DNA of 64,000 nucleotides from assembly GCA_019454045.1 (NCBI GenBank), contig SKCR01001870.1:62001-126000 (forward strand). The letters are read 5' to 3'. Position 1 is the first letter of the stretch. Each line of letters opens with the position of its first letter. The notes beneath the pieces are model-generated. The model was not told the DNA's origin. It saw nothing but the letters and a program-made list of their open reading frames with translations, and did no database searches. The position numbers and the translations under genes are program-made. This DNA comes from Zanthoxylum bungeanum. Taxonomy: Eukaryota; Streptophyta; Magnoliopsida; Sapindales; Rutaceae. This document shows positions 1-64,000 of this stretch, piece after piece.

Positions 1-1260
1 AGTGAGAAACGTTATAAAATCAGGTCCATAATCTTTTGCTACCTTGATTCTTTTTCCTCTTCTAGGTTCTAAATCTTTCTCTTTGAGAGTTGATTTATTT
101 GGTTCCAAATCCTTGTTTTGAACACCAGATAAAGATGCAACATCATTCCCATTCTCTTGATTACATTCGAGCATTTTTTGTTTATTTTTATCAAGTCTAT
201 CCTTATAAGGAAATATATGCTCAAACCATTCAGCATTATTAGACTCAATAATTATATTTACTTGGATATCCGAAATTCCAGATTTGAAAACTAGAAAACA
301 GTATGTTGCACTATTATTGGCATATCCAATAAACACACAATCAATGATTTTAGGTCCAAGTTTAACTCTTTTAAGTAAGCGAACTTGAACCTTTGCTAGG
401 CAACCCCACAATTTTAGGATTTTGTATGCCAGTAGCCTTTTCTTCCATTTTTCATATAGAGATTGATCACTCTTCTTTGGTGGAATTCTGTTTAAGATGG
501 TGTTAGCTGTAAGTAACGCTTCACCCCACATATTATATGGTAAACCAGAACTTTTAAGCATGGAATTCATCATATTCTTTATAGTTCTATTTTTCCGTTC
601 TGTTGTGGAGTGTAGGGTGCTGTTGTTTGATGAATTATTCCATTATATGCATAAAATTCTGCGAAGGCATTAGATTCATATTCTCCGCCTCTATCAGATC
701 GTAATATTTTGATCTTCTTGTCTAACTGATTTTCCACCTCAGCTTTATATGTCTTAAACATATTCAAAGACTCATATTTGCTATGTATCAAATATACATA
801 ACAGTATCTACTACTATCATCTATAAAAGTGATGTAGTAATTCTTTCCACCATGACTTGGTATTGATTTAAAATCACCCAAATCTGTATGAAGTAATTCT
901 AACAATTCATTTGATCTCTTAATCACAGATTTATATGACTAGCTAGCAAACTTTAAGTCAACACATGTTTCACATTTATGCATATTATCTTTTTTATAAT
1001 TAGGCAATAAACCAAGATTGACCATTCTATGCATATATTTAAAGTTAATGTGACCAAGTCTGGCATGCCATAATGTAGAAGATTTAAGCAAGTAAACATA
1101 AGCCTTATTTATTTTATTAATAGCATCATTAGCAATTACATTGAGTTTAAAGAGCCCTTTAGTGAGGTAGTCTTTTCCTACAAATGTTCCCCCCTTAGTA
1201 AGAACAAATTTGTCAGACTCAAATAAAAGTTTAAAACCCTTTTTGCTTAATACTGGACCA
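1..1260 (-). pseudogene. copia integrase, broken
   Basis: The minus strand encodes the zinc-binding HHCC region of a copia integrase (HARLGHINF and KCETC near 960-1070), then the catalytic core (ELLHTDLGDF, ITFIDDSSRYCYVY, RSDRGGEYES, PYTPQQNG between 926 and 590), and past a frameshift the core continues (NMWGEALLTANTILNR near 500-550) to the window edge. An in-frame stop lies near 938 and a one-base frameshift near 585 just after the PQQNG motif. The family inserts retroelement cDNA into chromosomes. The lesions mean no active enzyme can be made from this copy. Confidence 0.85.
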
Positions 1261-1293
1261 GAAACAAGATTTGGGCCGGGAATGCCCGACTTA

Positions 1294-1906
1294 TCAATTT
1301 ATCCGGTAAACTGCTGGGCTTAGTAATTTCAGAGACATGGAGTACATCCATAAGAGTAAGTTCTTCCCGAAAGTGAATTTCAGAACCATTTTCCCTTTTC
1401 CAGCAACAGTTGTAGCAGTTGCATTGCCCATATATAACTTTTCATCGCCATTGTTAGGAGTGTAGGTAACAAACATATTTTCGTTTCCATAAATATGTCT
1501 TGTTGCACCAGTATCCAACCACCAATCCTTACTGTCAGTCAGTAAATTCACTTCAAAAACAACAATACCAATAAATTCTTCCTCAATAATATTTATTTGT
1601 TTGTTGTTGTTCTTATCATTTGGACCCGAATTTCCTTTCTTGTGGTGGCAGTCTAGTGCTCGGTGTCTAATTTTTCCACACACCCAATAAGCACCTTTAA
1701 TTTCCTTGGAATTCTTCCCTTTTGCAACAAGAACTTTCTAAGTTTTATCTTTCCCTTTATTATTCCATTTATTCTTCTGGTTTTGACTCTTAAGCTTAGG
1801 CGCCCCTCTACTCTCAATGACATTTACCTTGGCTTCAAATTCTGAAACATTCAGCCCTTCAGTCTTGCGGTGATCTTCTTACACCCTTAGTTTGAGAACC
1901 AGATCC
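1294..1906 (-). pseudogene. copia gag C-terminus, zinc knuckle and protease
   Basis: The minus-strand translation has a lysine-rich gag tail, a CCHC knuckle remnant (CGKIRHRALDC) near 1650-1685, then an aspartic-protease start WWLDTGATRHIYG near 1500-1530. This order, gag knuckle followed by a D-T-G protease with the WxLDTGA signature, is typical of Ty1/copia polyproteins. The frame ends early at 1294 and a stop interrupts the gag tail near 1740, so the polyprotein is not continuous. Confidence 0.8.
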
Positions 1907-1907
1907 T

Positions 1908-2463
1908 CTATTGAAATATCAGTCTTTTTATGCTTAAGATGTATCTTAAAACATTCCAAGATTGAGGTAATTTCTCTATCACATATCTGACATCAAAATG
2001 CACCGGTAGAGTCATGCCTTCGGCCGTAAGTTCATGGATAAGAATCTGTAATTCTTCCACTCGGTTGACAACAGTTTTTGAATCCACCATTTGGTACTTC
2101 AGAAATTTCCCAACAATAAACTTCTTTGAACCAACATCTTCGATCTTATATTTATTTTCCAGGGAATCCCAAAGATCCTTGGCAGTCTTATAAGATCTGT
2201 AAACATCATACAAAGAGTCATCAAGACTATTCAGAATATAATTCCTACATAAAAACTCATTGTGTTTCCATGCATCAATTGCATTGTGTTTTTCTGCAGG
2301 AATGTTATCTCTCTCTGCCACAGGGCATTCTTCCTTGACGACATGTGCAAAGTTCAATGTTGTTAAATAAAATAACATCTTCTGTTGCCATCATTTGAAA
2401 TCCAGTCCTTTGAACTTGTCTGGTTTCTCAACATGAGGCTTCACAACATTCGCAGATTGTTCC
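1908..2463 (-). pseudogene. copia gag (UBN2-like), broken
   Basis: A start MEQSANVV at 2463 leads into a copia gag. One in-frame TGA lies near 2390, then a 156-residue open stretch contains the family landmarks AWKHNEFLCRNYILNSLDD, YKTAKDLWDSLENKYK and IHELTAEGM. The gag packs the element RNA into virus-like particles. The protein is contiguous with the zinc knuckle downstream apart from a frameshift around 1870-1908. This is a decayed copy. Confidence 0.85.
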
Positions 2464-2699
2464 ATCGAAAATTTCTGCTATATATTGTTAATGAAACAAT
2501 CAATGAATGTAATAATTTTATTGAAACAGAAACTTTATAAACAATATCAGAAACTTATAAACAAAATTACAAACCAAACCAATGACAGAAACTTACAATT
2601 CAAGTAACCAAAATTTATAAATACACTGATTTGAAGATTGAGGCTAGCATTAATGCTATGTCTTATAGAAGAATTTCACCCCTACCCTTTGTGTTGTAG

Positions 2700-3199
2700 T
2701 TCTTTGGACGTCTGCCACCAGGATTCAACAATCTGTAAGTCGAATTTCTGCACTAAAAAATGACCCCTGGTGAATCTACTTGGTGTTCTTTTTTCAAGAT
2801 CAAAATAACTAATTTGTATGAAAGATTTCTTTTCTGTTCAGAAAAATTGTCTCTGCTCTCTGTGAAAAATGCTTTGTATATATAGGAAGAGTTGCAAAAT
2901 GTTTTCCAATTTCTCAGAAGGGTTGTGTTGACCAGACACACCCTTCTGATTCAAATCGAAAATTTTAATTGAGAAAAATGTTTTTAAAAAGTAAGGTATT
3001 TAATGAATCCCCAGGAGCCCAAGAGCCCCAATGCCCAAGGCCCATATTTGATTTAATTAAATATATATTAATTAAATCTAATACCAAACTAAAAATTCAT
3101 CAAGCCCAAGCCCAAGTCAAACTCTTTCCAATTTAACATAAGTGTTTAGAAACCACTTATAAAATTTCCATCTTCTATATACATTTTAGATATGGGACA
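2700..3199 (-). repeat. candidate LTR of the minus-strand copia
   Basis: This non-coding stretch lies directly upstream of gag on the minus strand and begins TGTCCCATATCT at 3199. A TATA-like run (tatatataggaagag) lies near 2875-2890 on the plus strand reading. The inner boundary and primer-binding site were not found, so the left limit is approximate. Confidence 0.4.
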
Positions 3200-3655
3200 A
3201 CGCCCACTATTTGATATACAAACTCTTACACATCATTGCTATTACCTTAACTGCCTCAAAATTATCCTTAAACGTTGTCGTGAAGCCAGTCTCGATTACG
3301 TCTGATGTCCAGTTTCTCATTGGACGTGAGGGTTATTCCGGGGGACTGATCTCGGAGGGTGTTTTCAAGCACAGACACGTAGTTTGGATAGGGAATGCGA
3401 TTTGGGATGTAATTGAGGCCGATGGATCATGAAATGGTGGTTTTCAAGAATCGTTTTTGAGGTTTTGTAGTGGTAGACGAATGATGATGCTTTTGGTTTA
3501 GATTTTATGGACGTGGGAAATAGAAGTGGGTTGTGGGGTTTTGAAGATGGTGATGGCTTCCATTGGAACGAACTTGAAGCTATTCAGAGAAGGAGGCGAT
3601 GCCAGTTGCTTAAATAGAGATTTATCAGTGGTCAGTTGTCATAGTGATTTTTTTT
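3200..3655. other. spacer, nothing recognised
   Basis: The stretch between the two copia elements holds a 73-codon open frame on the plus strand (3211-3432) with no recognisable domain. The sequence is mixed in composition and may be remnant host DNA or an LTR piece. I see no gene I can support. Confidence 0.4.
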
Positions 3656-4069
3656 CTTTAGGGTTCCCTACGAAATAACCATAATCTCTCACTTTCTCTT
3701 TTTTTGGACTACCAACTAAATCTGAAGTATTGAGGTACTTGAGTCAGTGAAGTTACCACTATAGGTCTTGACCATCGCTGTAAGTTTTTCTCTATATAGT
3801 GGATTGGGCTGGTAGCCGATATACCCGGAGTGGTTTTTCACTAGCACGAGTTTTCCACTTCCTCACCAAAATTATTGTGTTGATTTTGTGTGGTTTGATT
3901 TATTTGCTGCTTTATTTTCTGTTATTTATTTAATATTTACAGCATATTTTATTTGTTATTTATTGTGGTTGCTTGTTGAAGTTTCATTGTAACAGTAATC
4001 AGGACTTGTCCTCTTTATTATGTTTAAATTCTGTATAGGGTCAGTACCTAAGCTAATCGCGAATTTTCA
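3656..4069 (+). repeat. 5' LTR (right part) of plus-strand copia
   Basis: The right boundary is set by the primer-binding site TGGTATCAGAGC at 4072-4083, complementary to the initiator methionine tRNA 3' end, preceded by an LTR-like end ...TTTTCA at 4069. A TATATAG run near 3795 could be its promoter. The left boundary is not determined because no second LTR copy was found. Confidence 0.45.
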
Positions 4070-4071
4070 AT

Positions 4072-4083
4072 TGGTATCAGAGC
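4072..4083 (+). promoter_or_regulatory. copia primer-binding site (tRNA-iMet)
   Basis: The bases TGGTATCAGAGC match the standard plant copia primer-binding site and lie two bases after the LTR end, with gag starting 26 bases downstream. Confidence 0.8.
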
Positions 4084-4109
4084 CTGAACTCGATCCTTGA
4101 CCAGTTAGC

Positions 4110-4359
4110 TATGGAACATAGTCAACTCTTAAATTGACCGCCATTTTTTAATGGCATTGAATATTTACATTGGAAGGTTCACATGAAAGCGTTCTTTAAG
4201 TCCTTAGATGAGAGGGTCTGGATGACTGTTGAACATGGGTGGAAACTTCCCGTTGTTGTTGTTGATTGGGTCAAGACAAATTAACCTGGACCAAGGACAA
4301 ATTTGATGCTAGCAATAGGAACAGAAAGGTAATTAATGTCATACGTGGTGATGTGTGTT
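4110..4359 (+). pseudogene. copia gag N-terminus, split by the Athila insertion
   Basis: An ATG at 4110 opens a copia gag with the landmarks PPFFNGIEYLHWKVHMKAFF and, after a frameshift near 4270, TWTKDKFDASNRNRKVIN. A stop occurs eight codons in. The frame is cut at 4359 by the Athila element and resumes at 29794, with GTGTT duplicated on both sides. The type resembles gag of SIRE/Tork-like plant copia elements. Non-functional. Confidence 0.75.
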
Positions 4360-4762
4360 TGATCGGTGCATAGTCGCACGCGTATAACGCAAGCGCACGT
4401 ACCGTTCAAGTAGTATAAAAAGTATCGATCCCACGAGGACTTAATACATAACCTATTAATTTTTATGAGGCCAAATGATTACTAGTATCTAACAGATGGA
4501 TTTTTTGTAAATTGGAATGGTGACTTACAAATTAACTTAAAAACAGGTAAATAAAAATTGCGTGAAAGTAGATTATTGAAAATTCAATTTTATAAAACTA
4601 TCCAGGGTTGTGATTTATTCCAATATTATTTAAAGATGAAGTGGTTATCTTATAGTTGGGTAATATATTGATTTACTAACCTGGAACACTAAATTATGTA
4701 AAAGCCTCTTCCGATGGTCAATTACAAATACCCAGTATAACCTAATTGAACCATATGTCTAT

Positions 4763-7700
4763 TGTAACATCCCAGATTTTTGGGACTGTTCTAGAAGATT
4801 CCCGGAATGATATTATAGTCTCAGAGCATGATGATAATGAAGAATAAGAGTTCAGGTGATGATATATGGGTTGGAATAATAGATTATGAATTTTCGTCGC
4901 GTCGGAAAACGCGTGGGATCAAAGGTTAGTTACACGATTTTCGTAAAACGCGTAAAGTTTACATTTTTGGTCATAGAATTAACAAACGAACTCCGATCGA
5001 GTTTATTTTTGAACCATCAGACTCGATTTTCTGAGACGAATAACTTTCGTGTTGAACACGTTTCGAAAATCACGCCAGAAGAGCTTCAAAAGTGATGATT
5101 TCCGAAATTACCTTTAGAGGTTGGGGCATTTTAGTAAAATCTGGTATAAGATATTTTTTTATTATTATTTATTATTTTTATTTCTTTTTTTCAGTAATTA
5201 CATGAAACAAAAAAAGAAAGAAAATAAAAAAAATAAAAAAAATGGGAGGGAAGCCGTCGCACGCGTGAGGAGAGGGGAGAGGACGCCGACGAGTTTCCGG
5301 CGACTGTCCGGCGACGCACCGGTGGCGCTAGCTTCGTCTGGCGATGGCGAGTCGAGTGATGGCCGGCGATGGTCCAAAAGGCACCGGAAACGGCGGGAAA
5401 TTGAGGAGATACGCGCGCGGCTTGGGTCGTCTGATCCCGGCTCGTCGCTTCGAACCACGGCCCGAGCCACATACCAAATCAAAGTTTAAGAATGATAAAT
5501 TGTCAAAGTAAGCACATAAGTACACAAGCGGGTTAGTATGCATGGAGAGATAAGTAAGTTAGTATATGGTAGGTATGTGTTTTACGTAAAAGTATCTTGA
5601 TGTATGTTTAAGGGAATAGAGTATATGTGCATAAGAACATATGTAAATGAGATCTTGAGCATGTAAGTATATAAATAAGTATGACAATCAAGATAGTTTT
5701 GTGTCAGCATAGAGTTTGCATGTACATGTATATATATAAGATTATGCATTTGTTATGATTGTGTTATTGTTAATAAGAGATCATGAGTATAGTGTAGTTT
5801 GTAAGTGAATGAAATAAGTGGTCTATGAATATTATAAGTTTCGAAGTAATACAAATAGCTGAGAAGAATATGAGAATTTTGTGTTTGTGTTTAATAAAAA
5901 TTTTGTATAGCAGTAAATGTATGTGTGTGATGGATTGATTTGGAAAATGAATTCAGTGTATTAGTGTGGATTGATGTAATCTTAGTAGCGTATATATTGA
6001 GCTTGAGCATGATGAATAAGCGTATAAGGAATAGAAACATATATCATTAGTTTATAGGAGTGCACGAACATATGCATATACACGCATCATAATATAAGAA
6101 TGACCTTTGAAATTCAAGTGTTTCAAAGAAGAATTTCATATACTTTTAAAAGAATAGTTTCAAATGTATTCGAAAGAAAAGTATTTCAGAAAAAAAGTTT
6201 CTTATAGTTTTAAGATATAGATTTTGGTTCTTTGTTTTCGGGGCATGAGGTAAAACCTCACCCCAGTATGTAACTTGAGATACATTTGGAATTGACGGAT
6301 TCAGAGACATGTGAACATGTGAAGAGTCAGGATGACGGCTTAGGTTCATGTACCTGTACTCTAATGGTGGTTATATCCAGTTGAGTCGTTTTCCTGGACA
6401 TGGGGCTCTACGTTCAGTCGAGTCATTTTCCTGGGCGTAGGGCACCACCAGTTTCAGAGATGCCCAATTGAGTCGTTTTCCTAGGCATAGAGCACACCCA
6501 GTTGAGTCGTTTTCCTGGGTGTAGTGAGACGTCCAGTTGAGTCGGTTTCCTGGACGTAGAGCAGTTTTCAATTTTCAGATTTTCAGTTCTCAGATTTCAA
6601 TCTTTCAGTACAAAATTTCAGAAACATAATATAAAAAAATCAGTTTTTCAGTTTCAGTTATAGTTGTTTCAGAGATGCCCAGTCGAGTCGTTTTCCTGGG
6701 CATAGAATAGTTTTCCAATTCTCATATTTCAAATTTTCATACAGCTTCCAGATTTTTAGTACATAGTTTTCAAAAGTCAGACTTTAGTTAACAGATTTCA
6801 GAAACCCGCTCCTAGAAACAGTTTTCGGAAACCAGAGATTTAAGCGTGATTTCAGACAGATAAGTTTTTTAACAGGTTTTCAGAAAGAGTTTTCAGAGAA
6901 CAGTTCTCAGAGAGAAGATTTTAGAAACAGTTTTCAAGAAACAGAACTTAGAAAGACACGTTTGGTAAAAGCATAAGAGAATAGCTTTTAGAAAAAGTTT
7001 TCGGAAAATGGTTTTCAGAAAAGTTTTCGGAAAACATATTCCGTAAGCATGCCATAATTAAAGTATAAAGAAGCTTATAAGTTATGCATATATTCTAGTT
7101 AATATTTGAGATTGCATATAGATGATACTAATGCATGAATATAAGATTCTGTATACATGTTTATATAGTTAATATTAGTTCACTGGATGTTTAATAGAAA
7201 GAATGTGTTAATATACCGATTTGATGATATTTCAAGAAAGTGAAAGAAGAAAAGTTTTATAGTTGTCTGACCTAGACTAGCACAGAGTGTACAGGAAAGT
7301 AAAGAGAAATTTGAGTAACGCAGCAAAAAGCGTGTTAGATTTTGACATGTTAGTTAATGATAAAGAAACTTGATGTAATTAATATTGGATGTTTGTTGAT
7401 ATAAGTAGTAAAAGAAATTTAAGGTATGTGAGCGACGTGGTTAAAGGATCAGTAACAAGAAATATATTTGCATGGTCATATAGACAACTCCTATTAACAC
7501 AGAAACTGAATTCTGACTTTGTTTATGTTTGTGTGTTCAAGTTGTGAGCATGATTACTTACTGAGTCATTATGACTCACACCACATTAATTGTTAGTTTT
7601 ACAGGTTAGAAGTTGACGTACTGATTCCGCAGAATTCAGTGAAGACTTTGAAGACAATGGATCGCCCCAATTACAGTCGAGGAAGTCATTGAGTCCTGGG

Positions 7701-8036
7701 TCGAGTTATGGTCCTCACGACCTTTGTATATGTACTTGTATTTGCATTTGTATTTATATTTCGTATGTATGAGTTATGTAATAGTATAGTTTTATTTTGA
7801 GTTCTGGCCGGAGGCCAAGTATTTACATTTGTTCATTGAGTTTAGGCCTGAGACCTTGATGATGATGGTATACATGTTGAGTTTGTTTGGACAGGTTGTC
7901 TTAGGGTGCTGGCTATAAGCCAGGTTGCATGATGTTCTGCATATATCATGCCGAAATTTCGTCAGATTCAGAGGAATATGGAGATGGATTCTCCTGTCTC
8001 CTGCCGATAGCATCCTGGCCTAGGCGGGATGTTACA
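4763..8036 (+). mobile_element. solo LTR, probably of a Tekay/Del-like gypsy element
   Basis: The insert starts TGTAACATCCC and ends GGGATGTTACA, an 11-bp inverted terminus, and is flanked by TCTAT at 4758-4762 and 8037-8041. The uninterrupted Athila LTR at 28180 lacks it, which fixes both ends. No gag or pol frame is present; the 3.27-kb length and termini fit a long chromovirus LTR left after recombination. A GC-rich block (5240-5470) gives several open frames by composition only. Orientation is uncertain. Confidence 0.85.
6378..6705. repeat. dispersed short repeat CAGTTGAGTCGTTTTCCTGG
   Basis: Six copies of a 20-base motif of this form occur at about 6379, 6415, 6462, 6490, 6531 and 6680, separated by 28-150 bases of AT-rich sequence. 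They sit inside the solo LTR. An open frame across them on the minus strand is a repeat artefact. Confidence 0.8.
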
Positions 8037-9685
8037 TCTATGTCAACCAAATTACCTGAATTCATTAAGATTAAGTTCCAATTATGGCTACCCCCGCCCG
8101 ACAGGTATATTCCTATCGTGTAAGGAAATCTATTAAAGGGTTATCTATCATCAAGGAAGATCGTGGGCTATTGAGTCTAAGATCTTAAACTTAAAATCCC
8201 TATGTCTAGTTCATTTTAACTTTACCTAATCAATTTTATTAGTGGCCAGTTAATAAAAAGCATTAAGATTAAGACTCAATAAATAAATTTTTATATTACC
8301 CAAACTATAATCTAACCCCTTATAAACCAGTGATATTGAAATTCATCACAACCCCAGATAACGGACTTAGCTACGACACATATCTAAGGCTAGTAAAAAC
8401 TTAAATAAAATAAAAGACATAAAGTAAATGCTGAAAATTTAAATAAAGTAAATGCTGGAAATTAAAAGTACAATAAAAGAAAATGTTGGGGTTAGAGGAT
8501 CCACTTTTAATATTTCAAAATTAGAAATCTCCCTTATTCTCAATGTTTACCGATTAATTAACCAGACCATAAAGGCGGTAATTTCATTTATCCAAAGTCC
8601 AACCGACCATATAGGTGGTAATAAAATCATATAAACCAGCCATTTAGGCGGTAACAAGGTTAGCACATAAACCGACCATATAGGCGGAAACTAAGTTCAA
8701 AAATATAAAACCGACCATATAGGCGGTAAATAAGGTTGTCACATAAACCGGCCATATAGGCGGAAACTAATTAATCCAAATTTTAATTAAAATAAAGGAG
8801 ATTAATCTAATTTATCATATTAAAAGTTTTACCTCTTCACCCCAGCCGAATGAGATTACCTCATCATGCTGTAAAAGAAAACACACAAAATTTTATTAAA
8901 CAAATTAAAAAAAAATACAAGAAAACTTAAATAATATACAAGACACTTTCCTTTAGATTTTCATGGAGAAACTCCTCCAAAGAAAGCATGAAAAAATTAC
9001 AAAGTTAAGCTTGGTATTTATAGAAAAATCTAAAGGCTTCCACCAATTTCTCCACAAATTGCTCCACCAAAAGAAAGCATGAAAAAATTGCAAAGTTAAG
9101 CTTTGTATTTATAGGAAAATCTAAAGGCTTCCACCAATTTCTCCACAAATTGCTCTACCAATAGCTCCACCAAACATGGCACCAAACATGGAACCAAACA
9201 TGCAAACATGTTTGGTGGAAGTTTGACAATTTTTATTTTTATTTTTATTAATTTTATTTTACATTGTGAAAATGACTATAGTAAATACACAAAATATATT
9301 GGATTTTTCATCAATTTCGGCCTTCCAAACTTCAGAATTCGAAACTATTTTGACTTTAAAAGTTGTAGACCTTCGAGTTTTCTTTAATCTGCAACTTGAA
9401 TCAGCGCAATCGAACATCGGACGAAAAAGTTATGTCCAAAATACGAAAGTTGCGCAAAACTGGAAATTTTGACTGCACTTCGTGACGCGTATCGTAAATT
9501 TCCGTTTTCACCATTTTTTTGCTCCGAATTTTATCATTTTAGCCCCGAGTTGATTTCATTAAAGCCCAATACTTTATTTATCTGCAAAACACATAAAACA
9601 CATCAAAACGTTCATCAAACTCGAGAAACTAAACAAAATATTAGGTAAAATGGGCGGTAAATATTGATATATTTTCCGCTCATCA

Positions 9686-9697
9686 CACCCCCAAACC
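9686..9697 (-). promoter_or_regulatory. Athila polypurine tract
   Basis: On the minus strand GGTTTGGGGGTG lies directly before the LTR start TGATGAGCGG. This is the position and composition of the primer for plus-strand DNA synthesis in Athila elements. Confidence 0.8.
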
Positions 9698-10950
9698 TGA
9701 CATTTTGCTAGTCCTCGAGCAAAACAGCAAAATAATTAAAATTAAACTAAGCCACTTTCGTAGGGATCACGGTTGTATTTAGCATATGCAACAAGCCTTT
9801 AAACCCCTAGGTGTCCCTAGTCGACGAGTTGTAGTCTCGTGGGGGTTTACAGCAATGATACCCACAAACATTTTACAAAAGTAAAAAAGTAGTAAAACTA
9901 ATGCACACAAAAGCAAAAAGACAAGAGAAAAGAGAACAAAGAAGCTAGTGACTAATCAAGTGAAACTTCTACTCCAAGTTAGTAGTTGTTTTCCTTCTTT
10001 TTAAACTACCGAATAAGTAAATTCTCCGATTATATTTACCATTTTCTATATACACAGCCAACAAAATATTAATCAACTCATTTTTGCCCACAACAGTCAC
10101 AAGTGCAGTTGATAAGAGAGTAATATTTTTGTCCTAAAGTTCTATCAGATTTCACACTTTTTTGTAGCAATGGAATAATTTTCTGATTTTTCTGATTTTT
10201 ATTTTATTTTATTTTAATTTATATACAATATCTTCCGTCAATGTAGCGAGCTTTGGGTCGGTGGCTCCCAAACCAGTAGGCTTTAGGGCACCAGGTGTTA
10301 AGACACCCCTACGGACTTAATTACTCAGACTTCAGATATATATTTTTTTGCAACATCTTCGATCCATGTAACGAGTTTTGGGCCAGTGACTCCCAAACCA
10401 GTTGGTTTTAAGGCACTAGGTGTTAAAACACCCCTACTAACTTAATGACTCGGATCTCAGACATTTTTTTTCCAGACATTTTTTCTTTTTTTTTCTTTGT
10501 TTCTTTTTTTTTTACTCCATTGCCATTTATAGATGCTTCCTCCAATTAAACTAGAGCACTGAATATTACAAACTTTTCAATTACAGCTCATGTCTGTATG
10601 TTACAATGCATGTTGATAATACCTGCCAACTGAGCATATGAAGATCCATTTTAGTCTGTTTTATGGAGAATTCACAAATTAAATAATTCAGAAAGAAATA
10701 AACAAAAATTAACTTGTTTCGAAAATAGGTTTGAGATACGTATCAAGAGTGGAAACTCCTTACACAGCTATCTCTCACAATTTCTCCCGATTAATCAAAT
10801 TAAAAACACAAAAACATAAAATATTTTTGTAATTTTTGAAAAATATTTCAAATTTTTTTTGTATTTTTCGAAAAATTTTGGACAAAAAATAATAATAATA
10901 ATAATAATAAAAACAAGATACTAATCAACTATTCCCCTCCCCCAAACCTA
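9698..10950 (-). other. Athila non-coding 3' region
   Basis: No coding frame is supportable here. The region contains two imperfect copies of a block of roughly 125 bases (about 10220-10340 and 10345-10460) sharing phrases such as GGCTCCCAAACCAGT and ACACCCCTAC, and ends with a second polypurine-like run (GGTTTGGGGGAGG on the minus strand at about 10936-10948). Confidence 0.7.
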
Positions 10951-10954
10951 AATG

Positions 10955-10974
10955 AGACATTGTCCCCAATGTCT
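10955..10974. promoter_or_regulatory. palindrome after the accessory ORFs
   Basis: AGACATTGTCCCCAATGTCT can form an eight-base stem with a four-base loop. It directly abuts the stop of the LOG frame and is followed by the purine-rich run. A closely similar palindrome plus G-run is a recurrent landmark after the env-like gene of Athila elements, so it marks the normal end of the coding region. Confidence 0.65.
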
Positions 10975-11714
10975 TAAAAAGTATAAGAAGAGTTTTGAGG
11001 ATAGTACTTGGTTAGCTGAAATACAGAAAACGAAAGATTGAGATCCAGATTTATCTTACGCTTCTTACCACGATTGTCCTCGGTCCATTTGATCTTGGAA
11101 AGGATAGGGTCAATTTGTGGTTCAAAGGCTAAGATTTGATCAAGTAAATCCGGAGCAGTTTTGGCAGTGAAGAGGAGTTCTTTCATAGGTTTTGTCACGA
11201 ACCCATTTATCCGGGCATCATCAAGAAACACACAAAGAAAATCATAAAATCCCTCAATGTTAAACAGCCCAATCAGTTTCTGGTGTATGTTCAAGTTCGC
11301 CCAAGATAGCACTATAAAAATTTCCTCCAATGTGCCCAAGCCTCATGACAAAGCAATAAAAGCATCAGCATGATTTATCATTTCCACCAGTCGCTCGGAC
11401 ATTCCTGGTATGATCAGTTCCTCTCCGTTTGATGGACCTATCAGATTCGCCTCTGCCAAGGGTTTTGGGATGATTCCAAGAACTGGATTGCCTCTTTCCT
11501 GTACGGCCTTTGAAATGATCCTCATTAGTCCAAGATTGCCTCCACCGTATATCAAGTGCATATTCTTCTTAGCTATGACTCGACCCAATTCATGTGCTGC
11601 CTCTATGTATTGTGGGTTAGTACCAACACTAGTATTGTAAAACACACAGATGTTTTCAACTCGTCTCCTTGAAGTGGCTTCCATTTTTTTTATCTCAAAT
11701 CTGGATGTCTTCAA
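10974..11714 (-). pseudogene. intronless LOG-type cytokinin riboside monophosphate phosphoribohydrolase, one stop
   Basis: LOG enzymes release active cytokinin bases from their ribotides in the cytosol. The minus-strand frame shows the family in order: ENICVFYNTSVGTNPQY (residues 20-36), LIYGGGNLGLM (54-64), VLGIIPKPLAEANLIG (78-93), GMSERLVEM (104-112), ADAFIAL (116-122), then GTLEEI and WANLNIHQKLIGLFNIEGFYD. The arginine of the usual HxRK motif and both glutamates of GTxEE are kept, but HxRK reads SERL and the PGGYGT motif reads S-stop-GLGT, one TGA at 11343-11345 in an otherwise continuous frame. Start is 11714 or the inner ATG at 11684. The C-terminus has an LDLNL run resembling an EAR motif. 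Plant LOG genes have several introns; none is present. It lies where Athila carries env. Confidence 0.85.
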
Positions 11715-11942
11715 GAGTGCAATGATGAGTTGAATTTATAACACCTGAAAATGGTGAGTAATAATAATAGCACTAGTACCTTCCAAATGACAATTATTAG
11801 TTAAACAGTACAATAAATCGTGATAGTCAAAAAATTATGGATCTTGTCGGAGAAAATAAAAGAAAATAACAAAACAAATCACAATTATTAGGAAAAGAGA
11901 AAGAGATATAATATCTATAAATATTTACAGCTTAATTGACGT

Positions 11943-12431
11943 CTATGCGTCAGGGAAAAACTTCCCATCCAATTTTCTTATAAATTGGCAAACGGGGTCT
12001 TTTTGAGTCAGATTCCCGAGACTTAACTGTTGTCTTTCTCTTAGAAATTGTGTATGTAATTTGCGAATGACTATATGAACATATCCACTGGGATGCGTCT
12101 CAAGAGTTGAAGATATATCATCTAAAGACTCATTACTCAAGCCATCCCTAATGAATTTAATTTTATCTTCGCGATTATCAGACACCATTCCTAAAGAACG
12201 ACAATGAGTATTGCAATTCCAGCGTGCACATTTGAAACAAACACCCATTTGCTTATCTCTACGTTTCTTAGCATATGTGCTTTTTCCAAAACCAGGCAAA
12301 TAAGAAGTACAAGAATTAGAATACTCACCTACTAATCGAACCCGTGCTTCGATTACCCAACGAATGTCAGTAAGAATACATTTGATCATTAGTAGTCTCA
12401 TCCGTTCCAAGCGAGCTTTGTAAACTTTCAT
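11943..12431 (-). CDS. cysteine-rich basic protein resembling carla-like virus nucleic-acid-binding proteins
   Basis: This 162-codon frame is uninterrupted, unlike gag and pol of the same element. Residues 46-60 hold a glycine then GKSTYAKKRRDK, a basic patch, followed by cysteines 65, 68, 73 and 77 (CX2CX4CX3C, with His76), then a GMVSDN stretch and IKFIRDGLSNE at 91-101. The order basic patch, zinc-finger-like cysteines, short loop and FIxxG segment is that of the small cysteine-rich proteins encoded near the 3' end of carlavirus-type genomes, which bind nucleic acid and often weaken RNA silencing. The tail (102-162) is unrelated to anything I recognise. It follows integrase by about 190 bases and precedes the LOG frame by about 230. 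The family match is by eye; function is inference. Confidence 0.5.
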   Translation of the reverse strand: MKVYKARLERMRLLMIKCILTDIRWVIEARVRLVGEYSNSCTSYLPGFGKSTYAKKRRDKQMGVCFKCARWNCNTHCRSLGMVSDNREDKIKFIRDGLSNESLDDISSTLETHPSGYVHIVIRKLHTQFLRERQQLSLGNLTQKDPVCQFIRKLDGKFFPDA

Positions 12432-12554
12432 CAGAGATTTTTGAGGGAAAGAAGGAAATTACTTGTGAAGATTTGCGAGAGCTTCTTCCATCTTAATCTG
12501 TAAAAACTAAACACACAAAAAATAAATCACATAAAATCACAATATATACACAAA

Positions 12555-12600
12555 TGCATGGGTTGCCTCCATGCTAGCGCTAAGTTTAACGTCGTCAGCT
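12555..12600 (-). other. conserved Athila post-integrase spacer
   Basis: The minus strand reads ACGTTAAACTTAGCGCT followed by a GGAGGCAACCCATG stretch. This phrase recurs directly downstream of the pol gene in Athila elements and marks the passage from pol to the accessory region. Confidence 0.55.
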
Positions 12601-12619
12601 AGACGTAACTGCCCGAACG

Positions 12620-13897
12620 TTAAGCTAGATCTGAAAGTGTGACACTTTCTTTTTGTCGCTTAAATGATTCTCCCCAGTAGTGCTTGACACGCTGACTGTT
12701 AACCTTGAATGTGTTGTTGATGTTGGGATCCAGTAACTCAACCGCTCCATGTGGTAAAACCTGAGTGATCACAAATGGACCTGACCATCTTGATTTTAAC
12801 TTTCCAGGGAACAGTTTCAGCCTCGAGTTGTACAACAACACCTGTTGCCTTGGTTCCAACTATCTGTGCACTATTTTTCGGTCATGCCATTTCTCGGTCT
12901 TTTCCTTGTACAATCTGGCATTCTCATAAGCCTGTAAACGAAATTCCTCCAATTCATTGAGTTGGTGAAGTCTATTCTCTCATGCAGCTTGTAGATCAAG
13001 ATTCAGCTTCTTCAGTGCCTAATACGCCTTGTGTTCAAGCTCAACTGGCAGATGGCACGCTTTCCCAAACACCAATCGATATGGGGACATACCAATGGGT
13101 GTCTTGTAAGATGTACGGTATGCCCATAATGCGTCATCTAGTTTTGTAGACCAATCCCTCCTTGTTGATCTAACATGTTCTCTCCAAGATTCTTTTGATT
13201 TCCCTGTTTGAAACCTCAACCTGTCCATTTGACTGTGGATGGTAGGCAGTGGTAACCTTGTGAGTAACTCCGTATTTAAATAGAAGTGCATCAAAGTATA
13301 TGTTGTAGAAATGAGAGCCACCATCGCTGATGATTGCACGAGGTGTTCCGAACCGAGTGAAGATGTTCTTTTTCAGGAATTTGATCAATATTTTTGAATC
13401 ATTGGACGGCAGTGCAATTGCTTCGACCCATTTGGAGACGTAGTCTACAGCAACCAGGATGTACAGGTTTCCAAATTGGAACAAAGGGTCCCATGAAATC
13501 AATACCCCACACATCGAATATTTCCAATTCCAGAATACTTTGCAATGGTCCTTCATTTCTCCTCGAAATATCCCCGTTCCTCTGGCACCTGTCACATTGA
13601 AGAGCAAAAAGATAAGCATCTTAAAAAGTGTGGGCCAGAACAAACCTGATTGAAGAACTTTTGCTGCAGTTTTGTCCCCGCTGAAGTGTCCGCCATATGG
13701 TGATGAATGACAGTGCTGCAAAACACTGTTGACCTCCTCTTGTGGAACACACCGTCTCAATAATTGATCAGCACAGCGTTTGAATAGGTATGGCTCATCC
13801 CAAACATAGTGTTTGACTTCTTTGAAAAACTTCTTCCGTTGCTGAGTTGTCTATTCCAACGGCCATTTTCCTGACACAATGTAGTTGACATAGTCAG
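12620..13897 (-). pseudogene. Athila integrase
   Basis: From 13760 the minus strand gives the zinc region ([20 protein letters not shown]), then the DDE core pieces [27 protein letters not shown] and [20 protein letters not shown], and after frameshifts near 13600 and 13190 the part [28 protein letters not shown]. The C-terminal part (12859-12620) reads VLLYNSRLKLFPGKLKSRWSGPF, the Athila/Tat integrase tail. The segment 13897-13764 links to RNase H but is cut off from it by the Tat insertion. At least two frameshifts; inactive. Confidence 0.9.
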
Positions 13898-13902
13898 CAT
13901 AC

Positions 13903-14483
13903 TGTATGGGCCAAATTTGGTCCAAGGGTAAAACTGTCTTTCACCTTAAGCCCATCAGCATGTTAGGCCCGAAAATAAGGACCAAAGCCCAAAGAATTAT
14001 GTATTATTTGATTACAATTAAATCATAAACTAATAAAAAGCACTGACCACTCCACCTAACTCTAGCACTAAACCCCACCACTCCACTTAACCTAATCTCT
14101 AGCACTAATCCTCACTTACTCCAAAACCATTACCAAATACACCAACATTAGATCATGTTTTATCTATAAATATGAAAGGAATACGGGAAGAATTCATTCA
14201 AGTCTCATTTCTCTCACCCTAATACTTCATGCTCTCAATCCTTAATCCCCTCATATATACACGGCTCTCACGGCCAAACAAAGGAAGTAGAGGTAATATT
14301 CAACCTTGCTTTCCCACTTTACAAATTTATTTCGTGCCACTGACTTGAGCGTCGGAGTTCCCCCGGCACCCACCACACCGGTGGGTAGTCTGCTCCCGCT
14401 CACTCTACCTTTGTCTTGCAGGATTGCTAGTGCCCAACTTACAAATTCTGATTGAGGACCCTTGGCGAATTCCGGAGTCCAAA
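13903..14483 (+). repeat. Tat 5' LTR
   Basis: The LTR begins TGTATGGGCC and ends GGAGTCCAAA, the last CA having mutated compared with GGAGTCCACA in the 3' copy. It is matched along its length by 23050-23630. Confidence 0.95.
14164..14172 (+). promoter_or_regulatory. TATA box of Tat LTR
   Basis: CTATAAATA lies about 320 bases before the LTR end, and the same sequence is present at the matching place in the 3' LTR near 23310. This is the likely core promoter for element RNA. Confidence 0.6.
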
Positions 14484-14484
14484 A

Positions 14485-14503
14485 TTTGGCGCCCACCGTG
14501 GGG
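14485..14503 (+). promoter_or_regulatory. Tat primer-binding site
   Basis: TTTGGCGCCCACCGTGGGG directly follows the 5' LTR. This sequence is the usual primer-binding site of Tat-lineage plant elements. Confidence 0.85.
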
Positions 14504-14565
14504 CCCTAGCAATAATTTGCAGACAAAAGCTTTCCACCCTACAAACACTCACCGCTTAGTCACTC

Positions 14566-15765
14566 ATGACTTCAAGCAATGAACAAAAACACCTGATCCA
14601 GTGGCATCACAATTGGCCATGCTACAAGACAGATTGAAAGCTTTGGAAGAAGAGAATTTTACCTTTCGTAGTTCCAACATAAACCTCCAAAAATAGTTGG
14701 AACTACTTTCATCACCCACGCGGCTTCATAATACATCAGAACAACACAACAACCGGATCATTCCAGCTAACCTTCAAGGAGCATTCGATGAAACAACAGA
14801 CGACGTTCCATCAAATGGTGAGAACCAGAGGAACTTACCAAGTTCACCAGTCAACCAAGCCCAGCAAATTGTCATCACAATGAGAAAGGAAATGAAACAA
14901 TTTAAAGAAGCAATTATGTCCAGTCTACCAGGGGTGAAACTCCCAATGAAGAAGAGTAGAGCTGGAACCATTTCAGATACCCATTTCATTGAGACGATAA
15001 CATCTGTTGAGCTACCACGGAAGTTCAGCCCACCAGACATGAAGTTATACGATGGATCCACTGACCCAGACGACCATGTCATCCATTATAAATACAAAAT
15101 GATGTCAACAGGCTTAGCTCCTCATCAATGGGAAGCTGGAATGTGCAGAGGATTTGGAGAAACTTTGGGTGGTACAGCTCTTACATGGTTCATCAACCTA
15201 CCATACAGATCCATCAAATCTTATCAACAATTAGCAGACAAATTTGTTGAACATTTCTCCAGCTCTTGCAAACTTGAAAAAACTACTGATGATCTTAGTG
15301 CCATCCTACAACGGAGGGGAGAATCGTTGCGAAGCTATGTTGTTCGATTCAACAAAGAAAGAATAACAATTCCAGACATTCATCAACCAACAGCTGTGGA
15401 GGCTTTCAGGAACGGGTTACTTTGTGAAAGTGGACTCTACAAAAAGCTGACCAAGTTCCGGTGCTACACGATGGACCAGGTTATGGCTCGAGCCCAAGTC
15501 GAAATCAGGTGGGAAGAAGATAAAAGGAATAAAAGGAAAGACATTTCCTCCAACATGCAAAGCGAAAGAACAACCCATTCTACCAAACGACATAAAGAAT
15601 TTACAAATATGATGCCTAAGCGTCATTCGGAGAAATGGAACCACCCAAGGAAAGAACATCAGCCCCTCCAAAAAGGTTTTGATCAAAGACCTCCACCATA
15701 CAGGGCTCGGGAAATAATTCCGATGGAAAAACCCAGACTCCTTTGCCAAAATACGAGATAAAGAA
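14566..15765 (+). pseudogene. Tat gag, fused by deletion to integrase
   Basis: Gag probably begins at the ATG at 14566 (MTSSNEQ). A frameshift and a stop at 14694 separate this from a 354-residue open stretch (14697-15761). That stretch has a predicted coiled-coil start upstream (MLQDRLKALEEENF) and the retrotransposon-gag domain: LYDGSTDPDDHVIHY, GGTALTWFINLPYRSIKSY, FVEHFSSSCK, RRGESLRSYVVRFN, AFRNGL. Past about 15760 the sequence jumps directly into integrase. The zinc knuckle expected at the gag C-terminus is absent, consistent with the deletion junction lying before it. Confidence 0.85.
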
Positions 15766-16485
15766 GTTCAAACATTTGTCTGGAAAAACATCATGTGTCG
15801 TTTCGGCATTCCCAAGGAGATTGTAACAGATAATGGCTCCCAGTTTATTAGCCGACATTTTCAAGACTTTTGTAAAAATTGGGGGATCAAGTTAAGTTTT
15901 TCAACCTCACGCTTTCCACAAGCTAATGGGCAAGCCGAGTCTTCTAACAAGACACTTTTGAATACTTTGAAGAAAAGATTGGAGAAGGCGAAAGGATCAT
16001 GGGCAGACGAGTTTCCTGGAGTATTGTGGTCCTACAGAACGACCATCCGTTCTTCCACTGGAGAAACTCCTTTCTCTTTGGCATTTGGAACAGAGACAGT
16101 AATTCTAATCGAAGAAACCATTCCTTCTCTACGCTACCAGTACGCTGGTGATGAGGCAAATCAACAGTTGATGTATATGAATCTAGACACAATCGACGAA
16201 AGACGAGAAAAGGCAACCATATGACTTGCATCTCATCGACAAAGAATGGCGAGATATTTTAACAAGAATGAGAGTAGCAGAACTTTTCAAGAAGGAGATT
16301 GGGTACTACGAAAGGTTTTCCAAAATACCAAGGAAATTGGAGATGGGAAATTGGGGTCAAACTGGGAAGGTCCATACGTCATCACTAAAGTTATTGGGCA
16401 TGGAGCCTACAAATTACAAACCAAAGAGGGAAAACAAGTTCACAACAGCTGGAATGCAATACACCTTAAACGATTCTACCGGTAA
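15766..16485 (+). pseudogene. Tat integrase, 3' part
   Basis: The frame enters integrase in mid-core (FVWKNIMCRFGIPKEIVTDNG), continues through FPQANGQAESSNKTLLNTLKKRL, WSYRTTIRSSTGETPFSLAFG and, after a frameshift near 16225, the C-terminal module GDWVLRKVFQ and WEGPYVITKVIGHGAYKL up to a stop at 16485. The HHCC region and first catalytic aspartate are missing because of the deletion that also removed protease, RT and RNase H. It cannot be catalytic. Confidence 0.9.
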
Positions 16486-16625
16486 TGATTACATACTATT
16501 GTTTAAATTTAACGTTATGCTTGTGTAATTTGATTCGACGTATAAAAAAAATATAGTCAAAAGTTTTTATCATTGATCAAACAAAATATTAAGTACAAGA
16601 AAGTCAATTATACAATTAAACGTTT

Positions 16626-18842
16626 TCAAGCTACATCCGGGGCAGGAACATCTTGAACTGGTTCAGCAGCGACAATCTCCATCCGGCTGGCATCTTCTTT
16701 TTCCTTCCCCTGACCTTCTATTTTCTTCTCCACAACTTCAATCGCCCTCTCCTCACCTTCAGGGCCAATCAGCATTTCAGATTCTTTGCTCTCCTCCCCA
16801 ACCTTCTTCGACTCTATCTCCTCACCCTTCCCCTCTACACCTTCTTCGTTTGTTGAAGAATGCCCTGATATGAAATGATCATACTCTTGAATCCATTTTT
16901 GTGGCTCCCAAGAACCAGTTCTTCCTTCGATGAAGTCCTTCATCAAGTCACTCCTCTCTTTCATCATGGATTCAAGAGCAATCCCTTCAATCTGCTCGAC
17001 AAGGGCACTATTCTCCTTCTTTACGTTATCAAAGCCCGCCTTATAATTTTCAATCATCACTTCAGAAATCTCCTTCTCCATCTTGAGTGTGGCCTTCGCT
17101 TCCACCAGCTCTTTCGCCAATTCCAGATTCTCCTGATTCTTCTTCTCAAAAGAAGTCTTCATTTCAGCCATCTCCTTCCTCATAATCCCCATCGACTTCT
17201 CCATATCTTTATGCTTCCTCAGCATCAACTCCGCTTGGCGCTGCATGAAAAGACTGCACTCCATGGCCTGAAAAAGTATATACGACTAAGCATCGTTCGA
17301 CAAACTGTTATAGATTTCATGTTTAAATTTATTTACCTGGTAATTCAATGCAGCCGACTTCTTCATTGCTTCGACAGCCCCAATTTGAGTGAGCCTTCGA
17401 TCATCTTCTTCCAACAGGAGGTCCTTAATAAAAGGATTAAGACTCGACGGGTCTGAAATTGCAGTCGACCCTATGGGGATTTTGACAGTGATATTCTCAA
17501 AATCATCTTCAACTTCAGCTGCCTTCCTCTTTCCTCCTTTCACAACAATTCCAGTCGACTTCTCCTTGATTGGTAGAATTTCAGTCGACTGAGGCTGAGG
17601 CAATTCAGGAACACTCTCCTCTGGTTCCTTCGTTTTCAGCTTCCTGGCCTTCTTTCTACTCTTCAATTCATCAATTGAAGCAACCTTAACTGGTCTCGAC
17701 ATTATGTCCCCTGCGCATAAAATTCTCTTGGAGTTAAAGGCTTTATAAAAAACACCCCCCCGTAGAGTACATGAATCGACCAGGTAGAATGGATGACTTC
17801 CAATACTTGATTACAAAGTGCCAAAGGCGTAGATATACCTTCAGATTCGAAGATTTCTTTCCACACTAGTGTCTTCCTTAGTCTTCTTTCTACCAAAATA
17901 ATCCTCCTCCAATCTCTTTCTTCGACAGGAAGAGTTGTAAGAGCTTGGGTATTAGAAAGGATTTTGGGGGTTCTGTCGAATGACCTGTTTTTGAAAGGAC
18001 CTGCAAGACATATAACAAGTTGATTAGCTACATACGACAATCAGTATTACATTACATCATTATATAGAAATTATCGATACTCACTAATTAAACTCCAGTA
18101 CTCAGAGACACGACCCATTCCAGTCGACCCAAAAACCCCCGCATTCCTCACGAAGAAGTAATCAGACTGCCAATTACCCCTATCGTTTGTCGGTAAACCC
18201 ATTATTAACTGTTCTCTCTTTCGACGAAGATACAAAGTATACCTCCCTTTCTCGGTTAAATGCTCTTTCAAGTAGTATGAATATGCGATGTCCTTCACTT
18301 CAAAAAATAAACCTTTTTCGAAAGATAAGCACTCAATCGACAACAGAATCCTCCAAGCATTAGGCATCAACTGCGAAGGAGCAATCCCATAGTGATCTAA
18401 AACCTCCCAAGCTAACCTTGGAATAGGAAACCTGAGACCATCAGAAAATGGCCGTACATAAAATCCAATCCACCCGTCAACTTTGTAGTCTATCCTTTCA
18501 GTCGGCAAAGGAACCCTTAATTCCATCGACTTTGGAAATCTATATCTACACCTAAGCTCCATTAGCAGACTTTCTGTCATTTGACTTGCTGGGTTTTTTG
18601 TTAATAAATTGGTCGGTTCACTTGTGCTAACCGGACCACTCGACTCCCCTATTGCTGCTATTCCTGATGGGAATCGCAAGCATAGGAACTTGGCTCGACA
18701 AAACAGTAACTGGTCCTTCTTCGAAGAATTCTTGACGCGCCCATTCCCTCATTGATGCCTCTTCAGTGGGTTCACTCGACGACTCTTCTACATATGTATC
18801 AATTTGCTTGCCTAAGCTATCTAAGGAGTCTCCACTCGACAT
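16626..18842 (-). pseudogene. Tat/Retand antisense gene (putative gypsy-type transposon protein), spliced
   Basis: The minus strand holds a multi-exon gene. Exon 1 starts at 18842 (MSSGDSLDSLGKQ) and runs, with one frameshift near 18650, into GWIGFYVRPFSDGLRFPIP and YGIAPSQLMPNAWRILLSIE, the hallmark of the putative gypsy-type transposon domain (Pfam Transposase_28). A donor GTGAGT near 18082 pairs with acceptor CTTGCAG near 18002. The next exon reads to about 17705; the following frame starts at 17702. A donor CCAG/GTAAAT near 17338 pairs with TTTTTCAG near 17268. The last exon (to 16626) is a coiled coil rich in Lys and Glu. Antisense genes of this type are known in Tat-lineage elements; their role is not established. 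Confidence 0.8.
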
Positions 18843-19117
18843 TTTTTCACTAATTAGCTAATAAACAAAAATTTCCTAGGGATTATGTTTCCTAAAGATC
18901 AAACTCACTACCAATTCTCCAAACAAGATTCCACCAAACTAACTTAGTTTCAAGAGATCAAACTACGTAAATTGGCTTAGAAAAGTTTGAATCTACTCTA
19001 GAACATTGAAAGGAAATGAAGAACATGAAGAAGGTTATGAAGAGTACCTTAGAAAATTTGAAGCATTCTCCCAACTCGCTGATAAGTGTGAATGAAGCAA
19101 ATGAACCTACGAAGCCA

Positions 19118-19128
19118 CTCTTATACTA
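19118..19128 (-). promoter_or_regulatory. candidate TATA box for the antisense gene
   Basis: On the minus strand AGTAGTATAAGAG lies about 280 bases before the ATG at 18842, and a G-box-like CCACGTGTC lies about 80 bases further upstream near 19197-19206. Position and spacing fit a promoter between the tandem array and the antisense gene. Prediction only. Confidence 0.45.
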
Positions 19129-19219
19129 CTTTGAGGCGGTTTATTTTTCCGCCCAAAAGACGCCTCGTATTTGCCGTTAGGTTTTGCTCTATTTAATGAC
19201 ACGTGGAAAACCTAGAGAT

Positions 19220-20610
19220 CTTCACCATCTCCTGACTCATCTCGAGTCAAGTAAACTCCTGAACCACCGTTTGGTTCAGTCGACAAAGGACATTCCCCTG
19301 GACTCATGTCGAGTCAATTGAACTCCTGAACCACCGTTTGGTTCAGTCGACAAGGGACATTCCCCTGGACTCATGTCGAGTCAAGTAAACTCCTGAACCA
19401 CCGTTTGGTTCAGTCGACAAGGGACATTCCCCTGGACTCATGTCGAGTCAAGTAAACTCCTGAACCACCGTTTGGTTCAGTCGACAAGGGACATTCCCCT
19501 GGACTCATGTCGAGTCAATTGGACTCCTGAACCACCGTTTGGTTCAGTCGACAAGGGACATTCCCCTGGACTCATGTCGAGTCAAGTAAACTCCTGAACC
19601 AGTATTCGGTTCAGTCGACCAAGGGACATTCCCCAGGACTCTTCTCGAGTCAAGTAAAATCCTGAACCACCGTTTGGTTCAGTCACAAAGGACATTCCCC
19701 TAGACTCATGTCGAGTCAATTGAACTCTGAACCACCGTTTGGTTCAGTCGACAAGGGACATTCCCCTGGACTCATGTCGAGTCAAGTAAACTCCTGAACC
19801 ACCGTTTGGTTCAGTCGACAAGGGACATTCCCCTGGACTCATTTCGAGTCAAGTAAACTCCTGAACCACCGTTTGGTTCAGTCGACAAGGGAAATTCCCC
19901 TGGACTCATGTCGAGTCAAGTAAACTCCTGAACCACCGTTTGGTTCAGTCGACAAAGGACATTCCCCTGGACTCGTGTCGAGTCAATTTGACTCCTGAAC
20001 CACCGTTTGGTTCAGTCGACAAGGGACATTCCCCTGGACTCATGTCGAGTCAGTAAACTCTTGAACCACCGTTTGGTTCAGTCGACAAGGGAGTCAAGTA
20101 AACTCCTGAACCACCGTTTGGTTCAGTCGACAAGGGACATTCCCCTAGACTCATGTCGAGTCAAGTAAACTCCTGAACCACCATTTGGTTCAGTCGACAA
20201 GGGACATTCCCCTGGACTCATGTCGAGTCAAGTAAACTCCTGAACCACCGTTTGGTTCAGTCGACAAGGGACATTCCCCTGGACTCATGTCGAGTCAATT
20301 GGACTCATGAAACCACCGTTTGGTTCAGTCGACAAGGGACATTCCCCTGGACTCATGTCGAGTCAAGTAAACTCCTGAACCAGTATTCGGTTCAGTCGAC
20401 CAAGGGACATTCCCCAGGACTCTTGTCGAGTCAAGTAAAATCCTGAACCACCGTTTGGTTCAAATTGACAAAGGGACATTCCCCTGGACTCATGTCGAGT
20501 CAAGTAAACTCCTGAACCAGTATTCGGTTCAGTCGACCAAGGGACATTCCCCAGGACTCTTGTCGAGTCAAGTAAACTCCTGAACCACCGTTTGGTTCAG
20601 TCGACAAGGG
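19220..20610. repeat. 67-bp tandem array in Tat 3' region
   Basis: About twenty head-to-tail units of roughly 67 bp are present, with a few truncated or variant units (for example GAACCAGTATTCGGTTC in place of GAACCACCGTTTGGTTC). Each unit contains two inverted repeats, GAACC-N7-GGTTC and GACTC-N5-GAGTC, and a GTCGAC. Remnant units follow the solo LTR at 22735-22860. Tandem arrays in this position are characteristic of Tat-lineage elements and can seed satellites. Confidence 0.95.
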
Positions 20611-20899
20611 TGATGAGTGGTATTTATATCAATATTTCCCACTCATTTAACTTAATATTTTGTATAGTTTCTTGAGTTTTATGAATGTTTTGATGTGTTT
20701 TATTGTTATTTTGCAGATAAATAAAGTTTGGACAGCACTGGAGGCAATTTGGGGCAAAACTGGACAAAAATACGTCAACAGGGATATTTTCGTCTTTTGC
20801 GCGTCGCGACGCTGGAACACTGCGCGCCGCGACGCCCAGCGTGAGCCGAATCTGCTAACATGCGCCTGGTCAACGGTCAACAATTTGAGAAGTTTTGAC

Positions 20900-21290
20900 T
20901 TTGCTAAAATGCGCCGTGCCACGTGTCACCATCACAACGAATCCGCTAACGTGCGCCGTGCCACGTGTCAACATCATATGCTGCCGACACTCTGACTTGA
21001 CACGTGTCGCCTCGTCATCAGCCATGTCATCGGTCAACAAGTCAACCTTGCCACGTGTGTGCCACATCATCAGACACATCAGCAAGTCAACCGAGTCAAC
21101 GAGCCACGTCAGCCTAAGCCAATCAGAACTTGACACGTGTCGCCACGTGTCGAAATCCTATTGTGCCGACAATTGCAGCGCCACGTCATCGCCACGTCAT
21201 CAATGACGTCATCACAATAATTGAGAATTAGCCGCCTTGACACGTGTCGCGTGTACAGTCAGCCGCCATGCCACGTGTCGTCTCCTCAGC
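20900..21290 (+). promoter_or_regulatory. dense array of bZIP-type (CACGTG / TGACGTCA) sites
   Basis: Eight CACGTG cores occur at about 20920, 20962, 21001, 21052, 21134, 21144, 21241 and 21272, most as CACGTGTC, the abscisic-acid-response form. A TGACGTCA palindrome lies at 21204-21211 with further CCACGTCA copies around it. They precede a TATA box at about 21365, where an LTR enhancer is expected. Confidence 0.75.
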
Positions 21291-21364
21291 GTCCACGACG
21301 TCGACATCCAGCATCGCGACGCTGAACTCCTTGGCGTCGCGACGCTGGAATAGTGAAAAATTGC

Positions 21365-21373
21365 CTATAAATT
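21365..21373 (+). promoter_or_regulatory. TATA box of the solo LTR
   Basis: CTATAAATT lies 90 bases after the last CACGTG core and is followed by a CT-rich initiator-like stretch (TTTCTCTCTCTTG) near 21400. This fits a plant core promoter. Confidence 0.6.
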
Positions 21374-22739
21374 CAGCGCGAAATTTCAGAATTTTGTACA
21401 CCTTTCTCTCTCTTGATTTCTCTCTCTAGAGAGAGTTTCTCTCTCTAGAATTTTTATTTTTATTTTTAGTTTTTTTTATTTTTAGTTTTAGTTTTGTAAT
21501 ACTTTAATTACGTTTTGTAATAGTAATTTAATTTTTACTTTTTACAGTTTTTACTATTCACCATGATGTTGTAACTTTTTCAGCTAGGGTGAAAGGTAAT
21601 TCTTTTACTGTTACTATTTAGATTAATCTCCCTTAAAAATAATATATTCACTATTTAAAATATTGACTTATAAGGAATACCGCTATATTGGTCGGTTGGT
21701 AATGTAATTTTAATCTGTTTTAAACCTGACTAATCAAGATACCGCCAGACTGGTCGGTTGGTAAATTTATTTTTGGTTCCGCCTTAATGGCTGGTTGGAC
21801 TTAATTTGACTTAATCAGGATACCGCCAGAATGGTCGGTTGGTAAATTTAACACAAGTTTATATATTATTTTATGGGAGATATCTAAATTAGTAGTAGTA
21901 AAAGTAATTCCTTTTACCTTAGCATTTTATTTTATTGTAATTTATTTTTCAGCTTTTTACTTTATGTCTTTTACTTTTATGTTTTTACTAGTCCTAGTTA
22001 TGTGTTAATTAATTAGGGGTTGTGATGACTTTTAATATCACCGGTTTATAAGGGATTATTTTATAGTTGGGTAATTTACAGGTTTATTTATTAAGTCTCA
22101 AGCTTAATGCTTCTTGTTGTCTGATTACCAATAAGATTGATATGGTAGATCTAAAATGAACTAGACATAGGGATTTTAGGTTTCAGCCTTAGACTTAATA
22201 GCCCACGATCTTCCTTGAGGATAGATAACCCTTTAATAGATTTCCTTACAGGATAGGAATATACCTGTTGGGCGGGGGTAATCATAATTGGAACTTAGAC
22301 TTAATGAATCCAGGTAATGTGATTGACATAGGAATATGGTTCAATTGGGTTATACTGGGTATTTGTGTCTGACCATCGACAGAGGCTTACACATAATTTA
22401 GTGTTCCAGGTTAGTAAACTGATTTATTACACAAATATAAAATAATCACTTCATCTTTTAAATGATATTAAAAGAAATCACAACCTTAGATTTTTGTGTC
22501 TATTATTTTCCTTAGTATTTTCTTTTATCTTTTTATTTATTTATTTAGCAAATCTTCAATCAACCAAATCAATCAAGCAATCAATTCCATTCTCCCTTTT
22601 AATTAGATATTTGTAATTAAATAGATTCAATAATTAATAACAACAGTAGGAATTAAGTCCTCGTGGGATCGATATTTTTATACTACTTGAACGATACGTG
22701 CGCTTGCGTTATACGTGTGTGTTTACGCCGGTCAAAGGG

Positions 22740-23049
22740 ACATTCCCCTGGACTCATGTCGAGTCAAGCATACTCCTGAACTACCGTTTGATTCAGTCGA
22801 CAAGGAACATTCCCCTGGACTCATGAACTCCTGAAATTCTATTTCAGTTCGGTCAAAAACACGTACTTCATGACCCTAGATAAATCAAGAAGCTAAGATG
22901 CATGCAAACAGAAACCTATATTTTTGTATATATTTTGATACGACATTTGGCAGAAGGTAATACACTCTTACGCTCTTTTTTCACATACTACACGGATAAA
23001 TATACTCTATAAAACAAAAATTCTTTGATTTAGAGAGTAAGGGACAAAC
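22740..23049 (+). other. end of the tandem array and Tat pre-LTR region
   Basis: Two decayed 67-bp units follow the solo LTR up to about 22860. The remainder is AT-rich with a purine-rich run (AGAGAGTAAGGGACAAAC) immediately before the 3' LTR, the likely polypurine tract. No gene is seen. Confidence 0.6.
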
Positions 23050-23630
23050 TGTATGGGCCAAATTTGGTCCAAGGGTAAAACTGTCTTTCACCTTAAGCCC
23101 ATCAGCATGTTAGGCCCGAAAATAAGGACCAAAGCCCAAAGAATTATGTATTATTTGATTACAAATTAAATCATAAACTAATAAAAAGCATGACCACTCC
23201 ACCTAACTCTAGCACTAAACCCCACCACTCCACTTAACCTAATTCTAGCACTAATCCTCACTTACTCCAAAACCATTACCAAATACACCAACATTAGATC
23301 ATGTTTTATCTATAAATATGAAAAGAATACGGGAAGAATTCATTCAAGTCTCATTTCTCTCACCCTAATACTTCATGCTCTCAATCCTTAAACCTCTCAT
23401 ATATTACACGGCTCTCACAGCAAAACAAAGGAAGTAGAGGTAATATTCAACCTTGCTTTCCCACTTTACAAATTTATTTCGTGCCACTGACTTGAGCGTC
23501 GGAGTGCCCCCGGCACCCACCACACCGGTGGGTAGTCTGCTCCCGCTCACTCTACCTTTGTCTTGCAGGATTGCTAGTGCCCAACTTACAAATTCTGATT
23601 GGGGACCCTTGGTGAATTCCGGAGTCCACA
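23050..23630 (+). repeat. Tat 3' LTR
   Basis: This is the second copy of the 581-bp LTR, TGTATGGGCC to GGAGTCCACA, followed by the target duplication CATAC. Single-base and small indel differences from the 5' copy number about a dozen by eye. Confidence 0.95.
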
Positions 23631-23635
23631 CATAC

Positions 23636-25371
23636 CAAGGGACATCGTGCTATTTTATGGCAAACAGCTATTCATCTAGAAAAGTTTCTTTGATTGACAG
23701 TTCTTTGCCGGCTGTTTCTCCTTTCTCGAGCCTCGATAAATGATCTGCCACTTGGTTTTTCGTCCCTTTCCTGTCTCGAATCTCCACGTCAAATTCTTAC
23801 AGAAGAAGTATCCAACGGATCAATCTGGGTTTGGCATCTTTATTTGTGATGAGATATTTGATTGTTGAATGATCTGTGTAGACCACCACTTTGGGACCCA
23901 GTAGATAGGAGCGAAATTTGTCAAAAGCGAACACAACTGCAAGCAGCTCCTTTTCAGTGGTTGTGTAATTGAGTTGAGCTTCATTCAGAGTTCTGCTGGA
24001 ATAGTAAAGGGCATGGAAAATATTTGCTTTGCATTGTCCCAAAACTGCACCTACAATAAAATCACTAGCATCGCACATCACCTCAAATGGAAGGGTCCAA
24101 TCTGGTGCCACTATGATAGGAGCAGAAATCAGCTTTTGTTTTAAGATCTCAAAAGCTTCTTGGCATTCTCTGGTGAAGTTGAAAGGCACATCCTTCTCCA
24201 GAAGATTGCAAAGAGTTTTTGCAATCTTGGAAAAGTCTTTGATAAATCTCCTGTAAAAACCTGCATGTCCAAGAAAACTTTGAATCCCTTTGACAGATGT
24301 TGGTGGAGGTAGTTTTTCAATTGTCTCGATCTTTGCTTTGTCTACCTCGATCCCCTTTTGTGAGATCTGATGTCTAAGAACGATGCCTTCATGCACCATG
24401 AAGTGGCATTTTTCCCAATTGAGTACCAGGTTTGTGTTTTCACACCTTTGTAACACATGTTCCAGATTTTGCAAGCAGTGGTCAAAAGAGTCTCCAAACA
24501 CAGAGAAGTCATCCATAAAAACCTCCATACTCTGCTCCATCATGTCTGAGAAAATGGCCATCATGCACCACTAAAATGTGGCTGGGGCATTACATAATCC
24601 AAATAGCATCCTGCGAAAAGCAAAAGTACCATAGAGACATGTAAAGGTGGTTTTCTCCTGATCTTCTGGGGCGATGGCAATCTGATTGTATCCTGAGTAT
24701 CCATCCAGAAAGCAATAGAACTCATGTCCCGCCAATCTTTCCATCATCTGATCAATGAATGACAGCAGAAAATGATTATTCCTTGTTGCTTTGTTCAACT
24801 TCCGATAGTCCATGCATACTCTTCATCCAGTCACGGTTCTTGTTGGAATCAGCTCGTTCTTTTCATTGGTGACAACAGTAATTCCTCCTTTCTTCGGCAC
24901 ACACTGTATAGGACTCACCCAACTGCTGTCTGAGATGGGGTAAATGATGCCAGCATCCAACCATTTGATGATTTCTTTCTTCACAACCTCCTTCATGACT
25001 GGATTGAGTCTCCGTTGATGCTCCACCGTGGGTTTGTACTCGTCATTCATCAGGATTTTGTGCATACAAAATGATGGACTAATTCCTCGAATATATGTTA
25101 TAGTCCAGCCAATGGCCTTCTTATGTTCCCGTAACACTCTTAGCGACTTTTCTTCCTGCTCCAATGTTAATGACGGAGAAATAATAACAGGTAATTCAGA
25201 AGAGTTTCCAAGAAATGCATACCTGAGATAGCTCGGAAGTAACTTCAACTCCAACTGCGGTGGTTCTTCAATTGATGACTTTGTTCGATCTTTCTTCAGG
25301 AGTTCAAGGCTTTGGACTAGTGGTTCTGATTTGAAGTGAAACGGCTTGTCCAGATAGCTGATACATTCCAT
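23636..25371 (-). pseudogene. Athila reverse transcriptase and RNase H
   Basis: The minus strand from 25371 shows the RT start (VSPIQCVPKKGGI, 24920-24880), CMDYRKLN, YCFLDGYSGYNQIAI, TCLYGTFAFRRMLFGLCNAPATF and the catalytic [10 protein letters not shown] near 24520, then the thumb ([16 protein letters not shown]) and RNase H ([44 protein letters not shown]). Stops near 24822, 24570 and 23796 break the frame. Past 23796 the tail VADHLSRLE reaches the Tat insertion; the linker to integrase continues at 13897. Confidence 0.93.
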
Positions 25372-25398
25372 AATTTCAGCATTTATTTCAGCATTTAT

Positions 25399-25960
25399 CT
25401 AGCTGTCAGTCATGTTGGTGATGCAAGCTTCAAGTTTTTCTGTGGGAACTGTATCGGTATCCTGAATGATACCATCAACAACAACAATTCTGAAACATTC
25501 TTCCTCCTTTTCGTCGCTAGGGAATTTCATGGCTTTGAAAACATTGAAAGTAACTTCTTGGTCCTGAACTTTCATGGTTAGTTCTCCTTTTTGTACGTCA
25601 ATCACAGTTTGACCTGTCGCCAAGAATGGTCTCCCAATGATGATAGGCACATCTTTATCTTCTTCCATGTCAAGGATAATGAAATCTGCTGGGAGAAAGA
25701 GTTTGTCGACTTTGACCAGTACATCTTCAACGACTCCTCTCGGAAATACGAGTGTTCGATTAGCAAGTTGCAAAGAAACTGAGGTAGGCATTACTTCTCC
25801 AATTTACAGTTTCCTGTAAATAGAAAAAGGCATTAAGTTAACACTAGTACCCAAATCACATAAAGCCTTACCGATGTAATGATCTCCAATGGTGCAAGGG
25901 ACTGTGAAACTGTCAGGATCTTTCAACTTCGGGGGAAGTTTCCTCTGAATGATGGCACTG
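25399..25960 (-). pseudogene. Athila aspartic protease
   Basis: The minus strand gives CTIGDHYIGKALCDLGTSVNLMP near 25905-25845, where CDLGTS is the active-site region (Asp kept, LG in place of the usual SG). It continues through VLVKVDKLFLPADFIILDMEED and the flap/second-lobe IIIGRPFLATGQTVIDV. One stop falls at about 25805. The enzyme would cut gag-pol. Joined in order between gag and RT. Confidence 0.85.
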
Positions 25961-25962
25961 CA

Positions 25963-27646
25963 TTATTCCGTCAATGCTACTGTCTCGTAATCTCCCAATC
26001 TCCATTTTCGTGAAAGAATGTCTTTCATGAATTTGACATAACTGGGCATTTCTTCCAATGCTTCTGCGAATGGGATGTTGATATGTAGCTTTTTGAACAC
26101 CTCCATGAATCGAGCAAACTTCTTGTCCAATTTGTTTTTCTGAAGACGCTGAAGAAAAGGTGGAGGTGGAGTGATTTGATTTTTTTCATTTACTTCTTTT
26201 TCCTCCATATGTTGCTCTGCATCTTTTGGAACTTCCTCAATTGTTGCTTTGATTCCAACATCTTTGTTGATTTCAATACCGCTTTTCAAGGTAATGGCTT
26301 GACATTGCTTCTTCTCTCGGTTCCTTTGATTTGGTTCTATGTTGCTGGGAAGATTTCCTTGCGGTCTGTAACTCTGAGCATTGGCCGGTTGTCCCATTTG
26401 ATTTTCTAGTGCTTTAATAGAAGCTAAATGGCTTTGATTCAATGCTACTTGATTTTGAACCATAGCTGCTAAAGCATCATATTTTACTTCTTGCTTCTTC
26501 AACTGGGCCAGCACTTATGTTATTCATGGTTCTTTTTCATGCTCCTGGCTTTGTTGTTGGAATCCTGGTGGTGGGTTGTTCTTTTGCCCTGAATTGTTGC
26601 TCCATGAAAAATTGGGATGATTCATCCACCCTGGGTTGTAGGTGTTGGAATATGGATTGTTCCCATGTCTATTGAAATTTTTGACATAATTCACCATCTC
26701 TTCTTGTTGAACTGGTTCTAATGCTCCTCCAAATGATGAACTTGTGGATCCGGTAATGTTCACAACTTGCGTGCTAAGCATTTCCAGACATTTGCATATC
26801 TGATCCAACCTGGTATTCACTGCTGTGTTGGCTCCAACTTCATAAATTCCTGCAATTCTTTGAATCATGCTCCTATCTGTTGGCCACAATGAATTGTTGT
26901 TAGTCATTTCTTCGATTAAGTCTCAGGCTTGATATTCTCCTTTTGCCATCAAAGCTCCTCCAGCAGCAGCATCAATTGTGGTTCTCATCAATCCAGAAAG
27001 TCCATTATAGAAATTTTGGACTTGTAGCCATTTTGCAATCTCATGGTGAGGGCATTTTCTAAGAAATCCTTGTACCTTTCCCAAGCTTCGTAGAGAGATT
27101 CTGAGTCATGTTGCACAAAGGATGTGATGTCATTCCTTAACTTGGCTGTTATGGCTGGTGGAAAGTACTTTGCAAGGAATTTGGTGGCTAGATTGTTCCA
27201 AGTTATGATGGAACCTGCTGGTAGTGAATGTAGCCAAGCTTTTGTTCTGTCTTTCAAGGAATAAGGGAAAACTCGCAGTCTCATAGCTTCTTCAGCTCCT
27301 CGATTGTAATTAAAAGTGCCACAAACTTCCATAAGTTGCTGATGTGGGCATTAGGATCTTCAGTTGTATTCCCCCCAAACTGAACTGACTGCTGAATCAT
27401 CTGGATGCATGTTTTGATGTCACATGCATTTGCTGGTAAGAGAGGAAGTAAAATACAGGAAATGAAGCCGTCAACCACCAGAATGGTTCTGTCTCGAATG
27501 AGAATTGGTGGTGCAACCTCCAAAGGTTCAGGTTCCATGTTAACAATTCCTTCTTGGCCTTCTCGCATTTCCCTTCTCAACTGTCTGATAGTTCTTTCAA
27601 TCTCTGGGTCAAGCGGACGGACTTCAAAGCTTCTGGTTCGTCTCAT
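25963..27646 (-). pseudogene. Athila gag
   Basis: The likely start is the ATG at 27646 (MRRTRSFEVRPLDPE), after the leader. The capsid core follows a frameshift near 27330: RVFPYSLKDRTKAWLHSLPAGSI, FLAKYFPPAITAKLRNDI, ESLYEAWERYKDFL, all Athila gag landmarks. Further sections (26907-26524 and 26514-25963) include a glutamine and asparagine-rich part with NPYSNTYNPGWMNHPNF and a polyproline run before LQRLQKNKLDKKFARFMEVFKKL. Stops and frameshifts at about 26985, 26910 and 26520 break it. Confidence 0.9.
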
Positions 27647-27754
27647 ATAGTGTCCAAAAACCTGAAACACAAGAAAACAAAAATAAGAAGTAAAAAGAAA
27701 ATTTAGACACAAGTAACGTATCTAACCCCTTAACTAATAGTAAAAGATAACTAA

Positions 27755-27773
27755 GTCCCCGGCAACGGTGCCA
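27755..27773 (-). promoter_or_regulatory. Athila primer-binding site (tRNA-Asp type)
   Basis: The minus strand reads TGGCACCGTTGCCGGGGAC six bases after the LTR end. One base differs from the usual TGGCGCCGTTGCCGGGGA of Athila elements. It defines the orientation and family. Confidence 0.9.
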
Positions 27774-27779
27774 AAAACT

Positions 27780-29793
27780 TGATCAGTGCGTAGTCACACG
27801 CGTATAACGCAAGCGCACGTATCGTTCAAGTAGTATAAAAAATATCGATCACACGGGGACTTAATACCTAACCTATTAATTTTTATGAGGCCAAATGATT
27901 ACTAGTATCTAACAGATTGATTGTTTGTAAATTGGAATGGTGACTTACAATTAACTTAAAAACAGGTAAATAAAAATTACGTGAAAGTAGATTAATGAAA
28001 ATTCAATTTTATAAAACTATCCAGGGTTGTGATTTATTCCAATATTATTTAAAGATGAAGTGATTATCTTTTAGTTGGGTAATATATTGATTTACTAACC
28101 TGGAACACTAAATTATGTAAAAGCCTCTTTCGATGGTCAATTACAAATACCCAGTATAACATAATTAAACCATATGTCTATGTCAACCAAATTACCTGAA
28201 TTCATTAAGATTAAGTTCCAATTATGGCTACCCCCGCCCGACAGTTATTCATATCCTGTAAGGAAATCTATTAAAGGGTTATTTATCCTCAAGGAAGATT
28301 GTGGGCTATTGAGTCTAAGGTCTTAAACTTAAAATCTCTATGTCTAGTTCATTTTAAGTTTAATAATCAATTTTATTAGTGGCCAGTTAATAAAAAGCAT
28401 TAAGATTAAGACTCAATAAATAAATCTTTATATTACCCAAACTATAATCTAATCCCTTATAAACCAGTGATATTGAATTCATCACAACCCCAGATAACGG
28501 ACTTAGCTATACACATATCTAAGGCTAGTAAAAACTTAAATAAAATAAAAGACATAAAGTAAATGCTGAAAATTTAAATAAAGTAAATGCTGGAAATTAA
28601 AAGTACAATAAAAGAAAATGCTGGGGGGTAGAGGATCCACTTTTAATATTTCAAAATTAGAAATCTCTCTTATTCTCAATGTTTACCGATAATTAACCAG
28701 ACCATAAAGGTGGTAATTTCATTTGTCCAAAGTCCAACCGACCATATAGGTGGTAATAAAATCATATAAACCATCCATATAGGCGGTAATAAGGTTAGCA
28801 CATAAACCGACCATATAGGCGGAAACTAAGTTCAAAAATATAAAACCAGCCATATAGACGGTAAATAAGGTTGTCACATAAACCGACCATATAGGCGGAA
28901 ACTAATTAATCCAAATTTTAATTAAAATAAGGGAGATTAATCTAATTTATCATATTAAAAGGCTTACCTCTTCACCCCAGCAGAATGAGATTACCTCATC
29001 ATGCTGTAAAAGAAAACACACAAAATTTTATTAAACAAATTAAAAGAAAATACAAGAAAACTTAAATAATATACAAGACACTTTCCTTTAGATTTTCATG
29101 GAGAAACTCCTCCAAAGAAAGCATGAAAAGATTACAAAGTTAAGCTTGGTATTTATAGGAAAATCTAAAGGCTTCCACCAATTTCTCCACAAATTGCTCC
29201 ACCAAAAAGAAAGCATGAAAAAATTACAAAGTTAAGCTTGATATTTAAGGAAATCTAAAGGCTTCCACCAATTTCTCCATAATTGCTCTACCAATAGCTC
29301 CACCAAACATGGCACCAAACATGGAAACATGTTTGGTGGAAGTTTGACAATTTTTATTTTTATTTTACATTTTGAAAATGACTATAGTAAATACACAAAA
29401 ATATACTGGATTATTCATCAATTTTGGCCTTCCAAACTTCAGAATTCTAAAATATTTTGACTTTCAAAGTTGTAGATCTTCGAGTTTTCTTTAATCTTCA
29501 ACTTGAATCAGCTCAATCAAACATCGGACGAAAAATTTATGGCCAAAATACGAAATTTGCGCAAAATTGGAAATTTTGACTGCACTTCGTGACGCGTATA
29601 GTAAATTTCCGTTTTCACCATTTTTTTTCATCCGAATTTTATCATTTTAGCCCCGAGTTGATTTCATTAAAGCCCAATGCTTTATTTATCTGCAAAACAC
29701 ATAAAACACATCAAAACGTTCATCAAACTCGAGAAACTAAACAAAATATTAGGTAAAATGGGCGATAAATATTGATATATTTTCCGCTCATCA
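27780..29793 (-). repeat. Athila 5' LTR, uninterrupted
   Basis: This 2014-bp copy begins (minus strand) TGATGAGCGG at 29793 and ends CGCACTGATCA at 27780. It aligns with 4360-9685 apart from the inserted solo LTR and scattered small differences, and carries the same motif array near 28690-28910. Direct duplication of a block around 29000-29270 (GCTTCCACCAATTTCTCCA twice) is shared by both copies. Confidence 0.93.
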
Positions 29794-30370
29794 GTGTTCT
29801 GCTGAGTTTAGGAGAATCTCAATGTGTGAGATAGCCAAGGATGCTTGGGACATCCTGTAGACTGTGCATGAGAGCACATTGTCTATTAAAAATAATATAC
29901 TACAGGATATTGCTACTAGGTTTGAGGTCGATATAATGAAGGATGATGAGACCTTTGATGAATTTTATGCTGAGATTAATGATATCGTTAACTCAAGTTT
30001 TAACCTAGGTGAGACTATTTCTACCTGTAGGATAGTTAGGAAAATCCTTAGATCTCTGTCTAATACGGTCCTACCCAAAATCACCGCCATCGAGGAAAGC
30101 AATGACCTTGATCAGCTTAATTTTGAAGACCTTGTAGGAAAACTACAGGTTTACGAGCAGAAACTTCCTGAGTATCCAAAGCCCAAAACTATAGCGGTGA
30201 AGATCGTGAAGAAAGTTGTTCATGGTTCGCCTGTTGATGAGGACACCCTCACGGATCATGATTTGTCCTTGTTTGCAAAGAAGTTTAGGAAATTTCTTAA
30301 GCTGAAAAAGGGTGGTCATAGTAGTGACAGAGATATGGAGGATGAGCCTAGAGAGAGTAGGCATAACACA
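29794..30370 (+). pseudogene. copia gag C-terminal part, continuing from 4359
   Basis: Directly after the GTGTT duplication the copia gag resumes in plus orientation with RRISMCEIAKDAWDIL, then one stop, then a long open stretch with DIMKDDETFDEFYAEINDIVNSSFNLGE and VRKILRSLSNTVLPKITAIEE. This is one gag split by 25 kb of inserted DNA. The recognisable gag ends around 30370, and no protease or RT follows, so the copia element is truncated here. Confidence 0.85.
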
Positions 30371-30404
30371 CTTTCTTTTTTTTTTGGGCTACCAACTATA
30401 TCGT

Positions 30405-30405
30405 T

Positions 30406-30438
<33 letters not shown>

Positions 30439-30475
30439 CTGTGTGTGTGTGTGCGCGCGCGCATGTATGTATTTA
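30405..30475. repeat. (TA)n(TG)n(CG)n microsatellite
   Basis: A TA run passes into TG, then GCGCGCGC, then ATGTATGT. The rest of 30371-30622 is AT-rich with no gene. Confidence 0.9.
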
Positions 30476-30622
30476 GTATATTTATTTTTTTAACCCCTCA
30501 TATTTAATTTAATTATGCGGTTCTATAATTTTTAACGGGGTGTTACATCACATGTATAAAAATATTCATTAAAAATATAAAAAGATCAATAGATTGTCGA
30601 TTAGTAGATCTCAAGCCACCAG

Positions 30623-33480
30623 TAGACCCGGCCACAGTTCCAGTTTGGAACCGGAATCGAACCGATTGGAACCGGACAGTTCCGGTTCTGGAACCAGAAT
30701 CATGAATGACCGGTTCGATTGGGGTTTCACCCCAACGCGAACCGGTCGGAACCGCTGGAACCGTCCTACGGTTCAAACCGGAACTATTTCGGTTCCTTAA
30801 AAAAAGCCGTTAATAACGGCTAAAAATAAAATAAAATAAAATAGTAAATTTCTAATATATCCCTAATAACGGTAATAAAACGATTATATTTATGGGCATT
30901 TTTGGTATCAAAAAATTCTAAAACTCTATAAATATGATTCATTTTTCATTATTTCTACACACCAATTTCTCAACTCTCTCAATTCCTACAATTCTCTTAT
31001 TCTCAATCTCAATTAGTTATTATCATTCTCAATTTTCTTATTCTTCTTACTTATTTCTTTAAAAAAAATGGCAAGCTCATCTGAGAACATAATGTCAAAT
31101 ATGCCAACTTAAAAGAGCGGCCATAGTGTCGGTGCACAATCACAGAGAAGAGAAGTTAAGGCTCGTTCCTCATATGTTTTCGAAATTCATTTTCATTTAA
31201 ACCGCCAAGACGATGATACTTCAAGAGCAATTTGCAACCATTGTGGGGATTCATATAAATTTTCTGGTGGATACGACAATATAATCAAGCACCTGGAAAG
31301 ACATCACGCGGTTGAACTTGGAATTGATACGACGCAAACTCAAATGGCCAAGTACGCATCATCTAGTAGAGGTATGGGTACTGTAGATTTATTTAAATAT
31401 TCTGATACAAAAAATAGAGAAGAATTTGCAAAATTAGCTTGTATGACACATCTTTCTTTAAGCTTTGGTGAAAAACATCATTTTATTAATTACGTGCATA
31501 ATGCTTTAAATCCTGATGCATGTAAAATGACTCGAAACACAACAAAAACGTCATATTTTTAAATTATGCAAAGATGGTAAAATTATTTTAAATGAAATAT
31601 TTAAAGAGATTAAAGATTGTATTTCTATATATTCTGATATTGGAGTGACCATTGGCATACACACTCATACATGAGTGTGACTTATCATTGGATAAATGCA
31701 TCATTCACCATACAAAAATGACTTATTGCATTTAGAGTTTTTGATGACCAACATACTGCACAAAATATTTATAGAATGATGAAGGTGATTTTTGATGAAT
31801 ATGGTTTAGTAGATAAAATTTTAACAATTGAATTTGATAATGCATCTGCAAATACTGCATCCATTAATGATTTAAAAGAAATATGTCAACCAAAATTAAG
31901 GGGTCGGTTTTTTCATATTCGTTGCACATGTCATGTCCTTAACTTATGTGTTCAAGATGGTCTGAAATTATTATCATCTTTCATTGATCCTATTAAGACA
32001 ACACTTAATTGTATTTGGTCATATTCTCAAGTTAGGAGAGAATGTGCCAAGTTTTGTAAAATAAATGGTATTAAACCGATTAAATTTTCAAGAGATGTTC
32101 CAACATGTTGGAATTCAACTTTTTTTCTTTTATGTCAAGCATTACAATACAAAGATGCATTATGTAGTTTTTTTCTCAACATGTTCAAAATATCATTCTT
32201 TTTCCTAGTCAATGAGATATTTGTGAAAAAAATTTAGATATTTTAAAAGTTTTTAATGATGCTACTTTAATTTTTAGCGGTGTTTATTATCCTACATCAC
32301 ATTTATTTCTTCTTGAAAGTTTGAATATTGTTGGTACTCTGGATGAACTTGTTGAAAGTAACGATCCTAATGATTTTGTTTTGTTCAAAGCCATTACTGC
32401 TATGAAGGTAAAATGGTTGAATTATTTTAGAGAAATTCATTTACTTTATCTTATTGCTGTTGTTTTTTATCCTAAATTTAAATTAGAAGGTTTGAATAAT
32501 GCTTTACAAGCTTACTATGATTATTTAGGGATATTAAATGAAATTGATATTACAAGAATAATAGTGAGATTAAGAAATGATTTATTTGAGTTATTTAATG
32601 ATTATATTATAAGATATAACTTAGGAACATTAAGTGAATCTAGTAGTAGTGAACCAATAATTCAAACAAGACTTAGCGCAGGGGATCGTTGGTTACTGCA
32701 ACGAAATAAAAAAATTAGGGATACGACAACTAATAACCCCGAATTAGATAATTATTTATCTATAAATTTCAAGTTTCCTACTGAAAGTTTAGTTAGTAAA
32801 AATTTTAAAATCCTTGAATGGTTGAACCGACATCAAAATATATATAATATTTTATCAATTATTGCTAAAGAGATATTGGCAGCACTTATTTCCATCGTTG
32901 CGGTTGAGCAAGCCTTCAGCTTGGGAGATATATATTGGAAGCTAGACGATCTTCATTACATCCAAACACTCAAGAAGCAACAACTTGTGTGGATGATTAG
33001 ACTCGAGCTGATTTGAGACAACAAGAAGATGTCCCCGATGATTTCGAAGACTTGTTCGATAATGCATCTGCAACAACAAGTGCAAGTGGAGCCGCTGAAG
33101 GATCAACTGATAATGATGATTGATAATTACAAAATTGTAAATTTATAAAGGGAAAATATCTTAAAATTGTAATGAAACTACGTGAGCTTTGATTACTCTC
33201 ACCCATGGAGGATACATATGCAACTTAATTTTTTTTAAAATTTAAGTTCAAACTCTTCAATTTAATAATTTATTTATTTATTAAATTAATGTAACTTATT
33301 TTAATTTTTTTTCGAAATTTAAAAAAATGCTCGAATTGAACCAGAACCGAACCGGTCTGTTTTGGTTCGGTTCAAGGTTCCGGTTCCACTTAAGTGTGGA
33401 ACTGGAAACCAGCCGGTTCGGTTCGGTTCGGTTCGGTTCGGTTCGGTTCCAAACCGAAACCGAACCGCCGGCCAGGTCTA
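30623..33480 (+). mobile_element. hAT transposon, degenerate
   Basis: Terminal inverted repeats TAGACCCGGCC (left) and, reversed, TAGACCTGGCC (right) are flanked by a perfect 8-bp duplication GCCACCAG at 30615-30622 and 33481-33488. Subterminal regions are rich in GGTTCGG/CCGAACC and GGAACCG repeats. The element is 2858 bp and encloses a broken hAT transposase. Confidence 0.95.
31069..33123 (+). pseudogene. hAT-family transposase, broken
   Basis: The ATG at 31069 (MASSSENIMSN) is followed by a stop about 15 codons in. A BED-type zinc finger is readable (SRAICNHCGDSYKFSGGYDNIIKHLERHH, about 31225-31310). The catalytic domain gives ILTIEFDNASANTASINDL and HIRCTCHVLNLCVQDGL (31815-31960) and RDVPTCWNSTFFLL (32090-32130). 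The C-terminal dimerisation region reads FKILEWLNRHQNIYNILS and SIVAVEQAFSLG (32805-32930), where the second part departs from the usual consensus. Several frameshifts; the C-terminal acidic tail ends in frame at 33123. Confidence 0.88.
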
Positions 33481-33488
33481 GCCACCAG

Positions 33489-34033
33489 TATATTTAGAAA
33501 TACTTGATCATTCTCCAGCCTTCTCAATATTTCTATTTTCTAATGATTGCCGAGACTTTAATTTAAACTTTGGATTGCACCAAAACTCCTTCCATTTATT
33601 AGAATTTGTGTTTTTATTTTGTTTCATGTATTGTTTTGTGTGTATTACTACATGTACTTTTCTTTACAAAATTATTAATAACATAAAAGATAATATTTTA
33701 TATTATACAGTGTTAAATAAAATAATAAAGAATTTTAAAAGAAAATTAAATAAATAAAGAAACATAATATTTATTAAACAAATAAAATAGAATAAATATA
33801 TAAAGATTATTGAATAAGTACAAATGAAAAAAATATAAATATAAAAAAATGAGATAAAAAATAAAAAAATAAAAAAAAAATTAAAAGTAATACAAAATAT
33901 TTAAATAATTAAATTAAAAATAAAATAAGGAAATAAAATAATTAAATAAAAAATAATTGATTTAAAATAACAAGGGTATTATTGTGATTTATAGAGAGAG
34001 AAGAGGGCTACTCTTCCCCCTCTCACACAACCC
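33489..34033. other. AT-rich spacer
   Basis: The stretch is very AT-rich, with A/T homopolymer runs, and shares phrases with the right arm of the foldback element at 35500-35690 (for example ATATTTATTAAACAA). It may be a decayed copy of that element. No gene is seen. Confidence 0.5.
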
Positions 34034-35009
34034 TAGAGATGGCAGTGGGTAGGGTATGGTGCAGGTTTTCCATTACCAAACCTGCACCCGCATATGTAAA
34101 TAAATTACCAAATCCGCACAATACCTGTTGCGGGTTTTACTTTTTCATTACCAAACCCGCACCGCATATAAAAATAAATTACCAAACCCGCATTGGTACC
34201 CAACAGATTTTTTGCGGATTTTTAAAATATTGAATTACTTTGTGTTCTTAATAATATAATTTTTTTAATTAAATAATTTATTTTTAATTACTAGTTGTAG
34301 TTTTCACATTTATTTTTCATTTGACATATACAACATGCAATGTATGTATATACAGTACATAGATAACATAATATATGAAAGACTCAGTATCATATGTTTA
34401 TTTTTTCATATAAACAAAATTAAAACGAGTTCTCCATTCATAATTATAATGATCTAAGTTAGCCAACTCAATCGACAATAAGCTAAAAAGTAATCACCAA
34501 CCTTTGGTCATATTTTTTATGCTAAGTGTAATGAAAGTGATGCTTACAAGCCTCAAGTGGTGTAAGTGTGATGAAGAAGCAGGAAAGCTATTAAAGTTGC
34601 AGCAAACACTAGCTTATTTTGCTCCTATCCCGTTTCTGATCATGTGATTTAATCCAAATTTTTGTATTATAATTTTATTAACAAGTGTGATTAAAAAAAT
34701 AATAATAGTCACGCAAGCTGCGGCTGAGTGGGAGTGTGGATCTGTGGATTAGTGTTTTAGGTTATGTTTTGTTAGTTGTTTTTATAAGAAAGTTTTTTTA
34801 TATTGTCCTGAAAATATTATTAATAAAAATAATATTGCGGGTATGCGGATACCCGTATTTTTTCTTAAATACAAAACCCGCACCGCAACCGCAGCAGGTT
34901 CTGCTTTAAATTACCAAACCCGCACCACACCGCACTAATATATTTACCACATCCTACCCATTTTGGGCGGTTTTTTTTGCGGGTTTACGGGGTAAAATTG
35001 TCATCCCTA
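34034..35009. mobile_element. non-autonomous hAT-like element
   Basis: The termini TAGAGATGGCA and, reversed, TAGGGATGACA form imperfect inverted repeats of hAT type. The flanks CACAACCC and AACAGCCC match at six of eight bases, a decayed 8-bp duplication. Subterminal sequence on both sides is built of CCCGCACCGC-like and CGGGTTT-like repeats. No transposase is present. Confidence 0.65.
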
Positions 35010-35109
35010 AACAGCCCTCTGTCAAATTGCACATTTCCGAATTTGCCCCTCCATTTTGCAGAAATTCCCTCCCCAACAAACCAAATATATATATCCCTAT
35101 ATATATAGA

Positions 35110-35695
35110 TAAATTTAAACTTAATATATATATATACTTGTTTTATTTTATTTTATTAATTAAATTTTTTATTTTATAAATTTTTTATTTTTTTTAAATT
35201 TATATTTTTTTTTGTTCTTTATATATATATTTTTATTTGTTTAATAAATATTACAAATTTCATAGTTATTGTTATTTATTTTATGTTCATTTATTCATTT
35301 AATTTTTGTGATTCTTTTTTAAATTTATTTAACACTACTTATGTATTATAAAAGTGTTACACTTAAAGATATTTTTAAAAAAATATCATAATTGATTACG
35401 AATCATATAACGAGTGACTCGTTCTTTAACTTCGTATGATGAATGTTTCCACTACCACATTACGAATCCTATAAATATATATATATATATTTAATATACA
35501 TGAGAATATTTTTATGATATATAAGTAGTGTTAATTAAATTAAAAATAAATCAAAAAAATTAAATAAATAAATATGAAATTGTAATATTTATTAAACAAG
35601 TAAAACATAACATATATTTATAATCAGCAAAAAAAAAAATTAAAAAAAAATTTTAATTAATAAAAAATAAAATAAATACATATATTGGGGAAAAT
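35110..35695. mobile_element. AT-rich foldback (long inverted repeat) element
   Basis: A left arm at about 35130-35350 and a right arm at about 35495-35690 are imperfect reverse complements, sharing for example TTGTTTAATAAATATTACAA and AACACTACTTAT. The loop (about 35360-35490) holds non-repetitive sequence with ACGAGTGACTCGT. Exact ends and target duplication were not resolved. It ends about 300 bases upstream of the resistance-gene start. Confidence 0.6.
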
Positions 35696-35993
35696 TTTTG
35701 ATTATGGAAGAAGTATTTTTAGAAAAACACAAGGAAACAAGAATAGGGTTTTGCCAAGGGACTGGAGGAGTAATTTGCGAAAGAGAATAGGGGGGTGTGT
35801 GTGAAGGGAAAGGAAATTTCTTTTTCGTATGCTGGGGCAGCCGGCTGATGGGGTCCACACGGACACGGTGTTCCATAGATCAATTATCATCAGGCTTTCC
35901 ATTATTCAACATACTTTCATCCAGTAGCCAATTTCCTTTTTGCTTGTTCAATTTGATCCCGTTTTCCTTTCTCTCCGGCCATCGAACTAAGCC

Positions 35994-36287
35994 ATGGCAG
36001 AGCTCTTCCTCTCAGCTTTCTTGGACGTTTTGTTTGACAGGTTGGCTTCCCGTGATTTCCTTGACTTTGTCCGTCAACTTCTAGGCGGAGTTGATTCTTC
36101 CGAGATAACAAAGTGGGAGAGGAAGTTCAAGATGATTCAGGCGGTGCTCACCGACGCAGAAGAGAAGCAACTGACTGACAAGGCTGTGAAGCTGTGGCTG
36201 GACGATCTCCAAGACTTGGCTTATGATGCTGAGGACATTCTTGATGACTTTGCTACTCAAGCTTTGGAGCAAAAGTGGATGGCACGG
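35994..36287 (+). pseudogene. CNL disease-resistance gene, 5' part (coiled-coil domain)
   Basis: The ATG at 35994 opens MAELFLSAFLDVLFDRLAS, the Rx-type coiled-coil start of plant CC-NBS-LRR receptors. It continues through KFKMIQAVLTDAEEKQLTDK and WLDDLQDLAYDAEDILDDF, the last being the EDVID-like region. After 98 codons the frame is cut at 36287 by a retrotransposon; the coding sequence resumes in frame at 41166 once one copy of the CACGG duplication is removed. The protein would act in the cytosol as an immune receptor. The open frame that runs past 36287 is LTR sequence. Confidence 0.93.
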
Positions 36288-37412
36288 TGTCACGGTCCTA
36301 GGATCAGACTAGGACGTGCAGTCACTTTACAAAGGAGCTCATGTTTCGGGACATCGGTTTAAGGTCGTTAAGGGTTTATGTACCCTTTATGTACCCTTGT
36401 ACTGGTGAGTTTCCATCCGTGAGACCTTATTCGGAAGTTTGCCTGGAGATTTAGAAACGTACTCGCTTGCCGCTGGGAAGTGGCCTAGTTGTGCAGCGTT
36501 GTGAAGGAGCCTATACTTCGGAATGCCGGATTGAGCTTAATCCAAGCCCTAAGTAACTCTTAGGGGTGGATGTACTGGGAAGTTCTCAACCGTGGGGTCC
36601 CGTTCGGAAGTTTGGCGGGAGATTTTGAGATACGCTAGCTTGCCGCTAGTCGTTAGCCTAAATCGGTGCATTGTGAAGGAGCTAACGACCCGGGGTGTCG
36701 AACCGAGTGGGACCAAGTTCCAAAGTGAATCTTATGGTCACTTGTACTGGGAAAATATCAGCCCCAGAGTTGGATTCCGAGATTTGTCGGGAGATTTTGG
36801 CAGTAGGCCCACTTTTGGGTCTTTTCCGCTAAAGTGGGGGTGTTGTGGAAACCCATCAAGACGAGCTCGTTTAGGGACGAGATTTTAACCCAAAGTCGCT
36901 TATATAGTGGCTTACTGGATGCCCGGAAGAGTTCCTGAAAACTCCTCTTAAGATAGATTTTAGAGGGGGGTGTGACAACTCAAGCGCCAGGTGTGTATAC
37001 TGGTGAGACATGTGCAATGTCTTTAAAACCTCCTTAGGGGGGGAAGCCTAGGTGAACCTTGGGTGTGGCCAAGGGGGCTTCGGTGGTCTTGGGGCTTTAG
37101 CCGTGAACCCTCTCGCCCTTAGACAACGTTGGGACAATGATGGATTGTCGAGATTGAGTTGGCGGAAAAATGCCATATTTTATATCCGGTTGTGCTATTC
37201 GAGTACCGGGTCCCGGTGTTGAACGGGCCCGCTAGAGTATGCATTGAGATAGCTTGTGAGCTTTCATAAATCAATAAAATTACGGGTCTGTTCCCTCCCC
37301 AACAATGGGAAATTAGGGACAGAGGCTTTGAGATGGCTGACTTATACGGGACGCGACCGTGTAAGTGCCGCACGAGCCCTTCTTCCGTTAAGGAAAAAGT
37401 TGACCCGTGACA
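36288..37412 (+). repeat. 5' LTR of the LARD
   Basis: Begins TGTCACGGTCC and ends ACCCGTGACA, with an 8-base inverted terminus. It contains a 98-codon open frame (36592-36888) that is identical in the 3' LTR; identity reflects recent duplication of the LTR, not coding constraint. Confidence 0.95.
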
Positions 37413-37414
37413 GT

Positions 37415-37426
37415 TGGTATCAGAGC
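37415..37426 (+). promoter_or_regulatory. LARD primer-binding site
   Basis: TGGTATCAGAGC lies two bases after the 5' LTR end, the initiator-methionine tRNA site. Confidence 0.85.
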
Positions 37427-40021
37427 CCTAGGTTGGGCAAGTGAAATGTCTACGGTTGTGAGTAGATGTTATAGAGATGTTGTGAACAGCGTTAGGCTAG
37501 TGTGAAGCCTCGGTAGAGAAACGGCTCGAGAGGAAGCCGGGAGAGTGCTATTGATGCACGTAGAGAAGTGAAAATCCTAAATTGAGATGGATGGATGTAA
37601 AACAATGTGAGAGCACTTGAGATGTGCTAGTTTTATATGAGGTTGGCTCGGGTGAAGCCAAAATGTTCGGGAGATACCCGAAATGGATGTGGAACTTGTC
37701 TATGAGAGACAAGCAAGTGGTCTATACACCGTGAAGGTGTGAGACATATTTGGGATGTATAAGAAACATCACGAGAGCGCCGATGTGATATTGGCAAGAG
37801 TATATGTGTACAGGAGAACCCAATGTGGGGTTGGTTGAAGTTTTGTGGGGTCCAAAAGAGGACGTGAGACCCCTTTTCCCATGGCAGTTGAGTGCCAGAA
37901 TGTGATAGAGAGTCGAGATGTGTAGTCCTCTGTGTGAGGCAACGTCAAGGACCGAGTGTGAACCCGATGGTTCGTGTAAGTATTTTGGAAAGGTTTTATC
38001 GAGAAAAGCCTTCGTAAGACTATGAGAAATGAGTTGTTTGGATTCCTGTGATAAGGAATGCCATTAGCTTAAAGCTACGAGTAGCGAGTTGTGTGGATTC
38101 TCTATAGAGGGAATGCCCTCAACTCAGGGCTACGAGTAACGAGTTGTGTGGATTCCCGTGAGTGGGGATGCCAACAAAAGTGTGATGGCTTGAGATAGGC
38201 CAAAGTAAAAGTGGGGGAGTGAGCCTGAAATGAGTCAGGTATCCCCAAAAGACCCTGTGGAATGTGATAACCATCGTGTTGGTTATGTAATGATTGTGTG
38301 GGAGACCAAGGTTGAAGTATCTTGGTAACATAACGAGTTGCTCGTAAAGGTAGAGTGCCTTACGAGTTGTAGGTGCATTGAGTTGCACAAAGGTTGCATG
38401 AAAATTGCAATTACGAGAAATGTGAGTATGGTCCCGGAAGGCCCGAGATGCTTGTATTTTGGAGAATGCATGTGACATAATGCGACTACGAGTAGTCGGA
38501 ATGAGAGTGTATGTACGAGTTACACGGGTGATAGGCCAGATATGTGACTTTGGCTTTGGAGTGAGTTTGAGAACGATGATTGCTTCGAGGAAGTGATCTA
38601 GTGTCGAACAAAGTTTCGTGAAATGACCCTGTGAGTCAGGGTAGAATTGGCTAGAGTGCCAAAAGTGGGGTGGAAAACACCGGAGAAAATAGTACGAGTT
38701 GGCTTGGTGCCTAAGAGTACTAAGGTGAGAAGACCAAGATTGGTCGTGGGAATGAGTTATAATACGAGATGGAAACAATTCTATCTGCGACAGTTAAGTA
38801 TCGAGACAATTGAGAAGCTCATGAGAGAGCATGTGACCCCGAGTTGAGTGTGAGAACGAGATAGTTGCTAGTGATATGAGAGCGACTACGTGTGTCCAAG
38901 AGGGGACTAGTGGGAAATTAGCTCCACCATAAGCTAATTGTGGATCGGATGTGTGTTCATCTTCGGGAAACCCGATGTGCTACGCCGAGCGCCTTGAAGA
39001 ACAGGTAGGCAGGGGGCCAGGGTGAAGTGAACAACCGATCTATCCATAATCAAAATGAACAAAAACCCTTTGTTTTTATTAAAACCCATTCACGTTTAAG
39101 TGTATGGAGCTTTTTTGTAAGAAGTTACTGAATCGGAATTGAAAACTCGCACACAAGAGCGTGTAGAAAGTAGTGACCGAAATCAGAAACACTCATGCAC
39201 GAGAGTTTGTATGGAGTTGTGACTGAGACTGGAAACGAAAACAAATACACAATCACGTGTGTGGAGTTGTCCCACAGGTAATGACGGGGATTCCTAGAAG
39301 CTGTACGAATTTTGTGTTGGGTTGATAATCCAACCATGTGCGGGAACTTATGCCTAGTGGCAGAGTTGAGCCATTATGTCAAAACAAAGACTCATGTACG
39401 GGAGTGTATATGATGTTTTGTGTTTAGATATTATGTGCCCAATTCTTTATAAAGTTGCATGATGTTACAAACGTGGACGTGTAATTTCATTTGTTGAGAT
39501 AAATGACATTGCAATGTTTCACTGTGTGCGTTACGATGGGGATTCCAAGAAGATGTGAACAATGTGTGGAATTGATAATCCTAACATGTACGAGAATAAA
39601 AGAGTTCCCAAACATGTATGGAGATAATATCAAACCCATATTGTGGTAAGTTACAGAAGTTGGAGATTTCGTCAAAAAAATGGTAAACCTGGGCCTAGTG
39701 CCGAAGTTGAGCCATTATATCAGAAACCAAGACTTATGTACAAAAGCGTATATGATGTTGTTGTGTTTGGATATTGTGTGCCCATTTCGATATAGCATTG
39801 GATAATGTGGCTAACATAGACATGTGATTCCATTCATTGACATATGAATGTGGTTTCAATGTCTTCCTTGTGAGCCCATAACACACAGGTCCCAGGATCG
39901 AAAGAGATTCGTGACAGATACAACTTGAGTTGCCATCGTTGAGGACGACGATGGATGAAGTGGGGGGAGGATGTTACAATCTTAACCCTCAAGTTATGCC
40001 ATCGTCGAGGACGACGATGAA

Positions 40022-40036
40022 TGAAGTGGGGGAGAG
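40022..40036 (+). promoter_or_regulatory. LARD polypurine tract
   Basis: TGAAGTGGGGGAGAG directly precedes the 3' LTR start TGTCACGG. An almost identical copy lies about 60 bases upstream (GAAGTGGGGGGAGG near 39956). Confidence 0.75.
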
Positions 40037-41160
40037 TGTCACGGTCCTAGGATCAGACTAGGACGTGCAGTCACTTTACAAAGGAGCTCATGTTTCGGGA
40101 CATCGGTTTAAGGTCGTTAAGGGTTATATGTACCCTTTATGTACCCTTGTACTGGTGAGTTTCCATCCGTGAGACCTTATTCGGAAGTTTGCCTGGAGAT
40201 TTAGAAACGTACTCGCTTGCCGCTGGGAAGTGGCCTAGTTGTGCAGCGTTGTGAAGGAGCCTATACTTCGGAATGCCGGATTGAGCTTAATCCAAGCCCT
40301 AAGTAACTCTTAGGGGTGGATGTACTGGGAAGTTCTCAACCGTGGGGTCCCGTTCGGAAGTTTGGCGGGAGATTTTGAGATACGCTAGCTTGCCGCTAGT
40401 CGTTAGCCTAAATCGGTGCATTGTGAAGGAGCTAACGACCCGGGGTGTCGAACCGAGTGGGACCAAGTTCCAAAGTGAATCTTATGGTCACTTGTACTGG
40501 GAAAATATCAGCCCCAGAGTTGGATTCCGAGATTTGTCGGGAGATTTTGGCAGTAGGCCCACTTTTGGGTCTTTTCCGCTAAAGTGGGGGTGTTGTGGAA
40601 ACCCATCAAGACGAGCTCGTTTAGGGACGAGATTTTAACCCAAAGTCGCTTATATAGTGGCTTACTGGATGCCCGGAAGAGTTCCTGAAAACTCCTCTTA
40701 AGATAGATTTTAGAGGGGGGTGTGACAACTCAAGCGCCAGGTGTGTATACTGGTGAGACATGTGCAATGTCTTTAAACCCCTTAGGGGGGGAAGCCTAGG
40801 TGAACCTTGGGTGTGGCCAAGGGGGCTTCGGTGGTCTTGGGGCTTTAGCCGTGAACCCTCTCGCCCTTAGACAACGTTGGGACAATGATGGATTGTCGAG
40901 ATTGAGTTGGCGGAAAAATGCCATATTTTATATCCGGTTGTGCTATTCGAGTACCGGGTCCCGGTGTTGAACGGGCCCGCTAGAGTATGCATTGAGATAG
41001 CTTGTGAGCTTTCATAAATCAATAAAATTACGGGTCTGTTCCCTCCCCAACAATGGGAAATTAGGGACAGAGGCTTTGAGATGGCTGACTTATACGGGAC
41101 GCGACCGTGTAAGTGCCGCACGAGCCCTTCTTCCGTTAAGGAAAAAGTTGACCCGTGACA
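40037..41160 (+). repeat. 3' LTR of the LARD
   Basis: The second LTR copy, ending ACCCGTGACA and followed by the target duplication CACGG and the resumed resistance gene. Confidence 0.95.
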
Positions 41161-41165
41161 CACGG

Positions 41166-44100
41166 CATAATCAGGGTAGTTCGAGCCAAGATCTCAGTTT
41201 CATCCCAGCTAGTTTGAATCCAAGTGTTATTATGTCCAATTATAGCATGGCTTCCAAGATTAATGATATTACTAGCCGATTGGAGCAACTCTGTCAGGAA
41301 AAAGACGATTTTGGACTGCAACGGATTCCTGGAGGGACATCGTCGACTGCTGCTGCACAGCGGAGACCACCCAGTTCAAGTGTGCCAACTGAACGCTCTG
41401 TCTTTGGGAGACTCCAAGATAAGGCTAAAATACTTGATATGGTATTTACTGATACCCCAAGTGATCATGCCAACATTGCTGTAATACCCATCGTCGGTAT
41501 GGGTGGGGTTGGAAAAACAACTCTTGCTCGAGAGGTGTTCAATGACAAGGCTGTTAAAGATTCCAATTTTGATGCAAAAGCTTGGGTTTGTGTCTCGGAC
41601 GTCTTTGATGTTTTGTGCATCTCAAAGGCACTTCTCGAGTCAATCACCTCCGCTACTTGTGATTTCAAGACTTTAAATGAAGTGCAGGTTCGTTTGAGAC
41701 AAGCAGTGGATGGAAAAAGAATCCTGCTGGTCCTAGATGATGTTTGGAATGATGACTACGGCTTGTGGGAAGACCTGAAAGCTCCATTCCTGGCCGCAGC
41801 ACCAAACAGTAAGATAATCGCCACCACTCGCCATTTACATGTGGCATTGACAATGGAACCGACTCAACCATATAGCCTCCAGCGCCTCTCAGATGAAGAT
41901 TGTTGGTCCTTGTTCAAGATGCACGCATTGATTGAGTGTCCAGCTCAATTTCGTGAGAAGGTTGTTGGGAAATGCGGAGGCTTGCCCCTGGCAGCGAAGG
42001 CTCTTGGGGGTCTTTTACGTTCTAAGAGGCCTGATGAGTGGGATACAATATTGGACAGCCGCATATTGGATCTACCACAAAAAAATGGCATTCTCTCAGT
42101 GTTAAGATTGAGTTATCATTATCTACCTTCTCACTTGAAGAGATGTTTTGCTTATTGTGCTATTTTCCCCAAAGATTATCAATTTGAGAAGACTGAACTT
42201 GTTTTTCTGTGGATGGCCGAAGGTCTTATTCAACAATCAGAAGGCAATAAGCAACCAGAAGAATGGGGCAGAGAGTGTTTTGAAGATCTGGTGTCAAGGT
42301 CAATTTTTGAAAAATCAAGTGGTGATTCTTCTAAATTTGTAATGCATGACCTTGTTCATGATCTTGCTCAATTTGTTGCCGGAGAAACCATTTTCAAGTT
42401 AGAAGAGGCAAATAAATCATCAAGAAGATTTGACAGGGTTCGCCATTTTTCTTACTATCGGAGTTGGTGTGATGGTAAAAATAAATTTGAATTTCTCCAT
42501 AAAGTTGAACATCTGAGAACATTTTTGCCAGTAGCAATTAGAGGTGACTATTCTTCGGGATACATTACTGGTATGTTTCTATCTGAGTTATTGCCAAAAT
42601 TCAAAAAGTTGAGGGTACTGTCTTTAGAAGCATACGAGATCACTGATTTACCTTGTTCAATTGGAGATCTGAAGCTTTTAAGGTATCTCAACCTTGCTCG
42701 CACTGCTGTCATAAGTTTACCTGAGTCGACAAGCTCACTGATGAACTTGCAAATATTAATTTTAAGAGATTGTGATCGTCTCACAAAACTGCCAGCCAAA
42801 ATGAGAAAGTTGATCAATTTGCGTCATCTTGATTTAAAAGGCGCAAAATTATTGAAAGAGATGCCATTGGGAATGAGGAATTGAAGAATCTCCGAAAGTT
42901 ATCGAATTTTATTGTGGGCAAGGGTGGTACCATTTCTGGTTTGAAAGATCTGAAGAATTTAGAATTCATTGGCGGAGAAATTTGTATTTCTGGGTTAGAG
43001 AATGTGAAAAATTCAAACGATGCAAGGGAGGCCGCTCTAAAAGAGAAGCAGAATCTAGAAGCAGTGTCATTAAAATGGGTTTCTCAACTTCACATCCCAC
43101 GAAATGAAGTAGAAGAACAACATGTGCTTGACATGCTACAACCTCATAAGAGCATTAAAGTGCTTAGCATCGAGAACTATGTTGGTGCAAGATTTCCAGA
43201 ATGGATAGGAGATCCATCATTCTCAAAGATGGAGGATCTTACATTAGAAAATTGTGAAAATTGCACGTCCTTGCCTTCACTCGGGCTGATGGGATCACTT
43301 AAACGCCTCATCATCAAAGGGATGAAGAAAATAGAAAGTATAGGTTCTGAATTTTGTGGGAAGGATTGCTCAAAGCCTTTTCAATCATTAAAGACTCTTC
43401 GCTTTGAGGATTTGCAGGAATGGAAGTGCTGGGACATCAGTTCGGAAGAAAATGGTCTTGTTGCAGGATTCTCTAACCTCTGGGAACTTTCCATAGTGGA
43501 ATGTCCCAAATTGTCTGGAAATCTGCCCGAGCAGCTTCCTTCTTTGGAGACACTTGTTGTTCAAAAATGTTCAGAGTTGATAGTCTCATTCTCAAGCTAT
43601 CCGATGCTCAGCAAATTAAAAATTGATGATTGCAAAGGACTTGTGTGCAGCACTATGATGGACTCCAACTTGGCAGGTTCTATGACTATTTCAAATAGTT
43701 CATTACAAGTACATGGACGCAAAGGGATGATGTATGATGATTGCACAGCTGCCAAGTCTAGGTCTGTGACTATTACAAATATTTTGGAGTTGGGAAAATT
43801 TCTAAAGCAGGGATTTCAGCAAGTGGAGACTTTGTGGATAGGAGATTTCAAACATGAACTTCAATATAAGATACAAGAACAAGGGATGCATGTTGTTCTC
43901 AGTTTCCCTGGTGAGGTATCAATCGAAGAAGGTTGTGTAAGTCTTGAAATTGGACAGTGCAGAGCTTTAAAATCCTTGCCTGAGGAAATTATGGGCAGCA
44001 ATTCAAAACTGGAAAATTTGTATATCAGAGAATGTGATTCTCTAACATCCATTGGAAGACGCAAACTACCTTCATCTCTTAAAAGGCTTGAGATAGAGAA

Positions 44101-44875
44101 ATGTAAGATGTGGAGGCATTTGGTCGACGGCGAAGAGGATGCTTCTCCTTCTTCTTATTCTTCTTCAGTGATGTTGAAATACCTGCATATTCAGAGCTGC
44201 CCTGAGCTGACCAGTTTATCGTTAGGAATAATCCAGTCATTCGAGGCGCTTGAAGAACTCAAGATATGGAATTGTCCAAAGCTGGAGTCAATACCGGATG
44301 GCATGGAGAAGCTCAACTGTTTAAAGAGTTTTAATTTAAGGGATTGTGAGAAACTTGAAGCCCTGCCAAATGAGATGCACAAACTCAACTCTCTTGAAGA
44401 TTTATGGATACTCGAATGTCCAAGTGTGGTATGGTTTCCAGAAGAAGGTTTTCCCACCAATCTAAAATCACTCGTTATTGATAATATGAAAGTGTATAAG
44501 GCTTTGATCCAGTGGGGGTTGCACAGGCTTACCTCTCTTACATGCCTCAACATTAAGGGATGTGATGATGCGGAGATGGAAATGATGTTGCCCGCCTCTC
44601 TAACTTTTTTGGGTCTTTGGAGTTGGTCGAAATTGAGATGCATATCATCAACGTGTTTTCAAAGCCTCACCTCTCTTGTATTCTTGAGCATCTATGATTG
44701 CCCAAATCTCACATCATTTCCAGAGGAGGGCCTTCCATCCTTGCTTTTGAAATTATACATAATGGGATGTCCAAAGCTAAAAAAAGAGTGCAAAAGGGAT
44801 AAAGGAAAAGAGTGGTCCAAGATTGCTCACATCCCTTTCGTTGAGATAGATAACAAATTCATTTACGAAGAGTAA
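41166..44875 (+). pseudogene. CNL disease-resistance gene, NB-ARC and LRR part, frameshifted
   Basis: The frame resumes with HNQGSSSQD and carries the NB-ARC: P-loop GMGGVGKTT at 41496-41522, kinase-2 LLVLDDVW near 41724-41747 (the tryptophan marks the CC class), TTRH, GGLPLAAKAL near 41975-42005, and MHD near 42342-42350. Early leucine-rich repeats follow (LRVLSLEAYEITDLPCSIGD). At about 42873-42877 one base is missing, ending the frame at 42884; the LRR domain continues in the next frame to 44875 (LRKLSNFIVGKG, LENCENCTSLPSLGLMGSLK, and many CPKL-type repeats). Total coding length without the insertion is about 1330 codons, normal for R13-like CNL receptors. Single exon. Two independent lesions. 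Confidence 0.95.
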
Positions 44876-45703
44876 GAATGAGACAAAATAATTTATAAAG
44901 AAAGGTCAGTTGAGTAATTAATCCTCTGTCCACTCATTTATTTTCCTTTTCTCCCATATATATCATTTTGTTTGTGTTGTAAAAATTTCTTGTGAGCTCA
45001 TAAATTATTCAGAACTCTCCTGTAATTCTAAGGTGTACTACACAAGTTTCCATGTAATTATAATTTCCTCCATGGATTGTTGGTCTTGTTATTGTAATTT
45101 GATTTGTAATGACTTGATAAAATTATGTTTTAGTTAAAATATAAAGTTTAATTGTTTATTTAAAGATTAAAAAAAAAAAAATTATCGTTAATCCTTTTAA
45201 AAATCTAGTTTGATTTTTAGCTTTTCCTTTTATCGTCATCCCTTTGGTTGAGTTGGGATAGATGGCAGTGAGAAAGGTTAATAAGAATGTTTATATATCA
45301 TATTGTTTGTGTTAATAAAAATGTAATGATCTATTTATCTCATATTAGTTTAATATGGTATTAATTATTGTTTTATAAGTCTTATGACACTTTTTTTTTA
45401 AAAAAAAAAATCAACTATTAGGAGTGAGTTTTATCCATGAATTTATAATAAACGAATTTTAATATCATGATTCGTATTCGATTCGTTTATTAAACGAATT
45501 GAATACGAATATTCGCTTAATCATAATATTATTCAGTAATACAAACCACTATAATTTATTTACAATAATTATTCAAAAATATACACATATGAAATATGTA
45601 ATTAATATATTTACTAAAAATAACTCGTCAAATATCGACAATATTATTTTTCATTGGTAAGTAGCCATAATTTCTCGAATCTTAATTAAAAAATAACAAT
45701 AAT
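44876..45703. other. AT-rich intergenic region after the CNL gene
   Basis: The 3' flank of the resistance gene is AT-rich with a poly-A run near 45170 and a near-perfect 41-bp palindrome at 45470-45510. No gene is seen. Confidence 0.6.
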
Positions 45704-46183
45704 TGTTAGGGTTGGTGCTCAGAGTGCCAATCCGGATCGTATTTATGTTGATTCATAAATACGAGCAATTATATTTTCCATAAATATTACTAATTTAACG
45801 GTCAAAAACGGCGTTTCCGGGTGGATTTTGACCCAACCGGGCGACGGCTGTGAAAACAGTGATTCTGTCATTGTTTGAGCAGCCCATGAACTTCCTCGAC
45901 ACTATTGGATCTGACCTGGGCAGTTTCCATAAGTGTCGGGTAGTCGGTTCGGTCAAAAATGTGTTTTAGGCTATTTTGCGGAAAAACAGTTTTCGTAAAA
46001 GTTTCGTGAGTTTTCACCATATTTATGTTTATATTTGATATTGAATAAATAGGTTTAGGTGAAATATGAATAAATTATTCATATTAGATATTGAATAATT
46101 TATTTGGTATTTTGAAAAAGTTTTAAAATACGATTTCGCCCTTACCCGCGCTTCCGATGTGCCCAACTCTCAAAACCCCAACA
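45704..46183 (+). repeat. LTR of a copia-like element
   Basis: The segment starts TGTTAGGGTT and ends AAAACCCCAACA and is followed by an imperfect initiator-tRNA site (ATATCAGAGCAGG near 46190-46202). This is a 480-bp LTR with matching inverted ends. The second LTR was not found in the window. Confidence 0.7.
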
Positions 46184-49102
46184 AAAATAATATCAGAGCA
46201 GGTCTGATGCTTCATCCATTACATTATTCATGCTTGATATTTGATATGAAATTCAATTTTAATGTTCGCACATGCATGTTATCTAGATATGTTTCTTTAC
46301 TTTTCGGTTCAACGCTAACATAAATATTATGAAATTTAATAGTTAGATTGACTTATGTTCCGAAGGTTGAATTAAAATGTTTAGAAAATGATTTAGATTA
46401 AAATTCTGCATTGGATGTTGAGTTAAGCTTCCATAGGAAATCCCCGCCTTTAAATATGGATGTAAAGTAACGTGTATTGGATACATGTTCCTTGATCCGT
46501 CTTGTCAATACAGTCTATGGGTATTTTTCTATAAGTGCATCCGAGAACGTGTCAAAGCTGTGAGGGTGTAGTTATAGAATTATTATCCACACCGGTTGTA
46601 TATTGATACTGGATAAATTCAAGTGAAAATGGAAATCATGAACGTGCCAAATCTGTCAGGACTACACCGGTAGCTTGAGTTTGTCATTGACAAGTGTAGC
46701 CTTGATATGCATCCATGTGAACGTGCCAAAGCTGTCACAGCGAGAAACGGTCAGGACCAAAACTGGGAGTCACTAGTGAGTGATTAACAACGAGTTGTCT
46801 ACCTAATGAATATACGTAGGCGAGAACGTGTCAAAGCTGTGAGTCGAAATATATTCATGGGATCTCACTCTCACTATGCAATTCGATTTAATTATTGAAT
46901 TCCCGTTGTCCGTTGGGGATTACGGTATTACGTAAAGTAGTGGGAGACACTACTGGGTTAAAAATCCATAACCTAAGCGATGTGTAATATTATAGAATTT
47001 TCTGCTTCGTTTTCCTTTTATTCTATATTGCTTATAGAATTTTACTTCTAATCCACTGCATGCTTATTACATGAATAGGTTTTATGACTTTACTTATGGT
47101 TGTGTAGTTCTAGATTAGGTTCTAGAAAGATAGTAAACTTAGATATAGTTAGATTAGTTAAAACCATCGGGAACTGTTGTTCCGATTTTCTTGAAAATCA
47201 AGATGGTTTGTGACTTATTACTAAGTCACGATTAGGTAATCTAAAAAGATATATGTGTTTAGGATATTATTCTAGTTAGAATTGTTTCTTCTGCAGTAAG
47301 AATTGACTTGAATAGTTCATGTCTTGAGATTCTTGACTGACACTAAGAAAACTCCTTTAGTATTTGTTTATCTTATAATGACGTTTCTTGGCTTTAGCGA
47401 CTTTTAGAAGTCATGTGTTTGACACAGTTTGATAATTATTATTTGCAATTGTTGTGAATAATTGAACGCAAATTATAAAGCTAAAGAAAAGAGATACATA
47501 TAGTTGTGTATAAAGAATTTCGATTCTCACAACGTATAGTTGTGTATAGAGAATATCGATTCTCACAATAGGACAACTATAGGTATTGGATACCAGATCT
47601 CCCGTCTAGTTATTTAAAATAATGTTTAATAACTGTTTTAATATTTGATATCAGAATTTATGACTATTAGATAGTTACTTGTTCTGTATAAACAGTTGTT
47701 ACATATTTTAATACAACTAGTAGTGTCATTAATTGAAGATAAACATTAAGAAAAATATTCGGTAATATAAATTACTTAGAACTGTTCATTATGAGATTTT
47801 ATCATAAAAGCATCACATGCTTATTCCTTATGGTGAATGATGGTCCAGTATGAGTTCACACCACATATCCTTATCCATTTAATGAATATTTTATTCAGAT
47901 TGTGATTAAATCTTATTTAGCCGATGATTGTCATTGGAACACAGATTTATTAAACTAATACATTGGATGTATGTAGTTTAATGAATTAGAAATTGCCTAG
48001 ATAGTTTTCTTTACTCCGTAACTTAATGAATTGTCATGACTTTGTTACGGGTTTCTAACAGAGAACATGCTGAACGTCTTGAATTGTTCAAGAACTGTCA
48101 ATATGTTTCTTATGAAACTCGGATATAATATTTTGAATAGTTCAAAGATATTTTTTCTGTATTGTTGAAAACTGTGTCTTCAGAAATTCATTGCGCGTCT
48201 TTGAATTGTTCGAAGATGTTTGATATGATCAAACGCATGAATTTGTGGCAATTAGTTCTAAAGTTATTTAATGAATATGACATTTACTCATATTAAACTT
48301 CCACGATTTCATTGTGATGGAATTGGTCAGTGTGAGTTATCGAATCTTATATTATTTGATTCGTTGTTATTGAGAGTTACCGAACTGGTTTTCAATAATC
48401 TTGGGGTTATACTCCAATAACATTAATTTCGTCTCTTTAATTTAGGTTTCATTTATTTCTACAGATACATATATGATATATATAGTATAAAATGCAAATC
48501 TTGAAAAGTTTGAGATTCGAGACTTTCTTTTGTATAACGGTTATATAATTGAAAGTACTTGCACCTCGGAGGTACAAGTGAAAGGTTTATCATTTATTCT
48601 ATTTAATAGAATATGTATTCTATTTGATAGAATATCTTTTCTACGATCTCGAGTAATAAAATTGTTTTGTTACTTGGTGGTTAACATTGGATGTTGACGA
48701 TTGTAGAAAGGACTTGATTTAGTAAAGTCAAATGTGAGAATGATAAACTGTAATGGAACTACGTAATTAATAAGATGAAAATACCCTTAGACAATTTCCG
48801 TATAAGTACAATTGGATGTCAGAGTCATTTACAAAGTATAAGATACTTAATGGTTCTGTTGTTTTCTTATCGAAGAAAACTATCATATAACTTATAGTGA
48901 GAGCGATATTTGATATCGATTTTGGAACTTACCATTGAACAATAGATCTAAGATTGTTCATGGCTTACGACGATCAAGTTTTGAACTTGATTAAGCTTTC
49001 GTTATGAATAGTTCAAAAAATGTGCAAATTATTGGCGCAACAAAAGTAAAGTGAGCTTGATAAAGGTTTGACTTTTTATAGTATGACAATGAGAAAGGTT
49101 AC
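46184..49102 (+). mobile_element. internal fragment of a copia-like element, non-coding
   Basis: No gag or pol frame could be read. Four copies of a motif like GAACGTGTCAAAGCTGTGA occur at about 46541, 46641, 46721 and 46824. A tandem pair with ATAGTTGTGTATA and TCGATTCTCACAA lies at 47490-47570. The fragment is cut at 49102 by the solo LTR and continues after 53485. Confidence 0.55.
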
Positions 49103-49789
49103 TGTAGGACACAGAAACTGGACGACGCATGCTGTTCTAGCTCGCAGCCTAGTTGGGAGTACGGAGTAGCCCGCGGGGGACTAAACTGGAGAATAATGGA
49201 GTCGCCACCCGGTGTGAACCAGGAAAATGATTTAAGGCCGCACTCACCCCTCGCAAGGGAAGACCTCAAACCGTTGGGTTCAGAATGGTCCCTTACTTAT
49301 GCCACTTGTAATGAAATGATTTGTGCAATAATATAACCAAGCCTAAGCAACATATTTCCAAGGATAATTTACTTCTAAGTTCACATGCATAAGTACAAGG
49401 CTCATATCTAAGTTTGCATATAACCTATGTCTGAATTGGCATATAACCTATGTCCAAATTTGCATTCATAAAGGTAAATTGAAATACGGCAAGCATACAA
49501 CTTCATAAGAATACCATATTCATGGATACGGAAATGCAAGGAAATGGCAATTGAACAATCATGCGTAAAGGAATAACGTACTTATAGCTAAATCATGCTT
49601 AAGAACCAACATGCTAATGACATAATCATGCTTGAACACAATCTCATGAACACATTAAATAGATAAATGCAGGAATACAAATAGATGATGACAGTGAGAG
49701 TGTCAACGATGGAATAGTATGATTAATTACATAATATTAGAGAAATCACCTAAGAAACAATTATGCATGACATGAGATGAAAAAGAATC

Positions 49790-50290
49790 AATTCAATGTA
49801 TATGCATTCGTGTAGCGTTTGCAAACGCATTCGAAAGGTAAACAAAGGGTTCGCGTTTGTATAGCGTTTGATAACGCGTTCGAACGGGACAATACCTGAT
49901 GAAAAAAACACATGTGCGTTCGAGTAGCATTCGTAAACGCGTTTGAACGGTAAACAGAAGGTTCGCGTCCGTATAGCGTTTGATAACACGTTCGAACGGG
50001 GCAAGACCTGATTAAACAAAACACATGCGCATTCGAGTAGCGTTCGTAAACGTTTTCGAACGGTAAATAAAAGGTTCGCGTCCATATAGCGTTTGATAAC
50101 GTGTTCGAACGGGGCAAGACCTGATGAAATAAAACACATACGCGTTCGAGTAGTATTCGTAAACACGTTCGAACGGTAAACAGAAGGTTCGCATTCGTAT
50201 AGCGTTTGATAACGCGTTCGAATGGGAACAGAAGGTTCGCGTTCATGTAGCGTTCGAGAACGCGTTCGAACGGGACAAGACTTGATGCAT
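49790..50290 (-). repeat. 113-bp tandem repeat in the solo LTR
   Basis: About four units of 112-113 bp (starts near 49849, 49961, 50074 and 50187) built from sub-repeats with CGTTCGAACG palindromes. Both minus-strand frames across it are open for 180-200 codons; this comes from repeat periodicity, not a protein I can recognise. Confidence 0.85.
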
Positions 50291-50384
50291 GATAGACGAC
50301 GCAAACGCATACACAGATGCACAATGTAGGACCTCGTGTGCCCGATTAAGCTCATTCCCGTTCAATCGAGCATACCTCGTCCGG

Positions 50385-52045
50385 CGCGGCAAAACATCAT
50401 GGTAAAGGTAGCCTTCAGGCATTTTCCCTCGAATAGACGACTTTTAATCCACCCTAGTTAGCCCATGCGCATTAGAATATAATACATGCATAAATAGAAC
50501 AATGATATACATAGAGTCAATGACATAACAAAAGGCGCGAAAAAACATCGTGGTAAGGTAGCCTTCGGGCATTTTCCCTCGAATAGAGGACCTTTAATCC
50601 ACCCTAATTAGCCCATGTGCATTAGAATGCAATACATGCATAAATAGAACAACGATATGCATAAAGTCAATGGCATAACAAAAAGCGTGGCAAAATATCG
50701 CAGTAAGGTAGCCTTTAGGCATTTTCCCTAGGGGTGAGCAAAACTGGTTTCGGTTCCGGTTCCACATGGAACCGGAACCTACCCGGAAAAATTCGGTTCC
50801 GCACTAAGTGGAACCGGAACCTACCCAATTAAACAGGGTACCCTATTATTCGGTTCCAATCTGGTTCCGGTCCGGTTCCGGTCCGGTTCTGAATTACCCT
50901 ATTTTAAAATATTTTAATGAAAACTACATTCCAATACGAGTCCGTAGGAAAAAAAAAGGGACCAAATCGGAGTGCGGAAACTCAAGAATGAAAAAAATGA
51001 AATTTTTTAATTGATATTGCATTTTTGTGATTAAAAAAAGGAATAAAGAGAAAGTGAGCAAATTTCTTTATCATTGTTATTTCAAAGAGTCATCTTTCTT
51101 TACTGGTAAGCTCCTCAAAGCTTTGAAAGATATGATTAGTCTTGGGCATTTTAGGATACAACTTCTATAGTACTGAATTATGCTAAAAAATCGTGGCCAT
51201 GATAATAGCCATCACTGAGAATGTAACCTTCTTCATCTGCTTGATGCTGATCTGGAGTCAATCTATATCATGCATGTTCATTTTGCACTATAAACTCAGG
51301 CCTTTGTAAAATATTGATATCAATATAGTATTTGTATACATAGTAGTTTTGCTAGCTCAGTTTGCTAACCAGATTTATGAAATTTAAGGATTTGTAATTG
51401 TAGTTTGTAAAGCTTAGTCTTACATATTGACGTTACACGTTTTTTTTTTTATTGGGGAATTGATTCAAATTCTATCCAATGCTATAAATTAAAGCCAGTG
51501 AACTGAAGGTTGGTTAGATAAATGAAAATCTGACCTCTGTTGAGTATTTTAACTTGAGGATATGCTTTGAATAGGACTGACATGTACTGCAACAAAAGCA
51601 TGCAATTATAATCGGTTCCATGGTCCGGTTCCGGTTCCGATCATTTTGGAACCGGAACCTACCCGGATAAAATCGGTTCCTTCATTTTTGGAACCAGAAC
51701 CTACCCGATTACAACCGGTTCCGGTTCCAAACCCGAAAAACCGGTCCGGTTCCAACCGGTTCCGGGTAGACCCGGAACCGTTGCTCACCCCTAATTTTCC
51801 CTCGAATAGAGGACCTTTAATCCACCCTAGTTAGCCCATGCGCATCACATCACAATGCATAGGAAGTAAAGACAACAATATAGGACTTCGCATATTCGAT
51901 TAAACATATATCACGTTAAATCAAACACACTTTGTCCGGCGCGGTAAAGTATTGTCGTAAAGGTAGTCTTTTAGACTTTTTCTTCCCTCAAATAGAGAAC
52001 CTTTAGACTAACATACTAAGCCCATGCGCATCTCATCACAATGCA
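50385..52045 (-). repeat. four copies of a ~160-bp repeat, one split by a hAT element
   Basis: Blocks sharing GGTAGCCTT, ATTTTCCCTCGAATAGA and CTTTAATCCACCCTA occur near 50400-50480, 50540-50640, 50700-50728 with 51794-51860, and 51940-52040. Confidence 0.8.
50729..51793. mobile_element. non-autonomous hAT element
   Basis: The ends TAGGGGTGAGCAA and, reversed, TAGGGGTGAGCAA are perfect 13-bp inverted repeats, flanked by ATTTTCCC at 50721-50728 and 51794-51801. Subterminal sequence is GGTTCCGGTTCC-rich, like the hAT element at 30623. The 1065-bp element has no transposase. Confidence 0.95.
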
Positions 52046-53479
52046 AAAAAATAATCGTATGGAAATTAAATGGCGGAATATAAAATACGGATAATAAACA
52101 AACAAGATAAAGCATATCGAAATATGTGACATTTGCTCAAGTGGTACGTGGAGTTGTATCACACGTACAGACCGCACTACCGTCTATTCGGATTTGGCTA
52201 CGAAATTTACGTCCGGGTTTCCATCCTATATACCACAAGAGATGACATATTTTCCATTCATTCAAGGGCCACAACACACATCAATCAACGACTCTCATGC
52301 GAAGAAAATTCAATAAATGATTAAAATAGGAATAAAGATAAATAAAAGATGGTGCCCTCAGGTATAACCTTTTAAATCGTCTCTCGGAAGTACCGTACAT
52401 GGTCGTCGGAAGGTTTAATGCTCTGCAGCTCCTCTGGTTCACTGGTCCACTGCTCTCGTTCGTTGTCTCACTATTTTGAGTCGTCGTTTCCTTTGTTTTG
52501 CTACTTTTTACTGTATTTCGCTGCTGTTTGTACTGTATTTCATTGCTGTTTCGGTGATGTTTTCTGGTCACTATTTTGAGGTGCTGTTTGTGTGGTAGTT
52601 TAGGGGTTTTAAAGTGCAGTTTTTGTTAACTATTTTAGGTAATTTAGGCTAATGTTTTAAGGTATTTGGGTGCAGTTTTAGGGGCAGTTTTTCGGTGGTA
52701 ATAAGGGCTGTATAAGGCTTCTATTTCGGTGATGTTAGGGGCTGTATGGGATGTGATTTGGTCACGGCAATGAGACTATTTTGGTTTTATGATTTTCGGC
52801 TATTGAGAGTGAGGAAGGAGAAGAGAATTCTTTTTGCTTATGGCTTATGTCTTTTGCGTCAAATGAGAGAGATTTCTTGTGTGAATGTGCTAGGGTTTGG
52901 ATGTGAAGTGAAGGCTTCTTTTTATAGGCAAAGGTTAGGGTTTTCTCTTGCTTGATTAGGAAAGTGACCAATTAGTGTCATACAAGGAAAATCTATATTT
53001 AATTGGGGACATGATTTGTTTAAATTAGGAATAGGTTTATTTGATTTGTCTTATTTAGGTAGGGATATATTTCATATTTTATTTGATTTATTTTAATTTG
53101 GTATGTGATTTTTTTAGATTTGTTTTAATTTCACCATGTGTTAAATATGTATTTTATTAATTTGGATATGTTTTATAAGCTTGGGCGTGTGTGGGCTAAT
53201 TGGGCTTGGGTCATGAGGCTAGCAGCAAAACCAGAAATACCGACACCGTTCGAACGCCGATTCGAACGCTACACGAACGCCCGCAATCTGTTTGATGTTC
53301 GAACGTGTTCACAAACGCAGTACGAACGAAAACAGTGAACACGTGAAATGAATCTGATGACATACTCATTCTGAATTTCCCCTTCCGACGTCCGTTTCCC
53401 GCGACTTCCGTGACTTAGAAGGTAGTGTCTCCAAATGAGACTCATCATAGGGACTTACATGCAAAATACAATGCCTACA
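52046..53479 (-). other. U3 part of the solo LTR, no gene
   Basis: The remainder of the LTR has no supportable frame. A CTGTTT/TTTCGGTG-rich run lies at 52490-52740. A short string of CGTTCGAACG-type repeats reappears at 53240-53335, echoing the 113-bp array. Confidence 0.55.
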
Positions 53480-53484
53480 GTTAC

Positions 53485-54490
53485 GCTCAGTAGTCTATCG
53501 TAGATTCTGTGAAAACTTGTCTCTAGTCGCACTAATTGAACAATTAAGATCTGTTGGCTAATGTTGATATTAAACTGTGTGTTTTGGATGAAGAATGTAA
53601 AATGGCATTCTTGAGTGATTTCTTCGAATGAGAGATCCATCGTGATTTCTTTGTTTGAAGAATCCATTCTAGAATGGCCCTAGAGTTTTTATTCTGCTAA
53701 GATCACAGTTTGATATACTAGCTTATGGAGCCTATTGTAGACTCAGATAAGTTTTTCGGAAATTCATGTTCTCTATTTTTGATATTACTCAGATTGTCTG
53801 GTTTTATCAAAGTATAGAGAACATATATTTGTTAGTAGGGTCAGTGGGAGCGTACAAATTTCTTTCTGGTATTATATTTCATAAGTTTTATTTTCTCCGT
53901 GAAAGCAGTGGGAGTAGTCTCTGTTATATTTGATATAAAGTCTTATATACGATATAAAACTAGAGACTTATGAGATACTCCCATTAGTCGCATATTAGAT
54001 ACGATCTAATAAATGACACAATGAGACTATTTGTATAACAGTTAGTAGAACTATTTGACAGTTAACATGTCTTTTATATATATTGTATTCATCTTTCGTA
54101 AAGGATGATTCCTTTGTCGAAAGATAGATTGATTGGAATGTCTAGTCAATCTTATACATCATAAGATGATGGAGTAATGAATACTATATTATGTGTGATT
54201 AAAGATATCAATTTAATCGTAATTGTTACGAATTATTTTGATATACTGCAGACCATATGATGGATCTTGAAACATATTCTTTATGATCTTTGAGATATTA
54301 AGAATGAGTTTCCTATTCATGAAGAATTTAGTCAGCAACCATACGGTTAGATTATTTTTTATCCTAATTATGACATTAGATGGTCTATGTCATGTAAAGT
54401 TAGAAAAGATGCAGTGGGAGTGTCACTGTTGATTCTATTGAACGAATGGAATCAGTTGCAATTTTGAAGTACTGACTTAAGAAGTTGCAT
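53485..54490 (+). mobile_element. continuation of the copia-like fragment
   Basis: After the GTTAC duplication the AT-rich copia-like interior continues, with several GCAGTGGGAG phrases (near 53906, 54411) that are common between domains in decayed copia elements. No frame or second LTR is recognised. Confidence 0.45.
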
Positions 54491-54497
54491 AGTTGAT

Positions 54498-54722
54498 GTG
54501 ATCCTAGCTGCATCTGATTCGGTCCAGACCACAACCGATCCAATCCATGTACCGGTTGGACCAATTACAAGATACAGAGCTAAGAGGATCAAGGACGCTA
54601 TGGCAGGACTGGCCCAACATCATGTAGCTGACTTGAACAAGCAGGTTCGAGACCAATTGGACTTCAAGGAAGAGGGTTCAAGAGTTATACACTTGACCCA
54701 AGTCAACGATTCAGTTATTTAG
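54498..54722 (+). pseudogene. retroelement polyprotein C-terminal fragment
   Basis: A 74-codon frame contains VGPITRYRAKRIKDAMAGL, a type of basic tail that ends many plant gypsy polyproteins, then LDFKEEGSRVIHLTQV and a stop at 54722. It lies just before an LTR-like segment. The rest of the polyprotein is missing. Assignment is by the TRxRAK-like tail only. Confidence 0.45.
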
Positions 54723-54739
54723 GCATATTTATTATTATT

Positions 54740-55173
54740 TGCATGTATGGAACCAACGGGGATTACCGTTTTTATTTATTTTTGGGTTAGTTTATTTTAG
54801 TTATTTATGGGTTCAAAATGGGTTAGAAATTAGGATTTATGGGCTTTTAGTTGGTAATGGGTAGTTTAGGGCTATATTAGTCTTTTAGCTCTATTAGGGT
54901 TTGAGTATGTTGCTATTTAAACTCAAAAACACCTCTTAATGAAGGACCCTAATTTTTGTGCGTGAATAGTACTTTTATTTCTTGAGATTGAGAAATTTTA
55001 TCATCGTTCAGTGATTGAACAAAGACTTATCAAAGGGTTGGCATCCTTTGTGGCGTCCTATTTGCTGGCAAAATTCATCTGAGGCTATCTCCAAGGGTTT
55101 TCAAGGACAGGTTCTTTGGGGGTCTACGGGATCTTGGATCGGATTTCGTCTTTTCGTATCCTGTTTCGTATCA
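54740..55173 (+). repeat. LTR-like segment with primer-binding site
   Basis: The segment ends TTTCGTATCA directly before TGGTAATCAGAGC (55176-55188), a variant initiator-tRNA site. A TATTTAAAC element near 54915 could be the TATA box. The left boundary is approximate and no second copy was found. Confidence 0.45.
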
Positions 55174-55319
55174 ATTGGTAATCAGAGCCAGATTTCAGGT
55201 CTGACTTTTTTGAAGATTCTTTGGCTTTGACATGAAGCATCCGTTGAGGACAAAAATATGTTTAGCCATCAAGATTATCTCGAAGAGAGGCACTATAGTG
55301 TGCAAAATAAAGAATCAGC

Positions 55320-55620
55320 ATCAGTTTAGGGCGAGGCCCACATCAGCATCAGTTTGGGGCGAGGCCCGTATTAGCATCAGTATCAGTCTTGCCGGGTATG
55401 GCACTCCGGAGGCGAGGCCCACATCTTTATCAGTATCAGTTTTGTCGGGTATGGTATTCTGGGGGCGAGGCCCACATTACATCAGTATCAGTCTTGCCGG
55501 GTATGGCATTCTGGGGGTGAGGCCCACATTACATCGGATCAGCATTGCCGGGTATGGCATTCTGGGGGCGAGGCCCACATTACATCAGATCAGTTTAGCT
55601 CGGGAATGAGCACGCCGAGA
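55320..55620 (+). repeat. ~60-bp repeats (GGCGAGGCCCACAT type)
   Basis: About five imperfect units share GGCGAGGCCCACAT, CATCAGTATCAG and GCCGGGTATGGCATTCTGGG. A looser series with AATGGCACTCCG and GGAAATGGACCA continues to about 55810. Confidence 0.85.
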
Positions 55621-55895
55621 ATGGCACTCCGGGAATTGAGATCGGATCGGGAATGGACCACAACGCGGTGAGGGTTCGAGAATGGACCTCATCACACCAT
55701 ATCACAATAACACTCCAGAAAATGGAGCACGGTTCGGAAATGGACCATTATCTCATCACTCGCCGAAAATGGCACTCCGAAAATGGAGCATGGTTCGGAA
55801 ATGGACCATCATCATATCAGCGACACCCTAGGTACGGGGTTAGCATTCAGACCACATCGACGCCCTAGGAACGGGGTTAGCACGCCAGGTACGAC

Positions 55896-56345
55896 ATGTG
55901 GACTACTGTGGACTACCGAGGAGTATGTGGACTATGTGGACTACCGTGGACTACCGAGGAGTTTGTGGACTATGTGGACTACCGTGGACTACCGAGGAGT
56001 ATGTGGACTATGTGGACTACCGTGGACTACCGAGGAGTATGTGGACTAGCATGGAGTATGTGGACTATGTGGACTACCGTGGAGTATGTGGACTATGTGG
56101 ACTACCGTGGAGTATGGGGACTATGTGGACTACCGTGGAGTATGTGGACAATGTGGACTACCGTGGAGTATGTGGACTATGTGGACTACCGTGGAGTATG
56201 TGGACTATGTGGACTACCGAGGAATACCGAGGAATATGTGGACTATGTGGACTATGTGGACTACCGTGGACTACTGTGGAGTATGTGGACTATGTGGATT
56301 ATCGAGGAATATGTGGACTATGTGGACTACCGTGGACTACCGCGA
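55896..56345 (+). repeat. minisatellite of GTGGACTATGTGGACTACCG type
   Basis: A short-period array made of nine- and twelve-base words (GTGGACTAC, GTGGACTAT, CGTGGAGTAT). All three plus-strand frames stay open for 100-150 codons and give Trp/Thr/Tyr-rich repeats; I take these as composition artefacts. Flanked on both sides by CGACACCCTAGGTA(C/T)GGGGTT. Confidence 0.9.
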
Positions 56346-56533
56346 CACCCTAGGTATGGGGTTTAGCACGCCAAGTTTGGCATTGTGGACTACCGCGACA
56401 CCCTAGGTATGGGGTTTAGCACTATCAACTCAGCACAGAAGGCATACCAGGGGCAGCTGGTGAGCCAGGTAAGTGAAAATGCATTGCATGTACTTTGATA
56501 GGATTGTCATTGTCACACACTGCACAAGTCCCA

Positions 56534-56549
56534 TCAAAGTGGGGGCGAC
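56534..56549 (+). promoter_or_regulatory. polypurine-like tract left of the LTR
   Basis: ATCAAAGTGGGGGCGAC abuts the LTR start TGTAGGC. The form and position are those of a polypurine tract, implying that an element of this family also lay to the left of this LTR. Confidence 0.6.
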
Positions 56550-59219
56550 TGTAGGCATTGCATTTTTACACATTAGCCCGATGATGAGTCTCGTAGGGAG
56601 ACACTATCTCTTTAGTTGTGAAAGCCGCGGGAAACGGACGTTGAAGGGTAAAGTTGGAAATTAGCATTTGGACGGATTTAACTCGCTTGTTTCGCTTCGG
56701 GTTCGCTTGTGGGACCTCTATTTTAAAACAAACCAAACCCATTAAATCACATCTCACAAATTAAATAATTAAAACATTTAAAATACATGTCACAAATTAA
56801 ATTAAATTAAATTAAATTGAATTAAATTAATTTAAATCAAGACCAATTAAATCCAATTAAATTAAATTCACAAATTAAATTGAAACTAAAATCAAAATTA
56901 AATAAATCTTTTCCGAAAACAAATAAACCACTCACCAAATTTAAATAAATTCCCCAATTAATTGATTTTATTTCCTATTGAAACCATGCATAACCCTAAT
57001 TCTCACACCCTACTATAAAAATAACATTCATTCAACAGATCAACTCAATGGCCCCTAACCTAGACTATTCACGGCAATCATCAAACACAATAAACCCTAG
57101 ACACTCAACTACTCATATATAAAACAAAACCATCACAGCCCCTCGGAGGGGACGGCCAACAGATCAACGCCATGGCCCCTAACCTCATCAGCCGACTTAC
57201 GAAGTAAAGCTTAATCTTCTTCTCTCATTCGCCTCTCTCATACACCCAGCAGCCCCCTTCACCACGCCAAGACACCCTCACGAAGCCACCTTCAGCAGTC
57301 CCTCGGCACCCTCCATTCAACGTCATCAGCCCTCACACCTCACTCTCGGCAACACAACCTAAGCACCCCTGCACGCACCTTCATCTCTCCCCAACAGATT
57401 CACGGCAAACACAATAATAAAACCCTACATCCTCAGGTTGAAGACACGACCCTAGACACTCGGCAAACCTTCCACTCATCAGCCCCCTTCACGGCTCCAT
57501 CTGATTTCACGTGAAAATAAAATACCCAAACAGCCCACCATCAGCCATCGTACTGCCTCCATGCACCATTGCCCTCTCTCCATCAGCGCCTAACCTTCAC
57601 AGCCCTGCCTTGAACGTAAGCCACAACCAGCACCCTAGCCTTCACTGCCAGTCGAGCCCCTCCCACTGCTCAGAATTGCCGTGAAAACACTGCCCAATTG
57701 ACTATTCATCAGCCATTCATCATGCTATCATCCAGCATCACTCTACACTTTGCAGCCTACTCACGTCTTCACCATAACCTTGACTCAACCAGCCACACTA
57801 CGCACAACTGCATCAACGCCCACAAGCCTGCCCTTCCACAGCTTCACGCCTCACGCCTAAACTCCATTCACGCCTCAACAAAGCCACCCAAAAAGACCAC
57901 AAACAAGAATACCAGCCAACAGCCATAACCTCACTCAAACACAGCCTTCGATGCAACAAAGGACACACACTACACTCACGCCCACTGACCTGATCGCCCC
58001 CTCAACAATCAACGGCTTCACTGCCAAATAGCCACGCAAATCCCTCTGAAACCAGCCACTGACCTGCACGCAAATCCCTCTGAAACATAGCCACAAACCT
58101 GCCAATAAATCACGCCTAAAACTGCTCCCTGTTCAGTCCCTCAAATTGTCGAGACATAGCCCACTGCCCTGCCAGAAAGTACCGCACAAATATCCCTTTA
58201 AACTGTCCAGGAAACACCTGAAACTGCACACAAACTGCCCAGTCCTTAGCCTTAAAACCGCATAAAACAGCAGCCCAAACCAGTCCAAATAATCCACAAA
58301 ATAGTCCCCTAAATTACCACAACAGTGACAAGAAAACACAACAAAAACAGAGCGAAACGGAGTGAAAACAGCAGCCCAGACAGCGAAACAGCGAGGAGAA
58401 ACTTGGATTAGTGAACCAGAAAAGTTGCGGATCATCCACCCTTCCAACGGACGTGTAACGCCCTTTCGTGAGACGACAAAAGAGGTTAGACCTGAGGGCA
58501 CCCCTTTTATTTTATCTTTCGTTTATTTTATTTATCTTAGAAATATTATTCGTATGAGAGTCGTTTGTGGCATGATGTGATTGTTGGGAGCGGGATATGT
58601 GCTCCCTTTTTGTGTATATCGGATGGAAACCCGGACGTAAATTCCGTAGCCGAATCCGAATGGACGGTAGTGCGGTTTGTACTCGGGATACAACGCCACG
58701 TACCACTTAAGAGACACGTATTTCGTCTCATCCAAAATTTGTATTTAAGCATGTTATATTTTCTAGCCGTTTATTTATTATTTAAGCATGATTTAATTTA
58801 GTCTTGTTATTTAATTTCAAAGCATGATTGTGTTTATTTAGGCTGTTGCTTCTTCATTCTTATGCATGATGTCTCGTTATTTTATGTTTATGTTTTTAGT
58901 TATTTGTTTACTTGGTTTAATGGTTCAATATGCTTGTTGTGTTATATTGCGTGGAGTTATTTGGATGAAGCATGTTAGATCTAAGTACCCTTGAGCATGA
59001 TTATTGAGTAGACTCGGTTGATTAATTGCACAAATCATATCATCACAAGTGACATAAGTAAGGGACCATTCAGAACCCACGGTTTGAGGTCTTCCCTTGC
59101 GAGGGGTGAGTGCGGCCTTAAATCTTTGTCCGGTTCACCCCGGTGGCGACTCCATGTTTTTCGTACTTCCCAACTAGGCCGCGAGCCTAGAAAGCGTCGC
59201 CCAAGTTCTGTTGTCTACA
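56550..59219 (+). repeat. 5' LTR of the chromovirus-like gypsy element
   Basis: Begins TGTAGGCATTG and ends TTGTCTACA, followed by a primer site and gag. Its family identity is confirmed by the minus-strand copy at 49103-53479. A C-rich, CA-rich stretch (57140-58380) gives spurious frames. No gene within. Confidence 0.88.
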
Positions 59220-59236
59220 GTTTTGCGACTCCACTT
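59220..59236 (+). promoter_or_regulatory. degenerate primer-binding site
   Basis: GTTTTGCGACTCCACTT directly follows the LTR and resembles the TTTGGCGACTCCACT site used by related plant elements, with one G altered. Confidence 0.55.
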
Positions 59237-59312
59237 TTTTTTTATTTGTTCTTCCTATTCCTTCTTTTATTTATTTCGGTCTGTCAAATATTGTTTCAGT
59301 TACCTTGTGTCG

Positions 59313-59560
59313 TTAAAAAAAAAAAAAAAAAAAAACATCCATTCCTTCCATTCCTTAATTTTTTTCTTGCGTGCCTGTGTGGTCAAAAAAAAAAAACAAA
59401 AAAAAAAACAAAAAAACAAAAAACAAAAAAAACAACAAAAAAACAAAAAAAAACAAAAAAAAACCAAAAAAACCAAAGTTCACGCCTGTGAACATGGCAA
59501 AAAAAAAAAACAAAAAAACAGGCCTGTGACGCAAAAAAAAAAAAAAAAAAAAAAAAAGAG
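59313..59560 (+). repeat. A-rich tracts in the leader
   Basis: Four blocks of A runs interspersed with C (AAAAACAAAAAAAC type), separated by short unique pieces containing GTGCCTGTGTGG or CGCCTGTGAACATGG. Another A run lies at 59751-59762. The rest of 59237-60066 has no gene. Confidence 0.9.
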
Positions 59561-60066
59561 AAGAAGGGGCAATACAGCCCCACGCACATTGAAGGCCACT
59601 TTAATGGGCATATGCTATTGTTAACTTCTTTACTTTCTTTTATTCTTTTGCCTTGTTTTCCTTTTTTCTAACGAATTGTATTCTGGGCTCGTCTTGTTTG
59701 GTATCTTTTTCTTCGTATTACTAAGGGTGACATTGGTCATTGTTGTTTCAAAAAAAAAAAAGAAGGAAGAGACACATTGATCTTGTTTATTTTCATTATT
59801 TACACTCTAGTTTTAGGTTTTATTGATCGAGTTTCGTCGTTACTCCTCGAGTCACGTCTTATATTACTTGTTACTCCTTTGATTCCTTGTGGATTTTGCC
59901 AACTTTTGGACTACACACGGATTGTGTAATCCATTGGTGGTTAGCGTTCGACATTGAACGGAGGTAATTTTTCGACGAGAGTGAAACACGAGAGTTCGTG
60001 AGGTTCTATTTGTTTAAATAATTTTTTTTTTTTTTCTTGTTATTACTAATCTATTTGTTAAGTAAG

Positions 60067-61385
60067 ATGACAGAGCAAGATATGAATGTGGATGAGAGGT
60101 TTAAAACCATGGAGCAGAATATGGCTGAGTTCCGAGAGCTGTTTGGAACTATGAACGCGGCGATAGAGAGGTTGTCGAGGGAGGTTACTAGTCTTCAATT
60201 CTCTGGTGGTCAGAAGGAGGTTGAGGGGCCACAACAATCTAGGCAGGAACAGGCAGAGCAACAACCACCTAGGGCACCTATACATGAGTTTGAGGCAGAG
60301 AATAATCTGGATGATATGGAGGAGTTGGATGAGTTCGAAGATGAGGAGGATAGGAATAGGCCGCGGGATAGGCGGTATGAGAGGAGATATGACAGGCGGG
60401 ATAGGAGGTTTGATGAGCAGAGAGGTTTTCAGAGAGAGAGAAGGGGGCCTATGGGGGAGAAAATAGACGATTTGATGATAGGTTTGGTGACAGATTTGGA
60501 GATAGATATGGGAGAGATGCATATGATGAGCATAATTATGCCTATCGGAGGGAGCCTGACAGGAGAGATCATGGTAGGAGAGATGATATTGATGGTGACC
60601 TAGGCAGTATCAAGATGAAAATTCCATCTTTCCACGGTAGAAATGACCCAGAGGCGTACTTGGACTGGGAAAGGAAGATTGAGCTGATCTTTAATTGTCA
60701 CAGGTATTCTGACGAGAAGAAGGTGAAGTTGGCTGCAATTGAGTTTACAGACTATGCGGTGATTTGGTGGGATCAGTTAGTAACTAATAGGAGGAGGAAC
60801 CATGAGAGGCCAGTTGAGACTTGGGAGGAGTTAAAGGCTCTCATGCGTAAAAGGTTCATTCCAAGCCACTATTACAGAGAATTATATCAGAAGCTACAAC
60901 ATTTGTATCAGGGTTCGAAGAGTGTTGAGGACTATCATACAGAGATGGAGGTAGCAATGATTAGGGCGAATGTGATGGAGGATAGAGAAGCCACGATGGC
61001 TCGGTTTTTAGGAGGGTTAAATAAGGAGATTGCAAGTGTAGTTGAGTTGCATCATTATGTGGAGTTGGAGGATATGCTATATATGGCGATCAAGGTAGAA
61101 AGACAGTTGAGGAAGAAATCTGCATCTAGATACACTACACTGGGAACTTCTGATTGGAGGGGGAAGTGGCCTAGTAATGAATGGAGAGATGAGGGTTTCA
61201 ATAGGCCCAGGGCTGATAGTGGTAAAGGAAAGGAAATGGAGGCAGGTAGAGTTAAGGTTAAGTCGGAAGTGGTAATTCCAAAATCCAAGGAGGTGAAGTG
61301 TTTTAAGTGCTTAGGTTTGGGACATTATGCATCACAGTGCCCCAACAAGCGAACACTAATAGAAGGAGATGATGATGTAATATCG
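60067..61385 (+). pseudogene. gypsy gag with CCHC zinc knuckle
   Basis: The start at 60067 (MTEQDMNVDERFKTMEQ) leads a coiled coil, an acidic stretch and an Arg/Asp-rich stretch. A frameshift near 60450-60470 passes into the frame ending in the 60615-61427 stretch, which holds the capsid: [65 protein letters not shown], and the knuckle [14 protein letters not shown] at about 61300-61341. A second frameshift near 61385 precedes protease. The internal ATG at 60615 is not the true start. Confidence 0.9.
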
Positions 61386-61732
61386 ATTCCACAGATGAGG
61401 AGGTGGAAGATGAGATGCCTACATTAGAGGATGCTAATGATGATGAGGGAGCAGCATACCCACTAGATAACCTGTCGCTTGTGTCTAGGAGAGCATTGAC
61501 AGCACAAATAGTTGAGGAGGAGACCAGCAGAGAGAGAATTTTTCATACTAGGTGTAGCGTGAATGGGAAGTCATGTAGTATGATCGTAGATGGGGGTAGT
61601 TGCACCAACGTGGCTAGTACAGCATTGGTGGCAAGATTGGGATTGTCATGTTTGGCACATCCTAAGCCATATAGGCTACAATGGCTTAATGAGTGTGGTG
61701 AGATCAGGGTGACCACAAGCAGGTATTATTGA
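61386..61732 (+). pseudogene. gypsy aspartic protease
   Basis: The frame shows CSVNGKSCSMIVDGGSCTNVASTALV near 61555-61630, where VDGGSCTN is the active-site box common to this group of gypsy elements. It ends at a stop at 61732 after another frameshift, and continues in a third frame as [16 protein letters not shown]. Confidence 0.88.
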
Positions 61733-61734
61733 CT

Positions 61735-63775
61735 TTACCATTGGACCTTACACGGATGAGGTGTTGTGTGATGTGGTACCAATGCAGGCAGGTCACATAC
61801 TTTTGGGAGGCCGTGGGTCAGTTCGATAGGAAGGTGATACATGATGGGTTTCGAAACAAATATTCTCTCCAGCATAAGGGCAAGCCCATTACATTATACC
61901 CTTTGACACCAAAACAGGTCCATGATGATCAAGTCAAATTACAGTTGGAAAGGGAAAGAGAGAGAGAGAGAGAAGCCGCATCCTTGGGGGGTAAGAGTGA
62001 TAATAGTGAGGAAATGAGATCTAAACACGAGAGTGGGGGAAACACTGGGATTAGAACTGAGAGTAAACCCAAGGGAAAGGGGGCCGAGAGAGAGAGTGAG
62101 AAGAAAGGGAGAGTGAAAAAGAGTTTTTATCTTGGTGAGGGAGAAGTGAGGAGAGCCTACAAAGCTAGCAAACTCATGTTGCTGCTAGTGTATAAAGACA
62201 CACCTTACTTTTCTTTACTTACTAACACTAACAATTACCTTCCTGTTTCTATATCTTCTCTTTTGCAGGAATTTGAAGACGTACTCACAGAGGACATTCC
62301 TAATGGGCTTCCACCCATTCGAGGGATAGAACATCAGATTGATTTCGTGCCTGGATCTGTCATTCCTAATAGACCCGCGTATAGGAGTAACCCTGAGGAG
62401 ACCAAGGAACTTCAAAGGCAAGTTGAGGAGCTGATGGAGAAGGGTTACGTACGAGAGAGTATGAGCCCGTGCGCAGTACCAGTGTTATTAGTGCCTAAGA
62501 AGGATGGGACGTGGCGTATGTGCGTGGATTGTCGTGCCATCAATAATATCACGGTAAAGTATCGACATCCCATTCCTAGGCTAGATGATATGTTAGATGA
62601 ACTACATGGATCTAAGATTTTTAGTAAAATTGACCTTAAGAGTGGATATCACCAGATTCGTATGAGAGAAGGTGACGAGTGGAAGACCGCTTTTTAAACT
62701 AAGTATGGGTTATATGAGTGGTTAGTCATGCCTTTTGGTTAACAAACGCCCCTAGTACTTTTATGAGACTTATGAACCATGTGTTGCGTGCATGTATAGG
62801 GAAGTTTGTAGTGGTCTATTTTGATGACATATTAGTATACAGTAAATCTTTAGATGAACATGTAGATCATTTGAAATGTGTGCTTGATATTTTAAGAAAA
62901 GAAAATTATTTGCTAATTATAAGAAATGCACATTTTGCATGGATAGAGTCGTTTTTCTTGGTTTTGTAGTGACTGCAGATGGCATAGAGATGGACGAAGA
63001 GAAAGTCAAAGCGATTAGGGATTGGCCAACACCTACTACAGTGTCTGAAGTTCGAAGCTTTCATGGATTGGCGAGTTTCTACAGGCGTTTTGTGAAGGAC
63101 TTCAGTAGTATAGCCGCACCATTGACTGAGGTAGTCAAGAAGACTGTTGGATTTCAGTGGGGTGAAGCTCAAGAGAATGCTTTTCAGACTCTCAAGGAAA
63201 GGTTATGCAGTGCACCAGTCCTCGCACTACCTAATTTTGAGAACACATTTGAGATAGAGTGTGACGCAAGCGGAATAGGTATTGGGGCGGTATTGATGCA
63301 AGAGAAAAGACCGATTGCGTACTTCAGTGAAAAGTTGAACGGGGCAGCTTTGAGGTATCCCACGTACGATAAGGAGTTGTATGCACTTGTTCGAGCACTG
63401 GAGAATTGGCAGCATTACCTATGGCCCAAAGAGTTCGTGATACACACAGATCATGAGAGTTTGAAACACCTTAAAGGACAAGGAAAACTGAACAAGAGGC
63501 ATGCTAAATGGATGGAGTTTGTAGAGACATTCCCGTACGTCATTCGCTACAAACAAGGTAAGGAAAATATAGTTGCAGATGCCTTATCACGCAGGTATGT
63601 TTTACTTACTTCTTTAAGTGCTAAAATGTTAGGATTTGAATTTATTAAAGAGCTTTATGCATGTGATGTGGAGTTTTGTGATATATATGCTGCATGTATT
63701 AAATCTGCATTTAGTAAATTCTACAGCATGAGGGATTTCTGTTTAGAGAAAATAATTGTGCATTCCTTCTTGTAG
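61735..63775 (+). pseudogene. gypsy reverse transcriptase and RNase H
   Basis: RT is readable as [45 protein letters not shown] and [15 protein letters not shown] up to a stop at 62695. After a frameshift it continues as [15 protein letters not shown] and the catalytic YFDDILVYS near 62817-62843, then shifts again near 62930 into [31 protein letters not shown] and RNase H ([52 protein letters not shown]) and [11 protein letters not shown]. At least three lesions. Confidence 0.93.
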
Positions 63776-64000
63776 TATGCGTGAGCTATTAGTGAGAGAG
63801 GCTCATGGAGGTGGACTAATGGGACATTTTGGAATTAGTAAGACCCTAGAAACCTTGAAGGAGCATTTTTATTGGCCTAGGATGAAGCGCGATGTAGAGC
63901 GAATTTGTGATCGGTGTCTCACTTGTAGAAAAGCCAAATCTAGGGTGAAGCCTCATGGATTATATACTCCATTACCTGTACCTAGTGAACCATGGGTAGA
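63776..64000 (+). pseudogene. gypsy integrase, zinc-binding region, cut by window end
   Basis: The plus strand reads LLVREAHGGGLMGHFGISKT, HFYWPRMKRDVERICDRCLTC and KPHGLYTPLPVPSEPWV: the HHCC zinc domain and the linker to the catalytic core. It follows RNase H after a stop at 63775; the remainder lies outside the window. Confidence 0.88.

Follow-up and report, generated by a model that had tools for sequence, protein, structure and literature searches.

A LOG-type gene under purifying selection in sampled copies of an Athila-type retrotransposon family of Zanthoxylum bungeanum, with three base-site residues replaced

To our knowledge, few cases are known of transposon genes that act on the hormone or nucleotide metabolism of their host. 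In 2011, Steinbauerova et al. (Genetica 139:1543) reportedly found, in Athila-like elements, an additional ORF resembling LOGL4, which is said to take a 3' position in the Athila lineage, as does the gene discussed here. As LOG-like ORFs of Athila-like elements have thus reportedly been in print since 2011, the headline of the original prediction for this locus, that a LOG-type cytokinin-activating enzyme inside a retrotransposon would be a new type of accessory function, is not itself new. Plant LTR elements with LOG/YgdH domains are also on record in the accessible part of PMC9289625, which names Citrus sinensis, C. clementina and, unfiltered, Populus trichocarpa. What we did not meet in a literature search is the selection, the abundance, the L028 type of element, the NABP-like neighbour and the changed pocket that we describe below. 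That search covered titles and the starts of abstracts, with subscription papers mostly outside it, and brought up no work on LOG-carrying elements that treats selection, enzyme activity or an NABP partner; the main texts of PMC7264820 and PMC6317226 contain neither LOG nor cytokinin, the former no carlavirus and the latter no YgdH.

The locus lies in a stretch of 64,000 nucleotides, the whole of which we call the window. Profile matches and ORFs place there an element with the Ty3/gypsy order of LTRs, gag, RT-RNaseH and integrase, whose 3' LTR is set off from integrase by extra ORFs (Table 1). Its Athila name comes from this layout together with known features of that lineage, and we take it as a putative member of the Athila lineage. 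The window element is dead and twice interrupted, by a nested element, which separates its RT from its integrase, and by an insert in its 3' LTR. Within the nested element lie a tandem array of units of ~67 bp (19125-20629) and two stretches (20611-20726 and 21931-22728) that are 79-84% identical to the Athila-type LTR in opposite orientation.

Table 1. Features of the Athila-type element in the window, listed from its 5' to its 3' end
Feature	Position	Strand	Basis
5' LTR, Athila-type element (2015 bp)	27779..29793	-	identity of 94.3% and 95.5% to the two 3' LTR pieces
gag, in broken pieces	26988..27712	-	Retrotrans_gag 7.2e-15 at 26988-27332; rest ORFs
RT-RNaseH, in broken pieces	23797..25371	-	RT_RNaseH 7.1e-33 and RVT_1 6.7e-8 at 23797-24564; up to 25371 ORFs only
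Nested element within pol, ~9.7 kb	13898..23628		repeat families D7, D11, D13
Repeat pair of the nested element, taken as its LTRs	13898-14481 and 23045-23628		repeat families
Integrase core	13170..13760	-	rve 5.6e-14
Integrase C-terminal part	12620..12859	-	at least 150 genome places at E 2.3e-44 or better; match to P0231
NABP-like gene, one in-frame stop in the window copy	11946..12491	-	Carla_C4 and Viral_NABP matches
Leader motif 5' of LOG: pyrimidine-rich AG|GT tract followed by TATAAATT	11733..11750	-	conserved in copies
LOG-like gene; TGA at 11340-11342; runs on to 10974	11034..11684	-	Lysine_decarbox matches
3' LTR, first part	8037..9685	-	LTR comparison
Insert (3.3 kb) within the 3' LTR	4763..8036		junctions of the LTR pieces
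3' LTR, second part	4359..4762	-	LTR comparison

That the element carries a LOG-type frame is confirmed by both halves of the window frame, which match Pfam Lysine_decarbox (1.7e-9 and 2.2e-12) and find their best PDB match in Arabidopsis At2g37210 (3.7e-24 and 7e-16), with At5g11950 also matched; scanned apart, the halves score under the NCBIfam cut-offs. At2g37210 is LOG3 in the accessible text of PMC4979012. Judged by Lysine_decarbox/LOG profiles and by relatives of the frame, the LOG domain spans the whole protein, which in these relatives is 217 aa long. The predicted setting was also borne out, since the intronless frame runs in gag-pol orientation with integrase upstream and the 3' LTR downstream, in the env position, although an NABP-like gene intervenes. 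The TGA, which breaks the PGGxGTxxE loop, proved not to be the only lesion. The loop Pro has become Ser, the Gly of CVFCG, invariant in 49/49 relatives, has become Asn, and the frame reads on downstream because the usual stop after LDLNL is lost. With a stop, a lost terminator and a lost invariant Gly, inside a broken and interrupted element, the window copy is dead in more ways than had been seen. Nor are the SERL motif and the LDLNL tail, once read as divergence of this particular frame, drift of the window copy, as both are common to its relatives.

In the genome, searched as 3.96 Gb in 51,709 contigs, such frames are numerous. With P0001 as query, the best 150 of 70,454 first-look candidates have 87-100% identity, and 125/150 are free of stops. 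Part of LOG3, used as a host-type query, gave 45,604 first-look candidates; two of the best 150 (L047 and L048) are host-type LOGs with introns, and the other 148 were taken as element-type, which 10/10 of those examined are. The two match lists, which have 2 places in common, hold at least 296 distinct further places with a LOG-type frame, not all of them independent because the assembly contains duplicates (L016 and L017, for instance, have the same LOG sequence). Among the best 150 matches of a third query, L029, 5 have stops.

Twenty ten-kilobase contexts, including L016 and L017 as one duplicate, place these frames at the same site in the element. The order integrase C-terminus, NABP, LOG recurs in 17/20, an integrase core is present in 13/20 and LTR similarity lies downstream of LOG in 18/20; L011, L018, L020 and L021 are without an integrase core and retain NABP and LOG between LTRs. 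These contexts belong to copies that were chosen by their LOG protein score. In one context (L024, 7323-9379), ORFs that presumably resemble a hAT-type transposase lie ~1.2 kb behind LOG, where the 3' LTR would be expected. Viral contigs, searched with P0001, the NABP alignment and P0046, contained no relative.

Selection on LOG was assessed in 40 copies, with the window copy included and L017 dropped as a duplicate; 28/40 are stop-free, and stops are carried by 12/40 copies, the window copy among them. Pairwise dN/dS is 0.61 at dS below 0.05 (33 pairs), 0.37 at 0.05-0.1 (77 pairs), 0.22 at 0.1-0.2 (151 pairs), 0.24 at 0.2-0.3 (206 pairs), 0.21 at 0.3-0.5 (277 pairs) and 0.12 above 0.5 (36 pairs), a fall with divergence that is expected from neutral decay of insertions on top of selection in active lineages. 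A codon model with kappa fixed at 1 gave omega = 0.182 over the 28 stop-free copies, with lnL -3683.3 when omega was free and -3861.0 when it was fixed at 1, a difference of 178 log units; the same comparison gave -2238.8 against -2323.7 for the 11 stop-free L028-type copies described below and -2471.0 against -2557.6 for the 17 others. Choice by protein score biases dN downward, but the window copy was not picked by score, and its summed ratio to the other 39 is 0.265; out-of-frame controls on the same 40 sequences gave 0.77 and 1.73. LOG is under purifying selection in the sampled copies. The frame is thus at the same place in many copies of this genome, with dN/dS well below 1, and neither a lack of the frame in other copies nor a best match to a recently duplicated host LOG without a selection signal was found, among copies that were picked, however, by LOG score.

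In L023, L024 and L028, neither integrase nor NABP matches occur in the context. Of these, L028 is a whole element whose LTRs have 95.1% identity; the one long gene recognised in it is LOG, which follows a remnant containing a zinc-knuckle-like CEICDGNHPSDQC stretch. When the 40 copies are grouped by their upstream sequence, 12 belong to the L028 type, of which 11 are stop-free, and 25 do not, of which 16 are stop-free, a count that leaves out L006, L039 and the window copy. Among the L028-type copies the missing integrase was observed only in L023, L024 and L028, while L035 and L038, within the 12, keep an NABP match and the upstream match of L041 is partial. In a second set of 10 copies (L049-L058), all 4 L028-type copies and 2 of the 6 others are stop-free. 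Pooled, LOG is stop-free in 15/16 L028-type copies against 18/31 others (Fisher p 0.017), a difference that could also arise if the L028 type were younger. An upstream sequence like that of L028 without an NABP match is found in 14 copies (L023, L024, L028, L031, L034, L037, L041, L043-L045, L049, L052, L055 and L056), all except L023 with a stop-free LOG. In the copy tree, copies that have an NABP match are interspersed with copies that lack one (9 changes against a shuffle mean of 10.5; the bootstrap is not settled), which makes recombination or repeated loss likely and leaves selection within the L028 type alone not proven. The presence of LOG in integrase-less elements of this type suggests that it may have a role beyond plain replication.

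The tree of 59 proteins places 37 element-type LOGs, drawn from 120 listed relatives (window genome, Populus, Xanthoceras and unnamed sources), in one clade with support 99/96. Grouped apart (support 96/89) are 20 host LOGs, namely 18 of the 120 listed for the LOG3 query, At5g11950 and one gene of the window genome, with 2 bacterial LOGs at the root; further plant LOG groups, outside this sample, are named in the available part of PMC11593424. The separate element-type clade indicates that the capture of LOG is old. L048, a host LOG of this genome with introns, has only 38-48% identity per exon to P0001, so a recent duplicate of that gene was not the source of the capture. We therefore reject a recent host LOG duplicate, on the grounds of L048 and of the separate clade, and equally a one-off capture, given the many copies at the same place and the depth of the clade. 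The idea of capture through an RNA step stands in part, in that the intronless frame fits it, while the loss of introns is no proof of it.

Beyond Z. bungeanum, the Populus and Xanthoceras members of the clade are known here from their protein sequences. One of them, P0045 of Populus, carries the name LOGL10, and plant genes annotated as LOG, of which it is an example, may be element genes. The Xanthoceras models P0009, P0023, P0024 and P0036 have two LOG domains, or parts of them, in tandem; a gag-like linker in P0023 found only a weak match (E 0.010) and was set aside.

The AlphaFold2 model of P0001 (pLDDT 85.8) is matched in the PDB by 2a33, 1ydh, 5zbk and 5its, with query-normalised TM scores of 0.75-0.82 to At2g37210, At5g11950, 5zbk/5zbj and 5its/5zbl, and the element protein is predicted to have the LOG fold. 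In CgLOG, as far as the accessible text of PMC4979012 goes, Arg99 and Glu122 are catalytic, Met96, Lys100 and Glu121 stand at the adenine, and the adenine/prenyl site includes residues 96, 97, 100, 125 and 129 (Met, His, Lys, Glu and Trp). In this numbering, the 40 genome copies keep Arg99 (38), Glu121 (40), Glu122 (39) and Thr119 (38), and Met96 and Trp129 in 39/40 each. His97, Lys100 and Glu125, however, are Ser, Leu and Ile in 40/40; a further 10 copies have Ser/Leu/Ile in 9 cases and Ser/Leu/Thr in 1. The trio is kept in 120/120 listed host LOGs, which are close relatives of the LOG3 query, and in 12/120 listed relatives of the window frame, of the MHERKA type, to which the Xanthoceras models P0023, P0024 and P0036 belong. 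The other 108 listed relatives keep His in 9, Lys in 1 and Glu in 1, and Arg99 in 97, with Gln at this catalytic position in 10/108. As the base-site change is found in relatives beyond this genome, it is old. Plant LOGs with the same key residues differ in their main products, according to the available part of PMC11593424, so sequence alone cannot settle activity; the replaced trio argues for a changed base preference.

A leader just 5' of LOG is conserved as well. The AG|G after the pyrimidine-rich tract is kept in 38/40 copies (lost in L030 and L039) and TATAAATT, just before LOG, in 40/40; in P0010 and P0011, which share 63-64% identity with the window frame, a similar leader stretch is read as FQVYKF. 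The motif fits a splice acceptor, a TATA-like internal start, or both. Spliced envelope-class elements, reportedly described by Vicient et al. in 2001, offer a parallel for the reading as a splice acceptor.

Between integrase and LOG lies a second gene that the original prediction did not contain. Its ORF at 11943-12431 matches Carla_C4 above the cut-off (1.6e-5; 25.2 bits against 20.9 in Pfam), and its Viral_NABP match (3.3e-4) is under the cut-off, as is that of P0231, whereas P0121 and P0139 are above it. NABP-like relatives number 254 at E 0.001 or better, and the 120 listed have 55-90% identity, with names from Populus, Acer, Xanthoceras, Rhamnella and Orobanche; one cluster has 566 member sequences. 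The Rhamnella protein P0231 combines a Carla_C4 domain with an integrase end that resembles the one in the window, at 70% identity over 30 residues (E 2e-14). A virus-like, putatively nucleic-acid-binding gene thus appears as a widespread element gene, directly after integrase. In the same 12 copies its dN/dS is 0.40 against 0.28 for LOG, in a sample that leaves out the frameshifted L012, L014 and L019 as well as L010 and L021, and an intact frame, from start codon to usual stop, is found in 4/17 element copies with an NABP match, window included (L013, L016, L026 and L027). The predicted structure is poor (pLDDT 51.7), too poor for a fold search. With carlavirus nucleic-acid-binding proteins the gene shares a weak Pfam match, Carla_C4 being above cut-off in the window copy; it differs from them in its length of 182 aa in relatives and in belonging to a plant element family.

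Our main reading, to which we give a probability of roughly 60%, is that the window holds a degenerate copy of a genuine accessory gene, captured long ago as a spliced LOG, kept by selection, likely with a changed substrate, and of use to the element through the nucleotide or cytokinin state of the cell. An ancestor of the Athila-type family would have taken up the spliced copy, and active lineages, to judge from the sampled copies, would have kept it under purifying selection since then. LOG stands after the NABP-like gene and would probably have a downstream RNA of its own for translation, which either splicing into AG|GT or a start at TATAAATT would produce. Given its predicted fold and its kept catalytic Arg, Glu and phosphate loop, the protein is most likely a hydrolase that acts on the N-glycosidic bond of a nucleoside 5'-monophosphate; as three adenine/prenyl-site residues are replaced, it probably differs from host LOGs in its substrate or in the substrate that it prefers. 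The gain for the element would lie in an altered nucleotide or cytokinin state of the expressing cell, best in meristem or germ-line precursors.

The original prediction was more specific, with the element LOG making active cytokinin from iPRMP or tZRMP and so raising division or meristem fate, and hence germ-line copies. The LOG fold, the kept catalytic residues and the purifying selection agree with this, and cytokinin nucleotides may still be substrates because a greasier, more hydrophobic site might take an isopentenyl side chain; 12/120 listed relatives keep the whole trio. Its replacement in 40/40 copies, and for the most part in the 108 other listed relatives, nevertheless means that release of active cytokinin is neither supported nor established; in the accessible part of PMC4979012, which places Lys100 at the adenine site, changing crucial CgLOG residues to Ala left AMP hydrolysis almost gone, except for S19A. 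We regard release of cytokinin as possible but doubtful. Somewhat less probable still, in our view, is that the captured cytokinin enzyme has become a new phosphoribohydrolase for another substrate, such as an N6-modified AMP from RNA turnover or a nucleotide-derived immune signal, used with the NABP-like partner against host control; if that were true, L028-like elements, which have an intact LOG but no integrase or recognisable NABP gene, would owe their spread to LOG as the profitable part. The replaced pocket residues, together with the Gln in place of the catalytic Arg in 10/108 listed relatives, might also suggest that the LOG fold has a structural or nucleotide-binding role without catalysis, but with Arg kept in 38/40 and Glu in 39/40 genome copies this seems improbable.

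Two further readings deny LOG any use. It could be carried as an unused passenger, with a low dN/dS that comes only from the choice of copies, which were indeed ranked by protein score and of which 4/10 in the second set have 1 to 7 stops; against this, the ratio drops with divergence, the out-of-frame controls gave no comparably low value, and stop-free LOGs are more frequent in the L028 type, which younger age could also explain, so that we hold the passenger reading to be very improbable. A functionless processed LOG pseudogene, inserted once in one element, would suit the dead window copy with its lost stop, lost invariant Gly and TGA, but is refuted by the many copies at the same place, by selection and by the deep clade, and we give it practically no weight. 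What the family offers is a host-type enzyme gene kept by selection within an abundant element, with an active-site change that is sharp and common to the sampled copies.

Compared with known systems, the family shares with the described LOG/YgdH elements a LOG-type domain in a plant Ty3/gypsy element; selection, copy number, the LOG-only type, the NABP partner and the pocket change are described only here, set against the accessible part of PMC9289625. With plant LOG3 (At2g37210) and LOG8 (At5g11950) and with bacterial type-I LOGs, the element protein shares the fold, as predicted here, the phosphate loop and the catalytic Arg and Glu, and it differs from LOG3 (46% identity in the fold alignment) and LOG8 (40%) in being intronless and element-borne and in its replaced base-site His, Lys and Glu. 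The AlkB-type m6A demethylase of orchid Ty3/gypsy elements, as presented in the available sections of PMC9289625, is likewise a host-type enzyme that was gained and kept, although it is another enzyme in other elements, and its activity was tested in vitro.
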